DNA from: Aegilops tauschii subsp. strangulata
Taxonomy: Eukaryota; Streptophyta; Magnoliopsida; Poales; Poaceae
Reading direction: 5' to 3'
Assembly (NCBI RefSeq): GCF_002575655.3
Contig: NC_053040.3
Span: forward strand, 462,630,780 to 462,694,779
DNA length: 64,000 bases
This document shows positions 1 to 64,000 of the stretch, one piece after another. Below the pieces are notes generated by a model. It saw nothing but the letters and a program-made list of their open reading frames with translations. It was not told where the DNA came from and ran no database searches. Made by a program: the position numbers and the translations under genes. Positions within the stretch are counted from its first letter, which is position 1, and each line of letters begins with the position of its first letter.

Positions 1-1611
1 TAGTCACAATATTACTTGTCATTTATTTCCTTGTAGCAAGATGCATAAGTCTAGAATCCAGAAGATGTTCTTAGCTAGTTCAATCACAACATGATTTGCT
101 TCTTTCACAATTGATATGTATCTGTACCTATTAACAAATTTCGTAATTTTGTAGGTGAAACCATCCGAAGCAGACTATATATGTTTTTGGTTCTATTCAA
201 GCAATCACCAGCATTGCATAAAGGTTTTCATGTGTTGAAAATTGTTTCTGCAGGACCTTCACTGGACTAGAGTGATGTCTACAAAGTACATGTGTTTATG
301 CTGCCTTTGTTTGTGTTTATCTTATGAAAAATCCTATTTGTCTATGTTGCTAAAATCATGTAATTTCAGCAAACTCATGCTGAAGCGTTCTTGTGCGATA
401 AAGTGAATTTTTGCACAAAGAAATTATGTGTGAAACTTCAGCATTATTTTCAGTAAACTCAGCATATTTGTGCATTTTTTCTGCACTGTGTTGCATCATT
501 GGCACAACAAGTGATCCACGTACTGACCAGTATCAAACCAGCTTGATGTGTTGTGGGGAGCCTGTAATCCAGAGTGCAGAGTGGAGTTAGTTGCCGAACA
601 AGTTGTCTGCTCCTCGTTTGCCCTGTGGAGCTAGCAACCTAGGAGCTGGGAGTGGAGCTAAGGATCTGACGGAGTGGAGTGAATACCAACAGGCCCTTCA
701 TTAGTACTTGTATTACATCGCCCATTATTTGAGGGTTGTGCCAACCATCCATTTTTTCAGGGAGTAAAACTGATTAATTCTTTCAACATAAAGTTACTCG
801 TCTTCGGGTTTCTTTTCTGGGGTGTAAAATGGGATTGATTTTAAGGGTATGTTGTCACGTTGCTAGTTTCCCTTTGCGGGAGGCTTGCAGCTAGTGGAAC
901 GAGCGACCCACCGGGACGGGAGCATGTAGTTGCAGTCGCCACGGCTGGTGCCTATGCTTTGCCAACAAATGATCGGTTCATTTCGTGTGCCCACCTCGAC
1001 TAGCGAGTACTAGCGAGTACCAGACTCCAACTAGCCACGTACGTACTACTCCATATCAACAAGAGCTATAGACGATCATGCAGATATATCGGTGATCTTC
1101 GTGGTACCTACTCTGCTCCTCATTATCATCTTTCGACTCGTCCCTACCCTACCCGTGTGCCGTAGCATGATCAATCTCAGATGAGACCCAGCTTTCAGTA
1201 AATAAAGACAAAAAGGGAAGAGGCCGGGATCCCTTGCGGCCTGTCTAGTGGCTACGGCGTACGGGCTACAACTTTTGCACTCGCTCAAATCTTTGTCCCG
1301 CCACGCTCCGGCTCCGCCGTATCGCGGTCGCAGAAAGCTCCACCGAGATAGCGACACGTGACATGCGGATCACAGAAAGTTCTACTGCTGACCGTGGTAT
1401 GCAGGCAGCTCGAAATCGCTTTGCCGTTGGTTCGCGATTTTTTGTCAAAAGAGACTCCCTGCCCACTGAAATTGCCAAAAAAGACCTTCTTCGAATGAAA
1501 TTGACAAAAAGAACCCCCTCGGCCGTGGCGGCAGGCGCGCCAGGCGACACGTGGCACCTGGCACCTTGACGAAAGCCAAGGCCAAGGCCCCAGGACAAAC
1601 TGTCGGATCTA
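1..1611. other. intergenic, no gene seen
   Basis: I find no coding region with family resemblance, no RNA gene and no clear element border here. The open frames near 1076-1598 are short, overlap on both strands and resemble nothing I recognise. Confidence 0.5.
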
Positions 1612-1691
1612 CTCCTTCCGTCCCTAATATAAGAGCGTTTTTTATACTAGTGTAGAGTTAAAAACGTTTTTATATTATGAGACAAAGGGAG
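1612..1691. mobile_element. Stowaway-type MITE, about 80 bp
   Basis: The sequence starts CTCCTTCCGTCCCTAATA and ends with the rough inverse, AGACAAAGGGAG. It is flanked by TA on both sides (1610-1611 and 1692-1693), the target duplication of Tc1/mariner-derived Stowaway elements. The middle can fold back through the complementary AAACG and CGTTTTT stretches. It has no coding capacity. Confidence 0.8.
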
Positions 1692-2640
1692 TAGTATTAC
1701 TAGCTGCCAGACTCCAATATTAGCCACGTACTCCATCGACGGGTGCTAGCTAGAGACGACCCTGGCAGATACATTGGTGATCTTCGTGGTACCTCCTCAT
1801 TGTTATCTTCAGCAGTAGATGCCCTTGCGTCACAAAGAGGCGGTACAGAAACCTCTCGATTTAAGACAACTTTTGCACGCGACCAAATCTTCACTGTTAC
1901 TGCTCGCGTGCCTTCTTCTGGAAAGACTGCAACGTCTCGTGTCCACAGGCCACAGCTTCACGCGCAAGCATGCACTGCGCGCAAGCATGCACTGCAGAGG
2001 CATCCGGCTGACCGCGAGCGACCAATGCGACGCAACAGTACGCAGCATCATCTTACGTGCGTCCAACGGTTGCAGTGAGCGATTCTGCTACTCCGACCCG
2101 GCCGATGAGGTCGGCCGTACCACGTGCATGCACTCGCAACCGCCAACGCACCGCACAGCCGAGTGATCCAGCCGCTTTCTCTCGAGGCAGAAACGTCGAC
2201 GGCGACGACAAACGGCGAACGGCGGGCGGCCATGTGGCGGACGGTGACATGCGGACATGCGCGGCCGCCGAGCGGCGGCAACCAATGTCGACCACCGACC
2301 CTTGCCGATACATGGCACGGCGCGTGGCGGTCGCGGTCGCGGTCGCCGTCGGCCGATCGGTGGGTGAAAGGCAAGGGGACGACGACTTGACCGTGCGTGC
2401 GTGTCAGCGTGTGGAGGAGGTTTCAGGAAGAAACATCGGGGTACCGTACTAGTATATCCAACCGCAGTCGTCGGGAAGCGCGCCCAGCCCTGGTTAGTGA
2501 GCGGCCGGTTATTTAAGAATTTTTTATCCTTTTTCCAAATTAGAAAATCTTTCTCATCTAATCTTCCGTGACGTATTAAATAGCAACACAGCCATATCTT
2601 TCGGTGCATGCACTTTGTTCTCTTATGCATTTATTGGTGG
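1692..2640. other. intergenic, GC-rich stretch without recognised gene
   Basis: About 1830-2460 is GC-rich and open in several frames on both strands, including a short GCGGTC iteration near 2335-2350. The predicted peptides are arginine-, proline- and histidine-rich and resemble no family I know. I see no exon structure. It may be decayed transposon or promoter-like DNA. Confidence 0.4.
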
Positions 2641-3403
2641 TTTCAGAATTTTAAAAAGGCATAACTTTTAATCCGCACATCGGAATTGCGATCTGTTTTC
2701 ACCGTTGGAATCTTCGCGACATGCTCTTCAAAATTAGATCCCACATGAGTATGTTTCGATGAACTAGTCTACCTGCCAACTAAACATCAATATGTGTGCA
2801 ACTAGACTATATGCCGCGCCAACTGAGCATATGTGTGTGCCAATAGTCTTTCTGTCAACTAAAGATCAGTGTGTGTGCAACTAGACTACATTGCCGCGCC
2901 AACTGAGCATATATGTGTGTAACTAGTCTTGTCAACTAAATATCAATGTGTGCAACTAGACTACATTGCCGCGTCAATTGCGCATATGTGTGTGCAACTA
3001 GTGTCCTACCAACTAAACATCAATATGTGTGCAACTAAACTAAATTACAAGCCAACTGAGCATGTGTGTGTGCAACTAGTCCTTCTGGCAACTAAGCATC
3101 AATGTGTGTGCAACTAGACTACATTATAAGCAACCTAAAACATCAATATGTGTACAACTAGACTAAATTACAAGCCAACTGATTTTAAAAAAGTTGCACC
3201 ATGTAGTACTAAAGTTGCACAATGCGGTACTTTAGTTGCACCATATAGCACCAAAGTTGGCATCAAAAAAATTCCGTCGAAACATATCCATGCGGGGTCT
3301 AGTTTCAAAGATGTCGTCGCGATGAATCCAACGGTGAAAACGGAACTGAATTCCGACGTGTGATTTAAAAGATACGGCTTTAAAAGAATTTAAAATCCTG
3401 AAA
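2641..3403. mobile_element. long-TIR non-autonomous element (MULE-like, uncertain)
   Basis: About 125 bp at the left (2641-2765) is repeated in inverted orientation at the right (about 3270-3403). Both ends begin TTTCAG(A/G)ATTTTAAA and share TCGGAATT, CCGTTTTCACCGTTGGA and CGCGAC landmarks at matching distances. Long imperfect TIRs around a non-coding core suggest a Mutator-like or foldback element. I could not find a convincing target duplication, so the borders are approximate. The core is mostly a tandem array. Confidence 0.6.
2770..3185. repeat. tandem array of about 77-79 bp units
   Basis: The phrase CAACTAAACATCAATATGTG and close variants begins near 2777, 2856, 2932, 3009 and 3088, with a shortened unit near 3130. 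Each unit also holds GTGTGCAACTAGACTA and CAACTGAGCATATGTGTG. Immediately downstream (3190-3260) is a shorter iteration of about 20 bp containing AAAGTTGCACCAT. Confidence 0.85.
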
Positions 3404-3813
3404 TAAAAGTACGTGGATCTGTTTTCTCTATCTGATGGGACTAGTGTGAACACATTTAATGCCAGCACCAGCATGGGAAGGAAGGCAAGGAGCAGGGGTA
3501 GCGCAGCGGTGAGCCTCCGACCAGGTGGCACCTGCCCCACGCGTGAGCGAGATCGAGCGGCCGCTCGGTTCGAAGCGCTTTTTAGATTTCAGGAAGAATT
3601 TATTGAAAGAAGTGCCGCGACGACGTTTTCCCGCCTCCCGACTTCTCGTACGTACAATGGTGTGCTGCAATTAGATGGAATGCTTAATTTTGCAACCAGC
3701 GTTTGTTGAAATAAAGGGGCCGACTATATATTAGTCACCTGATGATGATGATCTTTTTGTTCAGTCAAATTAACCGCAGCACCGGCCTGCGCAAGACGCC
3801 CCCCGCTCTCCGC

Positions 3814-4113
3814 GGCAAATTTGACAATTTTGACCTCGAAACGAAATAAATTCACAGAATGAACTGGGTGCGAAACTATTTCACACCCCTAACCCTTTTG
3901 TGTAGCGCCCGCCACGCCGGCGCCACACCCTACGGTGCAGCGCCTAGCTCCGCGGCGTTGCACCTCTGTCCACCGTGGCAGCCCACGGGCCCGCACCCAG
4001 CAGTGCAACGCCTCCGAGCTAGGCGCTGCATCTGTAATGTGCAGCGCCTAGCCGCTAGGCGTTGCACGTGTAATGTGCAGCGCCTAGCGGCTAGGCGCTG
4101 CACTGTGACTTAT
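3814..4113 (+). repeat. left TIR of the MULE
   Basis: About 300 bp, matching the inverse of 10819-11118 up to CTGTGACTTAT. Its inner half (3940-4110) is a run of near-palindromes of the form GCAGCGCCTAGC..GCTAGGCGCTGC, separated by short TGTAAT spacers. A pyrimidine-rich stretch (4130-4215) follows and looks like a transcribed leader. Confidence 0.9.
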
Positions 4114-4291
4114 CCAGCCACTTGGCTGGGCCCCCCCTCCCCCACCCCCCCCCCCCCCCCACCACACACTCTCTCACTCTCTCCCCGAGCTTTGCCCCCT
4201 CTCCCACTCTCCCCCCCTCTCAAATCTTCTTCCAAATCTTGCAAATTTGAAGAATTTGTCCGTGTATTTCGAAGTCAAACCCTCCCGCAAG

Positions 4292-4641
4292 GTAATAATC
4301 TCCGATCCCCTTGTTTTGATCGAAGTAAAGTTCTCCCATTGCTCATTTGTTGGTAGTTTGGGGAAACCCTAGTTTAGTTTGGATCTAGAGATTTGCATGG
4401 AGATGTGAGATGTTTGTTTGCCAATTTCTATGATTAGGCTTTGTTAGTATGCTAGGGTTATTCTTATGGGTGTTCTTATGTTGGTGCTAGGGTTAGGTTT
4501 AGGGCTAGGGTTATGGTTAGGGTTAGGTTTAGGGTTAGGGTTAGGGTTGTTGTTTCATATATATATTAGGGTTTGTATTCGGTGTTAATCCATGGATTAG
4601 TACTCATGGAAGCAATGTTACCTTGTGTTCATTGCTTATAG
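4292..4641 (+). other. probable 5'-UTR intron of the transposase gene, telomere-like repeats
   Basis: A donor CGCAAG/GTAATAATC at 4292 and an acceptor TGCTTATAG at 4641 sit just before the ATG at 4644. The intron contains degenerate TTTAGGG/TTAGGG repeats at about 4490-4550. These are telomere-like but short and imperfect, as often seen in plant leaders. A similar donor context (AAG/GTA..CTCCGATCCCCTT) occurs in the leader of the opposing PMD gene near 10635-10670. Confidence 0.6.
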
Positions 4642-4643
4642 GG

Positions 4644-7600
4644 ATGGGAAGAACATGTGTGTTTGTTCATCATGGGGACAAAGACGCCTTTTTGAAAGGC
4701 AATAAAGAACCAGACCCGGATGAGCTTGACATTGTGTTTGATAGTAGTCCTAGCTATGCGGAGCTCTTGCAACAAGTTAGGAAAAATTTGAATTGGATGG
4801 ACCCTAGTGATATCATTGAGTTGGAGGGAAGGCATAATGTTGGTTTTGGAATGCACATCCGTTGGAAGACAATGCGTGTAAACTCGGAGCAACGTTGGGT
4901 TGCATACAAGGAGACGGTGGCCGAATCACTAGACAAGGCTCTTGAGTTATTTGCAACGAAGAAGGTTGAGTCAAGTTTGCATTTGGACTTGAACCGGAAC
5001 CCCTCCCCTTTGGTTGCTAGTAGCCCCCCACCCTTGAAGCAAGATGAAATTGTTGAACCTCTTTTGACCCAAGAAGTGAGGCCAACATTGAGCCCGTGTA
5101 GAAACAACCAAGATGAATCTTTGCAAGAGAACAACGATGAGTATGCGGACGATGACAATGAAGTTGATCTCCATGACAACAATGTGGGTGATCTCGACAA
5201 ATATCATTTGCAAGAGACAATGGACCATTCCATCCCTTTTTCCCGTGCATATGCATCGGACTCGGATGACGATGGTCCCGATGAACAAGTTGATGCGGAG
5301 GGGTTCACGGTGAAGGAGGCCGAAGCTTTCGAGAAGGTATTTGGTCGGGATCATCGGACTACATTGTTCAAGGATGTTAGTCTCGCGGATGAAGCCGTGG
5401 TAGATGGTGGCCAATGTGTAGCTCTTGGGGTTAGGCCAAGCTCTCACCGTGATTTGGTAGACGACAAGAACCGGATTGCTAAAGGTTCTAAGTTCGACAG
5501 CTTGTTGGATTTGAAGATGTGGCTCGACAACTACTCGGTTACGCATTATCGTCCACACAAGGTGGTGCACTCGGACGTTAATGTGCGCTACACGGTTGCA
5601 TGTGCATGTGAAGATGAAAAGGAGGTCCAACTTGGACTTACAAGAGGCTGTGGTGGTGGTAGAGGTCGTGGAAAGGAGGTCCAACAAGGAGTGGCAAGAC
5701 GCCGTGGCGGTTGTCCGTGGATTGTGCGTGCAAGACCATGGAAAGGAGGTCCTACTTGGCATGTAGTGAGTTGTGTGCCAACTCACATGTGCCAAGGCAA
5801 AAGGGTGGATGGCAAGATTGTGTCCCAAGACCACAAACAACTCACGTCCGAGTTCATCGCTTACAGGCTCTCGAACTCAATATCCACACTTCCAACAATG
5901 AGCGTCCAACATGTCATTGACCTTGTGAAAGCCATCTCTCATTACCAGGTGAAATACGGCAAGGCATGGAAGGCGAAGCAAGCCGCATTTAAGATGTTGT
6001 ATGGTACATGGGAGGAAGCATACAACCGAATCCCTAGGTTGTTGTTAGCCATGGCCGCGACAAACCCGGGCATGGTTCATGTGGTCGAGCCTCATGGGCA
6101 CCAAACAACGGTTCATGAAGGAAGGAAAGTCAGAGTATTTGGCCGTGCTTTTTGGGCGCTCGAGCAATGTGTGAGGGCTTTCGAACATTGTAGGCCGGTC
6201 ATCGCAATTGATGGCACGTTCTTGACCGGACAATACAAGGGCACCTTGTTGGTTGCGATAGCAAGTGATGCCAATAACCGGGTGTTGCCATTGGCATTTG
6301 CTTTGGTTGAGGTGGAAAACAATGACAACCGGGAGTGGTTTCTGCATCTTTTGAGGACGAAGGTGTTACCCGCTCAAAGGGAAATTTGTGTCATATCGGA
6401 TCGGAATCAAGGAATTCTTAACGCCGTGGAGATTGACATTCCCGGGCATGCTCCGTTGCACCATCGATGGTGCATGAGGCACTTTTGTTCGAACTTCTAT
6501 AGGGCATGTGGCCTTAAGGAGTTGGCCGATGATCTTCAAGATTGTTGTCTCGCTTTCTCCGATAAGCGCTTCGCCACTTTGTACAGCAAATTGCTCGCAC
6601 ACAAAAAACTTGATCCCGGGGGTCAAGAGTTTCTCAATAGGCACATTCAATGCCGGAACAAGTGGGCACGTGCTTTTGATGAAGATGGCCGGAGATACGG
6701 TCAAATGACAAGCAATATGGCCGAATGCTTCAATAGGGTGCTCAAAGGTGCACGTGGATTACCCGTGACGGCAATAGTTCAATACACATTTGACAAGATG
6801 AATGCGTACTTTGTAAAGTACTCGATGGAAACCGATGCACAGATAGCGGGTGAGAACCCACGGAAGTACAAGTACAAGTTCCCACCCAAAGTTGATGAAT
6901 GGTTGCTATTTCAATCACGGAAGGCGGACTCAGAAGAAGCTATATTATATGACAATGAGGAGTGGAAGTACGAAGTGAAAGAGCCAGGAGGAACCACAAA
7001 CGATGGCCGGCAACATGGAGGTCGGGCTTTCAAGGTGTCGTTAACACAATGTGATTGCACTTGCGGGAGGCCATTGTTGCTTCATCTCCCATGCTCACAT
7101 TTGTATGCCGCCGGCCGCGTTAGGAATGTGGACATCAATCACCCATGCACCGTGAGGGAGTCCCAGTTCTCAATCATGACGGTCAAGAAAACATGGGCTC
7201 CCCGCTTTCACCCATACTTTGACCAATCACAATGGCCGGAGTATCATGGAGTTCAACTATGGCCGGATCCGGAGTTGAAGGTTGTTAAACGGGGTAGACG
7301 TAAGACAAAGCGTCTTAGAGGCGACATGGACGGATGGGGCCATGGTGGGCGCCGCGAAGCGGGCAACGACCAATTCCAAGAGCTTCGTGAGAGCTCCCGT
7401 TGTGGGGAGTGCAAAGGTCATGGCCACAACAAAAGAAAATGTACGAAACCAAGGAAAAGGTCCAAGAAAAATGATGCAAGCACAAGCCAACATGGAGCTA
7501 CACAAGGGAGCCAACCAAGTGGTAGCCAACCTAGTGGTCGCCAACCTAGTGGTCGCCAACCTAGTGGTAGCCAACCAAGTGGTAGCCAACAAGTGCGAAG

Positions 7601-7844
7601 CCAACCAAGTGGTAGCCAACCTAGTGGTAGCCAACAAGTGCCAAGGCAACCAAGTGGTACCCAACAAGTGCCTAGCCAACCAAGTGTTAGCCAACCTAGT
7701 GGTAGCCAACAAGTGCCAAGGCAACCAAGTGGTAGCCAACAAGTGCCTAGCCAACCAAGAGGTCGGCAACTTGGACTTACAAGAGGCCGTGGTGGTGGTA
7801 GAAGTGGTGGTGGTGGTCTCGGCCGTGGTGGTGGAAGAGCTTGA
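4644..7844 (+). CDS. Mutator-like (mudrA-type) transposase
   Basis: Catalyses excision and insertion of the surrounding MULE in the nucleus by binding its TIRs. I chose the ATG at 4644, directly after a likely intron acceptor, giving about 1066 residues. Residues 4-100 resemble the N-terminal PB1-like region of plant MULE proteins. A MuDR-type zinc region follows (GCPWIVRARPW, then THMC). The DDE core has DGTFLTG (Asp about 523), ISDRNQGI (Asp about 586), the conserved C..H of WCMRHF, and the Glu of NMAECFN (about 694). A SWIM zinc finger CDCTC..HLPCSH starts near 803 and a CCHC knuckle CGECKGHGHNKRKC near 920. The tail is a QPSG/QQVP repeat and a Gly/Arg-rich end. Oddities are an RG-rich insert around 5620-5700 and a TGA at 7842 that may be premature. 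Confidence 0.93.
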   Translation: MGRTCVFVHHGDKDAFLKGNKEPDPDELDIVFDSSPSYAELLQQVRKNLNWMDPSDIIELEGRHNVGFGMHIRWKTMRVNSEQRWVAYKETVAESLDKALELFATKKVESSLHLDLNRNPSPLVASSPPPLKQDEIVEPLLTQEVRPTLSPCRNNQDESLQENNDEYADDDNEVDLHDNNVGDLDKYHLQETMDHSIPFSRAYASDSDDDGPDEQVDAEGFTVKEAEAFEKVFGRDHRTTLFKDVSLADEAVVDGGQCVALGVRPSSHRDLVDDKNRIAKGSKFDSLLDLKMWLDNYSVTHYRPHKVVHSDVNVRYTVACACEDEKEVQLGLTRGCGGGRGRGKEVQQGVARRRGGCPWIVRARPWKGGPTWHVVSCVPTHMCQGKRVDGKIVSQDHKQLTSEFIAYRLSNSISTLPTMSVQHVIDLVKAISHYQVKYGKAWKAKQAAFKMLYGTWEEAYNRIPRLLLAMAATNPGMVHVVEPHGHQTTVHEGRKVRVFGRAFWALEQCVRAFEHCRPVIAIDGTFLTGQYKGTLLVAIASDANNRVLPLAFALVEVENNDNREWFLHLLRTKVLPAQREICVISDRNQGILNAVEIDIPGHAPLHHRWCMRHFCSNFYRACGLKELADDLQDCCLAFSDKRFATLYSKLLAHKKLDPGGQEFLNRHIQCRNKWARAFDEDGRRYGQMTSNMAECFNRVLKGARGLPVTAIVQYTFDKMNAYFVKYSMETDAQIAGENPRKYKYKFPPKVDEWLLFQSRKADSEEAILYDNEEWKYEVKEPGGTTNDGRQHGGRAFKVSLTQCDCTCGRPLLLHLPCSHLYAAGRVRNVDINHPCTVRESQFSIMTVKKTWAPRFHPYFDQSQWPEYHGVQLWPDPELKVVKRGRRKTKRLRGDMDGWGHGGRREAGNDQFQELRESSRCGECKGHGHNKRKCTKPRKRSKKNDASTSQHGATQGSQPSGSQPSGRQPSGRQPSGSQPSGSQQVRSQPSGSQPSGSQQVPRQPSGTQQVPSQPSVSQPSGSQQVPRQPSGSQQVPSQPRGRQLGLTRGRGGGRSGGGGLGRGGGRA
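7509..7760 (+). repeat. coding tandem repeat (QPSG/QQVP) in transposase tail
   Basis: A 12-15 bp iteration of the type AGCCAACCAAGTGGT encodes alternating S/RQPSG and SQQVP units just after the CCHC knuckle. Low-complexity repeats of this sort expand and contract easily, so copy number will differ between element copies. Confidence 0.85.
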
Positions 7845-8102
7845 CGTGGTGGTAATGGCCGTGGTGATGGTCTCGGCCTTGGTGATGGTCTTGGCCTTGG
7901 TGGTGGACTTGGCCGTGGTGATGGACAAGCGCAAGTTCGTTATAGAGGAATGTTTGGATAACTAGATGGACCGTTTCCGTATGTTCCTCACTAACTATAA
8001 TGTATCATATGTTCTTGTTTTTCCATATGTTCTTCTCTTTCATATTTGCTTCCATTTGTTCTTATTGTCCTTACTAACCATTATGTTCCACTCATTGTAG
8101 GT

Positions 8103-8519
8103 ATGGCGGCTTCCCAACCCAACAAACCAACGATGAAGGAGGATGGCGAAGATGAGATGGCCGGATGGTGGGAGAGGGCGGCGAAGAAGCTTAGAGAGGA
8201 GGATGCAGCCAAGCTAAAGAAGAAGAAGGAAGAGGAGCTTGAGAAGGAGAGGAAGCGAAAACAGAGTGCGGCAAATGCGATGCGCGCTAGGGAGCAAGCG
8301 TTGATGAGGCAAGTTGAGGAGGCACAGAAGAAGCGTCAACAGGATTTTGAAGAAAGAACCATGAAGCTTTGGGAAATTGCAGCTAAAAAAGAAGAGAGGG
8401 ACAAGCAGATATTCATGGAGAGGGTGGTTAAGGAGGCTCACCTCATAAGAAAAAGGGAGGAGGAAGAGGAAGAAGAGAGGAAGAAGAAGAAGGGAAAGGG
8501 GCCTTCCTCTACGCAATAG
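8103..8519 (+). CDS. small charged coiled-coil protein of the MULE
   Basis: I do not recognise a named family. The ATG at 8103 follows a likely intron (donor near 7979, acceptor CATTGTAG at 8100) and gives 138 residues. The product is almost entirely Lys/Glu/Arg-rich helix after a short head containing GWWERAAKK. Residues about 25-130 look like a continuous coiled coil, ending in KKKKGKG. It lies on the same strand 260 bp after the transposase stop. It could be a second product of the transposase transcript, a 3' exon of a longer isoform, or a DNA-binding helper. Its maintenance as an open frame inside a mobile element suggests it is translated, but that is inference. Confidence 0.55.
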   Translation: MAASQPNKPTMKEDGEDEMAGWWERAAKKLREEDAAKLKKKKEEELEKERKRKQSAANAMRAREQALMRQVEEAQKKRQQDFEERTMKLWEIAAKKEERDKQIFMERVVKEAHLIRKREEEEEEERKKKKGKGPSSTQ

Positions 8520-8750
8520 AGCTATGTCTCCTCTTCGATTTGCTTGTGAACTACTATGTCTCCTCTTCGATTTGGTTGTGAACTACTATGTGCCGTGAAC
8601 TACCATGTCTCCTCCTCGATTTGGTTGTTAGAACTACTATGTGCGGTGAACTACTATGTGTCCTCCTTGATTTGGTTGTACGAACTACCATGTGTCGTGA
8701 AGTAGTATGTGTTATGAACTACTATGTGTCGTGAAGTACTTGGACGCTGC
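8519..8750. repeat. degenerate tandem repeat in 3' region
   Basis: Imperfect copies of GAACTACTATGTG.CGTGAA and CCTCNTCGATTTGGTTGT alternate through this stretch downstream of the coiled-coil ORF. It is non-coding and probably 3'-UTR. Confidence 0.7.
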
Positions 8751-8869
8751 AATCTACCATGTGGCGCCTAGCTGCTGTTGCTCTCTGGATAGCTAAAAAA
8801 TTCACTAAGTCCAAGTCCAAGTGCCTCAAACTGTAAAGTACCTTCTGTTCTGGCTGCATAGCTACAGAC

Positions 8870-9060
8870 CAGTGCAGCGCCTCCAAGCTAGGCGCTGCAC
8901 ATGTCTGTAGCTATCCAGAAAAGCAACAGAAGTTTGGCTAGTTACAGACATATGCAACACCTAGCTTGGAGGCGCCACACTCTATAGTGCAGCGCCTGCG
9001 AGCTAGGCGTTGCACTGTAGAGTGTGGCGCCTCCAAGCTAGGCGCTGCATATGTCTGTAC
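8870..9060. repeat. cluster of GCAGCGCC palindromes between convergent genes
   Basis: At least four near-palindromes of the form GCAGCGCCT(N)AGCTAGGCGCTGC lie here (near 8876, 8951, 8979 and 9021), with CTACAGAC/GTCTGTAG arms around some of them. They are the same module as in both TIRs. The PMD open frame ends inside the last one, whose CAGCGCCTAG supplies the TAG stop. The cluster sits exactly between the 3' ends of the two convergent genes and could form strong hairpins in both transcripts. Confidence 0.8.
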
Positions 9061-10225
9061 CTATCCAGATACAAGCATGATAATCACTTATGCAAGGTCG
9101 GTTCACCTGCTCAGGCGTGATCGCGTCCAGCTCGCTCTTGTACAACTTGTACATTACAGAGGGATCATCCGTCGTCTCATTTAACACATCCCACTTGTAA
9201 GCCCAAGTGGGGAGTCGTAGTGGGTCGTCTTTATCGTCCCAATCCTCGTACTTCACGGTCTTAGGTCGTCCAACCGGCAAACGCTCCCAGCTCCATATGG
9301 AAAGTGCGAGCAGACAACCACCAATACCTCCAGTGTGCCTACAACTGGCATCGTCCAACTACACATAAAAAAGAACATGGTCAAATTTGCCGCAAGAGTG
9401 CATTGATAATGTATCAATGAAGTGAAAAGGAAACAACTTCATACCTGTCGATACAAGTAAGCTAGTGTCGCCGAACCCCAACTCCATTTGCTATCGAAGA
9501 CGGTCAACGCCTTCAGCCACATCCATGGAGCATTCTTTCCTGTGCCATCAGCAAACATTGTCCTCGATACCACGTACCACATGTAGACACGAGCATAAGT
9601 CTTCACCATGTCCTCATTAGCATCATCGGGGCAATGAGCGAAGTTCGATGATATCCACGTGAAAGTAGCGCCCGCTGCGACTCTTTCCTTCTTCTTATCT
9701 TCCCTTTCTGGCTCCCGAGGCTCCGGAGGAACCATACCGATAAGGGCTTGCATCTGCGCGCGCCACCCTTCAGAATCGGTGTTCATACATAAAGGATTGC
9801 CATCGATAGGAAGACCGGTGATCATAGCGATATCCTGCAGCGTCACGGTCATCTCCCCGGTCCGAAGATGGAAAGTGTGTGTCTCCGGCCTCCAATGATC
9901 AATAAGCGCGGTGAGTGCTGCAGCATTGTTGGGTGGCGTCGACCGGCGGACCAACTCAATGAAAGGGAGAAGTCCTGCCTCCCTAACATAAGGTGTGTAC
10001 CGCTCATCATAGCTCATCCCTCCAAGGGTGATCCCGTGAGACCGAAGCTTCAGAGGTGCAAGCTCCTACAAACAAACAAATCATAACATTACATATGGGG
10101 CATTTGTGTTTGAACAAACATACGAAATTCATAACACCGGCCACTTTCAGTATTACCCGCTGCTGCACCGACATAGCGTACGACCGGTGTTGATGGTCCC
10201 AGTGATCATCGAGAAGCCAAACCAT
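9038..10225 (-). CDS. plant mobile domain (PMD) protein, spliced, carried by the MULE
   Basis: Three exons on the minus strand join in frame: 10225-10157, 10065-9445 and 9358-9038, all with GT-AG borders. They give about 336 residues. Landmarks of the aminotransferase-like/plant mobile domain (MAIN/MAIL family) are ELAPLKLRSHGIT, ETHTFHLRTGEMTVTLQD, ITGLPIDGNPL, and GGCLLALSIWSWERLPVGRP. In host proteins this domain is linked to silencing and genome stability; in MULEs its role is unknown. The C terminus is short: the frame ends in a TAG within a palindromic repeat, just after a possible further donor (ITPEQ/GTGAAC), so one or more 3' exons may be missing or lost. The gene starts from the right TIR and converges on the transposase. 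Confidence 0.85.
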
Positions 10226-10818
10226 CCTAACAATTTCAACAAAGCATTCTTGTCAACACGATTATCTTTTCAATTCAAAAAAACTAAAGTAGGCCTACTA
10301 CATGCAAGATCCAAAGCATATGGTGCTTCCCCCTACTTGGGCCTACTTCATACAAATAACATGTCAATCTATGTATCCAAACTATAACATGTCAATCTAC
10401 TTCTCCATACAAATAACATGTCAATCTACTTCTCCATACAAAAAACATGTCAATCTATGTATCCAAACTATATAAATAACATGTCAACCTATCTATCCAA
10501 ACCACATTCTAATCTAACAAGGGTTCCCCAAATCTAATATACGCAAGATTCAAACAAAAGTTGCCCAAATCTAATACATGCAAGATTCAAACAAGGGTTC
10601 CCCAAATCTTCAAAATATAATATTAAAATGGATAGAAAGAAGGGGATCGGAGGAGAGTACCTTCTACGATGGATTGGTGAACAAATGCACGGACCAAATC
10701 GTCGGATCGGAAGGATTTGGGAGAGGGGATTGAGAGGGGGAGTGCAGATGGCCGCCGCCCTTTTTTCTGTAACTGCCAATGGGGAGGGTGGGGGAGGAGA
10801 GGGCTGGCGCGTTTGCAT
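10226..10818 (-). other. PMD gene leader region with short tandem repeat
   Basis: The stretch from the right TIR to the PMD start holds, on the minus strand, a pyrimidine-rich leader and a likely intron donor (AGAAG/GTACTC near 10665). At 10360-10500 there is an iteration of ATAACATGTCAATCTACTTCTCC units of about 30 bp. No other gene is seen. Confidence 0.5.
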
Positions 10819-11118
10819 ATAAGTCACAGTGCAGAGCCTAGCCGCTAGGCGCTGCACATTACACGTGCAACGCCTAGCGGCTAGGCGCTGCACATTACAG
10901 GTGCAGCGCCTAGCTCGGAGGCGTTGCACTGCTGGGTGCGGGCCCGTGGGCTGCCACGGTGGACAGTGGTGCAACGCCCCGGAGCTAGGCGCTGCACCGT
11001 AGGGTGTGGCGCCGGCGTGGCGGGCGCTACACAAAAGGGTCAGGGGTGTGAAATAGTTTCGCAACCAGTTCATTCTGTGATTTGCTTTCGATTATAGGTC
11101 AAAATTGTCAAATTTGCC
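10819..11118 (-). repeat. right TIR of the MULE
   Basis: This is the inverted copy of 3814-4113, ending GTCAAATTTGCC just before the GCTCTCCGC duplication. It carries the same series of palindromic GCAGCGCC/GGCGCTGC modules. It lies upstream of the PMD gene and probably acts as its promoter, as TIRs do in MuDR. Confidence 0.9.
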
Positions 11119-11127
11119 GCTCTCCGC

Positions 11128-14051
11128 GGCCATCCCTCTAACCCCGGGACTTTCTCGTGCGCCGGTGATCCCCTCCACCACACCACCCCCGCACCTACAC
11201 TTGTCATGTCCCCGCCTCGCTTCTGCCGGCGATGTCGTGGCGTCCCTGTAGCCCTGCTCATTCTAGACTCAGCGTCACCTAAGAAAAATTCCAAGTGGTT
11301 GAACAGTAGCAAAAGGATGGAAATAATTACTACGCACTCATGGATCACCCAAGCGACATACATGTAGTGGTATTCGAAAGCTCTGAAATATACATATGGG
11401 TGTATTGCTCGCGGAAACAACTTGCAAAATGCTCTATTGTTATTTCAAATATTTAGTGCGCATAAACATGACACTATGGCATGATGATCGGTACCACATA
11501 GGACAAGCGGAGGAGGTCCACCGACAGGCACACGAGGGGGTGGGGGGTTGATCATGAAATGGAGAGGTCAATGGCGGCGGTCAACGTTGAACCGGGCAAA
11601 ATGCAATGTATCGATGGTCTTATTGATGCACTACGGGAGCTTGATGGACAAGGATGTCTCAAACTCTCAATGGCCTTATAAAAGGATCGGTCCTGAAATT
11701 TCGAGGGCCCCGAGCAAAGTTAGAACACGCGGCTCTGGCATTTTTACATGTAAAGCCATCAATGATGGTACTTATTAGCAAGAAACACCTTCTCTAGAAT
11801 GGCGTCATCCTGATGATTGGTAGGCGCAAAGCAATTTCCTCTCAGCGACTCGCCTTCTCGATGTGACTGCACGGGGCTAGTGATAGGGGCGTCTCCGACC
11901 AGGACACACAAGATACCAAGCATTGATCACAGGTAGCCTAGCAGGGTGATCACAGAGGTGATCATTTCAAATTGCATTACCATCTCGGGAGGCAAATTGC
12001 ATTTAGGTGATGCGGCAATGGACAGACTAAATTTTAATACCAAAGTAGAATAATCAGTTGTAGTTTCTGACATGATTTTTTTAAATACATGAATTAGTAC
12101 CGATACAAATTAGATAGAAAAAAAAGAGTGTCAGTCGTGCCGTGTCCCTGCCCCGCTATCTCGTCGTAGAAAAGGAGTGAGCTTGCAAGAAATCGTGACC
12201 TAGCACTCCCGACGCGTGCTACTTGCCACTCGACCTGACGGTAACTGGTGATGATAGAAAGCGCGAAATATATAAGAACACATAGCAACATTCATATTTG
12301 AAAGCATTTTTTGAAAAAATCAAAACATTTTATGAATTTTATTTAACAATTTTGAAGTGTTGAATATGTTTGAAAAACTCAAATATTGTATGAAATTCCA
12401 AACATTTTGGAAAAAATGTGAAGAACTTTTGGAATTCCGAACATTTTATTTGACAAAACAAGAAGAATTTTTGACTCAAATAGTTTAAAAATTCTAACAA
12501 TTTTTAAGATTCCAAACATTTTTTGAAAAACGCAGATTTTTTTTAAAATGGAAAAAATATTGAACTCCAAACAAAATTTACAAAAATGAAAACATATTTT
12601 TGTATTTGTGAAATCTCAACCATCTTTTCAATTTTGAACAAAATTTGAAAACAGAAACATTTTTAAACATCTGAACATCTTTTAAAAAGTATGAACATTT
12701 TTTAAAATTTCAACACATTGTTTGAATTTGTGAGAAAAATTTGAAAATAGGATCATTTTTTAAGTTTTTAATAAATTATGAAAAAATATCTACATTTTTC
12801 GAAATTTAGGAACATTTTAAAAACATGAACATATTTTAAAAAATAGAAATAAAATTTAATGTAAGGAAAAGGAAAAATAAAACTTAAAGTGAAAGAAAAA
12901 TAAATGGGAAAAAGAAAATGGAGATATAAAAAATAGGCAAAAGAATAAGACAAAATGAAAAAGAAAAAGGAAAAGAGAAAAACGGTTCAGGAACGTACTA
13001 AAAGGTTCCCAAAACCCAAAAATAGGCTGGAAACCTGGGTTCCCATAATCGAAAAGTGAAATCTGTGTATTGGGCCGGGCCAAGTCGATTGTGGCCTGTG
13101 CGATGGGTCGGCAATCTGCCTTAGAATATCTATAATCTGAGGGTGAGCACGACGATGGCGGCAGATGGTGGCACACCCGTCCTTACGCAAAATTCTCCCA
13201 CAACAACAGCTAAAAGTCTTCAAATGTCTCTATTTGAAGCTGTGCATGGGAGAAAATGCTGCTAGGTGGTCTAACAACATGGATGTATTTTTTTGTAACT
13301 TTTGTGTTTTTTTGTACTGCCATGATATTTGCGGGCAGCTTGATATAAGTTACCAAACAAAAAATTGCAATCAATAATGAATAGATCGGAATTTTTCTCG
13401 CAAAATAAAGAGAGCAGCAAGCAGGATAGGAAGTGATTTTTAACTTTTCCTTTTTGAGAAAGGAAGAGATTTTTAAGTGTTTTTTTTAGGGTTGGAATAG
13501 ATTTTTTACTTTTCCTCGTGGGCCTTATTTCCGCCGAGCTGGTCAGTTTTCCTTTTTCTTTCCCTTGATGAAACAAAAAAAGTCCAGCTCGAACACGACC
13601 ACGAGCTTCGCTCGCGATTCTATTCCTCTTCCTTCCTCTGCTTCCCGTCCGTGGCCGCGCCATCGATTGTACCTTCACGCGCCGGTGGCGCCCCTCTGAC
13701 GGCCGCGTCTGTTCCTCGTCGCCGGTGCCCCACGGCCCACGGTAACCCCGCGCATCCCCGCCACCTAGGCTCCCAGTCAGTAGCGCCCAGATCCAAAAGT
13801 GAGGATTCTGTTCTTGCTGCGGCGATTGCGGCAAAATCCGATATTTTCAACCCTTTGCCAGTCAGTCTCTTTCATTCTTCGTTCGTTGCCAACCTCAGCT
13901 AGACTCTGCTTAGGGGCCATCATCCCGACCTTCAGGATTCGTCTACGGTCGGTTCAATCCCCTTCCTCTAGGCAGCCTATCTAATAGGTTCAACCCCCTT
14001 CAGTATCCATCGACCTCCGGTACTTTTTGGACAATTTCCGAGTTTTTAACA
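11128..14051. other. intergenic, AT-rich repeat DNA and F-box upstream region
   Basis: Nothing coding is supported. About 12300-12960 is a low-complexity AT-rich stretch built of GAACATTTTTTGAAAA-like phrases on both strands, a pattern common inside grass transposons. 13500-14050 is the upstream and leader region of the F-box gene, CT-rich near 13620-13760. Confidence 0.5.
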
Positions 14052-16249
14052 ATGGGGATAGGTCATTGTAGCCCACTGTCGAATGCCAAGAGGAAATTGC
14101 CACCAGGTAGCCCGCAGAGCACGTCTGCCAAGAGAAGGAAACCCAGGCTTCGAATCAGCAGTCTACCCAATGTAAGCTGAAACAAACTATTTCCTCCCAA
14201 AAAAAAGCTGAAGCAGACCACCAATGCTCTCTTTTTTTTTTGTCTTGCTGATGTTGGATCACACTCTGTGCTGTAGGATATTTTGAGCTCCATCACATCT
14301 AAACTGTCATTGAAGGAAGCTGCCAGGACAAGCATCTTGTCGAGCCAGTGGCGGCGTGTTTGGTTGTGCCGCGCCTACATTGATCTCAGTCATCACACAG
14401 TCTTGTCGGAGTCCGACAAGGAACGATCCTGGACTGGTCCTCGAGGTATTAGACTCAACAGGCGCAAATTTATTAAGAGTGTTGGTGCACTTCTCCAGCA
14501 ATACGAGGGTGTAGGGACCGAGGACATCAGAATCAGGCATGATCTCTGTGATAGATACGCGGGTCATATCGATAGATTGCTCAACTATGCTATTGCGTCG
14601 AAGGCGAAGGGTCTCATTCTTGAATTATGGGCAGTGAATTATGGGCCCACGACAGTGCCATATAATTTCCCTCTTCAGGTTCTTGATACAAAGAACTCAA
14701 ACTTGCGCCGTCTGGAGCTTTGGTTTGTTTCTTTAAATCCGCCTGCTGGTTACAGGGGATTTCAGAATCTCACTAAGCTTTGCCTGCGAGATGTTAGTAT
14801 TACCAATGAAGATGTTCAACGTTTGCTGTCTGAAGGCAATCATCTAGAGTGCCTCCGTATTACCTACTGTAAGATGCTTACCAGTTTAAGGATTCCACAT
14901 TGCCTGAATCGCCTTAAGGTTTTGCTTGTTCTGAGTTGCCCGGTACTTGAAGACATGACGTTAGATTGTGGAGTGCCAGCACTCCACTATAGAGGTTCAT
15001 TGATACCAATGGAGTTTGCTGCACCTTTGAAGCTAACGAAACTATCGATTGAGTTATTACCTTGCCACGTCTTGAGATGCTCTCATTAAGTTGCACACAA
15101 CTTGAGGTTTGCATTTCCCCTGCCGTTTTTGTATTCTCATTGGTTATGTTCATATTTATTTTATGTTGGTTTCATATTTGTTGTATGCAGAAGGTTGATT
15201 CAGTGAGCAGGCTTTCCAAATTTCGTTCTCTGCATCATTTGATATTAAACTGGACTATTTCTGACTCTGCACGCGGGACAACTGATATCCTCGACCTTGG
15301 TTGTCTCCTAGAGGCTGCCCCTTTCATGGAAAAACTAGAATTGCATGTAAGCCTATCCTTTTCAGCTTTCAGTTCTTCACTTGTATGTAGACATGAAGTT
15401 GTTTATGATTGCTGTCCTAAGGGATGCAAAAAAATCGTTGCTCATAGTTTAGCTAAAGAGAGTGGACTTCACCCTAATGTTTGGGTGGATGATTCCCCTA
15501 GTTTTAATAAATGAAGCGAGACATGATGGAATTCCTTTAAAAACATATAAGAAGGCTAAAATATCGAGTCTTGATGTGTAGATAAGCATGCTTATTTAAC
15601 TATTTGCGCAACACTAGTCTGTGCAACCTCCTGTAGTATTAAGCTATCATGAGGAATCCGTGATCTCTAACATGGACAGAGCTGATTGATTAATTGGTCC
15701 GGCAAATAACATGTCACCCGTGTAGCTTATATGTCTATATATCTAGTGTCTCTCTTATCTTATATGATTATCTCTTTCCTGTAAGTTTATATTGCTTATT
15801 TTATTTCTTGTATACATGTTACTCCCTCTGTAAACTTTTATAAGACCTTTTGGGAGTACAAGTTTGTTTGGTCATTCCTGATTGAGGTACTAACAAAGCG
15901 GTTTTCATGCTTAAAGATGGTAATGGACCATTTCCTACACAAGCGGTACTGTCATGAAGACGGCGAGCTGAGGAGTCTCCCTTCACGCCCGCACTCACAT
16001 CTCAGTTTGGTGCATATAAGCGGATTCATCGGCGAGAAAGATCAACTGGAGCTGGCGCTTCATATTCTCCACAATGCTGCGGTTCTCAAAGCATTGAAGA
16101 TCGATCCATGGCCGAGAACAGCTAACCCTGTACGAGCGCGCGTCAAGTCGGAAAACCGTCTTGCCAGTGGCCGGAGTGTTGCATTGGAATTTCTTTGCAA
16201 AGATGATCACCGCAATGTCGTCAGCGTGCTTGAAGATGTGGGGGAGTAG
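14052..16249 (+). pseudogene. F-box/LRR/FBD protein gene with one frameshift
   Basis: Four exons: 14052-14171, 14277-15106, 15191-15346 and 15917-16249, all GT-AG. The F-box is split by intron 1: RISSLPN, then DILSSITSKLSLKEAARTSILSSQWRRVW. Leucine-rich repeats follow (FQNLTKLCLRDVSI, LLVLSCPVLEDM), and the last exon ends in an FBD domain (LALHILHNAAVLKALKIDPWP, LEFLCKDD). Such proteins are substrate adaptors of SCF ubiquitin ligases and form a very large, fast-changing family in grasses. Near 15060 the frame breaks: exon 2 runs into a TAA at 15087, while the expected continuation LPRLEMLSLSCTQLE lies in another frame, consistent with one missing base. It is either a recent pseudogene, a truncated allele of about 310 residues, or a sequencing error; otherwise it is intact. 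Confidence 0.85.
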
Positions 16250-17239
16250 TTGGTCACTGCTTTCCATTTTGCCTGCATGAATGTATTTATTGTTTAGGGT
16301 TGTCTGAGTGATTTTCTTGAGGAAGCCGCGTTGTTAAGACATGTTCTGAGCCCGTTGGTGACAAGTTGTGGTAAATGTGTTAGATTTTTGCAAAACCTCA
16401 TGCTAATCTGGACCTCGGTGAAAGTTTAGGACGCAACAAATAAAAAAAATGAACTTGTTTGAAATTAAAAAAACATATCGAACTCTTTCATTATTGAATT
16501 TCTTTGATCTTCACTTGACTAATTATGGTTCAACGGTACTTAATCTACTGCCGGTAAGACTGGCGCACCGAGGGCACTCCCAATGCTTCAGTCCCTTCAA
16601 CAATGAAAATCCTAAGCCAAAGAAGACAAGAAATTGTTACAGGAAAACAGCTTTTTGAACACAGTACAATTGCAAATACTCATATACACGCATATACACT
16701 CATCCTACTGAACGAACATCGTTGCATGCACATACACTCATCCTACTGAACGAACATCGCTGAAAAGGCTAAAATAAATCCAGGAAAATACGATAGCTAA
16801 TGACAAACAATTCCGACGCGCAACAAAATTTTGAAGATTGTTCTATAGCAAGTCTCACACGCACATACAAGACTTTTTAAGCCAATCCCGCAATGTTATG
16901 GTGTTGAGTGTTGACCTACTCAAAGGCAACATGTTAAACAGTTAGGTGTAGCAAAGATGCGCATGTTGAGATGAATGAATGGCCACACAAAGAAGGATCG
17001 GGTCCAACATTGTCGGAGATGATTTGGGCATATTCAGTGCATGCCTACAGAAGCTCCAGTGCACAGCGAACGGCTAAAGCGTGTTGATAATGTTAAGAGA
17101 GGTCGGAGCAGACCAAACTTGCCATTGGAGGAGTCCGTAAGGGAAGATCTAAAGTACTGGAATATCATCAAAGAACTAGCCATTGACAGGTTGGTGGTCC
17201 TTTATGCAAAGGCTATTGTTCTACTATCGTTTTAAGGGG
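16250..17239. other. intergenic, nothing recognised
   Basis: This is the 3' flank of the F-box gene. A short duplication of CATACACTCATCCTACTGAACGAACATCG occurs near 16690-16760. No coding family or element border is evident. Confidence 0.5.
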
Positions 17240-17645
17240 GGGACTTGTATGAGATCTCACATTAAGTGACATCATGAGATCAACCTAAAAAATTCATATT
17301 TACACATTTTTTTAAAAACTAAAATTATTTGACAACATCCATGTGGGGTATGTCTATAACTCCGAAAAAATCAGCTCAAAATTCGATGTACATTTGGAGA
17401 TTCAAAAGACACAAATTCGAATGTGAATAATGGCAGCTTTGGCCTAATAGTACTTTGACACTATTCATGTCCAATTTTGTCTTTTTTCTATTATTGTAGG
17501 TCAAATTAGGAGCTGAGACTTTTTGAAGTTGAACATCAACCATTGACGTGTGTCTAATTTTAATTTTTTGAAAATGTAGATTTTTTTCCAAAAAAAACGA
17601 TATCATTGATCTCACCTAATGTGAGATCTCACGCAAGTATGTCCC
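17240..17645. mobile_element. MITE, about 0.4 kb, family not assigned
   Basis: The left end GGGACTTGTATGAGATCTCA and the right end TGAGATCTCACGCAAGTATGTCCC form inverted repeats of about 37 bp that include TGAGATCTCACATTA(A/G)GTGA. The interior is AT-rich and non-coding. I could not fix the target duplication. Confidence 0.7.
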
Positions 17646-18676
17646 TTCTTTTTAATTTGTCATGTGGTGTATGCATGGCTTGTAATTGGCCTTTATTATA
17701 TGAATGGGACACATATTACCATGAGAAAAATATATTTATGTATTGTACGCTAGGCGTAATAATATGCACATCGGTTCCTTTTAGACAGGCAGCCCCGCCC
17801 ATCTACTATCTAACTCTCCATTAGTCTTCTAAAAAACCAACTCTCCGTTATTTTCTTCCTTAAAGTAAACTATCGAAGCAGCTGGCCCAACACGGAAAAA
17901 ACCGTCTCCAGTCGACCAGCCAGGGTTGCTTCCGTATAAGGAGTGAGGTATTATAATGTACCAGGCGAATCCACCATTTCAGCTACTACAATAATATCAT
18001 ATTGCAAGCCACTAAGATGCACTGTTTTTTTTTACTCTACACTCAAAATTGGAATCCTCGCTCCATCGCTACTTGTCACGGCGGTCCTCCGGCAAAGCAT
18101 GGGAGGACCGGGAGCGGCTCGCGGAAGACGACAGGGGCAAAATCATGGTGGTCCGGGCGGCAGCGATGGCACCAAACAGAGGGGTGCAAGAACGTGTGCG
18201 ATGGTGGAAGGAAACGTGTGGTCTGAAATGTTCGTGACACTAATATTTGGGTGGATGATGGGCGCGCCATATCACCTGACCCAAATTTCAAATACGAAGT
18301 CTCGTGGGGTCGTTTTGGAGCGAGTTATAGAAAAATTAGCGACTCGGGGTCATATGGCAACTATGCTAAATTGTCATTTTGGTTCAAAATTGTTATATTA
18401 ACGGTCATTACGACGGGGCGTATGTGACGATTATGCTTGAGTTGGTCAGTTGTAAGTGGGCCAACAGGCCGTGCTTCGCAGGTTGGCCCAGAGGCACGCG
18501 TGTCCGGCACGTCAGGTGCCCCATGCCGGTCGGGCTAAACGGGCCATGCCTGGGCCTCAAGGTGTGGCACGCGTGCCGGCTTGACACAACATTTTTTTAT
18601 TTTTTAGAAGCCCAAAAGCACGCAGGCCCATGGCATACGATGCCAACCTGTTTAGCACATGTGTTGTGCACGGGTC
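17646..18676. other. intergenic, nothing recognised
   Basis: Open frames at 17943-18684 are short and resemble no family. 18450-18600 is rich in GGCC and CACGCGTG runs of a kind common in grass repeats. Confidence 0.45.
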
Positions 18677-21600
18677 AGAAATAGTCCAAAATAAATCTTG
18701 AATTTGTAGACCGAAGCTAAATCAAACCCTAAACTTTCAATCTCTGAAATCAACACACCAAACTCTTTGATTTCGGTCTATTTTAAACTTCGAAAGCGTT
18801 CCCAAACAAAATCATGGACAAGGCAGGTTGAATCCCGGGATTTTTTACAACGCAACTGGACCGGCCCACCAGGAGCGAAGCGAGTTTCTTCTTCTTTTCT
18901 TAACGTGCGATGTAAAAATACAGAAAAAAGAGACACTTAGGAGGAATCGAGCTTGAAACCTGACACAGGTTAACTGCTCACGCTAGCCTAAAACTAATGG
19001 TTGTTAGAGCTACAATCAGAGGCCCGAACAGTTTAACCAGCGTCGAGATTTGAAAACAATTTTATAAGGGCAAACAAACATTGAAATATTTAACAATTTT
19101 TGAAGTCTCCGAAAAGGATAAAAGTGTGAACACTTGTTGAAAATTCTGAATACGTTTTATCAAACACAATCAATTTTGAAAAAGCAAACACTTTTTGAAA
19201 CATAAACATTTTTTGAAAACATGGGAACAAATTTTGAAACCTGAACAAATTTTAAAGTGCAAAGACTTATTAGTTTTTTTTAATGGGAGCAAATGTGTAA
19301 GAAAAATGTTTGTGACCTCTATAAAATGTCACGAGTTAAAATAATGTACGTGACATTAAAAAACATTTTTATACAATGTAAAGAAAATATTTGTGTGATT
19401 AAAAAAATCGTACATTCAAATAATTGTAAATTTCAAAACCAGAATACTTTTTTAAAACGCAATATGAAACATAATCAATTTTGAAAATACAATAAATTTT
19501 GAAAAAGCAAACACTATTTGAAACATATAAATGGTTTGATGTAGCGACCAGACCTCAAACAGTCTAGTCTCTGTGCATCAGTGTCATCCCTGGATCGGTA
19601 ATGCTGACACGCACAGTACTTGAAGGATTTATAACAGAGTAGCAGTCACACACTTATTACACTGAATAGTCTCAAGAGAGAACTTATTGCAAAAAACATG
19701 GCTTAAGGCCATCTAATACGATAACAGCGGAAGGCTTGGAAGATAAAGTGAGTCCATCAACTCCAACGGCATCACTGAGTATAAGACCACGACCTATGGC
19801 ACCTTACTCGTCGTCTGAAAAGTCTGCAACATGAACGTTGCAGCCCGAAAACGGGTCAGCACATGGAATATGCTGACAAAGTAACACATAGAGAGTAATG
19901 AGCTGAATAATGCTAACACTACATGCATACTTGGCTGGTGGAAAGCTCTATGGTTACAATTTTGCGAAAAGCCAATTTTTCCCTACAACAAAGGATTAAA
20001 TTTTATTTAACTATTATGGTGGTTGTTAAACATTGAAAAGGTTCACCCAACTCAATCCCAATTAAGTAATCTTCATTAAACCCAACAAATTTAATTAAGT
20101 AACATGATGATGGGATTCACATAATAATCCAAAAACTAGATACTCAAGATGTCCATAACCGGGGACACGGCTAACCATGATTAGATTGTACACTCTGCAG
20201 AGGTTTGCGCACTTTTTCCCACAAGACTCGATCTCCTCCGTTGGATTTCTCACACTTCATGATGTTTGAGAAACGGATGACCGAGACACAGTCTTTCAGA
20301 AGCGTTAACACCTTACGATTGGTAGACAGTTACACCTACTTTCCCCTACATCTGCTAGTCTACCACTGTAAGAGTTCACATGACTTAATCAACTATGCTA
20401 GAGCCCATAATAGCTTGTGGCCGCACACGGAAGTTTCTAGCATGAATAATCTCATGATCCCTTTGAGCCTGGGTGGCGGTCCATAGGATAATCTCACGGG
20501 TACTCCGGGATATCCAAAAATACAGGCAACACTGGGTTCCCCAGGTGCCTCAATCCACCCAGATGTGTATTTAAGTAGCCACCTTAAGTTAACCATTAAT
20601 TAACAATCTCACATCTGTCATGTAATCACTCAAACCCAATCCACATCTACGAGCATATCATAGCAATATAAGCAAACGTAGAAGTAACTCCCAAGGGTTT
20701 GATAATAAAACATGTAATAGGTACTACCTCATCTACTTTCCAAAACCCACATATTAAACAGTTCCTAACCATGCAATAGTTTGAGGGTTGATCTAATGTA
20801 AAAAACTGGGTGGTAAAGAGGTATGATCAAAGTGTTACTTGCCTTGCTGATGATCCGGGAAACCTAGAGACTCGTAGTAGCACGCTGCGCACTCCGGGTA
20901 CTCTATCGCAAACAAACAATGACATTCATAAGCAATCAAGCAAGGGTGCACAGGTAAAACTCAAATAAGAGATCTAACCAGAAAGTTCAACTTAAGAACT
21001 CCGGTTGGCAAAAAGAATCAAATCGAACGAAGCAACAAAACTCAAACGGCGAAAGAAACAAACTCCGTTTACTAATCTGGACTTAAGTCAAATTTTACAG
21101 TAGCTAAAACTTCTTTGAGTTGGTTAAACAGAAAGAGGGTTTCGAGACGAAACTCTAGGCGCTTGAATCGCCTGATTCCGATAAACGAGCGAAAAGTTAT
21201 ACTAAAACGAAAATCGGATCAGAAATCGCGATCGAAAATAATCGCGAAAAATCGAGAAAAAGAAAAACTGACGAACAGGCTAACAAACGAATGTTCGATG
21301 TCTGCGGTTAAACGACGAAAACCGTTCGTTAAAACGAACGTACGGATGAACGACCGCAAAATAACTAAACCGAGAAAACCGACGAACCGATCTGAAAAAA
21401 CGGATCTAGTTTTTTTTTAAAACCGAACGGTTTTATGAAAAAACCGGCGGCGGCTACCTCGAGTCCGGCGAGATCTCCGGCGAGGCGGCGAGGTGGCGAC
21501 GGGACGGGCTCGGCGGCGACGGGACGGCGGCGGGGCGGCAGCGGAACGGGCGGCGTCAGCGGCAGCGGCGGCGGCTGGCGGCGGCAGCGGGGTCGGGCTA

Positions 21601-22957
21601 GGGTTAGGGTTTAGGTGGCGTCGGGCTTCGGTGGGCTGGGGGGCTCGGGGCGGCGCTATTTAAGAGGGCCGGCTGGGAGGAGTCCTGGCCAGTTACGGCC
21701 CGAGTCGGTTTGACTTTTTTTTTAAACAATTCGGACGTGTAGAAAAAGAAAGAAAAGAAATACTAAACGGACTCCAAAAATCCCGAAATAATTTTTCCCC
21801 GTCCTCTAAAAATAAGCCGGACAAGATGAACATTTATTTGGGCCTAAAATGCAACTTTGAAAAACGCATATTTTTCCTAGGCAAATAAAATAGAAATGAA
21901 ATCCGAATAAAATCAAATATTTGTTTTTAATATTTTTCCTCCAATATTTCATTATTTTTGGAGAAGTCATATTATCCCTCTCATGTATTTTGATATGAAA
22001 TATTTTCGGAGAGAAAAATAATTAAAACAAATGATCCTCGTTTCGATATTTGATAAAATTTAAATATGAAAATCGTGAAATCCCCAACTCTCTCCGTGGG
22101 TCCTTGAGTTGCTTAGAATTTCGAGAATCGCAAACCGAAATGCAATAAAATATGATATGCATGATGATCTAATGTATAACATTCCAATTTTTTTGGAATG
22201 TTACATTTGAAAATACAGAAACAAATTTTGAAACTTATTTTTTTCCTAAAAAATGTTTAAACAATGTAACAAAATGTTCCTGTGGTTTTATAAAATGTTT
22301 ATTGTCATTAAAAAATGTAAAACGTGTATTTGGCAAAATGTTACCGTGTTACATTTTTCTAAAAATGTTTTTGGAACTTAGTAAATTATTTGGGTTTAAA
22401 AAGTATTAGAAATTATGAAGTTGTTGACATTTTTTTTTTCAAGAAACGTTTCAATTTTTTAAAAATGTTTTAATTATATGAAAGCTACTGTGTCTTTTTA
22501 TACACAACATGCTAAATATAATCATGATCAGCCATTGGGGTGATTAGGCGGCCACTGTACAGTTCGACTCTTCTAAAGCTCATTGTGTGTTGCTACTATT
22601 TTTTTGTCACTCCTAACAGAAGACAAGTGGGTTCGTGTAGTTTAAGAAAAAACTATTGCCATTAAGAAAATGTTAAGGAATTTATTACCATTACATAAAT
22701 AAAAAGAAAATAAAATTAAAAAATAGAGCAGAGCAAGCATTCGAGCGATCCACGCTAATCACCGACCCGATTCGACCTAATGCAAGCGAGCCCGTCAGCT
22801 AGCAATCCTTGCCGTGTCACCAAATACCAGGTAAACACCCACAAGATTTGAAATAGACCGGAATCTCAATGTTTTCGGTGTGCTAATTTCCGGAATTACA
22901 AGTTGAAGGTTTGATTTAGCTTTCGTTAAGTTTAAGGTTTGTTTTGGACTTTTTCTT
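18677..22957. mobile_element. decayed inverted-repeat element (MULE-like), split by a solo LTR
   Basis: About 18677-18790 is repeated in inverted orientation at 22848-22957. Shared landmarks are AGTCCAAAA, GCTAAATCAAACC and TTTCGGTCTATTT at matching distances. TIRs of about 110 bp around AT-rich, GAACATTTTTTGAAA-type filler suggest a non-autonomous Mutator-like element of about 1.6 kb before the LTR inserted. Flanks show only a weak possible duplication (CACGGGTC against CATGGGCTC), so borders are approximate. Confidence 0.55.
19540..22205 (-). mobile_element. solo LTR, 2.67 kb, TSD TTTGA
   Basis: The unit begins TGTAGCGACC and ends GGAATGTTACA (TG..CA) and is flanked by a perfect 5 bp duplication TTTGA at 19535-19539 and 22206-22210. 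I find no internal domain, primer site or second LTR, so it is best read as a solo LTR left by recombination, although a small coding-free element cannot be excluded. Read on the minus strand, the GC-rich block at 21425-21720 looks like a promoter and leader (CTTAAATAGC, then CCTAAACCCTAACCCTAGCC), which would fit the LTR transcription start. The superfamily is not determined. Confidence 0.85.
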
Positions 22958-23745
22958 ACATGGGCTCAAGGCGAGGCCCTGACCCCATACGACCCGATTA
23001 TATACAGGCCTCAGCGGGTCGTGACGCGTTGGCCTCAGCACGTGGTTGCATAGACACACCGCGCCACCTATAAATGGGCGTCTGTCGGGCCGGCCGAGCT
23101 TCGGGCCGGGCCTACCAAAGCCCGACACTGATAACCTAGGCCCAAGCTCGACCCGGCCCGACCACCTGGCCTAAAAATCAGGCCCAAGCCCGGCTCATAT
23201 GTCAAAAAGCCCATCGGGCCGGGCCTCTTTCTTAAACTGTAAATACGACAGGCCTAAGCCCGGGCCAGCCTGGCCATCGGGCTCAAAATCTAGGCCTAGG
23301 CCTGTCTCGTGGGCAAGGTCGGGTCAGGCCGGGTCAGGCTTTATCGGGCTGTCCGGGCCGGGCTGCCCATGGCCAGGTATAGCCGCCACCCGTCCCTCCC
23401 GGCCGAGTGGCGCGCTCCCTCCGCCTCCCGCCTCCCGCCTCCCGCCTCCGCCACCCCAAACCCAATTCCCTCCTCCGCAACGCGCGACCCGTCGCACGCC
23501 CCGCCTCCCCCTCTCCTCCTCCTCCTCACCTCTCCCCTCTCCCGCCTCCACCACCCCCAATCCTCCCGCCCCATCGCGCGGAGCCGCTGCGGTCCTATCC
23601 TAGCTAGGGTTACGTCGTCAAGCTCCGTCCCACCCCGCGCGGGGATTCCGCGAACCTAGCTCGGCTCGCTCGCCGCGCGCGTCGGAAGGCTCGCCCCGCT
23701 TGCCGTCGCGTTCGGGAGCCGCGGTGGCGGCGGCATAGGCCGGCA
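22958..23745. promoter_or_regulatory. upstream and leader region of the kinase gene
   Basis: 22980-23360 is GGCC-rich repeat DNA. 23400-23580 is a CT-rich leader with iterated CCGCCTCC units, and GC content stays high up to the ATG at 23746, as is usual for grass gene starts. I see no certain TATA box. Confidence 0.45.
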
Positions 23746-26700
23746 ATGGTCGGGTCGGGGTCGAAGCATGCCGCGGGCGGGAGCGGCGGCGGCGGCGGCG
23801 GGGAGAGGCGCAAGTACCCGATCCGCGCCGAGGACTACGAACTGTACGAGGAGATCGGCCAGGGCGTCAGCGCCATCGTCTACCGCGCGCTCTGCAGGCC
23901 GCTCGGCGAGACCGTCGCCGTCAAGGTGCTCGACTTCGAGCGCACCAACAGCAACCTGGTAATAATCCACCTGAATCCGCCCGTCGCCAGAATCCGCCTT
24001 CTGTTTCGCCGGCCTGCGCGCCAACAATTCCTGTTTTGTTCGTCGGGTGTTGCATCATAGTAGCGCGATATGTTTGTCTGTTATATCTCGCAGTAGTAGG
24101 TAAATTACTCAGGTAGATGATCCCGGCCTGTCATAGAACGATTTTTCGGTCATACTCATGTCGTCGATGGGCCTGTCGGATAATTAGTAAGTGCAGATAT
24201 CAATAATGTGCTTAGAACAATGATATGCTTGGATTCATATTTATGGATAAGGAAGTTTGGTAGCTGGCATTGGATTTGTGTTAAGCTGTTGAGAATACAT
24301 GATTATATGAATCTGAACTGGTTGGATGATACCGGCCAATTTCAATGATGCAAATATGTCATTCAGAGGGAATCCGATACTCTCCTTGGCTGTATTGGCT
24401 TCTAGCATTGTCTGCCTGCAGTTTCATGTCTCCTATTCAATTTATGTCCGTCTTCATGCCACATTTTAGTTCGAGAATGACCAACACCGGTGCTTGTCTT
24501 GATGCAGAACAATATCATGCGTGAAGCTCAGACAATGATTCTTATAGACCATCCTAATGTTGTTAAGGCGATCTGTTCATTTGCAAATAACCAAACGTTA
24601 TGGGTAGTTATGCCGTACATGGCTGGAGGATCTTGTCTTCACATAATGAAATCAGTCTATCCGGATGGTTTCGAGGAAGCTGTCATTGCAACGCTGCTCC
24701 GTGAAGTTCTAAGAGGATTGGAATATCTTCATCATCATGGGCATATACATCGTGATGTCAAGGTAAATGCGCATTCATATATATCTGAAGGATCTGCTGT
24801 TCCCCTGTGCTGAGCGCTACGTTGATTTCCTTTCTCTTTCTTTTGACCATAGGCAGGAAATATCCTAGTTGATTCTCGTGGTGGAGTTAAGCTTGGAGAT
24901 TTTGGGGTTTCTGCTTGCCTTTTTGAATCCGGTGACAGACAGCGGGCTAGAAACACTTTCGTGGGAACTCCTTGCTGGTAGTCATTCTGACAAAGCAATA
25001 AACAATTAAATATGCTTTCATTTCTGCTACATAACCTTTTCTTGACACATGCTCATGTGTTGGCCCTTTTAATGATTAGGATGGCACCAGAGGTAATGGA
25101 GCAACTACATGGATATGATTTCAAGTAGGCTACTTACTGTACTGGATCACTAGTTAACTAGTGGGGTACCTTTTCTTCACAACTGCTTGTTAACTGGAGC
25201 TGCTTTGACCAAATATGAAATATATTGCAGGGCAGATATATGGTCCTTTGGAATTACTGCACTTGAACTTGCCCATGGTCACGCCCCTTTCTCAAAGTAC
25301 CCTCCCATGAAGGTATGCATACTCAAGCAGATACCATATTACTGCACTTGAACTTGCCCATGGTCACGCTCCTTTTCTTATGATGTATGGTAGGGAGTAA
25401 CTTCAAATTTCTGAGATTTTACTTCACTTATTTTGCTTAGGTCTTGCTTATGACACTTCAAAATGCTCCCCCCGGTCTTGATTATGAAAGAGATAAGAAA
25501 TTCTCAAGGGTAAATATATTTGAGACGATCCATCACCTCTGTGTTATTTATCCGAGGACTTATGCATACGGTTTCTTATAACAGCACTTCAAGCAAATGG
25601 TAGCTATGTGTTTGGTAAAAGAGCCTTCAAAAAGGCCGACTGCAACAAAATTGCTCAAGCAATCCTTTTTCAAGCAAGCTCGTTCCCATGATTACATTGT
25701 TCGAAAGCTTTTGGAGGGATTGCCTGGCCTTGGCGCCAGATATCAAGCTTTGAAGGTACACTGGTTTAAATGGTGCATGGCTATTTATTGGTCACTTGAT
25801 CTTCTTCACTCTTTAATGTGGGATCTTAACTATTAACAGGAAAAGGATGAACATTTACTTGCTCAAAAGAAAATGCCTGATGGTAGAAAGGAAGAAATCT
25901 CGCAGGTGCTAATTCTAAATTTGTAAATGATCATTCCTGAAAATGGCCCTATTGTTGGAGTAGTAAAATCAAGCAACTATTTTATCTTTAATTGCGGCCT
26001 TTTGGCATGTCTTGTAAGGGTGGTAGCCACAATAATTAATACTATTACTTATGGCATCGCTAATCATGATCGCCGAACAAAATATGCATTTCATGTTGGT
26101 TTCTTTATCCAAAGGTTAAGTTTTATGTTTCCCCATAACATGATTAAGCATATTGATATGACCTTGTTTCTGAAATTTTGCTAGTTAGAAAGACAAACGG
26201 GAAGCTTATAAATTTATGATTAAACCAGGTAGGGTTGGGAGGACATGGCATGACTACGTGATAAAGGCCGACACTAGAGTCACTCATGTATCTTCTCAAA
26301 GAATAGAGTTCAAAATTTAGATGTGGCTACATTTTTAACACATCCTAGAGATCCCCCACTATCAATCATAACGTTTTTAGGAAACCTAAAGCATATATGC
26401 GCTGTAAAGAACTCTTTCTTTTATGGTCAATAGTCATAGCATCACTGAACGATATCCTCCTTCACCACCTACATGCTCCACCGGGAGTATTTGCCATGAT
26501 ACAACTGGAACAGGTAGGGGGCTGGAGGAGGGAGATCAGAGAAGGGCGGGGACACCATTTTTCTGGTGGGCGACGCCGAAGCATGAGATACGGCGGCCAC
26601 ATGGAACCCTAGCGTTGACCCATCTTTCTTCACGGGAGGTGAATGGGAGAGAATTGGGGGTAAGAAGCATATACTGCAAATTCGGTGAAGTGGCAGGGTA

Positions 26701-29700
26701 GTTTGGGCAGGGTTTTGTTTAAGCTGGAAAAGCTCCTCACAAGGTGCTTCTGCCTTTGATTGAAAGCAGCCACAACGCTTCTGAAAAGGCTAAAAATAAT
26801 CGAGTGTTTGGTTGGCCCCTATTGGCTTGTAAGGGTGAGAAGCCGCAATAAGCCCAACCAACCCCCCCTGGTCAGGACCCGGCCATGATCTACTTGAATT
26901 CGTAGTGGAATATAGGCCAACGTTTTACTTCAGCAAACTGGTGGTAAAGAAATGGTAAAGTAAAATGAACAGTAGCTCTGGTTAAACTGATCTGACTGTC
27001 ATTGTCCAACTGAGAACGAGGAGTGATCTGAGCCGTTTGATCAAGTGTGAACCGTTTTGCTGGAAGCGCTACACCTAACTGAACTTGCCAAGCTAGTGCA
27101 GCGTCTTTAGAGAACTGTCCTGACATTGCCCCTTCTTGAGATACGAGATGACCTCACGGCGTTGATGAAGAAGCGCGCCACCTTTCTGTAGTGGAACGGA
27201 AGAATGCTGGGAATATATTGATAAAATCTGCATCTTTCCAAGTCGCGTCCTCGGGACAAATTCTCCCACTGGATTAACCACTGTACCACAGGCAGGTTTT
27301 GTCAAGAAATTTGTCGTACCTGTAGCACTAGTGCTGGAGCTGTTTTGATGGTGGCATCCTTATTAACCATAGGGAAGTCAGGGCTGGGAATGGATTTTTG
27401 TCCAATATGCATTTTGAGCTGACTAACATGAGGACTGGGTGTATTTTCACATGTTCAGGGAACTGTAATTTGTAAGCCGTGTTGCCCACTCTCTGAATCA
27501 CCAGGAATAGCCCACTGTAACGTGTAACAAATGTTGCCAACCCAAAACTCTATTCTATTCCTATCATTGTTTTGACTTTTAGATCTGTGTCATTTCTGTT
27601 GTACCCTTTCGGCACTGAGATGATTATTTTATTGTCACCATTATATTGTTTTTCATCCAATCCTTTGTATCTCTTGCATTGCTAGGATGAATACAAAAGG
27701 GGTATCAGCAGCTGGAACTTTGACATTGATGACCTGAAGTCTCAAGCCTCACTGGTAGGCATTTAGCATTTTCATTTCCACTTTAGTCATTGACTTCACA
27801 TCAATTAATTTAGCTTATTTATATTTTGACAGATTTCAGAGTGTGAGGACACAATATCATCTAAAGATACAGATATATCTTCTATCTATGACTTCGACAC
27901 CAGCTTGCAGGAGCAAGCACTCGAAGGGTCTCTTTTTTCAATGAAGTATGATACTGACATCGTAAGTTTTAGCTCCTGCAGAAAGTAAGGTTTTTCAATC
28001 TAGAATTTTGCTTACATCTAACGCCAAGCAAAGTTGGTAGGAAAATGATGTCATGGCCAATGATAAGTCAGCTGTTTCATCACCCGAGCAGTCTGTTTGT
28101 CTATCAAGGTAATGGATTTAATTTGCTTGAAATTACTTCAATCATATTGTTGGTTGTAAATGATAATATCTTATTTTATGCCAAATAGTTCTTGTGATGA
28201 CATTGCGAAATTACGTAATGTCACTGTTGTACACCTGTACTACACACCTCAGAAAACTGATATCACTTATTTCTACTACTAGGGCATCTCTATGTGGAAC
28301 TTCTAACGGGGTACTGGTAAATGGCCATGTCAGGAAACACAGCTCTATGGAAAGCAGTGATTTGGACTTGCAAGAGAAAGATTTGGATGCTATTCCAACA
28401 AGCTCATTTCAGGAAAGGAAGTGTTCTTTCAGTTCTTGCTCATCAGATGGTTTTCTTTCTTCCAAAGAGAGGTTTGTTGTACTTCACAGAATGAAATGTA
28501 AACTTGACGGATCACCTTTTTTCCAAGTATACGAAAACATGTTTTGCTTGCTGTAATTTGAACCGTATTCTAGAACCAGTTCCATCTTATCATGGTTATA
28601 TTTCATAGTTTCAGTTGGCAAAATTGCCAATATCTTGTAGAATCAAACTTGAAAAACAACCAATTACGAAAATACAGGTCACACAAGTGCTGACAGAGAC
28701 TTTTCTTATCACGTTACATATGCACTGGGAATGAACATAACTTACTTTCCTGTATAGTCACATAAAATTTTGAGATTCTCGGTATGCACTTTTGGTGCCT
28801 GAAGAATTTTTTTTCTGCAACTCACAGTCAATGTCTATGAAGTTTCAGTTAGTTAGCAGTGCCACTGATGGGGATGTGGTTTTTAAATGGTTGTTTGCCT
28901 GGCTTAGCAGTTCAATGTATATTTTTTATTAGTAGTGTCTTGATAATAACTATTTTGTTCATATGAAAGCTGCAAGGCTGTACTATTTCTTATATCCATA
29001 TTCATAACCCCATAACTAATATGTAAGCTATATTTACCAAAAAGGATGTTGCGTCAAACTGGAACACAAAGCTAAATATTTTGACCACGTCATTGGGATT
29101 TCTGTTCTATTAACCAGTGATGTTCCACTATTTACCATCTGTAGTTAGACCTTGTTTGGAATGCAGGACCAAATTCTTGTGTTCCAAACCAGGCCTAATG
29201 GTGTTCTTCTGGAAGCTGTCCATAGTATTACTACTGTACTTGTATCTCCTTGTAATATATTTTGATACAGTGTCTAACTGTATATGTGGTTCTTTCAGCT
29301 CTAAGCCACAAATCAACATTCATAACCGTGACAAGGGTAGCGGAGGGGTCTTGCAAGTAGCAGATGAGCCATCTCCTGAAGCTATTTCTAGGGCACATAA
29401 ATCATTGAGTAACATACTGGTTTCATCCCTGCAGTTCGTATAAGCTAACCAAATGTGGGCTAATCAGAATAAGTTCTCACGAGTATGAAAATTTGGCATC
29501 TGTTTATTGCTTTAATGCAGTATCAAATGTTGACGAACATGATGATAGATCAAAACCTCCACTTATACAGCAAAGAGGTCGTTTTAAAGTTACACCTGGG
29601 AATGTCGAGTTGGATAAGGTAACTGAAAACCGTTAATAATACTTGGTGCATGTTGGTTAACTCTAGGATGACATGATTTTGTAATTTCAGGCTCACTCAC

Positions 29701-32700
29701 CTGGCCTACAAAAGTCTCACAGCATGCAGGTTTTTAGTCTTTATCCTACATCATGTTTCATGGGTATTTATCTGTTTTGGTTCATGAACTGGTGCAGTGC
29801 ATGTTTGGGGACTGGCGTCATATATATTTTGCGTGCTCAAAGAATGCAGAAAAAACCATTGTTTCCTGACTAACAACCTTAGTGGTTCCCTATTTGGTAC
29901 TAGTAAAATGCCCGTGCGTTGCTACGGGCTACAATGCATATAAATAAATCAAACAAATAATTAAGGTCGTCTCAAAGTTTGAAGTTTATTTCTCCCTCAT
30001 ATGTCAGTGCATGTTCACACATCAAACAAGCACCCAGTAGGCTCCTCCAAATCCAACCATCTGGATAGTCCGGACTCCCACAAATCCACTCCATATGTGG
30101 GGGACAAATGTAGTTGTCTTTGTTGGAACAAACCCTAAACCCTAGCTAGCCCTAGCTACTGCCTCTCTCACTCTCTCTGCTTGTTGCGCTCGAACGACAG
30201 AAAGAAGAAGGAGACACGAGGCACAATGAGGTTTGCCGGCGCACGAAGGCCACCGCCGCCACGAACGGCGTTTTCTGTTTTCCCTGAGCACGAACTCAGC
30301 CCACGCCTGTTACAACGTCTGGGGGGGGGGTCTTATACCCTGGGCCACGTTTAGGCGCGCACCCCACGTCCCCGCCCACGCAGAGCGCCTGGTCTGGCCC
30401 GCTTTGCCCGCGCTCGACATGCATGCACATGTCCGGGTCGCGGCGAGCCCGCCCTGGACCAACTCTACGCACCCCCTATTCTCGCCAACAGAGAGCATAC
30501 AAATGCACGCCTACGGTGTACACTTGCACGGGCACCCCGTGCACCACACGCACGCACACACGCACACACACGCCGCGGACCCAACGCGCCCGACACGCCC
30601 ATCTCACGCCCATACACGCGCTGGTCGCGTCCGGCTTGTCGCCACGGCTTATTTGCCCAACACTCACCCCCTAAGCCGTGGCTCAGAGCAGGCCTTCGTC
30701 TTTGACGCCGACGTCTACCAACAGCGCTTGCTCCGCCGCCGGCGCCTTCCGCAGCTGAGGGCAGTCACGTTTGAAATGGCTGCACTCACCGCACTTGTAG
30801 CAGCGGCCACGTCTGTTGCCACCGTAGCCCGACGCCACGCTCCACCCGTCGTCGTCGACCCGAGCGTCGCCCTGCTGCCGCTCCCGTGCCCGCCACTGCC
30901 CCGCCGTGTACATGAGCTGGCCGTCTGCACGCTCGCCGTCCACTTGTCCGCCTCGCCGTAGCCACTCGTCGAAGGCCTTCAGGCGACCCAGCACCTCCTC
31001 GAACGCCATGGTGGACACGTCGCAGAACTGCTCGATTCCGGCCACCGCCGTGTACAGGCGATCCGACACGGAGTCGAGCAATTTCTTCACCAACGCGGCA
31101 TCTTCCAGTGTCGACCCGAGCCCGGGGAAGCGCGCCACCATACCACCGAGTTTGCCGGCGAACTAATCCAGCGTGTCAGCCTCCGCCATGCGCAGCAGCT
31201 CGAACTCACCCCGGAGAGTGCCCAGCCGCGCCGCCCGGACTCGATCCGCGCCGATGAATCGCGCCTTCAGGCTGGCCCAGACCTGCGCCGCCGTCCTCTT
31301 GGACGCTAACTGCAGTAGGAGATCCTCCGCCAGCGCCCCGAGCAGGCACGCCCACGCCGGCTTGTCCTTCTTGGCGATCACCACCGCGGTCGCGTCCTTC
31401 AGCAGCACCACCGCCTCCCACAGCCCAGCGGCGTCGAGATTGGCCTCGACCTTGATTGCCCACGTGGTGTAATTATCACCAGTGAGCATCAGGACCGGCG
31501 TTGGCAGCGAGCTCTCCGACCCGCCGGCGTACGGGACGAGCGACATCGCCGGTGATCACCTCCCGCAATGTGGCTCTGATGCCAATTGTTGGAACCAAAC
31601 CCTAAACCCTAGCTAGCCCTAGCTGCTGCCTCTCTCACTCTCTCTGCTTGCTGCGCTCGAACGACAGAAAGAAGGAGACACGAAGCACAACGAGGTTTGC
31701 CGGCGCACAAACGCCACTGCCGCCACGAACGGCGTTTTTCTATTTTCCCTGAGCACGAACTCAGCCCACACCTGTTACAACGTCTAGGGGGGGTCTTATA
31801 TCCTGGGCCACGTCTGGGCGCGCACCCCACGTCCCCGTCCACGCAGAGCGCCTGGTCCGGCCCGCTCTGCCCGCGCCCAACATGCACGCACACGTCCGGG
31901 TCGCGGCGAGCCCGCCCTGGACCAACTCCACACACCCCCCTATTCTCGCCAACAGAGCGCACACACACACGCACGCCTACGGTGTACACTTGCACGGGCA
32001 CTCCGTGCACCACACGCACGCACACACGCACACACATGCCGCGGACCCGACGCGCCCGACACGCCCAGCTCGCGCCCATACACGCGCTGGTCGCGTCTGG
32101 CTCGTCGCCGTGGCTTATTTGCCCAACAATCTTGACTATCCGTCATGTTATGTCCAACACGCGGTCCGACAAAAACCCGGCCCCCACAACGCACATTTCT
32201 CTTTTCTTGCCGGACCCTCCCCTTCCCGCTCGGTTTTCTGCCGTAGCAGGACATTTCTCGCTATTGTGCTCTCCTTTCAAACCGTACGACACCCACCTCA
32301 TCTTCGCCATCACGACCCCTTTCTGTCGCACCATACCTCCCATGGACTGCCAAGTAGGAGTCCTCCGCTAATCGCCCCTCTCTCCACACTGATCCCCTCC
32401 CAACGCCTCATCTAGCCAAATGGCCGTGCATTGCTACGGGCGACAAATTTTGTTGTCAAAACCAGCTTAGCCTGAAATAGTTCTGTATGTACAGTGCTTT
32501 TCATTGGTGTGATGTTCTAACATCCACTGCTTTTATATAAACTATATTTTTTTCATGTTTGTATATATCCATTTTCTATATGTACAGTCTTTCTTTTTTG
32601 TTTTATGAGCATTAAGATCAGGCTTTATGCCAGAAAATAGCACACGTGATGCTCTTCATGACCTGTTAAATGTATGGTCTAGATGTTGACATAGTTGCAC

Positions 32701-35700
32701 AAAATTATTGTTCAATCGAGAGTCCATGTCTCAGTTGACTGCACCTGCAGATCAACCACGACTGCAAGAAAGCTAATTTTTAAGTAGTAGTACAAATCAA
32801 GCATGGTATCAAATGATATCACCTAATTAAGAAAAAAGATCCAACATGGAAGTACTTTCATCTTAAGAAGTTTCACATGAGGATCTTTTTTCTTAGGACT
32901 CAAAATCGAACGTGGAAGTATTTATGATTCAAGATATATGTTATGAATGTATGACTATTAATGAGATATTCTTGTATCATGCTAGTCTGAAAAGAAAAAT
33001 TCCTCTTCTCTGTTAGTACTCTTGCTCAATGTATCTGCAACGTGCCTTGAGCTTAATCACAAGAAACATATAATATCACAAATACTTGCTTCTGTTTCTG
33101 TATGAATAGTTAGGATCAACGACAGAAACAAGTCAGGCAGATGAGTCGACGACTGAACCAAAAAAACTGTAATTGTTGAAATAATTGCTTCTACCAAGTT
33201 CTACTCCCTCCATTCCTAAATATAGGTCTTTTTAGTGATTTGAATATGGACTACATACGGATGAATGTAGACATATTCTAGAGTGTAGATTCACTCATTT
33301 TTCTTCGTATGAAATCCATATTAGAATTCCTAAAAAGACATTTATTTAGAAACGGAGGGAGTAGCATGTTAGCCAAAGTCTTGTTACATGAGAAACGCTA
33401 ATAACTGGGTCAAATTTATGGGAAAATGGCTTCAACAAATGCTTCTGCATCAAAAGGTTGGAGATCTTCACCCCTTCGCCGACGCCAACAAACTTGGCTG
33501 GAACTCCAAGTTCGTCTATTAACACTCACCTGAGACAGGATTCAGGTCAGCAAGTTTAGTTGTCGTTTATTTAAGATCCAGGACTGGATTTTGTAACTGT
33601 TACAATAAAGGACTGGAAATCGCCCGTACCACACAGCCAACACGAGCAGTCCTGTCTAATTTCGTTAGGATGAATCCTTTGATTCCAACAACCTGGTATG
33701 AAGCCAAGAAAGTCCCTCATTATTAGTATCCAATAGAAACATATCTGATGAATCAAGCATCAGAACAGCAGTGGCAATTACATCGTTGAACTCCTTCGCT
33801 TGCTGTAGCATATTTAATCCAGTTGTGCCATGCAGAACCAGCAAGATCTCCTGAAGAGAATGGAATACACAATAGAAGTTACCTCAAAAGACTGAACAAG
33901 CGAAACACAAAATATTGATGAGATCTGTTTGTGCACTTTCTGATTTTGCTAGGTACTATGCAAAAAATGTTGAACTAATATGTCAGAAAGTTAAAATGTT
34001 TTTAATATATCCTTGTTACCTGCTGAAGGGGAGGGCACTGCCTTCAGAACTTGTGTAGCATCACCATCAGTCACATGCAAGCGAAGATAGGATTAACGAT
34101 TTTGTAATCCTAAAGGAGGCACTGCCGGCATTGCTAGCTCCCACCATCAATTTTCTTGCTAATTCTTTGGTGGGTTTTAGCGGCAGCTGGGGGAGGCATA
34201 CAAAACCACAACTAAATAAGATCAATGCACCATGGCCAACACTTGTTAACTGATTATCTAGTGATACACAAGAAAATAATTAAACCAAACTAGGCATTAC
34301 ATATTTGGTCACAGTACATCGAGGATAACATCCATATGAATAGATGGAAACTTACGTACTTCCTCCTCTTGGTTCCAATCATCATCGTCGTCAAACTTGA
34401 TATTCTGCAGAGCGAGAATATATAAGTTAAACTTGACAATATGGATGACAACTAAGTTATGCATCAACTGGTCTATCCATTTCATATTTGTTGATGTGAA
34501 GGAGCACACATACAATACACAATTTTACCAAAATGATGAACCTTTTAAAACCCAATTTTCTACCCCCAAAGAAAACCTCAGTGCATATAAAGTTCTAAGG
34601 TACTAACCTAATTATCACCATCATCAGAACTTTCTTCCTCTTCCACTTCCTTGGATTCCTCATATCAACATCCTTTTCAGTTTTCTCCTCTCCATCCTAC
34701 AAGTACCAAGTCTATCAGCATTGTGGCATAACCTCACTATTTCTCTAACATCAAACAGAGTGTAAGTCTTCAAGCCACTAATAAAATATCTGCAATAGAA
34801 AGATGCTTTCCAGATTGATTCCAACTTTCCTACAACTTGAAATATAACTAAAAGGTAATTATGGCTTTGCCATGTGCTTCCCTTCAAGTTTCTCAAATAC
34901 TTTAAATGACTGATCACCTGGCAAACAAAGATGGCAAGATCTATAAAAAGGACCAACGTACACAACACCTCAATAATATCTAGCCTAGAAGTGTTCGTTT
35001 GAGTTTCATTACTGCTAATAGACATGCCAATGGGATGGTGTAAACGAAGCAGTTTCCTTAAAAAGGGTCTACAAAATGTAATTGGCATGAGCAAAGTTCA
35101 GGGGAGAAGAATCAGCAATGAAATTCTGTTTGGGTATTGTGAAATATAGCAAACTTCTGTCTCTATCCCACCGAAGTTTTCTCTTAATTAGCTGTCCTCC
35201 TCTAGAACCCGAGGCGAAAATAATATTGATGGTCTATTGTTCTGAAACAACATATCGGATCACATAATTGGTATTTACTTCAAGACTACCATGTAGTATT
35301 TCTGCAGAAAAAAGTAGAAACTGTACTTGTAAAAGATATTTAGAGAAACCAGTGTCCGACATTGTTGAGTAATAAACAAAGCAGTAATTCTGATCACCTG
35401 GCAGTCGAATGAACGAATCATCGCCCAATCTTAAACCTACTGTACTACTTCCAGAAAAACATCGATGATTTACAGATGTCGGATTTGTTCAACCTGGGAA
35501 CCAAACAACGATTTCAACCACAGCATGGGTAAAGAAACGACACCATTCATCCATACCACTTTCTTTGTTACATTCAGCTATAACAATCAGGTATCTTTAT
35601 AGCTATAACATTCAGATATGTATCAGTAAATTGTATCTTCCATAGCTATGTATCTGTATACCTATGTATCTGACAACATGAGTATATGTATAATTCAGGA

Positions 35701-38700
35701 CAGGTGAAGCATAAAGTTACAAAATAACAAACAGAAAAATACAGAAAACTACATGTTTTCCTCCTTGATTTGTAAATACCTGTGTTCCTCCTCGATGCAG
35801 GGCACAGCCAAGACAACTTTGCGCTGCTCCTCGCTGCCTGCAATGTGACCACGCCCTCCCCTAGATACCTGTGTTCCAACTATTACGAAACGAATATGTT
35901 AGACATCAGCTTGCTTGTTTCTTTGATTCTTCGGTGGAGAGAAACCAGAGAATCGGTCTGCGCAAATGTCAGCCAAGGAGCAGACCTTAATCCCAGAGTG
36001 TGGCGCACGTGAGAGGGGAGGAGGTTCCTGGGGATGAGCAGCCAGCCATGGAGGCAATAACAGGAAGGGTGGCCGTCGCCCGTGCATCGCCTAGACAGAG
36101 CTTGGGGGAGGCTCTCTTCCTCTCGTCTGCATCTCTTTCCTGATGAAATCATGAAAGCATATGATAAATCAATTTTAAGAAAATAAAACATTTCTAGACT
36201 TGAATCCAGCGGTAAACCTACATATGCCAGCAGCAGGAAACCACATGAACCGATGCCTTGACTGCATACCACACACCCGTGAGACATGGGGAATCAAACC
36301 AGAAAAAAATTCATGAGAGGTGACACAAGCGCAACGTACCAACGATGGCCGCCGCCAGAGTGGATCGGAGAAGGGGATGAGCCTACGGGCTGGGTGCTCC
36401 GCCCTCACCGTGTAAGACCAGCGCGTGCTCCGCCCTCACCGTGTAAGACCAGCGCGCCTACAGCCCCTCCAACCACCGACCATCTCCTTCCGGCCGCCTG
36501 GACACCGTAGCAGCAGATCGAGCCAGAGAAACGGCCACTTCGCGCTGCCATGCCCAGATCCACGCCAGAGCCGGCGGCGGCGCGGCGCCGAGGTTGGTGC
36601 GACGGCGAGCTCGGGCGGTGAGGCGGCGGGGCAGAAGCTGCAGGAGACGGCGGCGGGGACCTCGAGGCCGAGCTCAGGCCATGGCTTCCCTGGCAACAGA
36701 GGCCGTGGTGGCGCCGGACGCAGCGGCGGGGCGAGGAGGAGGCCGGCCGTCGGGGAGGTAGGAGCTCCTCGTCCCCTCGATCCAGATTGGGATCGAGGAG
36801 GGAGCAACAGGGGCGCGAGGGAGCGGGCGATAGGTTTAGGTTTTTTTGTCGCTGGTTAACCTTGGTAGGTCTTTTTTCGTTGGTTAACCTTCGTAGGTCT
36901 ATTTTTTGGTACGTGGATGGGGCCTCAGGAGGAGGTTTTTTCGGTTTCTGGTGGATAAGTCAGAGGTGGGAGTGAGGACGAAAAAAAACCGGATGAAAAT
37001 GGTGGGACGAAAATAAACCCGGAACGGAGACTACCAACTGAGACATTAGGAGTAGAGATATTCGGCAGCTTTTGTGTTGGGACCTAAGCCATGTGGAAAC
37101 ATCATTATAACCTCTTTAAAAATTTGATATATTGACTGCAGAATATTAGGTTAAAAAAAGAGTTTAGAATAATCGCACCATGAACAGTACAGAGTGCCGG
37201 AGAGCTGTTTGATTGTCTTTGCTTTAACTCTCTTGGTCCTCAAGAGGGAATTGGCAATAAAACCTGCCTCAAGGCTCAGTAAAAGACTGCTTTATGTGAC
37301 TGCAAAATGTGCAATAGCAGCAGGATTACTTGGGTTTAGCTTGAATATCCGAAAGTAATTGATGCATGTTAGTCCTTGTATTGATAGGTTTTAATTAGAC
37401 CACCCCATTTGTTAAAAACCCTGGTAAGGGTTTGAACTTTGAACTAAAGAAAAAAAAAACTCGACCCAAGGGGAGAGATAACCCGAATGCATTGCATTGT
37501 AAGGTCGAGAACTTGGTTTGAACTCTGTTTACTTTTACATGAACTAGCCAATCACAGTTGTCAAATGTGGTTGATCATTTGTAATGCATAAAACATACAC
37601 TTAACTTCTTTTCGTTTTACACCATATATTTGTTGTTATGCAGACAATTTCTCAACTTTCTGCATTAAGCATACCATCTTCAGCTGAGGCTGCTTCAAGC
37701 ATTATTGGTGGCTCCTTGTACATCCAGTTATACAATGTTTTGCAGACCAATCTGCTTCAGAGGGTAAATCCCCCACCCATACAGCACTCACGACAGAAAA
37801 TGAGCTTGACAAACAAAACCTCCCAAGAATGAAAAGTTTGCTTTGTTGATGGTAGTCTTCCCCTCACTTGCAGGAACAGATACTTCATGCGATGAAGCAG
37901 TTATACATTTCTGATTCTATTTCACCTGTTCGGATGCATTCGTTAAGTCGTTCCCCATCTCCATCATCAGCTTTATCGGTAGATAGATCCATGGTAAGCT
38001 CAGGTTCCAGTTAAAGTGGCAGGAACTCTATTATGAAACTCAAAGCAATGTCTGTGTTGGAAAATGCTGATGAATACTGGACACCATTAAGCCATGACCA
38101 ACTAGAAAACCAAATCACTTTATATCTTCAACATGTCTCATTTTCCATTCTTTTGATTAATGCTGAGATATGAAATCCAAGCAGTGATGATTCCGGAAAC
38201 ACGACCTAACTCAGTTAAAAATCAGTGTCATGGAATTTTGTGGGTAGCTAAAATTAATATCTGCTGAACACTGCAAAGATCCCACAAAGTCCTTGGGTCC
38301 TGGTGGGCTGGTACCTCTAAATTTTAGCACCCAAAACATAGATGATAGTTATTCAAATTACTAAGCCGCCAATATGATGAACCGTGAAAGAAAGGCTTTG
38401 CTGACTTTATTCAGTTACTCACTCTCGTTATTATGATGGTAAATGCCAGAGTAATTGACAAAAAACTACCACATTTCACGTATTCGTCCCACAGAACTAC
38501 CACATTTTGAAAAGTGACCGAAAACTCCAGATTAGTACTAATTTTGTGACAAAAAACTACCAAGTTGAGTTGATGACTGTTTTTTATGATTTTAAACCTG
38601 TTTATGACATGTGGGACCGGCAGCAAAGTCAACTCTGTTTATTTTGACCGTCAAGTTAACTGTTATGACAGATGGGACTCACACGTCATCATCAACCTTC

Positions 38701-39837
38701 TTCTTCCTCCCCTCCTCTCTCTCTTTGGCATTTCAACAAACACCTCTTGTGCATGAGACGGAAGCAGGGGAGCTCCGGCCGCCTGCTCGCTTTACACCAC
38801 GTTGGACCCTAGCACGAGCGCCAGGTGAACCAGCTCCGGGTCGGCTCTGCCTCGCACTGCACGGCGGCAGTGGTGGCAGCCTTCACGGCGACATCGATGT
38901 CAGTGTCGCGAGCTACTGCTCGATGGTAGATGCGGGCCTGGCCGGCCGCCGGGCGCGGCCGTGTGTGGGCTGCAGGGGGCTGTGCGGCGCTGGGAGGAGG
39001 AGGCGGGGCGAGGCGGGAGCCGAGCAGCGGCGGGGCTGCGGCGAGGCACGCAGGCCAGCGGGCAGCGCGAGCGGACGGCACGGGCGGTCTGCGGCGGCGG
39101 GGCCGGCAAGCCGCAGCGGCAGCAAGCCAGCAGGGGGCGCGGGCAGGAGCTGCGCGGCAGCAGGCAGGGGAGGCCAGGGGCTCGCCGGCGCGGGCAGCAG
39201 AGGCCAGCAGCAGGGACAACGGTGGTAGCGACAGGTAGCAACGACAGCAGATAGAGCAGCGGCGGCGGCGCCTAAGAGCAGCGACGAGCTTCGGCAACAA
39301 TGGCGGCGGTGGCCGTTAGCGCGGCAGCCGTCCCGACAGGTGGGCCAGCTCTGTCAGAAAGGGGTTTAAAACGGTTAAATCGGTCTTCAACTCGACCTGG
39401 TAGTTTTTTGTCACGAAATTAGCACTAATCTGGAGTTTTTGGTCAGTTTTCAAAATGTGGTAGTTCTGTGGGACGGATACGTGAAATGTGGTAGTTTTTT
39501 GTCAATTACTCTAAATGCCAAGAATAGTATAACCCGCTGACTACATTTTCAGTTGGAAGCAGCACAAGAGAAGGAGAAGGAACTGGTCAATGAAGTCCTG
39601 GAGCTACAATGGCGGTAATTATCTCTTATCTAATCTGTCCATAGTCTAAACCAAAAACAAGAAAAGAGCTCAGGATTGAAAGTTTGGAGCACTGCAGGTT
39701 ATTGTGTGCACAGGATGAGGTGCAGAGGCTCAAAGCAAAGGCAGCCCAGGTACCAACATTTCACCGCATACGTGATCTTGTATCAGGGCACAATATCTGC
39801 ATGTTCACATTGAGATGCTCCTATTTGACAGATCTGA
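23746..39837 (+). CDS. STE20/FRAY-like serine/threonine kinase, about 21 exons
   Basis: Exons with GT-AG borders: 23746-23958, 24508-24762, 24853-24977, 25080-25124, 25231-25312, 25441-25509, 25585-25755, 25840-25905, 27686-27754, 27833-27961, 28041-28108, about 28189-28230, 28283-28471, 29299-29408, 29521-29618, 29691-29729, 37644-37763, 37874-37993, 39553-39614, 39698-39749, 39832-39837. The product is about 700 residues. The kinase domain (about 30-290) has [11 protein letters not shown], catalytic Lys in VAVK (60), HRDVK (152-156), DFG (172-174) and the STE20-type GTPCWMAPE (194-202). The closest plant relatives are the OSR1/FRAY-like kinases that include BLUS1. The C terminus ([26 protein letters not shown]) is a short coiled coil typical of the subfamily. 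Substrate is unknown. The exon 12-13 junction is uncertain. Two large transposons lie in introns but no exon is hit. Confidence 0.9.
26880..27545 (-). mobile_element. Ty3/gypsy pol 3'-end remnant in kinase intron 8
   Basis: On the minus strand, 27540-27328 encodes a decayed integrase C-terminal segment ([20 protein letters not shown], then KIHPV). About 27300-27120 continues as a chromodomain-like stretch (LIQWENLS) with frameshifts. These are the usual last domains of gypsy pol. I see no LTRs, so this is a truncated fragment. Confidence 0.7.
30121..30662 (-). repeat. 3' LTR of the gag-only copia element
   Basis: This 542 bp copy matches 31587-32128 closely. It includes AAACCCTAGCTAGCCCTAGCT near its left edge, and a CACACG-rich stretch at 30540-30575. 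Confidence 0.9.
30683..31546 (-). pseudogene. copia-type Gag with one in-frame stop
   Basis: This is the capsid-like protein that would package element RNA. The frame starts at 31546 (MSLVPYAGG) and has the UBN2-type copia Gag pattern: [15 protein letters not shown] near the start, then [11 protein letters not shown], and a CCHC knuckle [14 protein letters not shown] near the C terminus. A TAG at 31163-31165 interrupts it after about 127 residues, with the same frame continuing to 30683. Apart from that stop I see no frameshift, so it decayed recently or may be read through. Confidence 0.85.
31587..32128 (-). repeat. 5' LTR of the gag-only copia element
   Basis: It starts TGTTGGAACCAAACCC and ends TTTGCCCAACA, and has the same length as the other LTR. 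The initiator-tRNA-like primer site lies just inside it. Confidence 0.9.
32412..32440 (-). repeat. second, degenerate Helitron-type 3' terminus
   Basis: On the minus strand this reads GCCCGTAGCAATGCACGGCC, then ATTTGG and CTAG. It is nearly the same hairpin and end as at 29900-29930, with one stem mismatch, and is followed by A instead of T. It may be an older end that the Helitron bypassed, or part of a second Helitron. Confidence 0.65.
32441..33203. other. Helitron interior, no gene recognised
   Basis: AT-rich DNA between the degenerate terminus and the MITE. It may include 3' flank of the captured cpFtsY fragment, but I see no coding signal. Confidence 0.4.
33204..33361. mobile_element. 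Stowaway MITE (Thalos-like), 158 bp
   Basis: It starts CTCCCTCCATTCCTAAATATA and ends with the inverse, AGAAACGGAGGGAG. It is flanked by TA at 33202-33203 and 33362-33363. The interior has the well-known grass phrases GGACTACATACGGATG and AGAGTGTAGATTCACTCA. Confidence 0.92.
33416..34080 (-). pseudogene. captured fragment of chloroplast SRP receptor gene (cpFtsY)
   Basis: cpFtsY is the GTPase receptor that docks chloroplast SRP at the thylakoid membrane. The minus strand keeps two of its C-terminal exons. 33850-33782 encodes [20 protein letters not shown], the segment after the NG-domain G4 region. 33529-33416 encodes [15 protein letters not shown], then [17 protein letters not shown] and a stop. 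The last exon has an extra base near its start and a missing base inside GVGEGV/EDLQ, so it is a pseudogene. An upstream piece at about 34080-34018 ([10 protein letters not shown]) may be the preceding exon. The G1-G4 motifs are absent. The exon-intron structure shows genomic DNA was captured, as is typical of Helitrons. Confidence 0.82.
34081..37058 (-). other. Helitron cargo of unknown origin
   Basis: Exon-like acidic stretches occur on the minus strand: near 34420-34355 ([13 protein letters not shown], followed by a plausible donor) and 34700-34617 (an [16 protein letters not shown] frame). 36430-36810 is a GC-rich block open on both strands, like a grass first exon or promoter. A direct duplication of about 30 bp (GCTCCGCCCTCACCGTGTAA) lies near 36390-36450. 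I cannot name the source genes. Confidence 0.4.
38449..39511. mobile_element. non-autonomous MULE, 1.06 kb, in kinase intron 18
   Basis: TIRs of about 150 bp start GAGTAATTGACAAAAAAC, and the two copies agree at nearly every base. A perfect 9 bp target duplication TAAATGCCA lies at 38440-38448 and 39512-39520. Each TIR repeats the phrase GACAAAAAACTACCA two to three times. The centre (about 38740-39340) is strongly GC-rich and open in several frames but resembles no family. It may be captured gene DNA (Pack-MULE-like) or simple filler. The close TIR match implies a recent insertion. Confidence 0.9.
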
Positions 39838-40751
39838 TGAGTGAATGTTGTTGGGGTTGTTGCTGATTGAACTCCAAGCTGCGCAGTGAGGATTAAGGAC
39901 GCGTTATCATGTTAACAAAAGGAATGTGTCGTTATCGACTCTAAGTAGCTTACATACTTTGGCATAGGAGAGAAGAAAAGAACAACATGAAGATGATATA
40001 GTAGGTTGCAAGCCTGCACAAAGGCAGCAGTGCTTGAGTTACTATATGTGTATATAAAAAGTGATGCTATTTTTTTGTTAGCGTTCAGTTACCAAATTTT
40101 GTGCATCCACACTGATGAATGGATGACTGGGCCTCCTGTAGCCCCCTCAAAGATAAAATGCTATGGCAGCGCTGATTTTTTGTTGGAGCGCGGCATCATG
40201 CCAGGTTTGAGAAAAAGATTGTCTAGCTTTCAGGGAATTCTTCTTGCAAGGAACATAAAATATGGGGAATACGTGTCTATCCATTTCATTGCAGAGGGAA
40301 TACCACCTTGGGATCTGGGAGTTATCTTTTCTGTCCCCTATGGGAATTGCATTGGTTCCTGTGAAATCATTGTGTTTTAAATAGGCATCGAGTATGAGTA
40401 CTCTATTACTACCAACTGATGCAAGGATATCTTGGTGCAGCAAGATGTAGGATTTGGCATTCATGAAAGAATGCACTGGTGAATCTGTACAGAACTGCTT
40501 GTCGTCATGAATACAATCCAGGCCAATCACATAAAACACGCTAGAACTCATGTGTTAGCAATATATGTTTACATCTGTAATTTATGCCCACAACATTAAG
40601 CTTAATCAACACCTATCCTGTGCTATGCTACGTCATATTGGATCACTCCGATCCATTCCTAGGCCAGGCCTGTCTTCCTATGGATACACTCATCTTGCAC
40701 GTGATATTTACATCAGTCAGTGGAAGGAACGGGGTCGGCAAACCGACAAAG
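39838..40751. other. convergent 3' intergenic region
   Basis: The stretch lies between the kinase stop (+) and the ATG18b stop (-), and probably holds both 3'-UTRs. The open frames at 40006-40551 on both strands have no family resemblance. Confidence 0.5.
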
Positions 40752-43700
40752 TCAGTCCACATGGTGGTGTTCATTCTGTTTCTGAGTATAACCGGTATCC
40801 AGCAGGCTGAATTCGCGCTCCAAAACCCATGAAGATTCGTTTGACTTGGTGGTGCCTATCGTGTACTCGCGGAAGTATCCATCGTGAGTTACAACATAGA
40901 CTACAGTCCTGCAAAAATTTACGATTGCTTATGAATATGATCTGGAAGGCATTAAATGTCAAGATGCATCTTGTGTGGAATTATGCGTGAATTTATTACC
41001 TCACATCAGGAAACTTGGAGGAATTTTGGGAATATTCTACGCTATGTACTGCTAGACAGCTACAATTCCAAAGGATTAGATTAGCAGTGAAACACAGGGA
41101 AGGGTCAGACGGAGCCAGAAGATCTTAAATGTACCTCTTGGTTTCTGCAGGGGCAATGTTGTGAATAACATGATGATTAGCTGGATCCAAAGCGTCGGAA
41201 ATTGCTTTCGATCCAGGAATTATCGAACCGAGTAATTTATTTGTTTGGTTCCTGAAAAGTGAAGCACGTCAAAAATATGTCCACAAAAGTGGTTCGCGAA
41301 TTACAATAGCTGAGAATTGAATGTAACCTTCCGTTTCTGGCTGCGTCAAGGAAAAACATGTGCAAAGAGCCTGATGAACTTGTGGCAGCAAGGACATCAG
41401 GCCGGTCGATGCATGGCCCAAATGAGAGCGAGTAAATTGTTGATGGATATGCTCCCCGCCGAAAACTATGCGACTGTTGATGTAAGAATTTAAAACGATA
41501 TTAGGCAGAATGACAGTGCTTATCATGGTGGTAGAACAAAGATCAATAATGCTCACCTTAGTTGCTTGTGCCACGATATATACCCTAATCATTGTGCCCT
41601 TCTCAGAAGCTGTTGCTAGGTACATGCCATTGGAAGAAAATGCCATTGCAGCTAATGGAGACTCATGGGCGTCTATCTGTTGATCGATTACAAAGAGGGA
41701 AAAATATCAGTGGAAAGACATTTACATATCTTCAGATTACTAGGGTTGAGATTAAAGCCTCCAAAGTTGACTGAAAACGGTAGGGAAAAAAATCCTGTCT
41801 TGAAAGTTTCCTATTCTGATTTATATTCCAGAAAAAAATAGGTTCCAAAAAAAATCCACATATATATGAATAAAATATTGCATGCCACCATAGTTACATG
41901 GCCATTGCCTTTTCAGTGATTCAAAATAATCAATGAGATCCAAAATAATCAATGAGTAGTTGGTTTTTACAGTGGTTCTCTCAAGAAAGATCCATGACTT
42001 GGAGAAGTGTAAATCCGTAAACGTAATAATGTTTACTCGGCTGTACAAATGATACAGAATGAACTAAACCTTCTGTGAATTACCTGGCATATTAATTCAG
42101 GTTCTGATGCTTTATACACTAAAGCAGATCCTTTTGATGTGCTCGCTGGGATGGCTAAATAACACCATTCTGAATTAGGAGCAAATGCACAAAGGCCTGG
42201 TATTTAAAATTAACAACGTTAGCAGCAAATATGCAAAGCAAATTTTGTTTCAAAGCAAAACTAGTTCAAAAATACTTTCTGAGTTGCCCCCAGATAATTG
42301 TCTGGAATAGTAGTATGAGCCGCAATTTGAAAATTTTGGGTAGGATGCTTACCTTTAGGATTATGTACCGTGTCAATTTCCTCCAAGATACGAGTGCTGT
42401 TTAGATCATAAATAAAGGTCTTGTCCTGCAAAACAACAATAAGCCTGCACATAATGTGACAACCTTTTTTATAATAAAACTCAATGAGAAAAATGCATGC
42501 ATAACATCCCTGGTCCAAAACTCGATAGACATACAACAATTACACAAGTAAAAAATTATGTTATCACAGGAAGTCAGGAACTAATGGATAGAAGCATCTT
42601 TTACATTTTCTTTTTGCGAGGAATAGATAGAAGCATATGATTAAGCGTCATGATCTCTGACAGCATTGTTAATTAGAATGGACCTGCTAGACTTCTCTTC
42701 TCAAATTGCAGGATATATAAAGAACATAGAGGCTGATTGGTTTGCTACCAATATTTGGCATTGCCAATATTTGGCAAAACCAAAAGTTGCCAACATTTGG
42801 CAACCTTCTGTGAGATTGACAACGAAAATTGGTATGCAACCAATCTCTAGCCAATGTTTGGCAGTTGCCAAAATTTGGCATGCCAACTTTTGGCAACAAA
42901 CCAATTAGGCTCATAGTTATCACTAATGTACGACAGTCTTAAATGTGCTCAGGCAAACTAGAGATGGACCTAATTAGTAACAGGTGAGTGAAATACTATC
43001 TAGGGTACTCAGTCTCTTCTAGACAGGAAGGATTGGTGGTGTACCTCGTTCTACTAAACCGAACAGCCAAAATTGTACTCCTGAAGTTCAGATCCTTCTT
43101 TGAGGCGCCTGTAATGGTATTGAAGAGGCAAAGGCGACGAGGAGATCGTGAAGGCTGCAAAAGGCAATTTGAACCAACCACGTCATCCATGTAAAACTTG
43201 ATTCCTCAAACTTCAACCGCACAACAACGAACAAATCGATTCGTCGAACTTCAACCGCACAACAGGGAACAAATAGAACGAAAACGAGGAAAAGAGCGCG
43301 TCAGATACCTGCTCCCCAGTTCCGACCATAGCAATGAGGTTCGTAGCAAACCACAGCTCCACGACATTCAGTCCTCCAAGTTCTGCAACCACAGAAGAGG
43401 CACATACGGTTTAACGCATTAGCTATTTATGATAAATTCATAGAGCGATAGTTATTGCCTAGGCGGGTTTAGTCACCCAATAATGCGTTGACAGAAAGGG
43501 AATTTGCATTGCTATCTGGTTCTACCCTCTACCAATGCACAATGATTGTGTTCACAACTAGTCTGAATTAGGCAGGAAGCACAAAGCAACCTTGATTGTT
43601 CAGCATAAGCTTCTACATAGAAGTAGCCGGTTTTACACTAGGAGCTACACAATTAACTTGTTCCAACTTCTAAGTACAATTGGATATTCGCAGTGAACGA

Positions 43701-43993
43701 CTGCTATGAGGGGGAGAGCTCTGAAGCAAGCCTTACTGTTGTCGTTGCAGAGCCTCCCGGTCCGGGCATCGAAAATCTTGAACCCTTCCTTGGTCCCGAC
43801 GGAGAACATGCTGAAGCAAAGCACAGGCAAACCCAGAGTCAGACCCAGCGCTCCCCTCCGGCGAATCCGACCCCCCAGACCCGCCGGAATCGAGCACGAG
43901 AGCGCATATCCCGCCGCCCCGCTCCCGCGCGTACCTGTTGTCCTGGTTGAAGGAGACGCAGAGAATCTGGGGCCGGGACGAGCCGCTCGCCAT
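40752..43993 (-). CDS. ATG18b: autophagy-related protein 18b (PROPPIN WD40 protein)
   Basis: PROPPINs bind PI3P/PI(3,5)P2 on pre-autophagosomal and vacuolar membranes. Eleven GT-AG exons join in frame: 43993-43935, 43810-43737, 43382-43309, 43154-43045, 42444-42353, 42196-42084, 41676-41557, 41473-41328, 41251-41135, 41059-41000 and 40908-40752, giving 373 residues. Landmarks are [71 protein letters not shown] and the lipid-binding FRRG (218-221) within [20 protein letters not shown]. The C-terminal [10 protein letters not shown] and GYFREYT phrases fit the ATG18b branch rather than ATG18a. All exons are open and the gene looks functional. Intron 4 contains a MITE. Confidence 0.93.
42729..42912. 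mobile_element. MITE, 184 bp, in ATG18b intron 4
   Basis: The ends GAGGCTGATTGGTTTGCTACCA and, inverted, GAGCCTAATTGGTTTGTTGCCA form TIRs. ATA flanks both sides (42726-42728 and 42913-42915), possibly a 3 bp Harbinger/Tourist-type duplication. The interior repeats TTTGGCA/TGCCAA many times on both strands, so transcripts could fold strongly. Confidence 0.8.
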
Positions 43994-44709
43994 CGCCGGC
44001 GCCGCCGCCTGCTCGCTCGCCGGAATCGGATTTTCTTTTTCTCTCCTCCGCGGCTGAAGGGGAAGTTCGGTTGCGCCGCCTGCGTGCGTGTCCGGGAATA
44101 AAGTAGTGAAAATATTCGGCGGTGGGATGGCTTTACGTGTAGCTTCTTCCCCGTTTCGTAGCCCAGTTGGGCGCCTTTGCGTGCGTCGTGGACAGATTAG
44201 AAGCTTCGGTTTAACGGTAAAACCAACGGAATCCGTTTTGGTAACGGCTCATACTCCTTTTTTTCTTGGCAAAATGTTCAGACTCCTGGAGAACAGAAGG
44301 ACTTTTTTTTTTAAGAATGAAAAAAAAAGACATACTAGAGTGAGATTGTTGTAAGTTTTCTGAGACACGGCAGTTTTTGGCTGTGAAATTTGTGTATTTG
44401 AAGAGTGCCTCAGGCGTACGAAATTACATTTTCTTAAGTGGATGGATACAAATTCATCACGCCACGTGTGAAAAGCAGTCACACTTTTATTATGAGGATT
44501 TATTATTACATGAAATAGTTCGAAAAACTATGTGCTTTCATGTGAAAATAGTTTTGACCACTATAACATGATGGAGATGACTTTTTGGACATCCAATATC
44601 ATGGGGAAAATAGGTTTTTTAGTGGTTTGTAAACTTGTTTATTTTCTTTAAGCAAAAGGGCAGTGCTATGTTGTATTCCCACGTTAGAAAATTCCTTATG
44701 TCAAGGTAA
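43994..44709 (-). promoter_or_regulatory. ATG18b upstream region
   Basis: The first 100 bp upstream of the ATG is GC- and CT-rich leader-like DNA. Beyond about 44200 it becomes AT-rich with no recognised gene. No specific promoter element is certain. Confidence 0.35.
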
Positions 44710-45163
44710 GAGCATCTACAACCGGACATATCAAATATGACCCCTTAAACGCCCGCGGACGCGCCGGGTCAGTGACCGGGCGTGTCCGTTTTGAGCCCTC
44801 ATTTATCCGTCCGCGCAACCACACTCCTTATTTTTCTCCTCATATGTCCAGTCACTTGCACGTGATTGGTGGAGACGAAGAGGGAGAAATAAAAGAATAA
44901 ATAAAGAAAGAGAAAAGGTGGTCCGGGATGGGGCCGCGTTCTACGTGGCGGACTGCCCGAGCGTGCCCGGGCGCGTCCGCGAGCCCTCATATCCTCCCCA
45001 TATTTAAGATGGATATGAGGGTTCGCGGACAACCCGGGCGTATAGGGATGATATGAGGGGTCTGGTTGGGTCACATTTTTCCTTTTCTCTCATGTCTGGT
45101 CACTGACCGGGCGCGTCCGCAGGCGTATGAGGGATGGTTTGAGGCGTCCGGCTGTAGATGCTC
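44710..45163. mobile_element. Harbinger/Tourist-type MITE, 454 bp
   Basis: The ends GAGCATCTACAACCGGAC and GTCCGGCTGTAGATGCTC are inverted repeats. TAA flanks both sides (44707-44709 and 45164-45166), matching the 3 bp TWA duplication of PIF/Harbinger elements. The interior has further inverted GACCGGGCG(C/T)GTCCG blocks and no coding capacity. Confidence 0.88.
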
Positions 45164-45374
45164 TAACAGTTCATATGTTTATTGAAAGAGTTGACTCGGT
45201 GAGCGTTAAATCCCCAGCTACATTGTGCTACACATCCAATGATGCGTGTGAGCAATGAGTTCATTAGGGAAGCAGATGTATTTTTTTCTTAACTCTTAGT
45301 TTTAGAAATAGTTGAAAAGGAGGCCATAAAATAGGCATGACACATTGTTGGAAAGTGAAAAAAAATATTATATG

Positions 45375-46712
45375 TGAAAGTGCTAGTTATCGACTAGAGG
45401 GGGGTGAATAGACGGTTTTTATGAAAGTCTTCAAAACACGGGGGCTTTGAAGACAAACAATAGAAATGAACCCATTGATATGCAGCGAAAGGTAGACTAC
45501 ACAAGACAAGCCATAGTCAAGTAAGCAATGAAGTGAAAGTACGAAGACTATCAGCAGCTAGGTAGTATGGATCAGGATGGAAGATAGTATGAAGCCAAAC
45601 AACAACCAGTCTTCACACAGTGAAGACAATCAGATCATGCAAGCAGGCAATGACTTCACGAAGACAAACTGTAAAGTAAAGAGATGGGAAGGATAGAACC
45701 AGTTGCTTGGTGAGGACAAGGATTTGGTAGACCAGTTCAAGTTGCTGTGACAACTGTACGTCTGGTTAGGGAGGCTGAGATTTAACTCAGAAGACCGTGT
45801 CTTCACGTTATTCCCCTTGAGCTAAGAACACTTAGTCCTCGCCCAATCACTCTGGTAAGTCTTCAAGGTAGACTTCCAAACCTTCACAGACTTCGTTCAC
45901 TGGCAATCCACAATGGCTCTTGGATGCTCAGAAGACGCCTAACCGGCTGGAGGATTCATAGTCCTCAAGTGTAACAAGTCTTCAGATCACGCGGACAGAA
46001 AGACTTCAGTGATGCCTAACACTCTTTGGCTCTGGGTGTTTTGGGCTTTGTCCTCGCAAGGATCTCTCTCTCTCTCTCAAATGCTTCGGAGGAGGGTTGC
46101 TCTCAAACGACAAAAGCCGTGCACTAACTCTAAGCAGCCACCAATTTATGGTTTAGGGGGTGGGCTATTTATAGCCAGGAGGCAACCCGGCCTGATTTGT
46201 CCGAAATGACCCTGGGTCACTAAGGAACTGACACGTGTCCAATGGTCAGATTTCAAACACACGCGGCAGCTTGACTTGGGCTACAAGTAAAGCTGACTCA
46301 TCCAGCTCTGGATAAGATTTGCTCTCATTGTCTTCGCTCGAAGACATAGGTTTTGGTTGAGCATCACATCAGTCACTCTGACTTTGTTCACTTGGAGCCC
46401 ACTTAACAGTACGGTGGTTCCTATGACTCAACAAAGAAGAAAAGGAAACTACGAAACAACTATGTCTTCGCACTCCATAGTCTTCACGTGAATGTCTTCT
46501 CATGTCATAATCTTCAGTGTGAATATCTTCACAGACCACCATTGTCTTCAATGTCTTCACACATTTTTAGGGTCATCTCTGGTAGGTAAACCGAATCAAT
46601 AAGTGACTACTACCTGTGTTATCTTGCAATTCTCACAAACACATTAGTCCCTCAACCAAGTTTGTCGTCAATACTCCAAAACCAACTAGGGGTGGCACTA
46701 GATGCACTTACA
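45375..46712 (-). repeat. 3' LTR of the first copia element
   Basis: 1338 bp, starting TGAAAGTGCTAGTTATCGAC and ending GATGCACTTACA. It includes a CT dinucleotide run near 46065 and CTATTTATAG near 46166. It matches 58797-59328 over its first 532 bp. Confidence 0.9.
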
Positions 46713-46726
46713 ATCTCCCCCTTTTT
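46713..46726 (-). other. polypurine tract of the first copia element
   Basis: On the minus strand this reads AAAAAGGGGGAGAT immediately before the LTR, the expected plus-strand priming site. Confidence 0.85.
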
Positions 46727-47214
46727 GGTGATTGATGATAAACTGGTTGAAGTTTTCAACGGGGATAAAAGTATGTGAAAGTTAAGGATTAAGGGATTGT
46801 CTTCGTAAGTAGTAAAAGGCTCCCCATGAAGATGTGCATATAAGTAGTTTGTTTTTGAATGCAAATGCACATGGCAGGTTTTACTTGTGGAGATCCTATT
46901 TAACTTATGAATACAATTCATCATGCATATAAAGAGATAACGAAGATAATGACATGCATAATGAAAAATGGACGTCTGCGGAATGGCTTCATGCGGGATT
47001 TATCATTGCATCAAAGTAGCAGAAGAAGTAGCAGACGACCATCAGGTTTAAGTGTTACAACTCAAAGAACCAAATGTATCAAAAGACGAGAGTTGTAAAG
47101 ACTTAGCAAAAAAATAATGCAACCACCCATAAGGACCCGCTTGAAGACTATAAACTCATAAGCTTCTCCCCCTTTTGTCAGTAATGACCAAAAAGGTTCG
47201 AAGACATAGAGTAT

Positions 47215-50200
47215 CTATTCGTTCCCATCAGGTGCCGATGATGGAGCAGGGTCGACTTTGGAGTTAGGTGGTGCAGACAGGCCTGACGCAGTGTCGAGAT
47301 GCAGTGCAGCCATGGTCGGTGAGGTGGCGTCGTCTTCTTCATCGATGACTCTCGCAACAACAGTTGCAGCCGAAGATGAACGCTCAGAATCTTCAATTGA
47401 GGGAGTGCGGCGCCAGCTTGCATTTTGTGGAGGCCTGGAGTCAAACTTGAAGTCCTCAGTGAAGCCACCTTCGCGAAGATCGTCTTCAGGACAGAGCAGT
47501 GTGAGACTCTTCCAGGACCGTCGACAGGCTTCATGGGCAAGAAACGAGTTCTTGGTGGCCAAGTATCAAATGCGATTGACATCCATCAAGATATTCTGCA
47601 TTTGACGCTTTAGCCAGTCATGATGCTTATCCTGCTTCTGATGCAAGGCCACAAGAAGCTCTCGGTCATTGAGAACACGAGATCGCTTCCGAGGCCTTTG
47701 GGCAATCGTACTTGTAGTAGCTTCGGTCTTGGCGCGATGGGGCACTCTCATATTTCCAGCCAGAGGATAAACGGGGGTTGCGGCATTGGGAACAAGAATT
47801 CCCTCCATTGGTTGCGTGAAGCTTTGATGATCAGCATTATGAAGATGTAGAGGCTTCTTGGCAGGCTCAGGGTAGATGGCTTCAATGGACAGATCAACCT
47901 CAGGCAGGAAAACAATGTGGTTGCGCGCTGAGGGCTGATAGTCAATAGTGGAATGGAGCTTGATCAGGTGCATCACCCATGGAGCATAGAACTTCAGGCC
48001 AAACAGATCAATCCCAGACGCAGCAAGTTGTCTGATGAAGAAATCCTGGGTATTGAATCTGATGCCATTGATGATGTAGAACACCAAAGTCTTCATGGTT
48101 CCTTCTAGTTTGGCTTCAGAAGAATGTCCCTTGATCGACCATAGAGTATGCCTCAGGATATGATATACGGTGCGTGGAAAGTACTCGAGGTCCTTCACGA
48201 AGAAATCTTTGGGGTATTTAGCATCTTGAGGCAATGGCTTCATCATACTAAGCATCTGACGCATATTTGGCTCAGGCCTCTGAAAAATACTCTGCAGTTC
48301 ATTTCTATGAAGCTGACAACCAGGCTCGTACAACTCAACTGGAGTGGGCAGGGAAGTAAGCTCGATTATGTCTTGAGATTTGGCTTCATGATGCACATCA
48401 CCTAACATCCACTCAAGGATCCATGTCTTCGGATCCCTGTTGTAGCAGCGAATATGGAGTGTGGCATAGAACTGCAGCAGAAGCTCTTCATTCCAGTGCT
48501 CTTTGTCTATCACAAATGGCAGAAGACCTACATCCCTGAAGCAGTCAAGAGCTTCTTCAAGACAGGGCAGCCTGGCAATAGCTTCACAATCAAGACGCAT
48601 GTGTGGAAAGATGCGCTCTTGATTGTACAGAATGCAGGAGTAGTAGCTTCGCTGTTGATGGCTCCAAAATCGTTCGAAAGAGATCTTTGGCTTCGTGTAG
48701 GGATTCTTGGCACTATCAAAGAAGGTGTTGTGCTCTCTGAAGCTGTGCACGCTAAAGGAATCATGTGTCATTGCAGTACTCGGAAGCCTTGGCAGCCTAG
48801 GCTTGGGCTTTTGAACTTGTGGCCTCTGCTCCACATGATAGTCATACTGTGGTCCGAGAGCAGTAGGAGGAACCATAATAGGCCATCTCACAGTGACCAG
48901 TTGACCTTCACGATTGAATGCTTGTTCCATGGTATGAGGCCTTGGAGGTGGAACAATGGCTTCAGCATTCACATTAGCTTCAGGCTCCACATTGTCGTCA
49001 GCCATGACAAAGTCATTGGCTTCAGCGGCGTTGTTTGTGGCAGCCTCAATGTTTTCAACCTCCGTTCGTTCAAGAATAGGAGGGTCTGGCACAATCACAT
49101 TCTCCTCGATAATGACTTGATCTATAGATGGGGGTGTGGCAACTCTTTCTTCTTCTCTTTCTCCTTTATCTTCATCGGCTGATGCAACCGGAATGTCTTC
49201 AGCAACTTTGGCTTCAGACTCAGAGACATTCACAGTGGGGGTGGCTTCAGGAAACACTTGACGTGCGACTGAGCTTTGGTGTACTTCCCCCTCTGCAATG
49301 CTCGACATGGTGACCTGTGGCCTGGGGCCTTTGCGAAGCCTGCAAAATGCGGGCGACGCCTTTGGTGAAGGAGTGGTCTGCACCATGTAGTTGTCGTCGT
49401 CAAGCACCGGAGTGGTGACTTGAGGTGGTGGTGTTCTTAGTGTCTCATCGTGTACTAGGGTGTCTTGCTGTGGGCGCTCGGCCCATGAGTCATCCTAAGC
49501 AATTGACATCAATGGACGACCAATGCTGATAAGTTCACTGCTCGTTGGAGCAGGCGATGATACCGACTGGGGCTCGAGTTGAGGGAGGACTACATCATCA
49601 TTAACATTGTCATCATGACCAATGTCTTCAACTGTGATGGGGTCAACAGCTGGAACTTCTTCATCTTCTGGAGCCTCTGTGGAAGCAGGCTCATGGATCA
49701 CAAGATGACGCTCTTGGTTGTTTTAGGCTGGAAGAGCAACAGAAATGGGTTCAACAATGAGGGGCTCAGAGGCCGCAGCACGCTCTTTCTTTGAAGACTT
49801 TGTCTTCAATTTCTTCTTGGATGGGGCATCATCAGAAGCATCCTTGTGCTTGCGTTTCCTGGCTTCAGCTTCAGCTTCCCTTGTTTTCTTCAGCTCTGAA
49901 GCTGCTGAGGTGACCTTTGGCTTCAAGCTAGTCATGCTAGCAGGGAAAACAATGTGAGGTTCTTCCTGCCTTGATGCTTCAGTTTGGGCCGCAACAGACT
50001 TCTTCTTTTGCTTGGCAGCCATCCTGGGGTCGATGCCAGGACGCCCAAGGGCCTTTCGCTTTTCAGCTTCATTGTGGGCTTGAACACATTTCTCTGCGAA
50101 GTACTTCATGCGCTCTCGTGATCCTTTAGCTTCATCACGCTTCTTGTGGAACTCTTCTTTGAGCTCATGCATCATCTTCTTGAAGATTTGAACATCTGCC

Positions 50201-51483
50201 ACACTGAGCTTGGCCATGTTTTTCTTGAAGTGTGCCTTCTCATAATCGATCTTGTTTTTCAGCTCGACGAATTTCTGAGCAAAGGCCAATTCATTAGCAA
50301 TGGCTCCGTGGAATGTGACGCTGATGTCCATAGGCAGCTGAAGATCGTCAATACTGATGCTTTGGTCATCGAACCACTCATCGATGAAGTTGTTCAGAAT
50401 GTCAACATCAAAGAGGGGCAGATCGTTGAAGATCTCTGCCTCTTGCTTGCTCTTAATCAGCATCTCAAGTGCTTCATCACCAAGATCTTCATCACTTGAA
50501 AGATCAATGGTGTGTTCCTCATTGCGCAGAACGGCAACAGGAGTCAGACCATGCCCAGAAATCTTCTTGGACTTCTTGGTTTTATTGGACTTCTCGGCCT
50601 TTTTGGAGACACGAGACAAATCTTCAGACTGCACACTGAGTTCAGGAGGTGCAGTGGTCAAGGGCTTCACAGTCGAAGCTTGTGGTGTGGCAGAGGGCTT
50701 CGAAGCTTTTGACTTCCTTTTCTTTTGCTTCGGTGGAGTAGGCGCATCTTCGAAGTCTGCGTCTTCAGCTGATTGCTCCACAATGGCCCTCTGGGCAACA
50801 ATGTGGGAGAGGATCCCATCGAAGCTGGTGAAGGGGCTGATGACATTTGGATTGGCATCACGTGTACCATCCGGCCTAGGAGCAGATGGACCAGGGTTGA
50901 AGTTGAGTCCAAGATCCTTCTTGTTCTTTGTAGCTGACTCCTTGGCAAACTGATAGTTGCGCTTAAAGAGATTGTCTTCACGACACCATAACATGGATGA
51001 TGGGTCGGCATTCTCAGGCTTCGGTCCTCAGACCATGCATGGGTAGAAACCTTGGGCAATAGCTTCAGGCTTCGACTTTGGCTGCAGGTTCCTGTACTGT
51101 ATATCGCCCCATGGGCGCTTGATGGCGTTCTTCTCAGCATATTCGGCAGTGACGAACTTGTACTTGAACCACTGTTCTGCCCAATATCTTCGAATCCATT
51201 GGATTCGGGTCTTGTGCTAGTTGTAGTTCTCCTTTGGATCAGTTTTGTACATTTCATATAGATCTGGAGGCAGATCTAGTGCTGTGTTGCCTCTGCGCTG
51301 CCTGCCACCTTTCCTGACAGATTTTTCTGTGGCCATGATATTCAGACTGAATGGCTTCAGAACAATGAATGACTTCCTTCTACTGGTCAGACAAGAGCTG
51401 GCTTCAGGGGAGTGAATATGATGCTGTAAGAACTCTGCAAATGAATGCAGACTATGAGAACCAAGGGATTCTCCCACGAACAT
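47215..51483 (-). pseudogene. accessory (envelope-position) ORF of the copia element, five stops
   Basis: Located between RNase H and the 3' LTR, where Sireviruses carry their so-called envelope-like ORF. One reading frame runs from 51483 (likely ATG at 51336) to a stop at 47215 with no frameshift. It is interrupted by TAG 51217, TGA 51028, TAA 49723, TAG 49495 and TGA 47566. The central part is basic, Lys/Ser-rich with PKQKKRK-like nuclear-targeting stretches. The region around 48700-47900 holds a globular block with WNEELLLQFYATLH and FYAPWVMHLIKL. It resembles the plant transposon-protein domain that Pfam lists as PF20167, but that is from memory. No signal peptide or clear membrane segment is evident, so an envelope function is doubtful. 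A homologue lies at 61364-64000. Confidence 0.8.
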
Positions 51484-51899
51484 GTACCTGTGACAGCATT
51501 AGAGATGCGAGGGAAGGGTAAGAGGTCATATGCATTCTCAGAAGATTTTGAAGAAAAATTAGTTTGAAGACATTGACCTCATAGAGCGAAGACATTCACT
51601 TATTTGAAGAGAGTTGGTTCCAGATTTGTACGAATCCATGAATAAGTACAAGTGAGGAATCTAACTAGGTATGAAGCATAAGTGAATATTCTTAGCATGA
51701 TATGAGATGCAGATAACGACAGATCCAAACTTGGAAGTGAAGAAACCACTTTTGGTTGAGGTGGATGGATTTGACGGATCGAAAAGGCAGTAAAAAGTGA
51801 GATTTAATTACCGCTGACGAACTGCTAGACCAGGCAGAGTTAGAAGCCGAGCAGTTCAATCTCTCGCGCCCTAACTTGGCGGCGGAAGACACCTACGGC

Positions 51900-52090
51900 G
51901 GCGATGGAGAGGTCGAGGTCTGCGGCCGGCGTGAGGACGGCGTCGAAGAGGTCGCGACAGTTAAGCGCTTTGTCTTCGGCGTCAACGCGAACTAGTGGAG
52001 GCGCTAGGGTTTGAGCGAGGTGGCGAGGTGGAAGAAGAGATATTGACTGCGAGGTGTGCGTATTTATAAGGAAAGGGACAACACAACGCA
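51900..52090 (-). promoter_or_regulatory. candidate internal promoter and leader of the accessory ORF
   Basis: On the minus strand a TATA-like CTTATAAATA (52070-52061) is followed about 50 bp later by CAAACCCTAGCGCC. A GC-rich leader comes next, and then a pyrimidine-rich stretch leading to an acceptor-like TGTCACAG near 51488, just before the ORF. This is the architecture of a grass host gene start, not of retroelement interior. Confidence 0.5.
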
Positions 52091-52780
52091 ATTACGAAGG
52101 TGCCCCTAGCGGTTCACATCTGAAGGACACGTGGCCTGCATGCAACTTATTGGAAGTTGTTCCATGTTCCCACGCATGCCTGGATTGTCAGGTGGTCATT
52201 CCGGCTTCTCCGATATTCAGGCAAAAAAGATATGTCATTAAAACAGATTTAAATGTTTGTCTCTGTGTCTTCTACTGACAAGGACTCAGAGAAGACATTT
52301 GACAGGTTTCAACAGATTGCATATGACTTAGATAGATAGAATTTGAGGTAGAAGCACACAAGGGGTTAGGGTCCGATCACATTCACTTAGATCAAGAAAA
52401 AACAAGTATGAAGACATAGCTATAAGTGAATGCTGTAGAGGACAGAACACACATATATATATTTATATATCAGACCAACTCAATATTGCGAAGATAAACC
52501 TCGAAGTCAAATCAATGTTGAAGACAAACCAAATGCGAAGACTATGCAATTATGACGCCAAATGAAACACTTCAATAAGAATTTGGTGGTGGCGTTACCC
52601 GCCGTATAGGAAGTATTAGACTTCGACACGGCGCACAATTATCATGGCGCTCCGAAGTCAAATTCCGCGTTAATGTATTCACACTTAGAGTGTATGTCTT
52701 CATTGATTGAAGATATATGTTACTTCGTGTGTTGCACATCTAAGTCATTAACATGCATAAGCGTTAGGATGTGTGTCCAG
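52091..52780. other. copia element interior between pol and accessory ORF
   Basis: No open frame is supported. The stretch holds AT-rich DNA, with an iterated ATATAT run near 52452-52470. It could contain the upstream part of the accessory gene promoter. Confidence 0.4.
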
Positions 52781-55700
52781 TTACAGGACATTTGAGGATT
52801 CTAAGATATTTAGCTCACACCGCAACTTGCAAAACCTTTTCTCATCCAAGGGATTTGTGAAGATATCTGCCAATTGCTCTTCAGTGTTGACGTGAATGAT
52901 ATCAATATCTTCCTTCATGACATGATCTCTGAGAAATTGATGACAGATCTGAATGTGCTTTGTTTTCGAGTGCTGGACTGGGTTGTTGGCAATCTTGATG
53001 GCGCTTTCATTGTCGCAGTAGAGTGGCACTTGCTTCAGGTGGATGCCATAGTCCTTGAGAGTTTTCTTCATCCATAGAAGCTGAGCGCAGCAAGATCTAG
53101 CAGCAATATATTCAGACTCAGCAGTGGAGAGGGATACACAGTTCTGCTTCTTCGAAGACCAACAGACAAGAGATCGTCCAAGAAAGTGACATGTGCCTGA
53201 TGTGGACTTGCGATCAACCTTGTCACCAACATAATCAGCATCTGAGAATCCAACTAGATCAAACTCTGAGCCCTTTGGATAACATAATCCTAGTGTTCGG
53301 GTGTAAGCCAAATATCGAAGAATTCACTTCACAGCTAAGTGATGTGATTACTTTGGTGCCGCTTGGAATCGGGCACACATGCAAATGCTAAGCATTATAT
53401 CTGGCCTAGATGCACATAAATAGAGTAAAGAACCAATCATGGAGCGGTATACCTTTTGATCGAACTCTTTACCATTGTCGTCGGGACCCAATTGACCTTT
53501 GGTTGGCATTGGCGTCATGTATCCTTTGCAATCTTGCATTCCAAACTTCTTCAGGCATTCTTTGAGGTATTTCTCTTGTGATATAAAGATGTCGTTGCTC
53601 TGCTGACGGATTTGAAGACCGAGGAAGAATTTCAGCTCATCCATCATGGACATCTGATATTGCTCTTGCATCATATGTCCAAACTCATCATTGTATCTCT
53701 TGTCAGTGCAGCCGAAGATAATGTCATCCACATAGATCTGGCACGCAAACAGTTCACCATCGTATGTCTTCGTGAACAGAGTGGGATCCAGGGAACCAGG
53801 TTTGAAGCCTGTGCTCTTCAGGAAGTCTTTGAGTGTGTCATACCAAGCACGAGGGGCTTGTTTAAGGCCATACAGTGCCTTGTTGAGCTTGTATACCATG
53901 TCAGGATGCCTTGGGTCTTCAAAACCAGGTGGTTGTGCAACATACACTTCTTCTTCAATTTTGCCGTTGAGAAAGGCACTTTTTACATCCATTTGGTATA
54001 GAAGAATGTTGTGATGGTTGGCATAGGTAGCAGTATGCGAATGGCTTCAAGTCTAGCCATGGGAGCAAATGTTTCATCGAAGTCAATCCCTTCTACTTGA
54101 GTGTAACCTTGAGCAACGAGACGAGCCTTGTTTCTGACAACTTGACCATGCTCATCTTGTTTGTTACGATAGATTCATTTGGTGCCTATGATGTTATGCT
54201 TGCGAGGATCAGGACGCTTAAACAATCCCATACATTGTTCAGCTCGAACTGTTGAAGCTCTTCTTGCATAGCTTGAATCCATTCAAGTTCCATGAAGGCT
54301 TCATCAACTTTCTTTGGTTCTGATATAGAGACAAATGCAGAGTGCCCACAGAAATTTGCTAGCTGTGTTGCTCTTGAACGAGTGAGTGGACCAGGTGCAT
54401 TGTTGCTATCAATTATCTTCTCAATCTGTACTTCATTTGCAACACGAGGATGAACTGGACGAAGATTTTGCCCTTGCTAATCATTGTCTTCATCTTCAGC
54501 ATTGACTTCAGGCTGAGCAGTGTCTTCGGGTTGACTTGGTGCAGAAATGATGATTTCTTCTTCAGCATGTGCCTCTGAAGGTATGATTTCTCCAGTACCC
54601 ATAAGCTTGATAGATTCACTCTGTGAGGCTTCATCTAGCACATTTGGCAGGTGCTCTCTTTGCGAGCCGTTAGTCTCATCAAACCGCACATCCACAGTTT
54701 CAACCACTTTATAGTGAAAGAGATTGAAGACTCTGTAGGAGTGCGAGTCCTTTCCGTATCCAAGCATAAAAACTTCATGTGCTTTCGGTGCAAATTTTGA
54801 AGTGTGATGTGGATCCTTGATCCAGTACCCAGCACCAAATACTCCGAAGTAACTAACATTTGGCTTCTTACCAGTTAGAAGCTCATAGGATGTCTTCTTT
54901 AGAAGCTTGTGAAGATAAACACGGTTGATGACGTGGCATGCAGTATCAATGGCTTCAGGCCAGAACTTTCTTGGAGTCTTGTACTCATCAAGCATCGTCC
55001 GTGCCATCTATGAGGGTTCTGTTCTTGCGCTCCACGATGCCATTCTGCTGAGGTGTGTATGGAGCTGAGAACTCATGTGTGATGCCCAATGTATCAAGAT
55101 AAGGCCGGTGTTCTTGAATTCTGTGCCATTGTCACTCCTGATGTGCTTGATCTTGATGCCATAGTTCGTCATGGCACGATTGGCGAATCGTCTGAAGACA
55201 TCCTACACTTCATTCTTGTAGAGGATTATGTGCACCCATGTATATCTTGAGTAATCATCAACAATAACGAAGCCATAGAGGCAAGCAGTGGTAGTAAGGG
55301 TAGAGTAGTGAGTACAGCCAAATAAGTCCATGTGAAGCAGCTCGAAGGGATGAGATGTCGTCATGATTGTCTTCGAGGGATGCTTGGCCCTAGTCATCTT
55401 TCCAGCTTCGCAGGCACCACACGGATGATCCTTCTTGAACTTGACGCCCTCGATGCCTACGACATGCTTCTTCTTTGCAAGAGTGTACAAGTTCCTCATG
55501 CCGGCATGCCCTAGCCTCCGATGCCAGAGCTAGCACTCTGAAGCTTTTGCTAGAAGACATACGGCCAACTGTGGTCCTGCTGAGAAATCTACCATGTACA
55601 GATCGTCTTTTCGATACTCTTCAAAGACTAGAGATTTGTCAGATTCCATAAGAACAAGGCAACGATATTTTCCAAATATCACAATCATGTTCAGATCACA

Positions 55701-56573
55701 AAGCATTGAGACAGACATTAAGTTGAAACCAAGGGATTCAACAAGCATCACTTTATCCATCTGCTGATCCTTTAGATTGCAACTCTACCTAGACCCAATA
55801 CCTTGCTTTTACCAGTGTCAGCAAATGTGATGTGACTCTTCTCAGATGGACGTAGGGTTGAATCCATGAGAAGACTTCGATCACCAGTCATGTGGTTAGT
55901 GCATCCACTGTCCATAATCCATTCTGAAGCCTATGGTGTCATACCCTACAGTGTAGTTTGGGGGATAGGCTTCACCAAGGGTATTGTGAAGCATAAACAT
56001 TTGACGAACAAGCGGGTTATGAAAGTTCAGATCTTGGTTATTAGGGTAAATAGGATGTTTGTCAAGGAATCCTCGAACAAAATACATAGTAAGACCATTT
56101 GGGCATTTTATCTTGCGCCCCACAAGATGTTTTAGGTCCCCAGCATAAGCATCAGACGCCTTTGATTTTTGGCTGGAGACCTTTCCGTGCAAAAGAGAGT
56201 TAATTTTTCTTAACCACCCACATTTTCAGGGGTGGCTTGGAAGCAATGAGTCTAAGTGCAGCATATGAGAACTTCGGCTTTGGAGCCCTAGCAAATAGCC
56301 TTGCAGGTGGTGAATAATACTCATAAGAATAAGCAGAAAAGTTCTTGGTCTTATGAACATAGCGGTTTGATGAAACTCACTCATATTCATAGGCCTGAGT
56401 ATGGTTTCCCTGCAAAACATTGGTGTTAGGGTGACTCTGGTGAGACCTCTATCTGTATGAAGCCTTTGGACCATATGAAGCCTTTGGTCTGGGGTTTGTC
56501 TTCTTTCTAGGTGGCGTCATGATGAAATTCACAGGAAGATTCTCAAGACAACTTTTGGGCACCCAGATCTTCT
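52781..56573 (-). pseudogene. degenerate copia pol (protease, integrase, RT, RNase H)
   Basis: Domains appear in copia order on the minus strand. They are an aspartic protease site (DSGCTNHMTG near 55910), the integrase zinc region (WHRRLGH near 55540) and core (LLHMDLFG, VIVDDYSRYTW, 55340-55230), integrase C-terminal part (54477-55007), reverse transcriptase (53992-53348 with KQAPRAWYD and the YVDD active site) and RNase H (53311-52781 with FSDADYVGD and STAESEYIAA). The parts lie in different frames separated by stops, so no functional polyprotein can be made. I have not joined them. Confidence 0.9.
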
Positions 56574-58730
56574 TCAAAGGTGGTCCATTCCTGCAGTTAG
56601 TACCAATATACCTGGCAAACACTTCACCATTCTGATTCTTAAACAGTTTATAGTTTGCATCAAAGGATTCATCAATGATAATCGGTTAGCACAAGTGAAG
56701 CCAGATAAAGTAGATGGATCCACTGAAGGTCCCTTTGCAGCAACCCATGTGGTTTTGGGGTACTGCTCAGGCTTCCAATAAGAACCATCAACATTCATTT
56801 TCCTCTCGAACCCAACACCCTCTTTCCTAGGGTTTCGGTTCAGAATCTGTTTCTTGAGGACATCACACAGTGTCTGATGCCCTTTGAGACTTTTGTACAT
56901 TCCTGTCTCAAGCAATGTCTTCAACCTGGCATTCTCATCAGCAATAGTGGTGGGATCCTCAATAGAGGGGTTAGTTACCACATCAGCAGTTGAAGATATT
57001 GCAACGGTAGCAGCAGTAGAACATTCAGCAACAAAGACAACATTATCACGCTCAAGACATTTTATACATGGTGGTTCAAATCCTTCCTGGGTGAAACTGA
57101 TCTGTTGAGCGCGGAGTGACTCGTTCTCCTTTTGAAGATATTCATGAGACGCTCTCAGGTTCTCAAGTTCTTGCTTCCTTTGAAGATAATCATAGGAAAG
57201 CTTCTCATGAGTAGCTGAGAGAGTTTCATGATGACTTTCAAGTTCCTCGTACTTAACATGAAGATTTTTAATGTCTTCAATTAAGGACTGAGATTGGGTC
57301 ATTCCCGCATCCAACAGGTCATTGCTTTTATCTAGCAACTTTTGAATATGTTCCATAGCAGTTTGTTGTTCAGTTGCAATTTTAGCAAGTGTTTTGTAGC
57401 TAGGTTTAGATTCACATTCAGAGTCATCTTCACTTGATGTTTGAAAGTAAGCATCGCGTGAGTTTACCTTGGCACCTCGTGCCATGAAGCAGTAAGTGGG
57501 AGGAGAGTCATCCTCATCCTTAGCATCAGCGTTGGTGACGGGGCCATTGTCTTCAGTGTTGAAGATGCACTTGGCGACATAGGCTGAAGCTAGAGCCAGG
57601 CTTGCCATGCCTGAATCGGATTCCTCTTCAGACTCCACCTCTGCCTCCTCAGAAGCAGACTCCTCCTCTGAATCCATCTCCTTGCCAACAAACGCACGAG
57701 CCTTGCTTGATGAGCTCTTCTTGTGTGATGAAGACTTCGACGAAGACTTGGTAGGAGACTTTGAGGATTTCTTGTTCTTCTTGTCATCAGAATCATATTC
57801 CTTGCTCTTCTTCTTCTTGGTCTCATTGTCCCATTGTGGACACTCAGAGATGTAGTGACCAGGTTTCTTGCATTTGTGGCATGTCCTCTTCTTGTGGTCA
57901 CGAGTAGAAGCTTCATCATTTCTTGAGCTGGATCTTGAAGACTTTCTGAAGCCTTTCTTCTTGATGAACTTCTGGAACTTCTTCACAAGCATAGCAAGCT
58001 CCTTTCCAATGTCTTCAGGATCCCCAGAACTACAGTCAGATTCTTCTTCAGATGAGGAAACAACCATTGCCTTCAAAGCGCGAGTTCGGCCATAGTTGGG
58101 ACCATAGATATCTCTCTTCTCAAATAACTGGAACTCATGTGTGTTGAGCCTCTCAAGTATGTCAGACGGATCGAGAGTCTTGAAGTCAGGACATTCTTGA
58201 ATCATCAGGGCCAGGGTGTCGAATGGGCTATCAAGTGATCTCAGAAGCTTCTTGACGATTTCGTGCTTGGTGATCTCAGTAGCGCCGAGTGCGCGTAGCT
58301 CATTTGTGATATCAGTGAGGCGATCAAACATGAGCTGGAGAATCTCATTGTCGTTTCTCTTGAAGCGGTTGAAGAGGTTGCAAAGAACATCAATCCTTGA
58401 GTCTCTCTGGGTTGAGACGCCTTCGTTGACATTGGAGAGCCAGTCCCAGACTAGCTTCGCAGTTTCCAGAGCACTCACGCGGCCATACTGTCCTTTGGTC
58501 AGATGACCACAGATGATGTTCTTGGCCGTCGAGTCCAGTTGAATGAATCTCTTGACATCAGCAGTGGTGACACCTTCATCGACCTTGAGAACACCGTTCT
58601 TGATGACATACCATAGGTCGACGTCAATGGCTTCAAGATGCACACGCATCTTATTCTTCCAATAGGGGTAATCAGTGCCATCGAAGACAGGGCACGCAGC
58701 GGAGACCTTGATTATCCCTGCAGTCGACAT
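56574..58730 (-). CDS. copia Gag, long open frame, 718 residues
   Basis: Gag packages element RNA into particles. The ATG at 58730 opens MSTAGIIKVSAACPVFDG, followed by a UBN2-type copia Gag region (residues about 15-210), a Ser/Lys-rich linker and a CCHC knuckle CHKCKKPGHYISEC (284-297). A long acidic and then coiled-coil C-terminal part (about 360-580) is the extended Gag typical of Sireviruses. The frame is open, but its last 40 residues appear shifted relative to the protease that should follow, so the Gag-Pol link is broken. It starts 66 bp inside the 5' LTR. Confidence 0.88.
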   Translation of the reverse strand: MSTAGIIKVSAACPVFDGTDYPYWKNKMRVHLEAIDVDLWYVIKNGVLKVDEGVTTADVKRFIQLDSTAKNIICGHLTKGQYGRVSALETAKLVWDWLSNVNEGVSTQRDSRIDVLCNLFNRFKRNDNEILQLMFDRLTDITNELRALGATEITKHEIVKKLLRSLDSPFDTLALMIQECPDFKTLDPSDILERLNTHEFQLFEKRDIYGPNYGRTRALKAMVVSSSEEESDCSSGDPEDIGKELAMLVKKFQKFIKKKGFRKSSRSSSRNDEASTRDHKKRTCHKCKKPGHYISECPQWDNETKKKKSKEYDSDDKKNKKSSKSPTKSSSKSSSHKKSSSSKARAFVGKEMDSEEESASEEAEVESEEESDSGMASLALASAYVAKCIFNTEDNGPVTNADAKDEDDSPPTYCFMARGAKVNSRDAYFQTSSEDDSECESKPSYKTLAKIATEQQTAMEHIQKLLDKSNDLLDAGMTQSQSLIEDIKNLHVKYEELESHHETLSATHEKLSYDYLQRKQELENLRASHEYLQKENESLRAQQISFTQEGFEPPCIKCLERDNVVFVAECSTAATVAISSTADVVTNPSIEDPTTIADENARLKTLLETGMYKSLKGHQTLCDVLKKQILNRNPRKEGVGFERKMNVDGSYWKPEQYPKTTWVAAKGPSVDPSTLSGFTCANRLSLMNPLMQTINCLRIRMVKCLPGILVLTAGMDHL

Positions 58731-58780
58731 AGCTAAAACTCCAGGTGGTTAAACCGAATCACACAGAACAAGGGAGCATC

Positions 58781-58796
58781 TTGCTCTGATACCAAT
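58781..58796 (-). other. tRNA primer-binding site of the first copia element
   Basis: On the minus strand ATTGGTATCAGAGCAA directly follows the LTR end. It matches the 3' end of initiator methionine tRNA. Confidence 0.9.
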
Positions 58797-59328
58797 TGAA
58801 AGTGTTAGTTATCGACTAGAGGGGGGTGAATAGGCGATTTTTATGAAAGTATTCAAAACATGAGTGCTTTGAAGACAAACAATAGAAATGAACCCATTGA
58901 TATGCAGCGAAAGGTAGACTACACTAGACAAGCCATAGTCAACTAAGCAATGAAGTGAAAGTACGAAGACTATCAGCACCTAGGTAGTATGGATCAGGAT
59001 GGAAGATAGTATGAAGCCAAACAACAACCAGTCTTCACACAGTGAAGACAATCAGATCATGCAAGCAGGCAATGACTTCGCGAAGACAAACTGTAAAGTA
59101 AAGAGATGGGAAGGATAGAACCAGTTGCTTGGTGAGGACAAGGATTTGGTAGACCAGTTCCAGTTGATGTGAAAACTATACATCTGGTTAGGGAGGCTGA
59201 GATTTAACTCAGAAGACCGCACCTTCACCTTATTCCCCTTGAGCTAAGAACACATAGTCCTCGCCCAATCACTCTGGTAAGTCTTCAAGGTAGACTTCCA
59301 AAACTTCACAGACTCCGTTCACTGGCAA
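58797..59328 (-). repeat. 5' LTR of the first copia element, interrupted
   Basis: This 532 bp stretch matches 45375-45906 in length and order. It stops at CACTGGCAA, where the second element begins. In the other LTR the sequence continues TCCACAATGGCTC, so about 806 bp of this LTR should lie beyond the window. Confidence 0.88.
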
Positions 59329-60839
59329 TGAAAGTGCGTTATATCGACTAGAGGGGGGGTGAATAGGCGATTTTTATGAATTCTTCACTGAGGAATTTGT
59401 AGGTGAGGAAATTCCTTAGCGAAGAACTACTTGCAGCGGAATAAGTACTCAAAAGTAAACATAACAGAACACAAGCATGGTCATCATGATGAAATGAAGA
59501 CAAGTATAGAGTACAGAAAGCGTAAACACAGGATAACACAGGATGAAGACAAACAGACTGAAGAAATTGAACTGAGGAAATTGACAAAGTCTTCAGTCAA
59601 AGTCTTCAAACATAGATATGAAAAAGTGCACAACACAGTTATGAGGAAATGAAAGAGTTGAGGGAATAGAACCAGTAAGCTTGGTGAAGACAATGATTTG
59701 GTAGACCAGTTCCAACTGCTGTCTCAGTCGTACATCTGGTTGGAGCGGCTAGGTATTTAAACCTGAGGACACACAGTCCCGGACACGCAGTCCTCACCGT
59801 ATTCTCCTTGAGCTAAGGTCACACAGACCTCGCCCAATCACTCGTGGTAAGTCTTCAGGTGACTTACGAACCTTCACAAACTCGGTCACTCGGCGATCTA
59901 CAATTCCTCTTGGATGCTCTAGACCATGATGCTTAACCGTCTGGAAGAAGCACAGTCTTCAAAGGTAACAAGCGTCGGATCTATGCAAGATCAATCTCTT
60001 CAGTGATGCTCAATCACTTTGGGTTTGTAGGTATTTGGGTTTGGGTTTTCCTCACTTGATGATTTTCGCTCAAAGTCCTCGGAGGATGGGATGCTCTCAA
60101 ATGACAAGTGTCAGTTTCTCTCGGAGCAGCCAACCAGCTAGTGGTTGTAGGGGGCGACTATTTATAGCTTAGGGAGCAGCCCGACATGATAACACATAAA
60201 TGCCCTTCAATGATCTGACCGTTAGGTGGGTAGATATTTTGGGACAGCTGGCACAAGGCACAACATCGGTCGGAAATTTGAGTATCAAATTCCTCAGGGC
60301 TATCATGTTCCTCACAGTGTAGGCAATCCTCACTGGCGAATTCCTAACTCCTCAGTTAGAACAAATTCCTCAGAGACCAGAAGAACTTTGTCTCTGTCAC
60401 TGAAGAATATGAATGAACTGTATGAGATTTCCAATGGCTTCACTCGAGGGGATTGGTAGGTGTAGGATTTTGAGTTGAGCATGACATGGAAATTTTTCCT
60501 TAGTATTTCCTCGACCCTCTTTAATAGTACGGTGTTTCCTATGACTCAAGAAAGGGAAAATGAAACTATGAAAACAAAAGTCTTCACGCTTCATGTTCCT
60601 CGTATGAATACCAAGTCTTCAAGGTCACACCAATTTCTTCACTTTCAAAGTCTTCAGAAAGTCTTCAGAATTCCAAAGTCTTCAGTCGAAAGAACTTCAT
60701 TTTTAGGGGTCGACTTTCACTGTAAATATCAAACTCCTCATAGACTTATAGACCTGGGTACACTCATAAACACATTAGTCCCTTAACCTATAAGTCTTCA
60801 ATACACCAAAATCACTAAGGGGGACTAGATGCACTTACA
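59329..60839 (-). repeat. 3' LTR of the second copia element
   Basis: 1511 bp from TGAAAGTGCG to GATGCACTTACA, with the same terminal sequences as the first element. The phrase CTATTTATAG near 60160 occurs at an equivalent place in both LTRs. Confidence 0.88.
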
Positions 60840-60854
60840 ATGTCCCCCTTTTTG
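60840..60854 (-). other. polypurine tract of the second copia element
   Basis: The minus strand reads AAAAAGGGGGACAT immediately before the LTR, which is nearly identical to the tract of the first element. Confidence 0.82.
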
Positions 60855-61363
60855 GTGATTGATGACAATATAGGTTAAGTTCTCAACGGGGATAATCATA
60901 TGAAGTGTAAATACTGATGTTGAGGAATTTGATTTGCAAGATATAGAAGAACTCCCCCTGAAGATGTGCATAGTGAGGAATTTGCTTTTGAAGCAATGCA
61001 CACTTGAAGATTAGAATCATGGAGATCTCCCCCTATATCTTGTAATTCATACACGCATTTGACATAATATATGAAGAATTTGAAATGCATGATGAAATAT
61101 GGTGACTGATGTAATTCAGCATGTGTGCATAAACATTAATGAGGAATAAGCATGTAGAAAAGCTCAGCAAAAGTATCAGGCCACCATAGAGTTTAAGTTT
61201 ACAACTCGATCTAGCAAAGTCATCAAAAGAACGAGAGTTGTAACTTAAGAAAAAAAGACGCCCATATAGGATAGACCCGCTTGAAGACTAACTCAAATTT
61301 CTCCCCCTTTGTCATCGAATGACCAAAAGGACCGAAGCTGAGGACTAACGCCCCTGAAGAATA

Positions 61364-64000
61364 TCAAGTTGATGAAGGAGCGCCAGCGTTGTTGGGGTCG
61401 ATTGTTGATGTAGGGCCTGCCGCAGTGTCGTCCAAGTCTTCATGCTCGTCGGTATCGTACGATGAAGAATAGGAGCTGGCCACCAAGGAAGGAACCTTGA
61501 CCTTCTTGTATTTCTTCGGTGGCGGAGCAGACCAGTCAAAATCTTCCTTGAGACCTATTTTCTTTAGATCTTCTTTGCTATAAATGTGAGACAGAACAGC
61601 CCAGGTACGGTTGAAGGTTTCATGGAGGTAGTAATGGTTTTTCTTCACTGCATTGTGGGTAGCAGTCATGTTGTGAAGAATTGAACCAAACTGACGCTTG
61701 ACCCATTTGTGATTTCGATCAACCTTCTGGTGAAGACTGAGGGGAAGCTCACGATCAGTCATCACCCTAGGAGCTGTGCCTTGAGTATTTTGCTTGGGTG
61801 CGTTGGCGGCAGAGTCATGAGTGGCAGAGTCGTCATTGGTGGAGTAGGATGTAGCCTTGCGAAATTGACCATCCAATGGACGAATGCCTTCATCAATAAT
61901 AGCAGAAGCCTTGCCCTTGTCATCGGCTGAGGAAAATGTCCGTTTGAGGACTTCAATTGGGGGCAAGTAGCTGCAATGGTTCAGTGTATCAGCTTTGTAG
62001 TTGAGTGAAGACCTTGATCTGATGAATCTCATAATCCACGGAGCATAAGGCTTTAACTCAAATGGTGACATTGCGACATTGGCCAGAGTCCTCATGAAGA
62101 AATCATGGAAGTTGACGGGAATGTCATGCATGATATTGAAAAGCAGGTTCTTCATGATGCCAACGACTTCTTCTTCATTCGAGTCGTGGCCCTTGATAGG
62201 ACTCAATGTCTTCGTCAAAATGCGATAGACAGTCCGAGGCACATATAGCAATTCCTTCACGAGGAATTTAGTCCTTGGGGCCTGACCTGGCTTCAATGGC
62301 TTCATCAACACTTGCATGTAGTGATCTGTGAGCTCAGGCTCTTGGTACATGCAACAAGCAGCTTCAAGGGGAGGACTGAGAGGCAAAGCACGAAGCAATT
62401 CAGTAGCTGGTGCCTTGTAGTGAGTGTTTTCAGTCATCCAGTCCAGCACCCATGAATTCACATCTTCAGAGTCTCCGGTGATGTGCAGAGTTGCATAGAA
62501 TTGAAGAATGAGTTCTTCATTCCAATCACAGATGTCAGTGCAGAAATTTAACAGTCCAGCATCGTGAAGAACACTGAGGACTGGCACGAAGCACGACAGA
62601 GATTCCATATCCACATGAGGAATGTGCTCATGATCGAAGACTTTGTCTTTGTTGAACAACACTGATGAATAGAAATTTTCCTGGCTGGCAGTCCAGAAAC
62701 GCCTCTTCCTAATGCGAGCAGAGTCATAGGGGTTGTAATCAGTGAAGAATACGTGCTCGCCGAAGAAATCATCAGTCTTGAATTTTTGCTTCCTTGAGAA
62801 TGGATCCTTTGGCTTGGGTTGAGGAGTGTCAGTCAGTTGCATCACAACCTCAGGAATCGCAATCTCAGGTTCTTCAGGCTGAGGAATTTCTGGTTCCTCT
62901 TCAGTGGCAGTCTGTGTCTTCAATGATTCAGCAGCAGCAGTTTCATCAGCACTAGTGGCTGGAATTTCTTCATGTACAGACGGAGTGGGGTGAGTTTCTT
63001 CAGAGCCCAATGAAACAGTATGTGCTGGGGACTGAGGGGTTTGCTGCAATGGCGTGAACAGAGGAGAGTTGGGATGCTGACTATCCCAAAAGTCATCATT
63101 CATCAATGGGGTAGTACTCCCAATGTTCACGTCAGAATTGTGTTCATCCAATTCCTCAACGCCGGCCTCTTCAGCAGTGAACTGAGGCATGGGCGAGGAG
63201 ACAATTGGAGTTGAAGGGATTGCGTCCGCTTCAATTTCTTCATCCATCTGCTCTGAGGAAGCAGCAGAGGGAATGTCTTCATCGAGTTCACTTGGAATCA
63301 CATAATCTTCATCAAAAGGAACAAGGTCCTGTGATGGCATGGTTGAGATAGGAACAACATCAATTGGGTTGTCAAATGAGCTAGTCAATGGCTTCATCTT
63401 CTTCTGGGCTGAAGAATGTGATGAAGTTGATGCCTTCCTTTTCTTCACAGCTGCACGCTCTGCAGCCTTGGTCTTCTTCACATCTGATGCAGATGGAAGG
63501 ATTGGAGTTGGGGTAGGCGCAGGAGGAGCAGAGGAATTTGGTTGAATTTCTTCAGGCACAACTGATGCAGTTGCCCTGACTTCTTCATTTTCTTCAGGCG
63601 CACCACTAGTGGATGCCCTGGCAATTTCTTCAGTGGATGGAATGCAGTCATCAGCCCTGGAACTCACATTTTCTTCAGCAGCCTGATTTTCATCAGTGGT
63701 GCTGGCGTGCTCTTCAGTTGGTTGAGCAGATGCTTCAGCTTGAGGAATTTCTGGTTGCGATGGAGCTGCAACCTTGGAAGTGAATTTCTCAGTCAGTTTT
63801 ACAAACCTGACCTTGGCTCCTTGCCAATCAGCATAGTAAGCATTGAAGTCATCGCTGAGGCCTTTGATTTCAACCTGAATCTTCACAAGTTCTTCAGTTG
63901 TCATAGAGACAACGTTTTTCTTCAGGAAGCGCTCCTTCCTGTACTGAGCTTTCTTCAAATGCCTGGCCTTCTCAAATTTCCATTTTTCTTTTTCTATGAA
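61364..64000 (-). CDS. accessory ORF of the second copia element, partial at window edge
   Basis: A single uninterrupted frame of at least 878 codons runs from the window end to a stop at 61364. The N-terminal visible part is basic and coiled-coil-like. The middle is Glu/Ser/Pro-rich with KKRK-type basic patches. The block around 62700-61950 matches the first element's accessory ORF (CDWNEELILQFYATLHITG, ELKPYAPWIMRFIRS, then MTDRELPLSLHQKVDRNHKW). The tail is acidic. No signal peptide or membrane segment is visible in the part seen. Unlike its homologue it has no stops, which suggests a younger element and a maintained protein. Its function is unknown; a nuclear or DNA-associated role fits the basic patches better than an envelope role. 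Confidence 0.85.
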   Translation of the reverse strand, partial: FIEKEKWKFEKARHLKKAQYRKERFLKKNVVSMTTEELVKIQVEIKGLSDDFNAYYADWQGAKVRFVKLTEKFTSKVAAPSQPEIPQAEASAQPTEEHASTTDENQAAEENVSSRADDCIPSTEEIARASTSGAPEENEEVRATASVVPEEIQPNSSAPPAPTPTPILPSASDVKKTKAAERAAVKKRKASTSSHSSAQKKMKPLTSSFDNPIDVVPISTMPSQDLVPFDEDYVIPSELDEDIPSAASSEQMDEEIEADAIPSTPIVSSPMPQFTAEEAGVEELDEHNSDVNIGSTTPLMNDDFWDSQHPNSPLFTPLQQTPQSPAHTVSLGSEETHPTPSVHEEIPATSADETAAAESLKTQTATEEEPEIPQPEEPEIAIPEVVMQLTDTPQPKPKDPFSRKQKFKTDDFFGEHVFFTDYNPYDSARIRKRRFWTASQENFYSSVLFNKDKVFDHEHIPHVDMESLSCFVPVLSVLHDAGLLNFCTDICDWNEELILQFYATLHITGDSEDVNSWVLDWMTENTHYKAPATELLRALPLSPPLEAACCMYQEPELTDHYMQVLMKPLKPGQAPRTKFLVKELLYVPRTVYRILTKTLSPIKGHDSNEEEVVGIMKNLLFNIMHDIPVNFHDFFMRTLANVAMSPFELKPYAPWIMRFIRSRSSLNYKADTLNHCSYLPPIEVLKRTFSSADDKGKASAIIDEGIRPLDGQFRKATSYSTNDDSATHDSAANAPKQNTQGTAPRVMTDRELPLSLHQKVDRNHKWVKRQFGSILHNMTATHNAVKKNHYYLHETFNRTWAVLSHIYSKEDLKKIGLKEDFDWSAPPPKKYKKVKVPSLVASSYSSSYDTDEHEDLDDTAAGPTSTIDPNNAGAPSST

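Follow-up and report, generated by a model that had tools for sequence, protein, structure and literature searches.

A MULE of Aegilops tauschii with a broken plant mobile domain gene belongs to a family in which that gene is convergent and under selection

INTRODUCTION

MULEs duplicate 8 to 11 bp of their target, usually 9 bp; transposases bind TIRs, and transcription of the MuDR genes is started from the TIRs. As in the element studied here, the two genes of maize MuDR run in opposite directions (PMC9168764), but the second is mudrB, whereas here it encodes a plant mobile domain (PMD) protein, which sets the element apart from MuDR as described. An antisense PMD has been recorded before. Table 1 of Dupeyron 2019 (PMC6446971) lists it for the groups MUDR ("PMD in antisense for most of them"), MUDRAVI2, MDR, and MULE-Monocots. 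These groups resemble our element in having a MULE transposase, mostly with SWIM, a 9-bp target-site duplication, TIRs of up to several hundred base pairs, and an antisense PMD in many or most members; unlike the present analysis, that table does not test selection among copies and gives neither a motif array nor a mechanism.

A second close relative in layout is Abermu, a MULE of barley and other grasses whose reverse ORF was compared with mudrB by its authors (Gao 2022; PMC9168764). Its ORF1 and ORF2 share one direction and its ORFR runs in the opposite one, as in our element, and it has a 9-bp target-site duplication, a very high copy number, and an ORFR with Ka/Ks values below 1 (0.39 to 0.56). 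Neither "PMD" nor "mobile domain" occurs in the main text of that paper. Abermu differs in its TIRs, which measure 138 to 145 bp and end in GGG...CCC (here 300 bp and GGC...GCC), and its ORF1 has 826 amino acids; because the TIR ends differ from its description, we do not assign our element to Abermu. The convergent, mudrB-like arrangement, which the preliminary description of this DNA offered as its own observation, is therefore not new, given the antisense PMDs of Dupeyron 2019 and the reverse ORF of Gao 2022.

According to Ikeda 2017 (PMC5418596), MULEs captured PMD-C twice, and an anti-silencing function was suggested, which a 2021 review (PMC8616336) repeats. In hosts, silencing involves the PMD proteins MAIN and MAIL1, which work with PP7L. 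The PMD has been termed a domain of unknown function, and the question of what MULE-borne PMDs do goes back at least to Ikeda 2017. That paper also reported a MULE-PMD fusion type. Two rice proteins of this type (P0157 and P0161) likewise combine a MULE transposase with a PMD, but they differ from our element in carrying the PMD in one protein with the transposase, in the same reading direction; their PMDs are 41 to 43% identical over 183 and 112 residues.

The Arabidopsis VANC proteins bind short motifs, often in tandem repeats of varying length, in noncoding VANDAL DNA (PMC5735166). VANDALs are non-TIR MULEs according to a 2026 review. VANDAL21 and its protein VANC21 resemble the present system in the accessory gene and in the short motif within noncoding arrays, and the predicted PMD fold may resemble that of DNA-bound VANC21; they differ in that VANC21 has no detectable sequence similarity to the PMD.

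RESULTS

Element structure and gene content

The element occupies positions 3814 to 11118 of the window, that is, of the whole 64,000-nucleotide stretch of DNA analyzed, and lies between two copies of GCTCTCCGC (Table 1), so that a 9-bp duplication typical of MULEs is present on both flanks. Its inverted arms (3812 to 4113 and 10819 to 11120) are 302 nt long and 96% alike, and the 300-bp TIRs within them end in GGC...GCC. The perfect 9-bp duplications and 300-bp TIRs of the preliminary description thus hold. Among the relatives, TTGGCTAAA flanks copy L043 on both sides as a target duplication; a search by eye for a clean 9-bp duplication around L044 found none.

Table 1. Positions in the window of the element's features
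Feature	Position	Strand	Basis or remark
Left target-site duplication GCTCTCCGC	3805..3813		Identical to 11119-11127
Left TIR, mudrA start side	3814..4113	+	96% inverted repeat; 8x TGCA[AG]CGCC
Proposed 5'-UTR intron of mudrA (GT..AG)	4292..4641	+	GTAATA donor, AG acceptor before ATG 4644
mudrA-like transposase frame, 1066 aa	4644..7841	+	PF10551 above cutoff, SWIM just below; relatives; copies compared
Proposed intron, mudrA tail to ORF2 (GTATGT..TTGTAG)	7977..8100	+	Sequence
ORF2, 138 aa, K/E-rich	8103..8519	+	5/6 fetched long relatives; C terminus of barley MURA models
Remnant of central tandem array	8870..9067		150-bp unit in relatives; 5 core motifs
Deletion junction between PMD intron 3 and array unit	9066..9067		Alignment to L039; PMD exon 4 onward lost
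PMD exon 3, 84 codons	9107..9358	-	Splice sites common to copies and annotated relatives
PMD exon 2, 207 codons	9445..10065	-	PF10536 match, genome search, copies compared
PMD exon 1, 23 codons	10157..10225	-	Annotated relatives, copies compared
Proposed 5'-UTR intron of PMD (GT..AG)	10227..10660	-	Sequence; leader homologous to mudrA leader
Right TIR, PMD start side	10819..11118	-	Inverted repeat of left TIR; 7x core motif
Right target-site duplication GCTCTCCGC	11119..11127		Identical to 3805-3813

The plus-strand transposase matches the MULE domain PF10551 in a profile search (E value of 1.7e-18; 67.3 bits against a cutoff of 27.6), and the SWIM profile scores just below its cutoff (19.2 against 19.6 bits). 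DDE, SWIM (CDCTC...CSH), and CCHC (CGECKGHGHNKRKC) residues are visible by eye in the translation. These residues agree with the first reading of the frame, which needs one correction: in the Gly-rich tail there is an in-frame stop at 7842, beyond which the frame continues to about 7961 and contains a second in-frame stop, absent from five compared copies. The tail of the L039 transposase has neither stop. A further ORF on the transposase strand, ORF2, had not been mentioned in the preliminary description. Of six long relatives that were fetched, five have it (four with an open frame of 138 to 139 amino acids, one shortened); it is likely a coiled coil and matches the C terminus of barley MURA models such as P0141 and P0166. 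ORF2 may be a gene with its own ATG or, since the barley transposase models carry it as their C terminus, the last exon of mudrA.

As had been proposed, the PMD gene converges on the transposase gene from the minus strand, and in the window as in the long copies each gene appears to start from its own TIR, with candidate 5'-UTR introns near the TIRs. Inward of the TIRs the likeness between the two leaders persists, and each has a proposed donor and an intron ending just before the ATG, so that mudrA and PMD look as if they share a common promoter and leader type.

The PMD gene of the window copy is broken

The identity of the PMD is clear from its match to PF10536 (E value of 9.3e-44; 150.4 bits against a cutoff of 34.9), yet this match covers only profile positions 13 to 239 of 347, and relatives that are 90 to 95% identical extend beyond the end of the window copy, P0003 by about 220 residues. 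Alignment to L039 accounts for the missing part. The two copies are the same up to the end of PMD exon 3 and for a further 40 bases into intron 3, after which the window copy jumps, at about 9067, into an array unit; the joint has TCT common to both sides, a 3-bp microhomology. Spacing between mudrA and PMD in 30 matched pairs is 3463 in the window, 5000 to 6621 in 26 pairs, and 1470, 7220, and 17624 in the other three. The window element belongs to a high-copy MULE family of the MuDR type and differs from its longer members by this internal deletion.

These results rule out a complete three-exon PMD gene, as drawn in the preliminary description, and do not support a working PMD in this copy; they also revise the exon limits: the last 22 residues of the supposed third exon belong to intron 3, and exon 1 ends in annotated relatives at ...SVQQR, before the point that a simple reading gives. 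Because other copies have five PMD exons with matching splice sites and three more 3' blocks that match annotated relatives, an intact PMD gene probably has about eight exons. The window PMD has lost its 3' half and the tail of the window transposase is broken; since both TIRs are intact and its own genes are damaged, this copy could at most be mobilized by proteins from other copies.

PMD and transposase co-occur across the family

We searched the 4.10-Gb assembly with PMD exon 2, scoring the best 150 of 1,393 candidates (92 to 100% identity), and with the transposase, scoring the best 120 of 4,135. At least 87 of these 120 transposase places have a PMD match downstream on the opposite strand within 30 kb, 82 of them within 9 kb. 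The geometry is convergent in all 87 places that have a PMD among the matches listed, and no transposase place among the best 120 of 4,135 has a listed PMD match in another orientation only. As the PMD matches are the best 150 of 1,393, the remaining 33 places need not lack a PMD: nine of them were chosen at every fourth rank and the first five fetched, and PMD exons 1 to 5 are present, in part or whole, in four; no element part was visible in the fifth stretch, L084. Both genes are present in each of six longer, hand-chosen stretches, with transposase deletions in L043 and L044. These samples are best-scoring copies and not a random draw. Within them, the expectation that most relatives carry the PMD, on which the first reading depended, is borne out. 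In its longer members the family combines the transposase gene with a small ORF rich in K and E and with a PMD gene that converges on them.

Distances between PMDs and between transposases correlate across 24 elements (r = 0.52; 4 of 5,000 permutations were as high). Barley, wheat, oat, and ryegrass have PMD kin, whereas viral contigs, when scanned, gave no match.

Selection on the PMD gene

For the analysis of selection we used exons 1 to 5 (459 codons) in 51 copies: the 30 top PMD matches, window included, 20 taken as every third of rows 91 to 150 (L042 and L044 among them), and the hand-chosen L043. Nearly all of the five exons are present in 45 of the 51 copies, and they are open, with an ATG and without a stop or frameshift, in 20, two of which (L059 and L062) have an altered splice acceptor. 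The 3' part is lost in five copies, window included, and a sixth is without part of exon 5. Variants were compared with a null in which each change is moved to another site with the same three-base context, the commonest letter per site serving as the reference, with no inferred ancestor.

Variants common to at least four copies show a clear deficit of amino acid changes (omega of 0.48, P = 0.0015), with no stops against 1.8 expected. Private variants look close to neutral (omega of 0.84, P = 0.09; 15 stops against 14.1 expected), with singletons departing somewhat from neutrality (0.73 to 0.87; P = 0.035 in a 25-copy set). By exon, shared variants give 1.22 in exon 1, 0.37 in exon 2, 0.49 in exon 3 (P = 0.07), 0.59 in exon 4, and 0.69 in exon 5 (P of about 0.24 for each of the last two). 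The ranking of the PMD matches, by how similar their protein is to that of the window, favors copies with few changes in exon 2, so exons 3 to 5, outside the search query, provide the fairer test. The signal there is weaker: 0.59 for variants in at least two copies (P = 0.0185) and 0.63 for variants in at least four (P = 0.15).

In the 25-copy set, omega is 0.45 for the 64 shared PMD variants (P = 0.0005). For the shared variants of the catalytic transposase region in the same copies it is 0.63, where 19 variants and a P value of 0.24 leave this comparison underpowered; for mudrA, six variants in at least four copies give 0.21 (P = 0.028). Constraint is also found between PMD families. The PMD of L089 is 81 to 83% identical to P0012, P0016, and P0023 and represents a P0016-type family; against it, the window family has an omega of 0.45 for L018 (bootstrap, 0.32 to 0.64; dS of about 0.5) and of 0.42 to 0.47 across seven copies. 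Neutral evolution, which the preliminary description had named as decisive against an element gene, is thus not what the PMD shows.

A 9-base motif in the TIRs and a central array

The window element contains 20 copies of TGCA[AG]CGCC, of which 8 and 7 lie in the two TIRs and 5 between the genes, mostly as facing pairs (palindromes) 18 bases apart. None was found in the window transposase, ORF2, PMD, or leaders, nor in the other 56,677 bases searched outside the element, and Markov shuffles of the element contain 0.1 motifs on average and at most 2 in 200 shuffles. The five central copies lie in what remains of an array of 150-bp units, of which L039 has 3.7 and L040 has 6.7; the array of L044 is of this kind but has diverged, and L043 has lost the region. 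In L039 to L042, the fetched TIR has 7 to 9 motifs, the array 18 to 30, the PMD gene 0 to 1, and the fetched part of the transposase and ORF2 none. This grass element therefore shares with VANC targets a short motif in tandem, noncoding arrays, with the PMD as its putative binding protein.

PMD kinship and predicted fold

In a 17-row tree built with host loci of the same genome, Arabidopsis MAIN/MAIL being left out, the element PMD groups with two PMD-C-like loci, apart from five PMD-B-like ones (split, 100/100), the PMD-B and PMD-C labels being our own assignment. Structure prediction gave a pLDDT of 46 for P0003 (66 sequences) and 56 for P0018 (101 sequences). The PMD fold predicted for P0018, in the model with a pLDDT of 56, may resemble that of DNA-bound VANC21. 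A Foldseek search with this model returned nothing significant, and VANC21 is absent from the PDB sequence matches of the PMD profiles and of P0018 up to an E value of 10. Among PDB sequences, the window PMD also matched lumazine synthase (E value of 0.00068, 104 residues); we set this match aside because it is absent from the profile searches and the fold comparison.

DISCUSSION

Our data identify a real element whose own PMD gene is broken and in whose family the PMD is a selected, convergent element gene. We put the probability that the PMD is an element gene, traveling with the transposase and kept under purifying selection during the spread of the family, at about 0.93. Shared variants are constrained and private ones are nearly neutral, which is the pattern of an element gene that is selected during copying and decays afterwards. 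The PMD is thus under selection and no mere cargo, and the evidence offers a concrete candidate mechanism, in which the PMD would bind a 9-base motif amplified by the element.

The relatives of the window copy suggest that the PMD may help the element by binding the element's own DNA. The best-supported mechanism, to which we would give about even odds, is that grasses have in the PMD protein a counterpart of VANC, which counters silencing for the VANDAL MULEs of Arabidopsis. In this scenario, the PMD would adopt a fold like that of the VANC21 DNA-binding region and bind the TGCARCGCC palindromes in both TIRs and the central array; once bound, it would lift host silencing from the element, upon which both TIR promoters could fire. 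The preliminary description had left the choice between insertion and counteracting silencing; the motif arrays and the predicted resemblance in fold to VANC21 lend some support to the latter, and a role in insertion persists as a rival. If the VANC-like mechanism is correct, it would open a route to the function of MAIN and MAIL1 in hosts and help explain how a large MULE family spread in Triticeae genomes despite silencing.

A bolder proposal, which we hold tentatively and consider somewhat short of an even chance, is that the PMD has the same fold as the DNA-binding domain of VANC, and that the grass MULE PMDs form a second, TIR-bearing branch of sequence-specific anti-silencing with TGCARCGCC arrays as targets. 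MAIN and MAIL1 would then be related DNA-binding proteins, and common descent would link a silencing factor of the host to an anti-silencing factor of a transposon. An unpublished crystal structure of VANC21 is mentioned in PMC8756742. We found no paper joining PMD and VANC by fold in the literature consulted, whose scope did not extend to subscription papers, including any on 9lnj.

The motif itself admits another reading, compatible with the other explanations and in our view possible, if the less probable one: the palindromes may be sites for MURA or may serve a structural or regulatory purpose, the target of the PMD lying elsewhere. The concentration of 15 of the 20 motifs in the TIRs, where a transposase binds, and their pairing at 18 bases are what such sites would look like. 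In longer copies, however, most sites belong to the central array, for which a transposase of the cut-and-paste type should have no need, and the array differs in length among copies, as described for VANC targets (PMC5735166).

An unlikely alternative to DNA binding by the PMD is that it disturbs the host MAIN/MAIL1/PP7L complex through protein contacts, as a decoy or dominant-negative form. The grouping of the element PMD with PMD-C-like host sequences, the silencing function of MAIN and MAIL1 with PP7L, and the anti-silencing proposals of Ikeda 2017 and the 2021 review all fit this idea, but it leaves both the motif arrays and the match to DNA-bound VANC21 unexplained. Quite unlikely, too, is a MURB-like helper that serves insertion or transposition and has no silencing role. 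The PMD does occupy the convergent, TIR-started place of mudrB, which is reportedly required for insertion in maize (PMC9168764, PMC6446971), but its PMD-C kin work in gene silencing, and rice elements without the reverse ORF have been reported as recently active (PMC9168764). That the PMD is passenger DNA, a host gene captured by chance as MULEs are known to do and then lost in part from six of the 51 copies, is very improbable, and we reject it on the grounds of co-occurrence and selection. Against it speak the single geometry in all 87 places for which a PMD is among the matches listed, purifying selection (seen in shared variants and in the comparison of PMD families), open exons in 20 copies, and kin in four other grasses.

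As a separate observation, the host DOWN motif, CATGCAGTTT (PMC7156037), and the element motif have the five bases TGCAG in common, which we record as a lead only.

PMD losses and a second PMD family

The 3' part of the plant mobile domain (PMD) gene, which the MULE copy in the window has lost, is also absent from four other genomic copies of the family (L015, L022, L029 and L050), indicating that deletions affecting PMD recur in this MULE family. A second PMD family is present in the same genome (L089:1332-2464), with 73% DNA identity to the window PMD; the TGCARCGCC motif, repeated in the TIRs and central array of the MULE, was not found in 2.5 kb of this stretch, nor was a TIR recognized in it.

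Repeated motifs and element ends

PMD intron 2 contains an inverted occurrence of the element's 12-base terminal motif, GGCAAATTTGAC. This motif was found at the corresponding site in five of the six long copies fetched.

The proposed 5'-UTR intron preceding the transposase frame carries telomere-like repeats, and AACCCT repeats were detected with TRF at the transposase-side end of copies L043 and L044. The QPSGS-rich tail of the transposase is encoded by a tandem repeat, and a short piece resembling this tail lies farther upstream within the transposase frame, in a segment of roughly 93 bp missing from both L043 and L044. The element ends of L044 are clear, with flanks at about 215 and 7917, where inspection by eye revealed no clean 9-bp duplication.

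Other features of the window

Two long frames between the reverse transcriptase and one LTR of a Copia-type element gave no Pfam match. The window also holds an open frame resembling an F-box/LRR protein.

Coordinates of features in the window
Feature	Position	Detail
Telomere-like repeats	4500-4560	TTAGGG/TTTAGGG type
Tail-like piece	5622-5671	50 bp; resembles 7759-7810
Tail-encoding repeat	7509-7759	30-bp unit
Inverted terminal motif	9380-9391	
F-box/LRR-like frame	14277-15086	AtMIF1-type LRR match, E 4.2e-26
Copia-type LTR element	45375-59329	gag and reverse transcriptase on minus strand; 533-bp repeats, 95.7% alike
Copia-type element frames	47569-49494, 49726-51027
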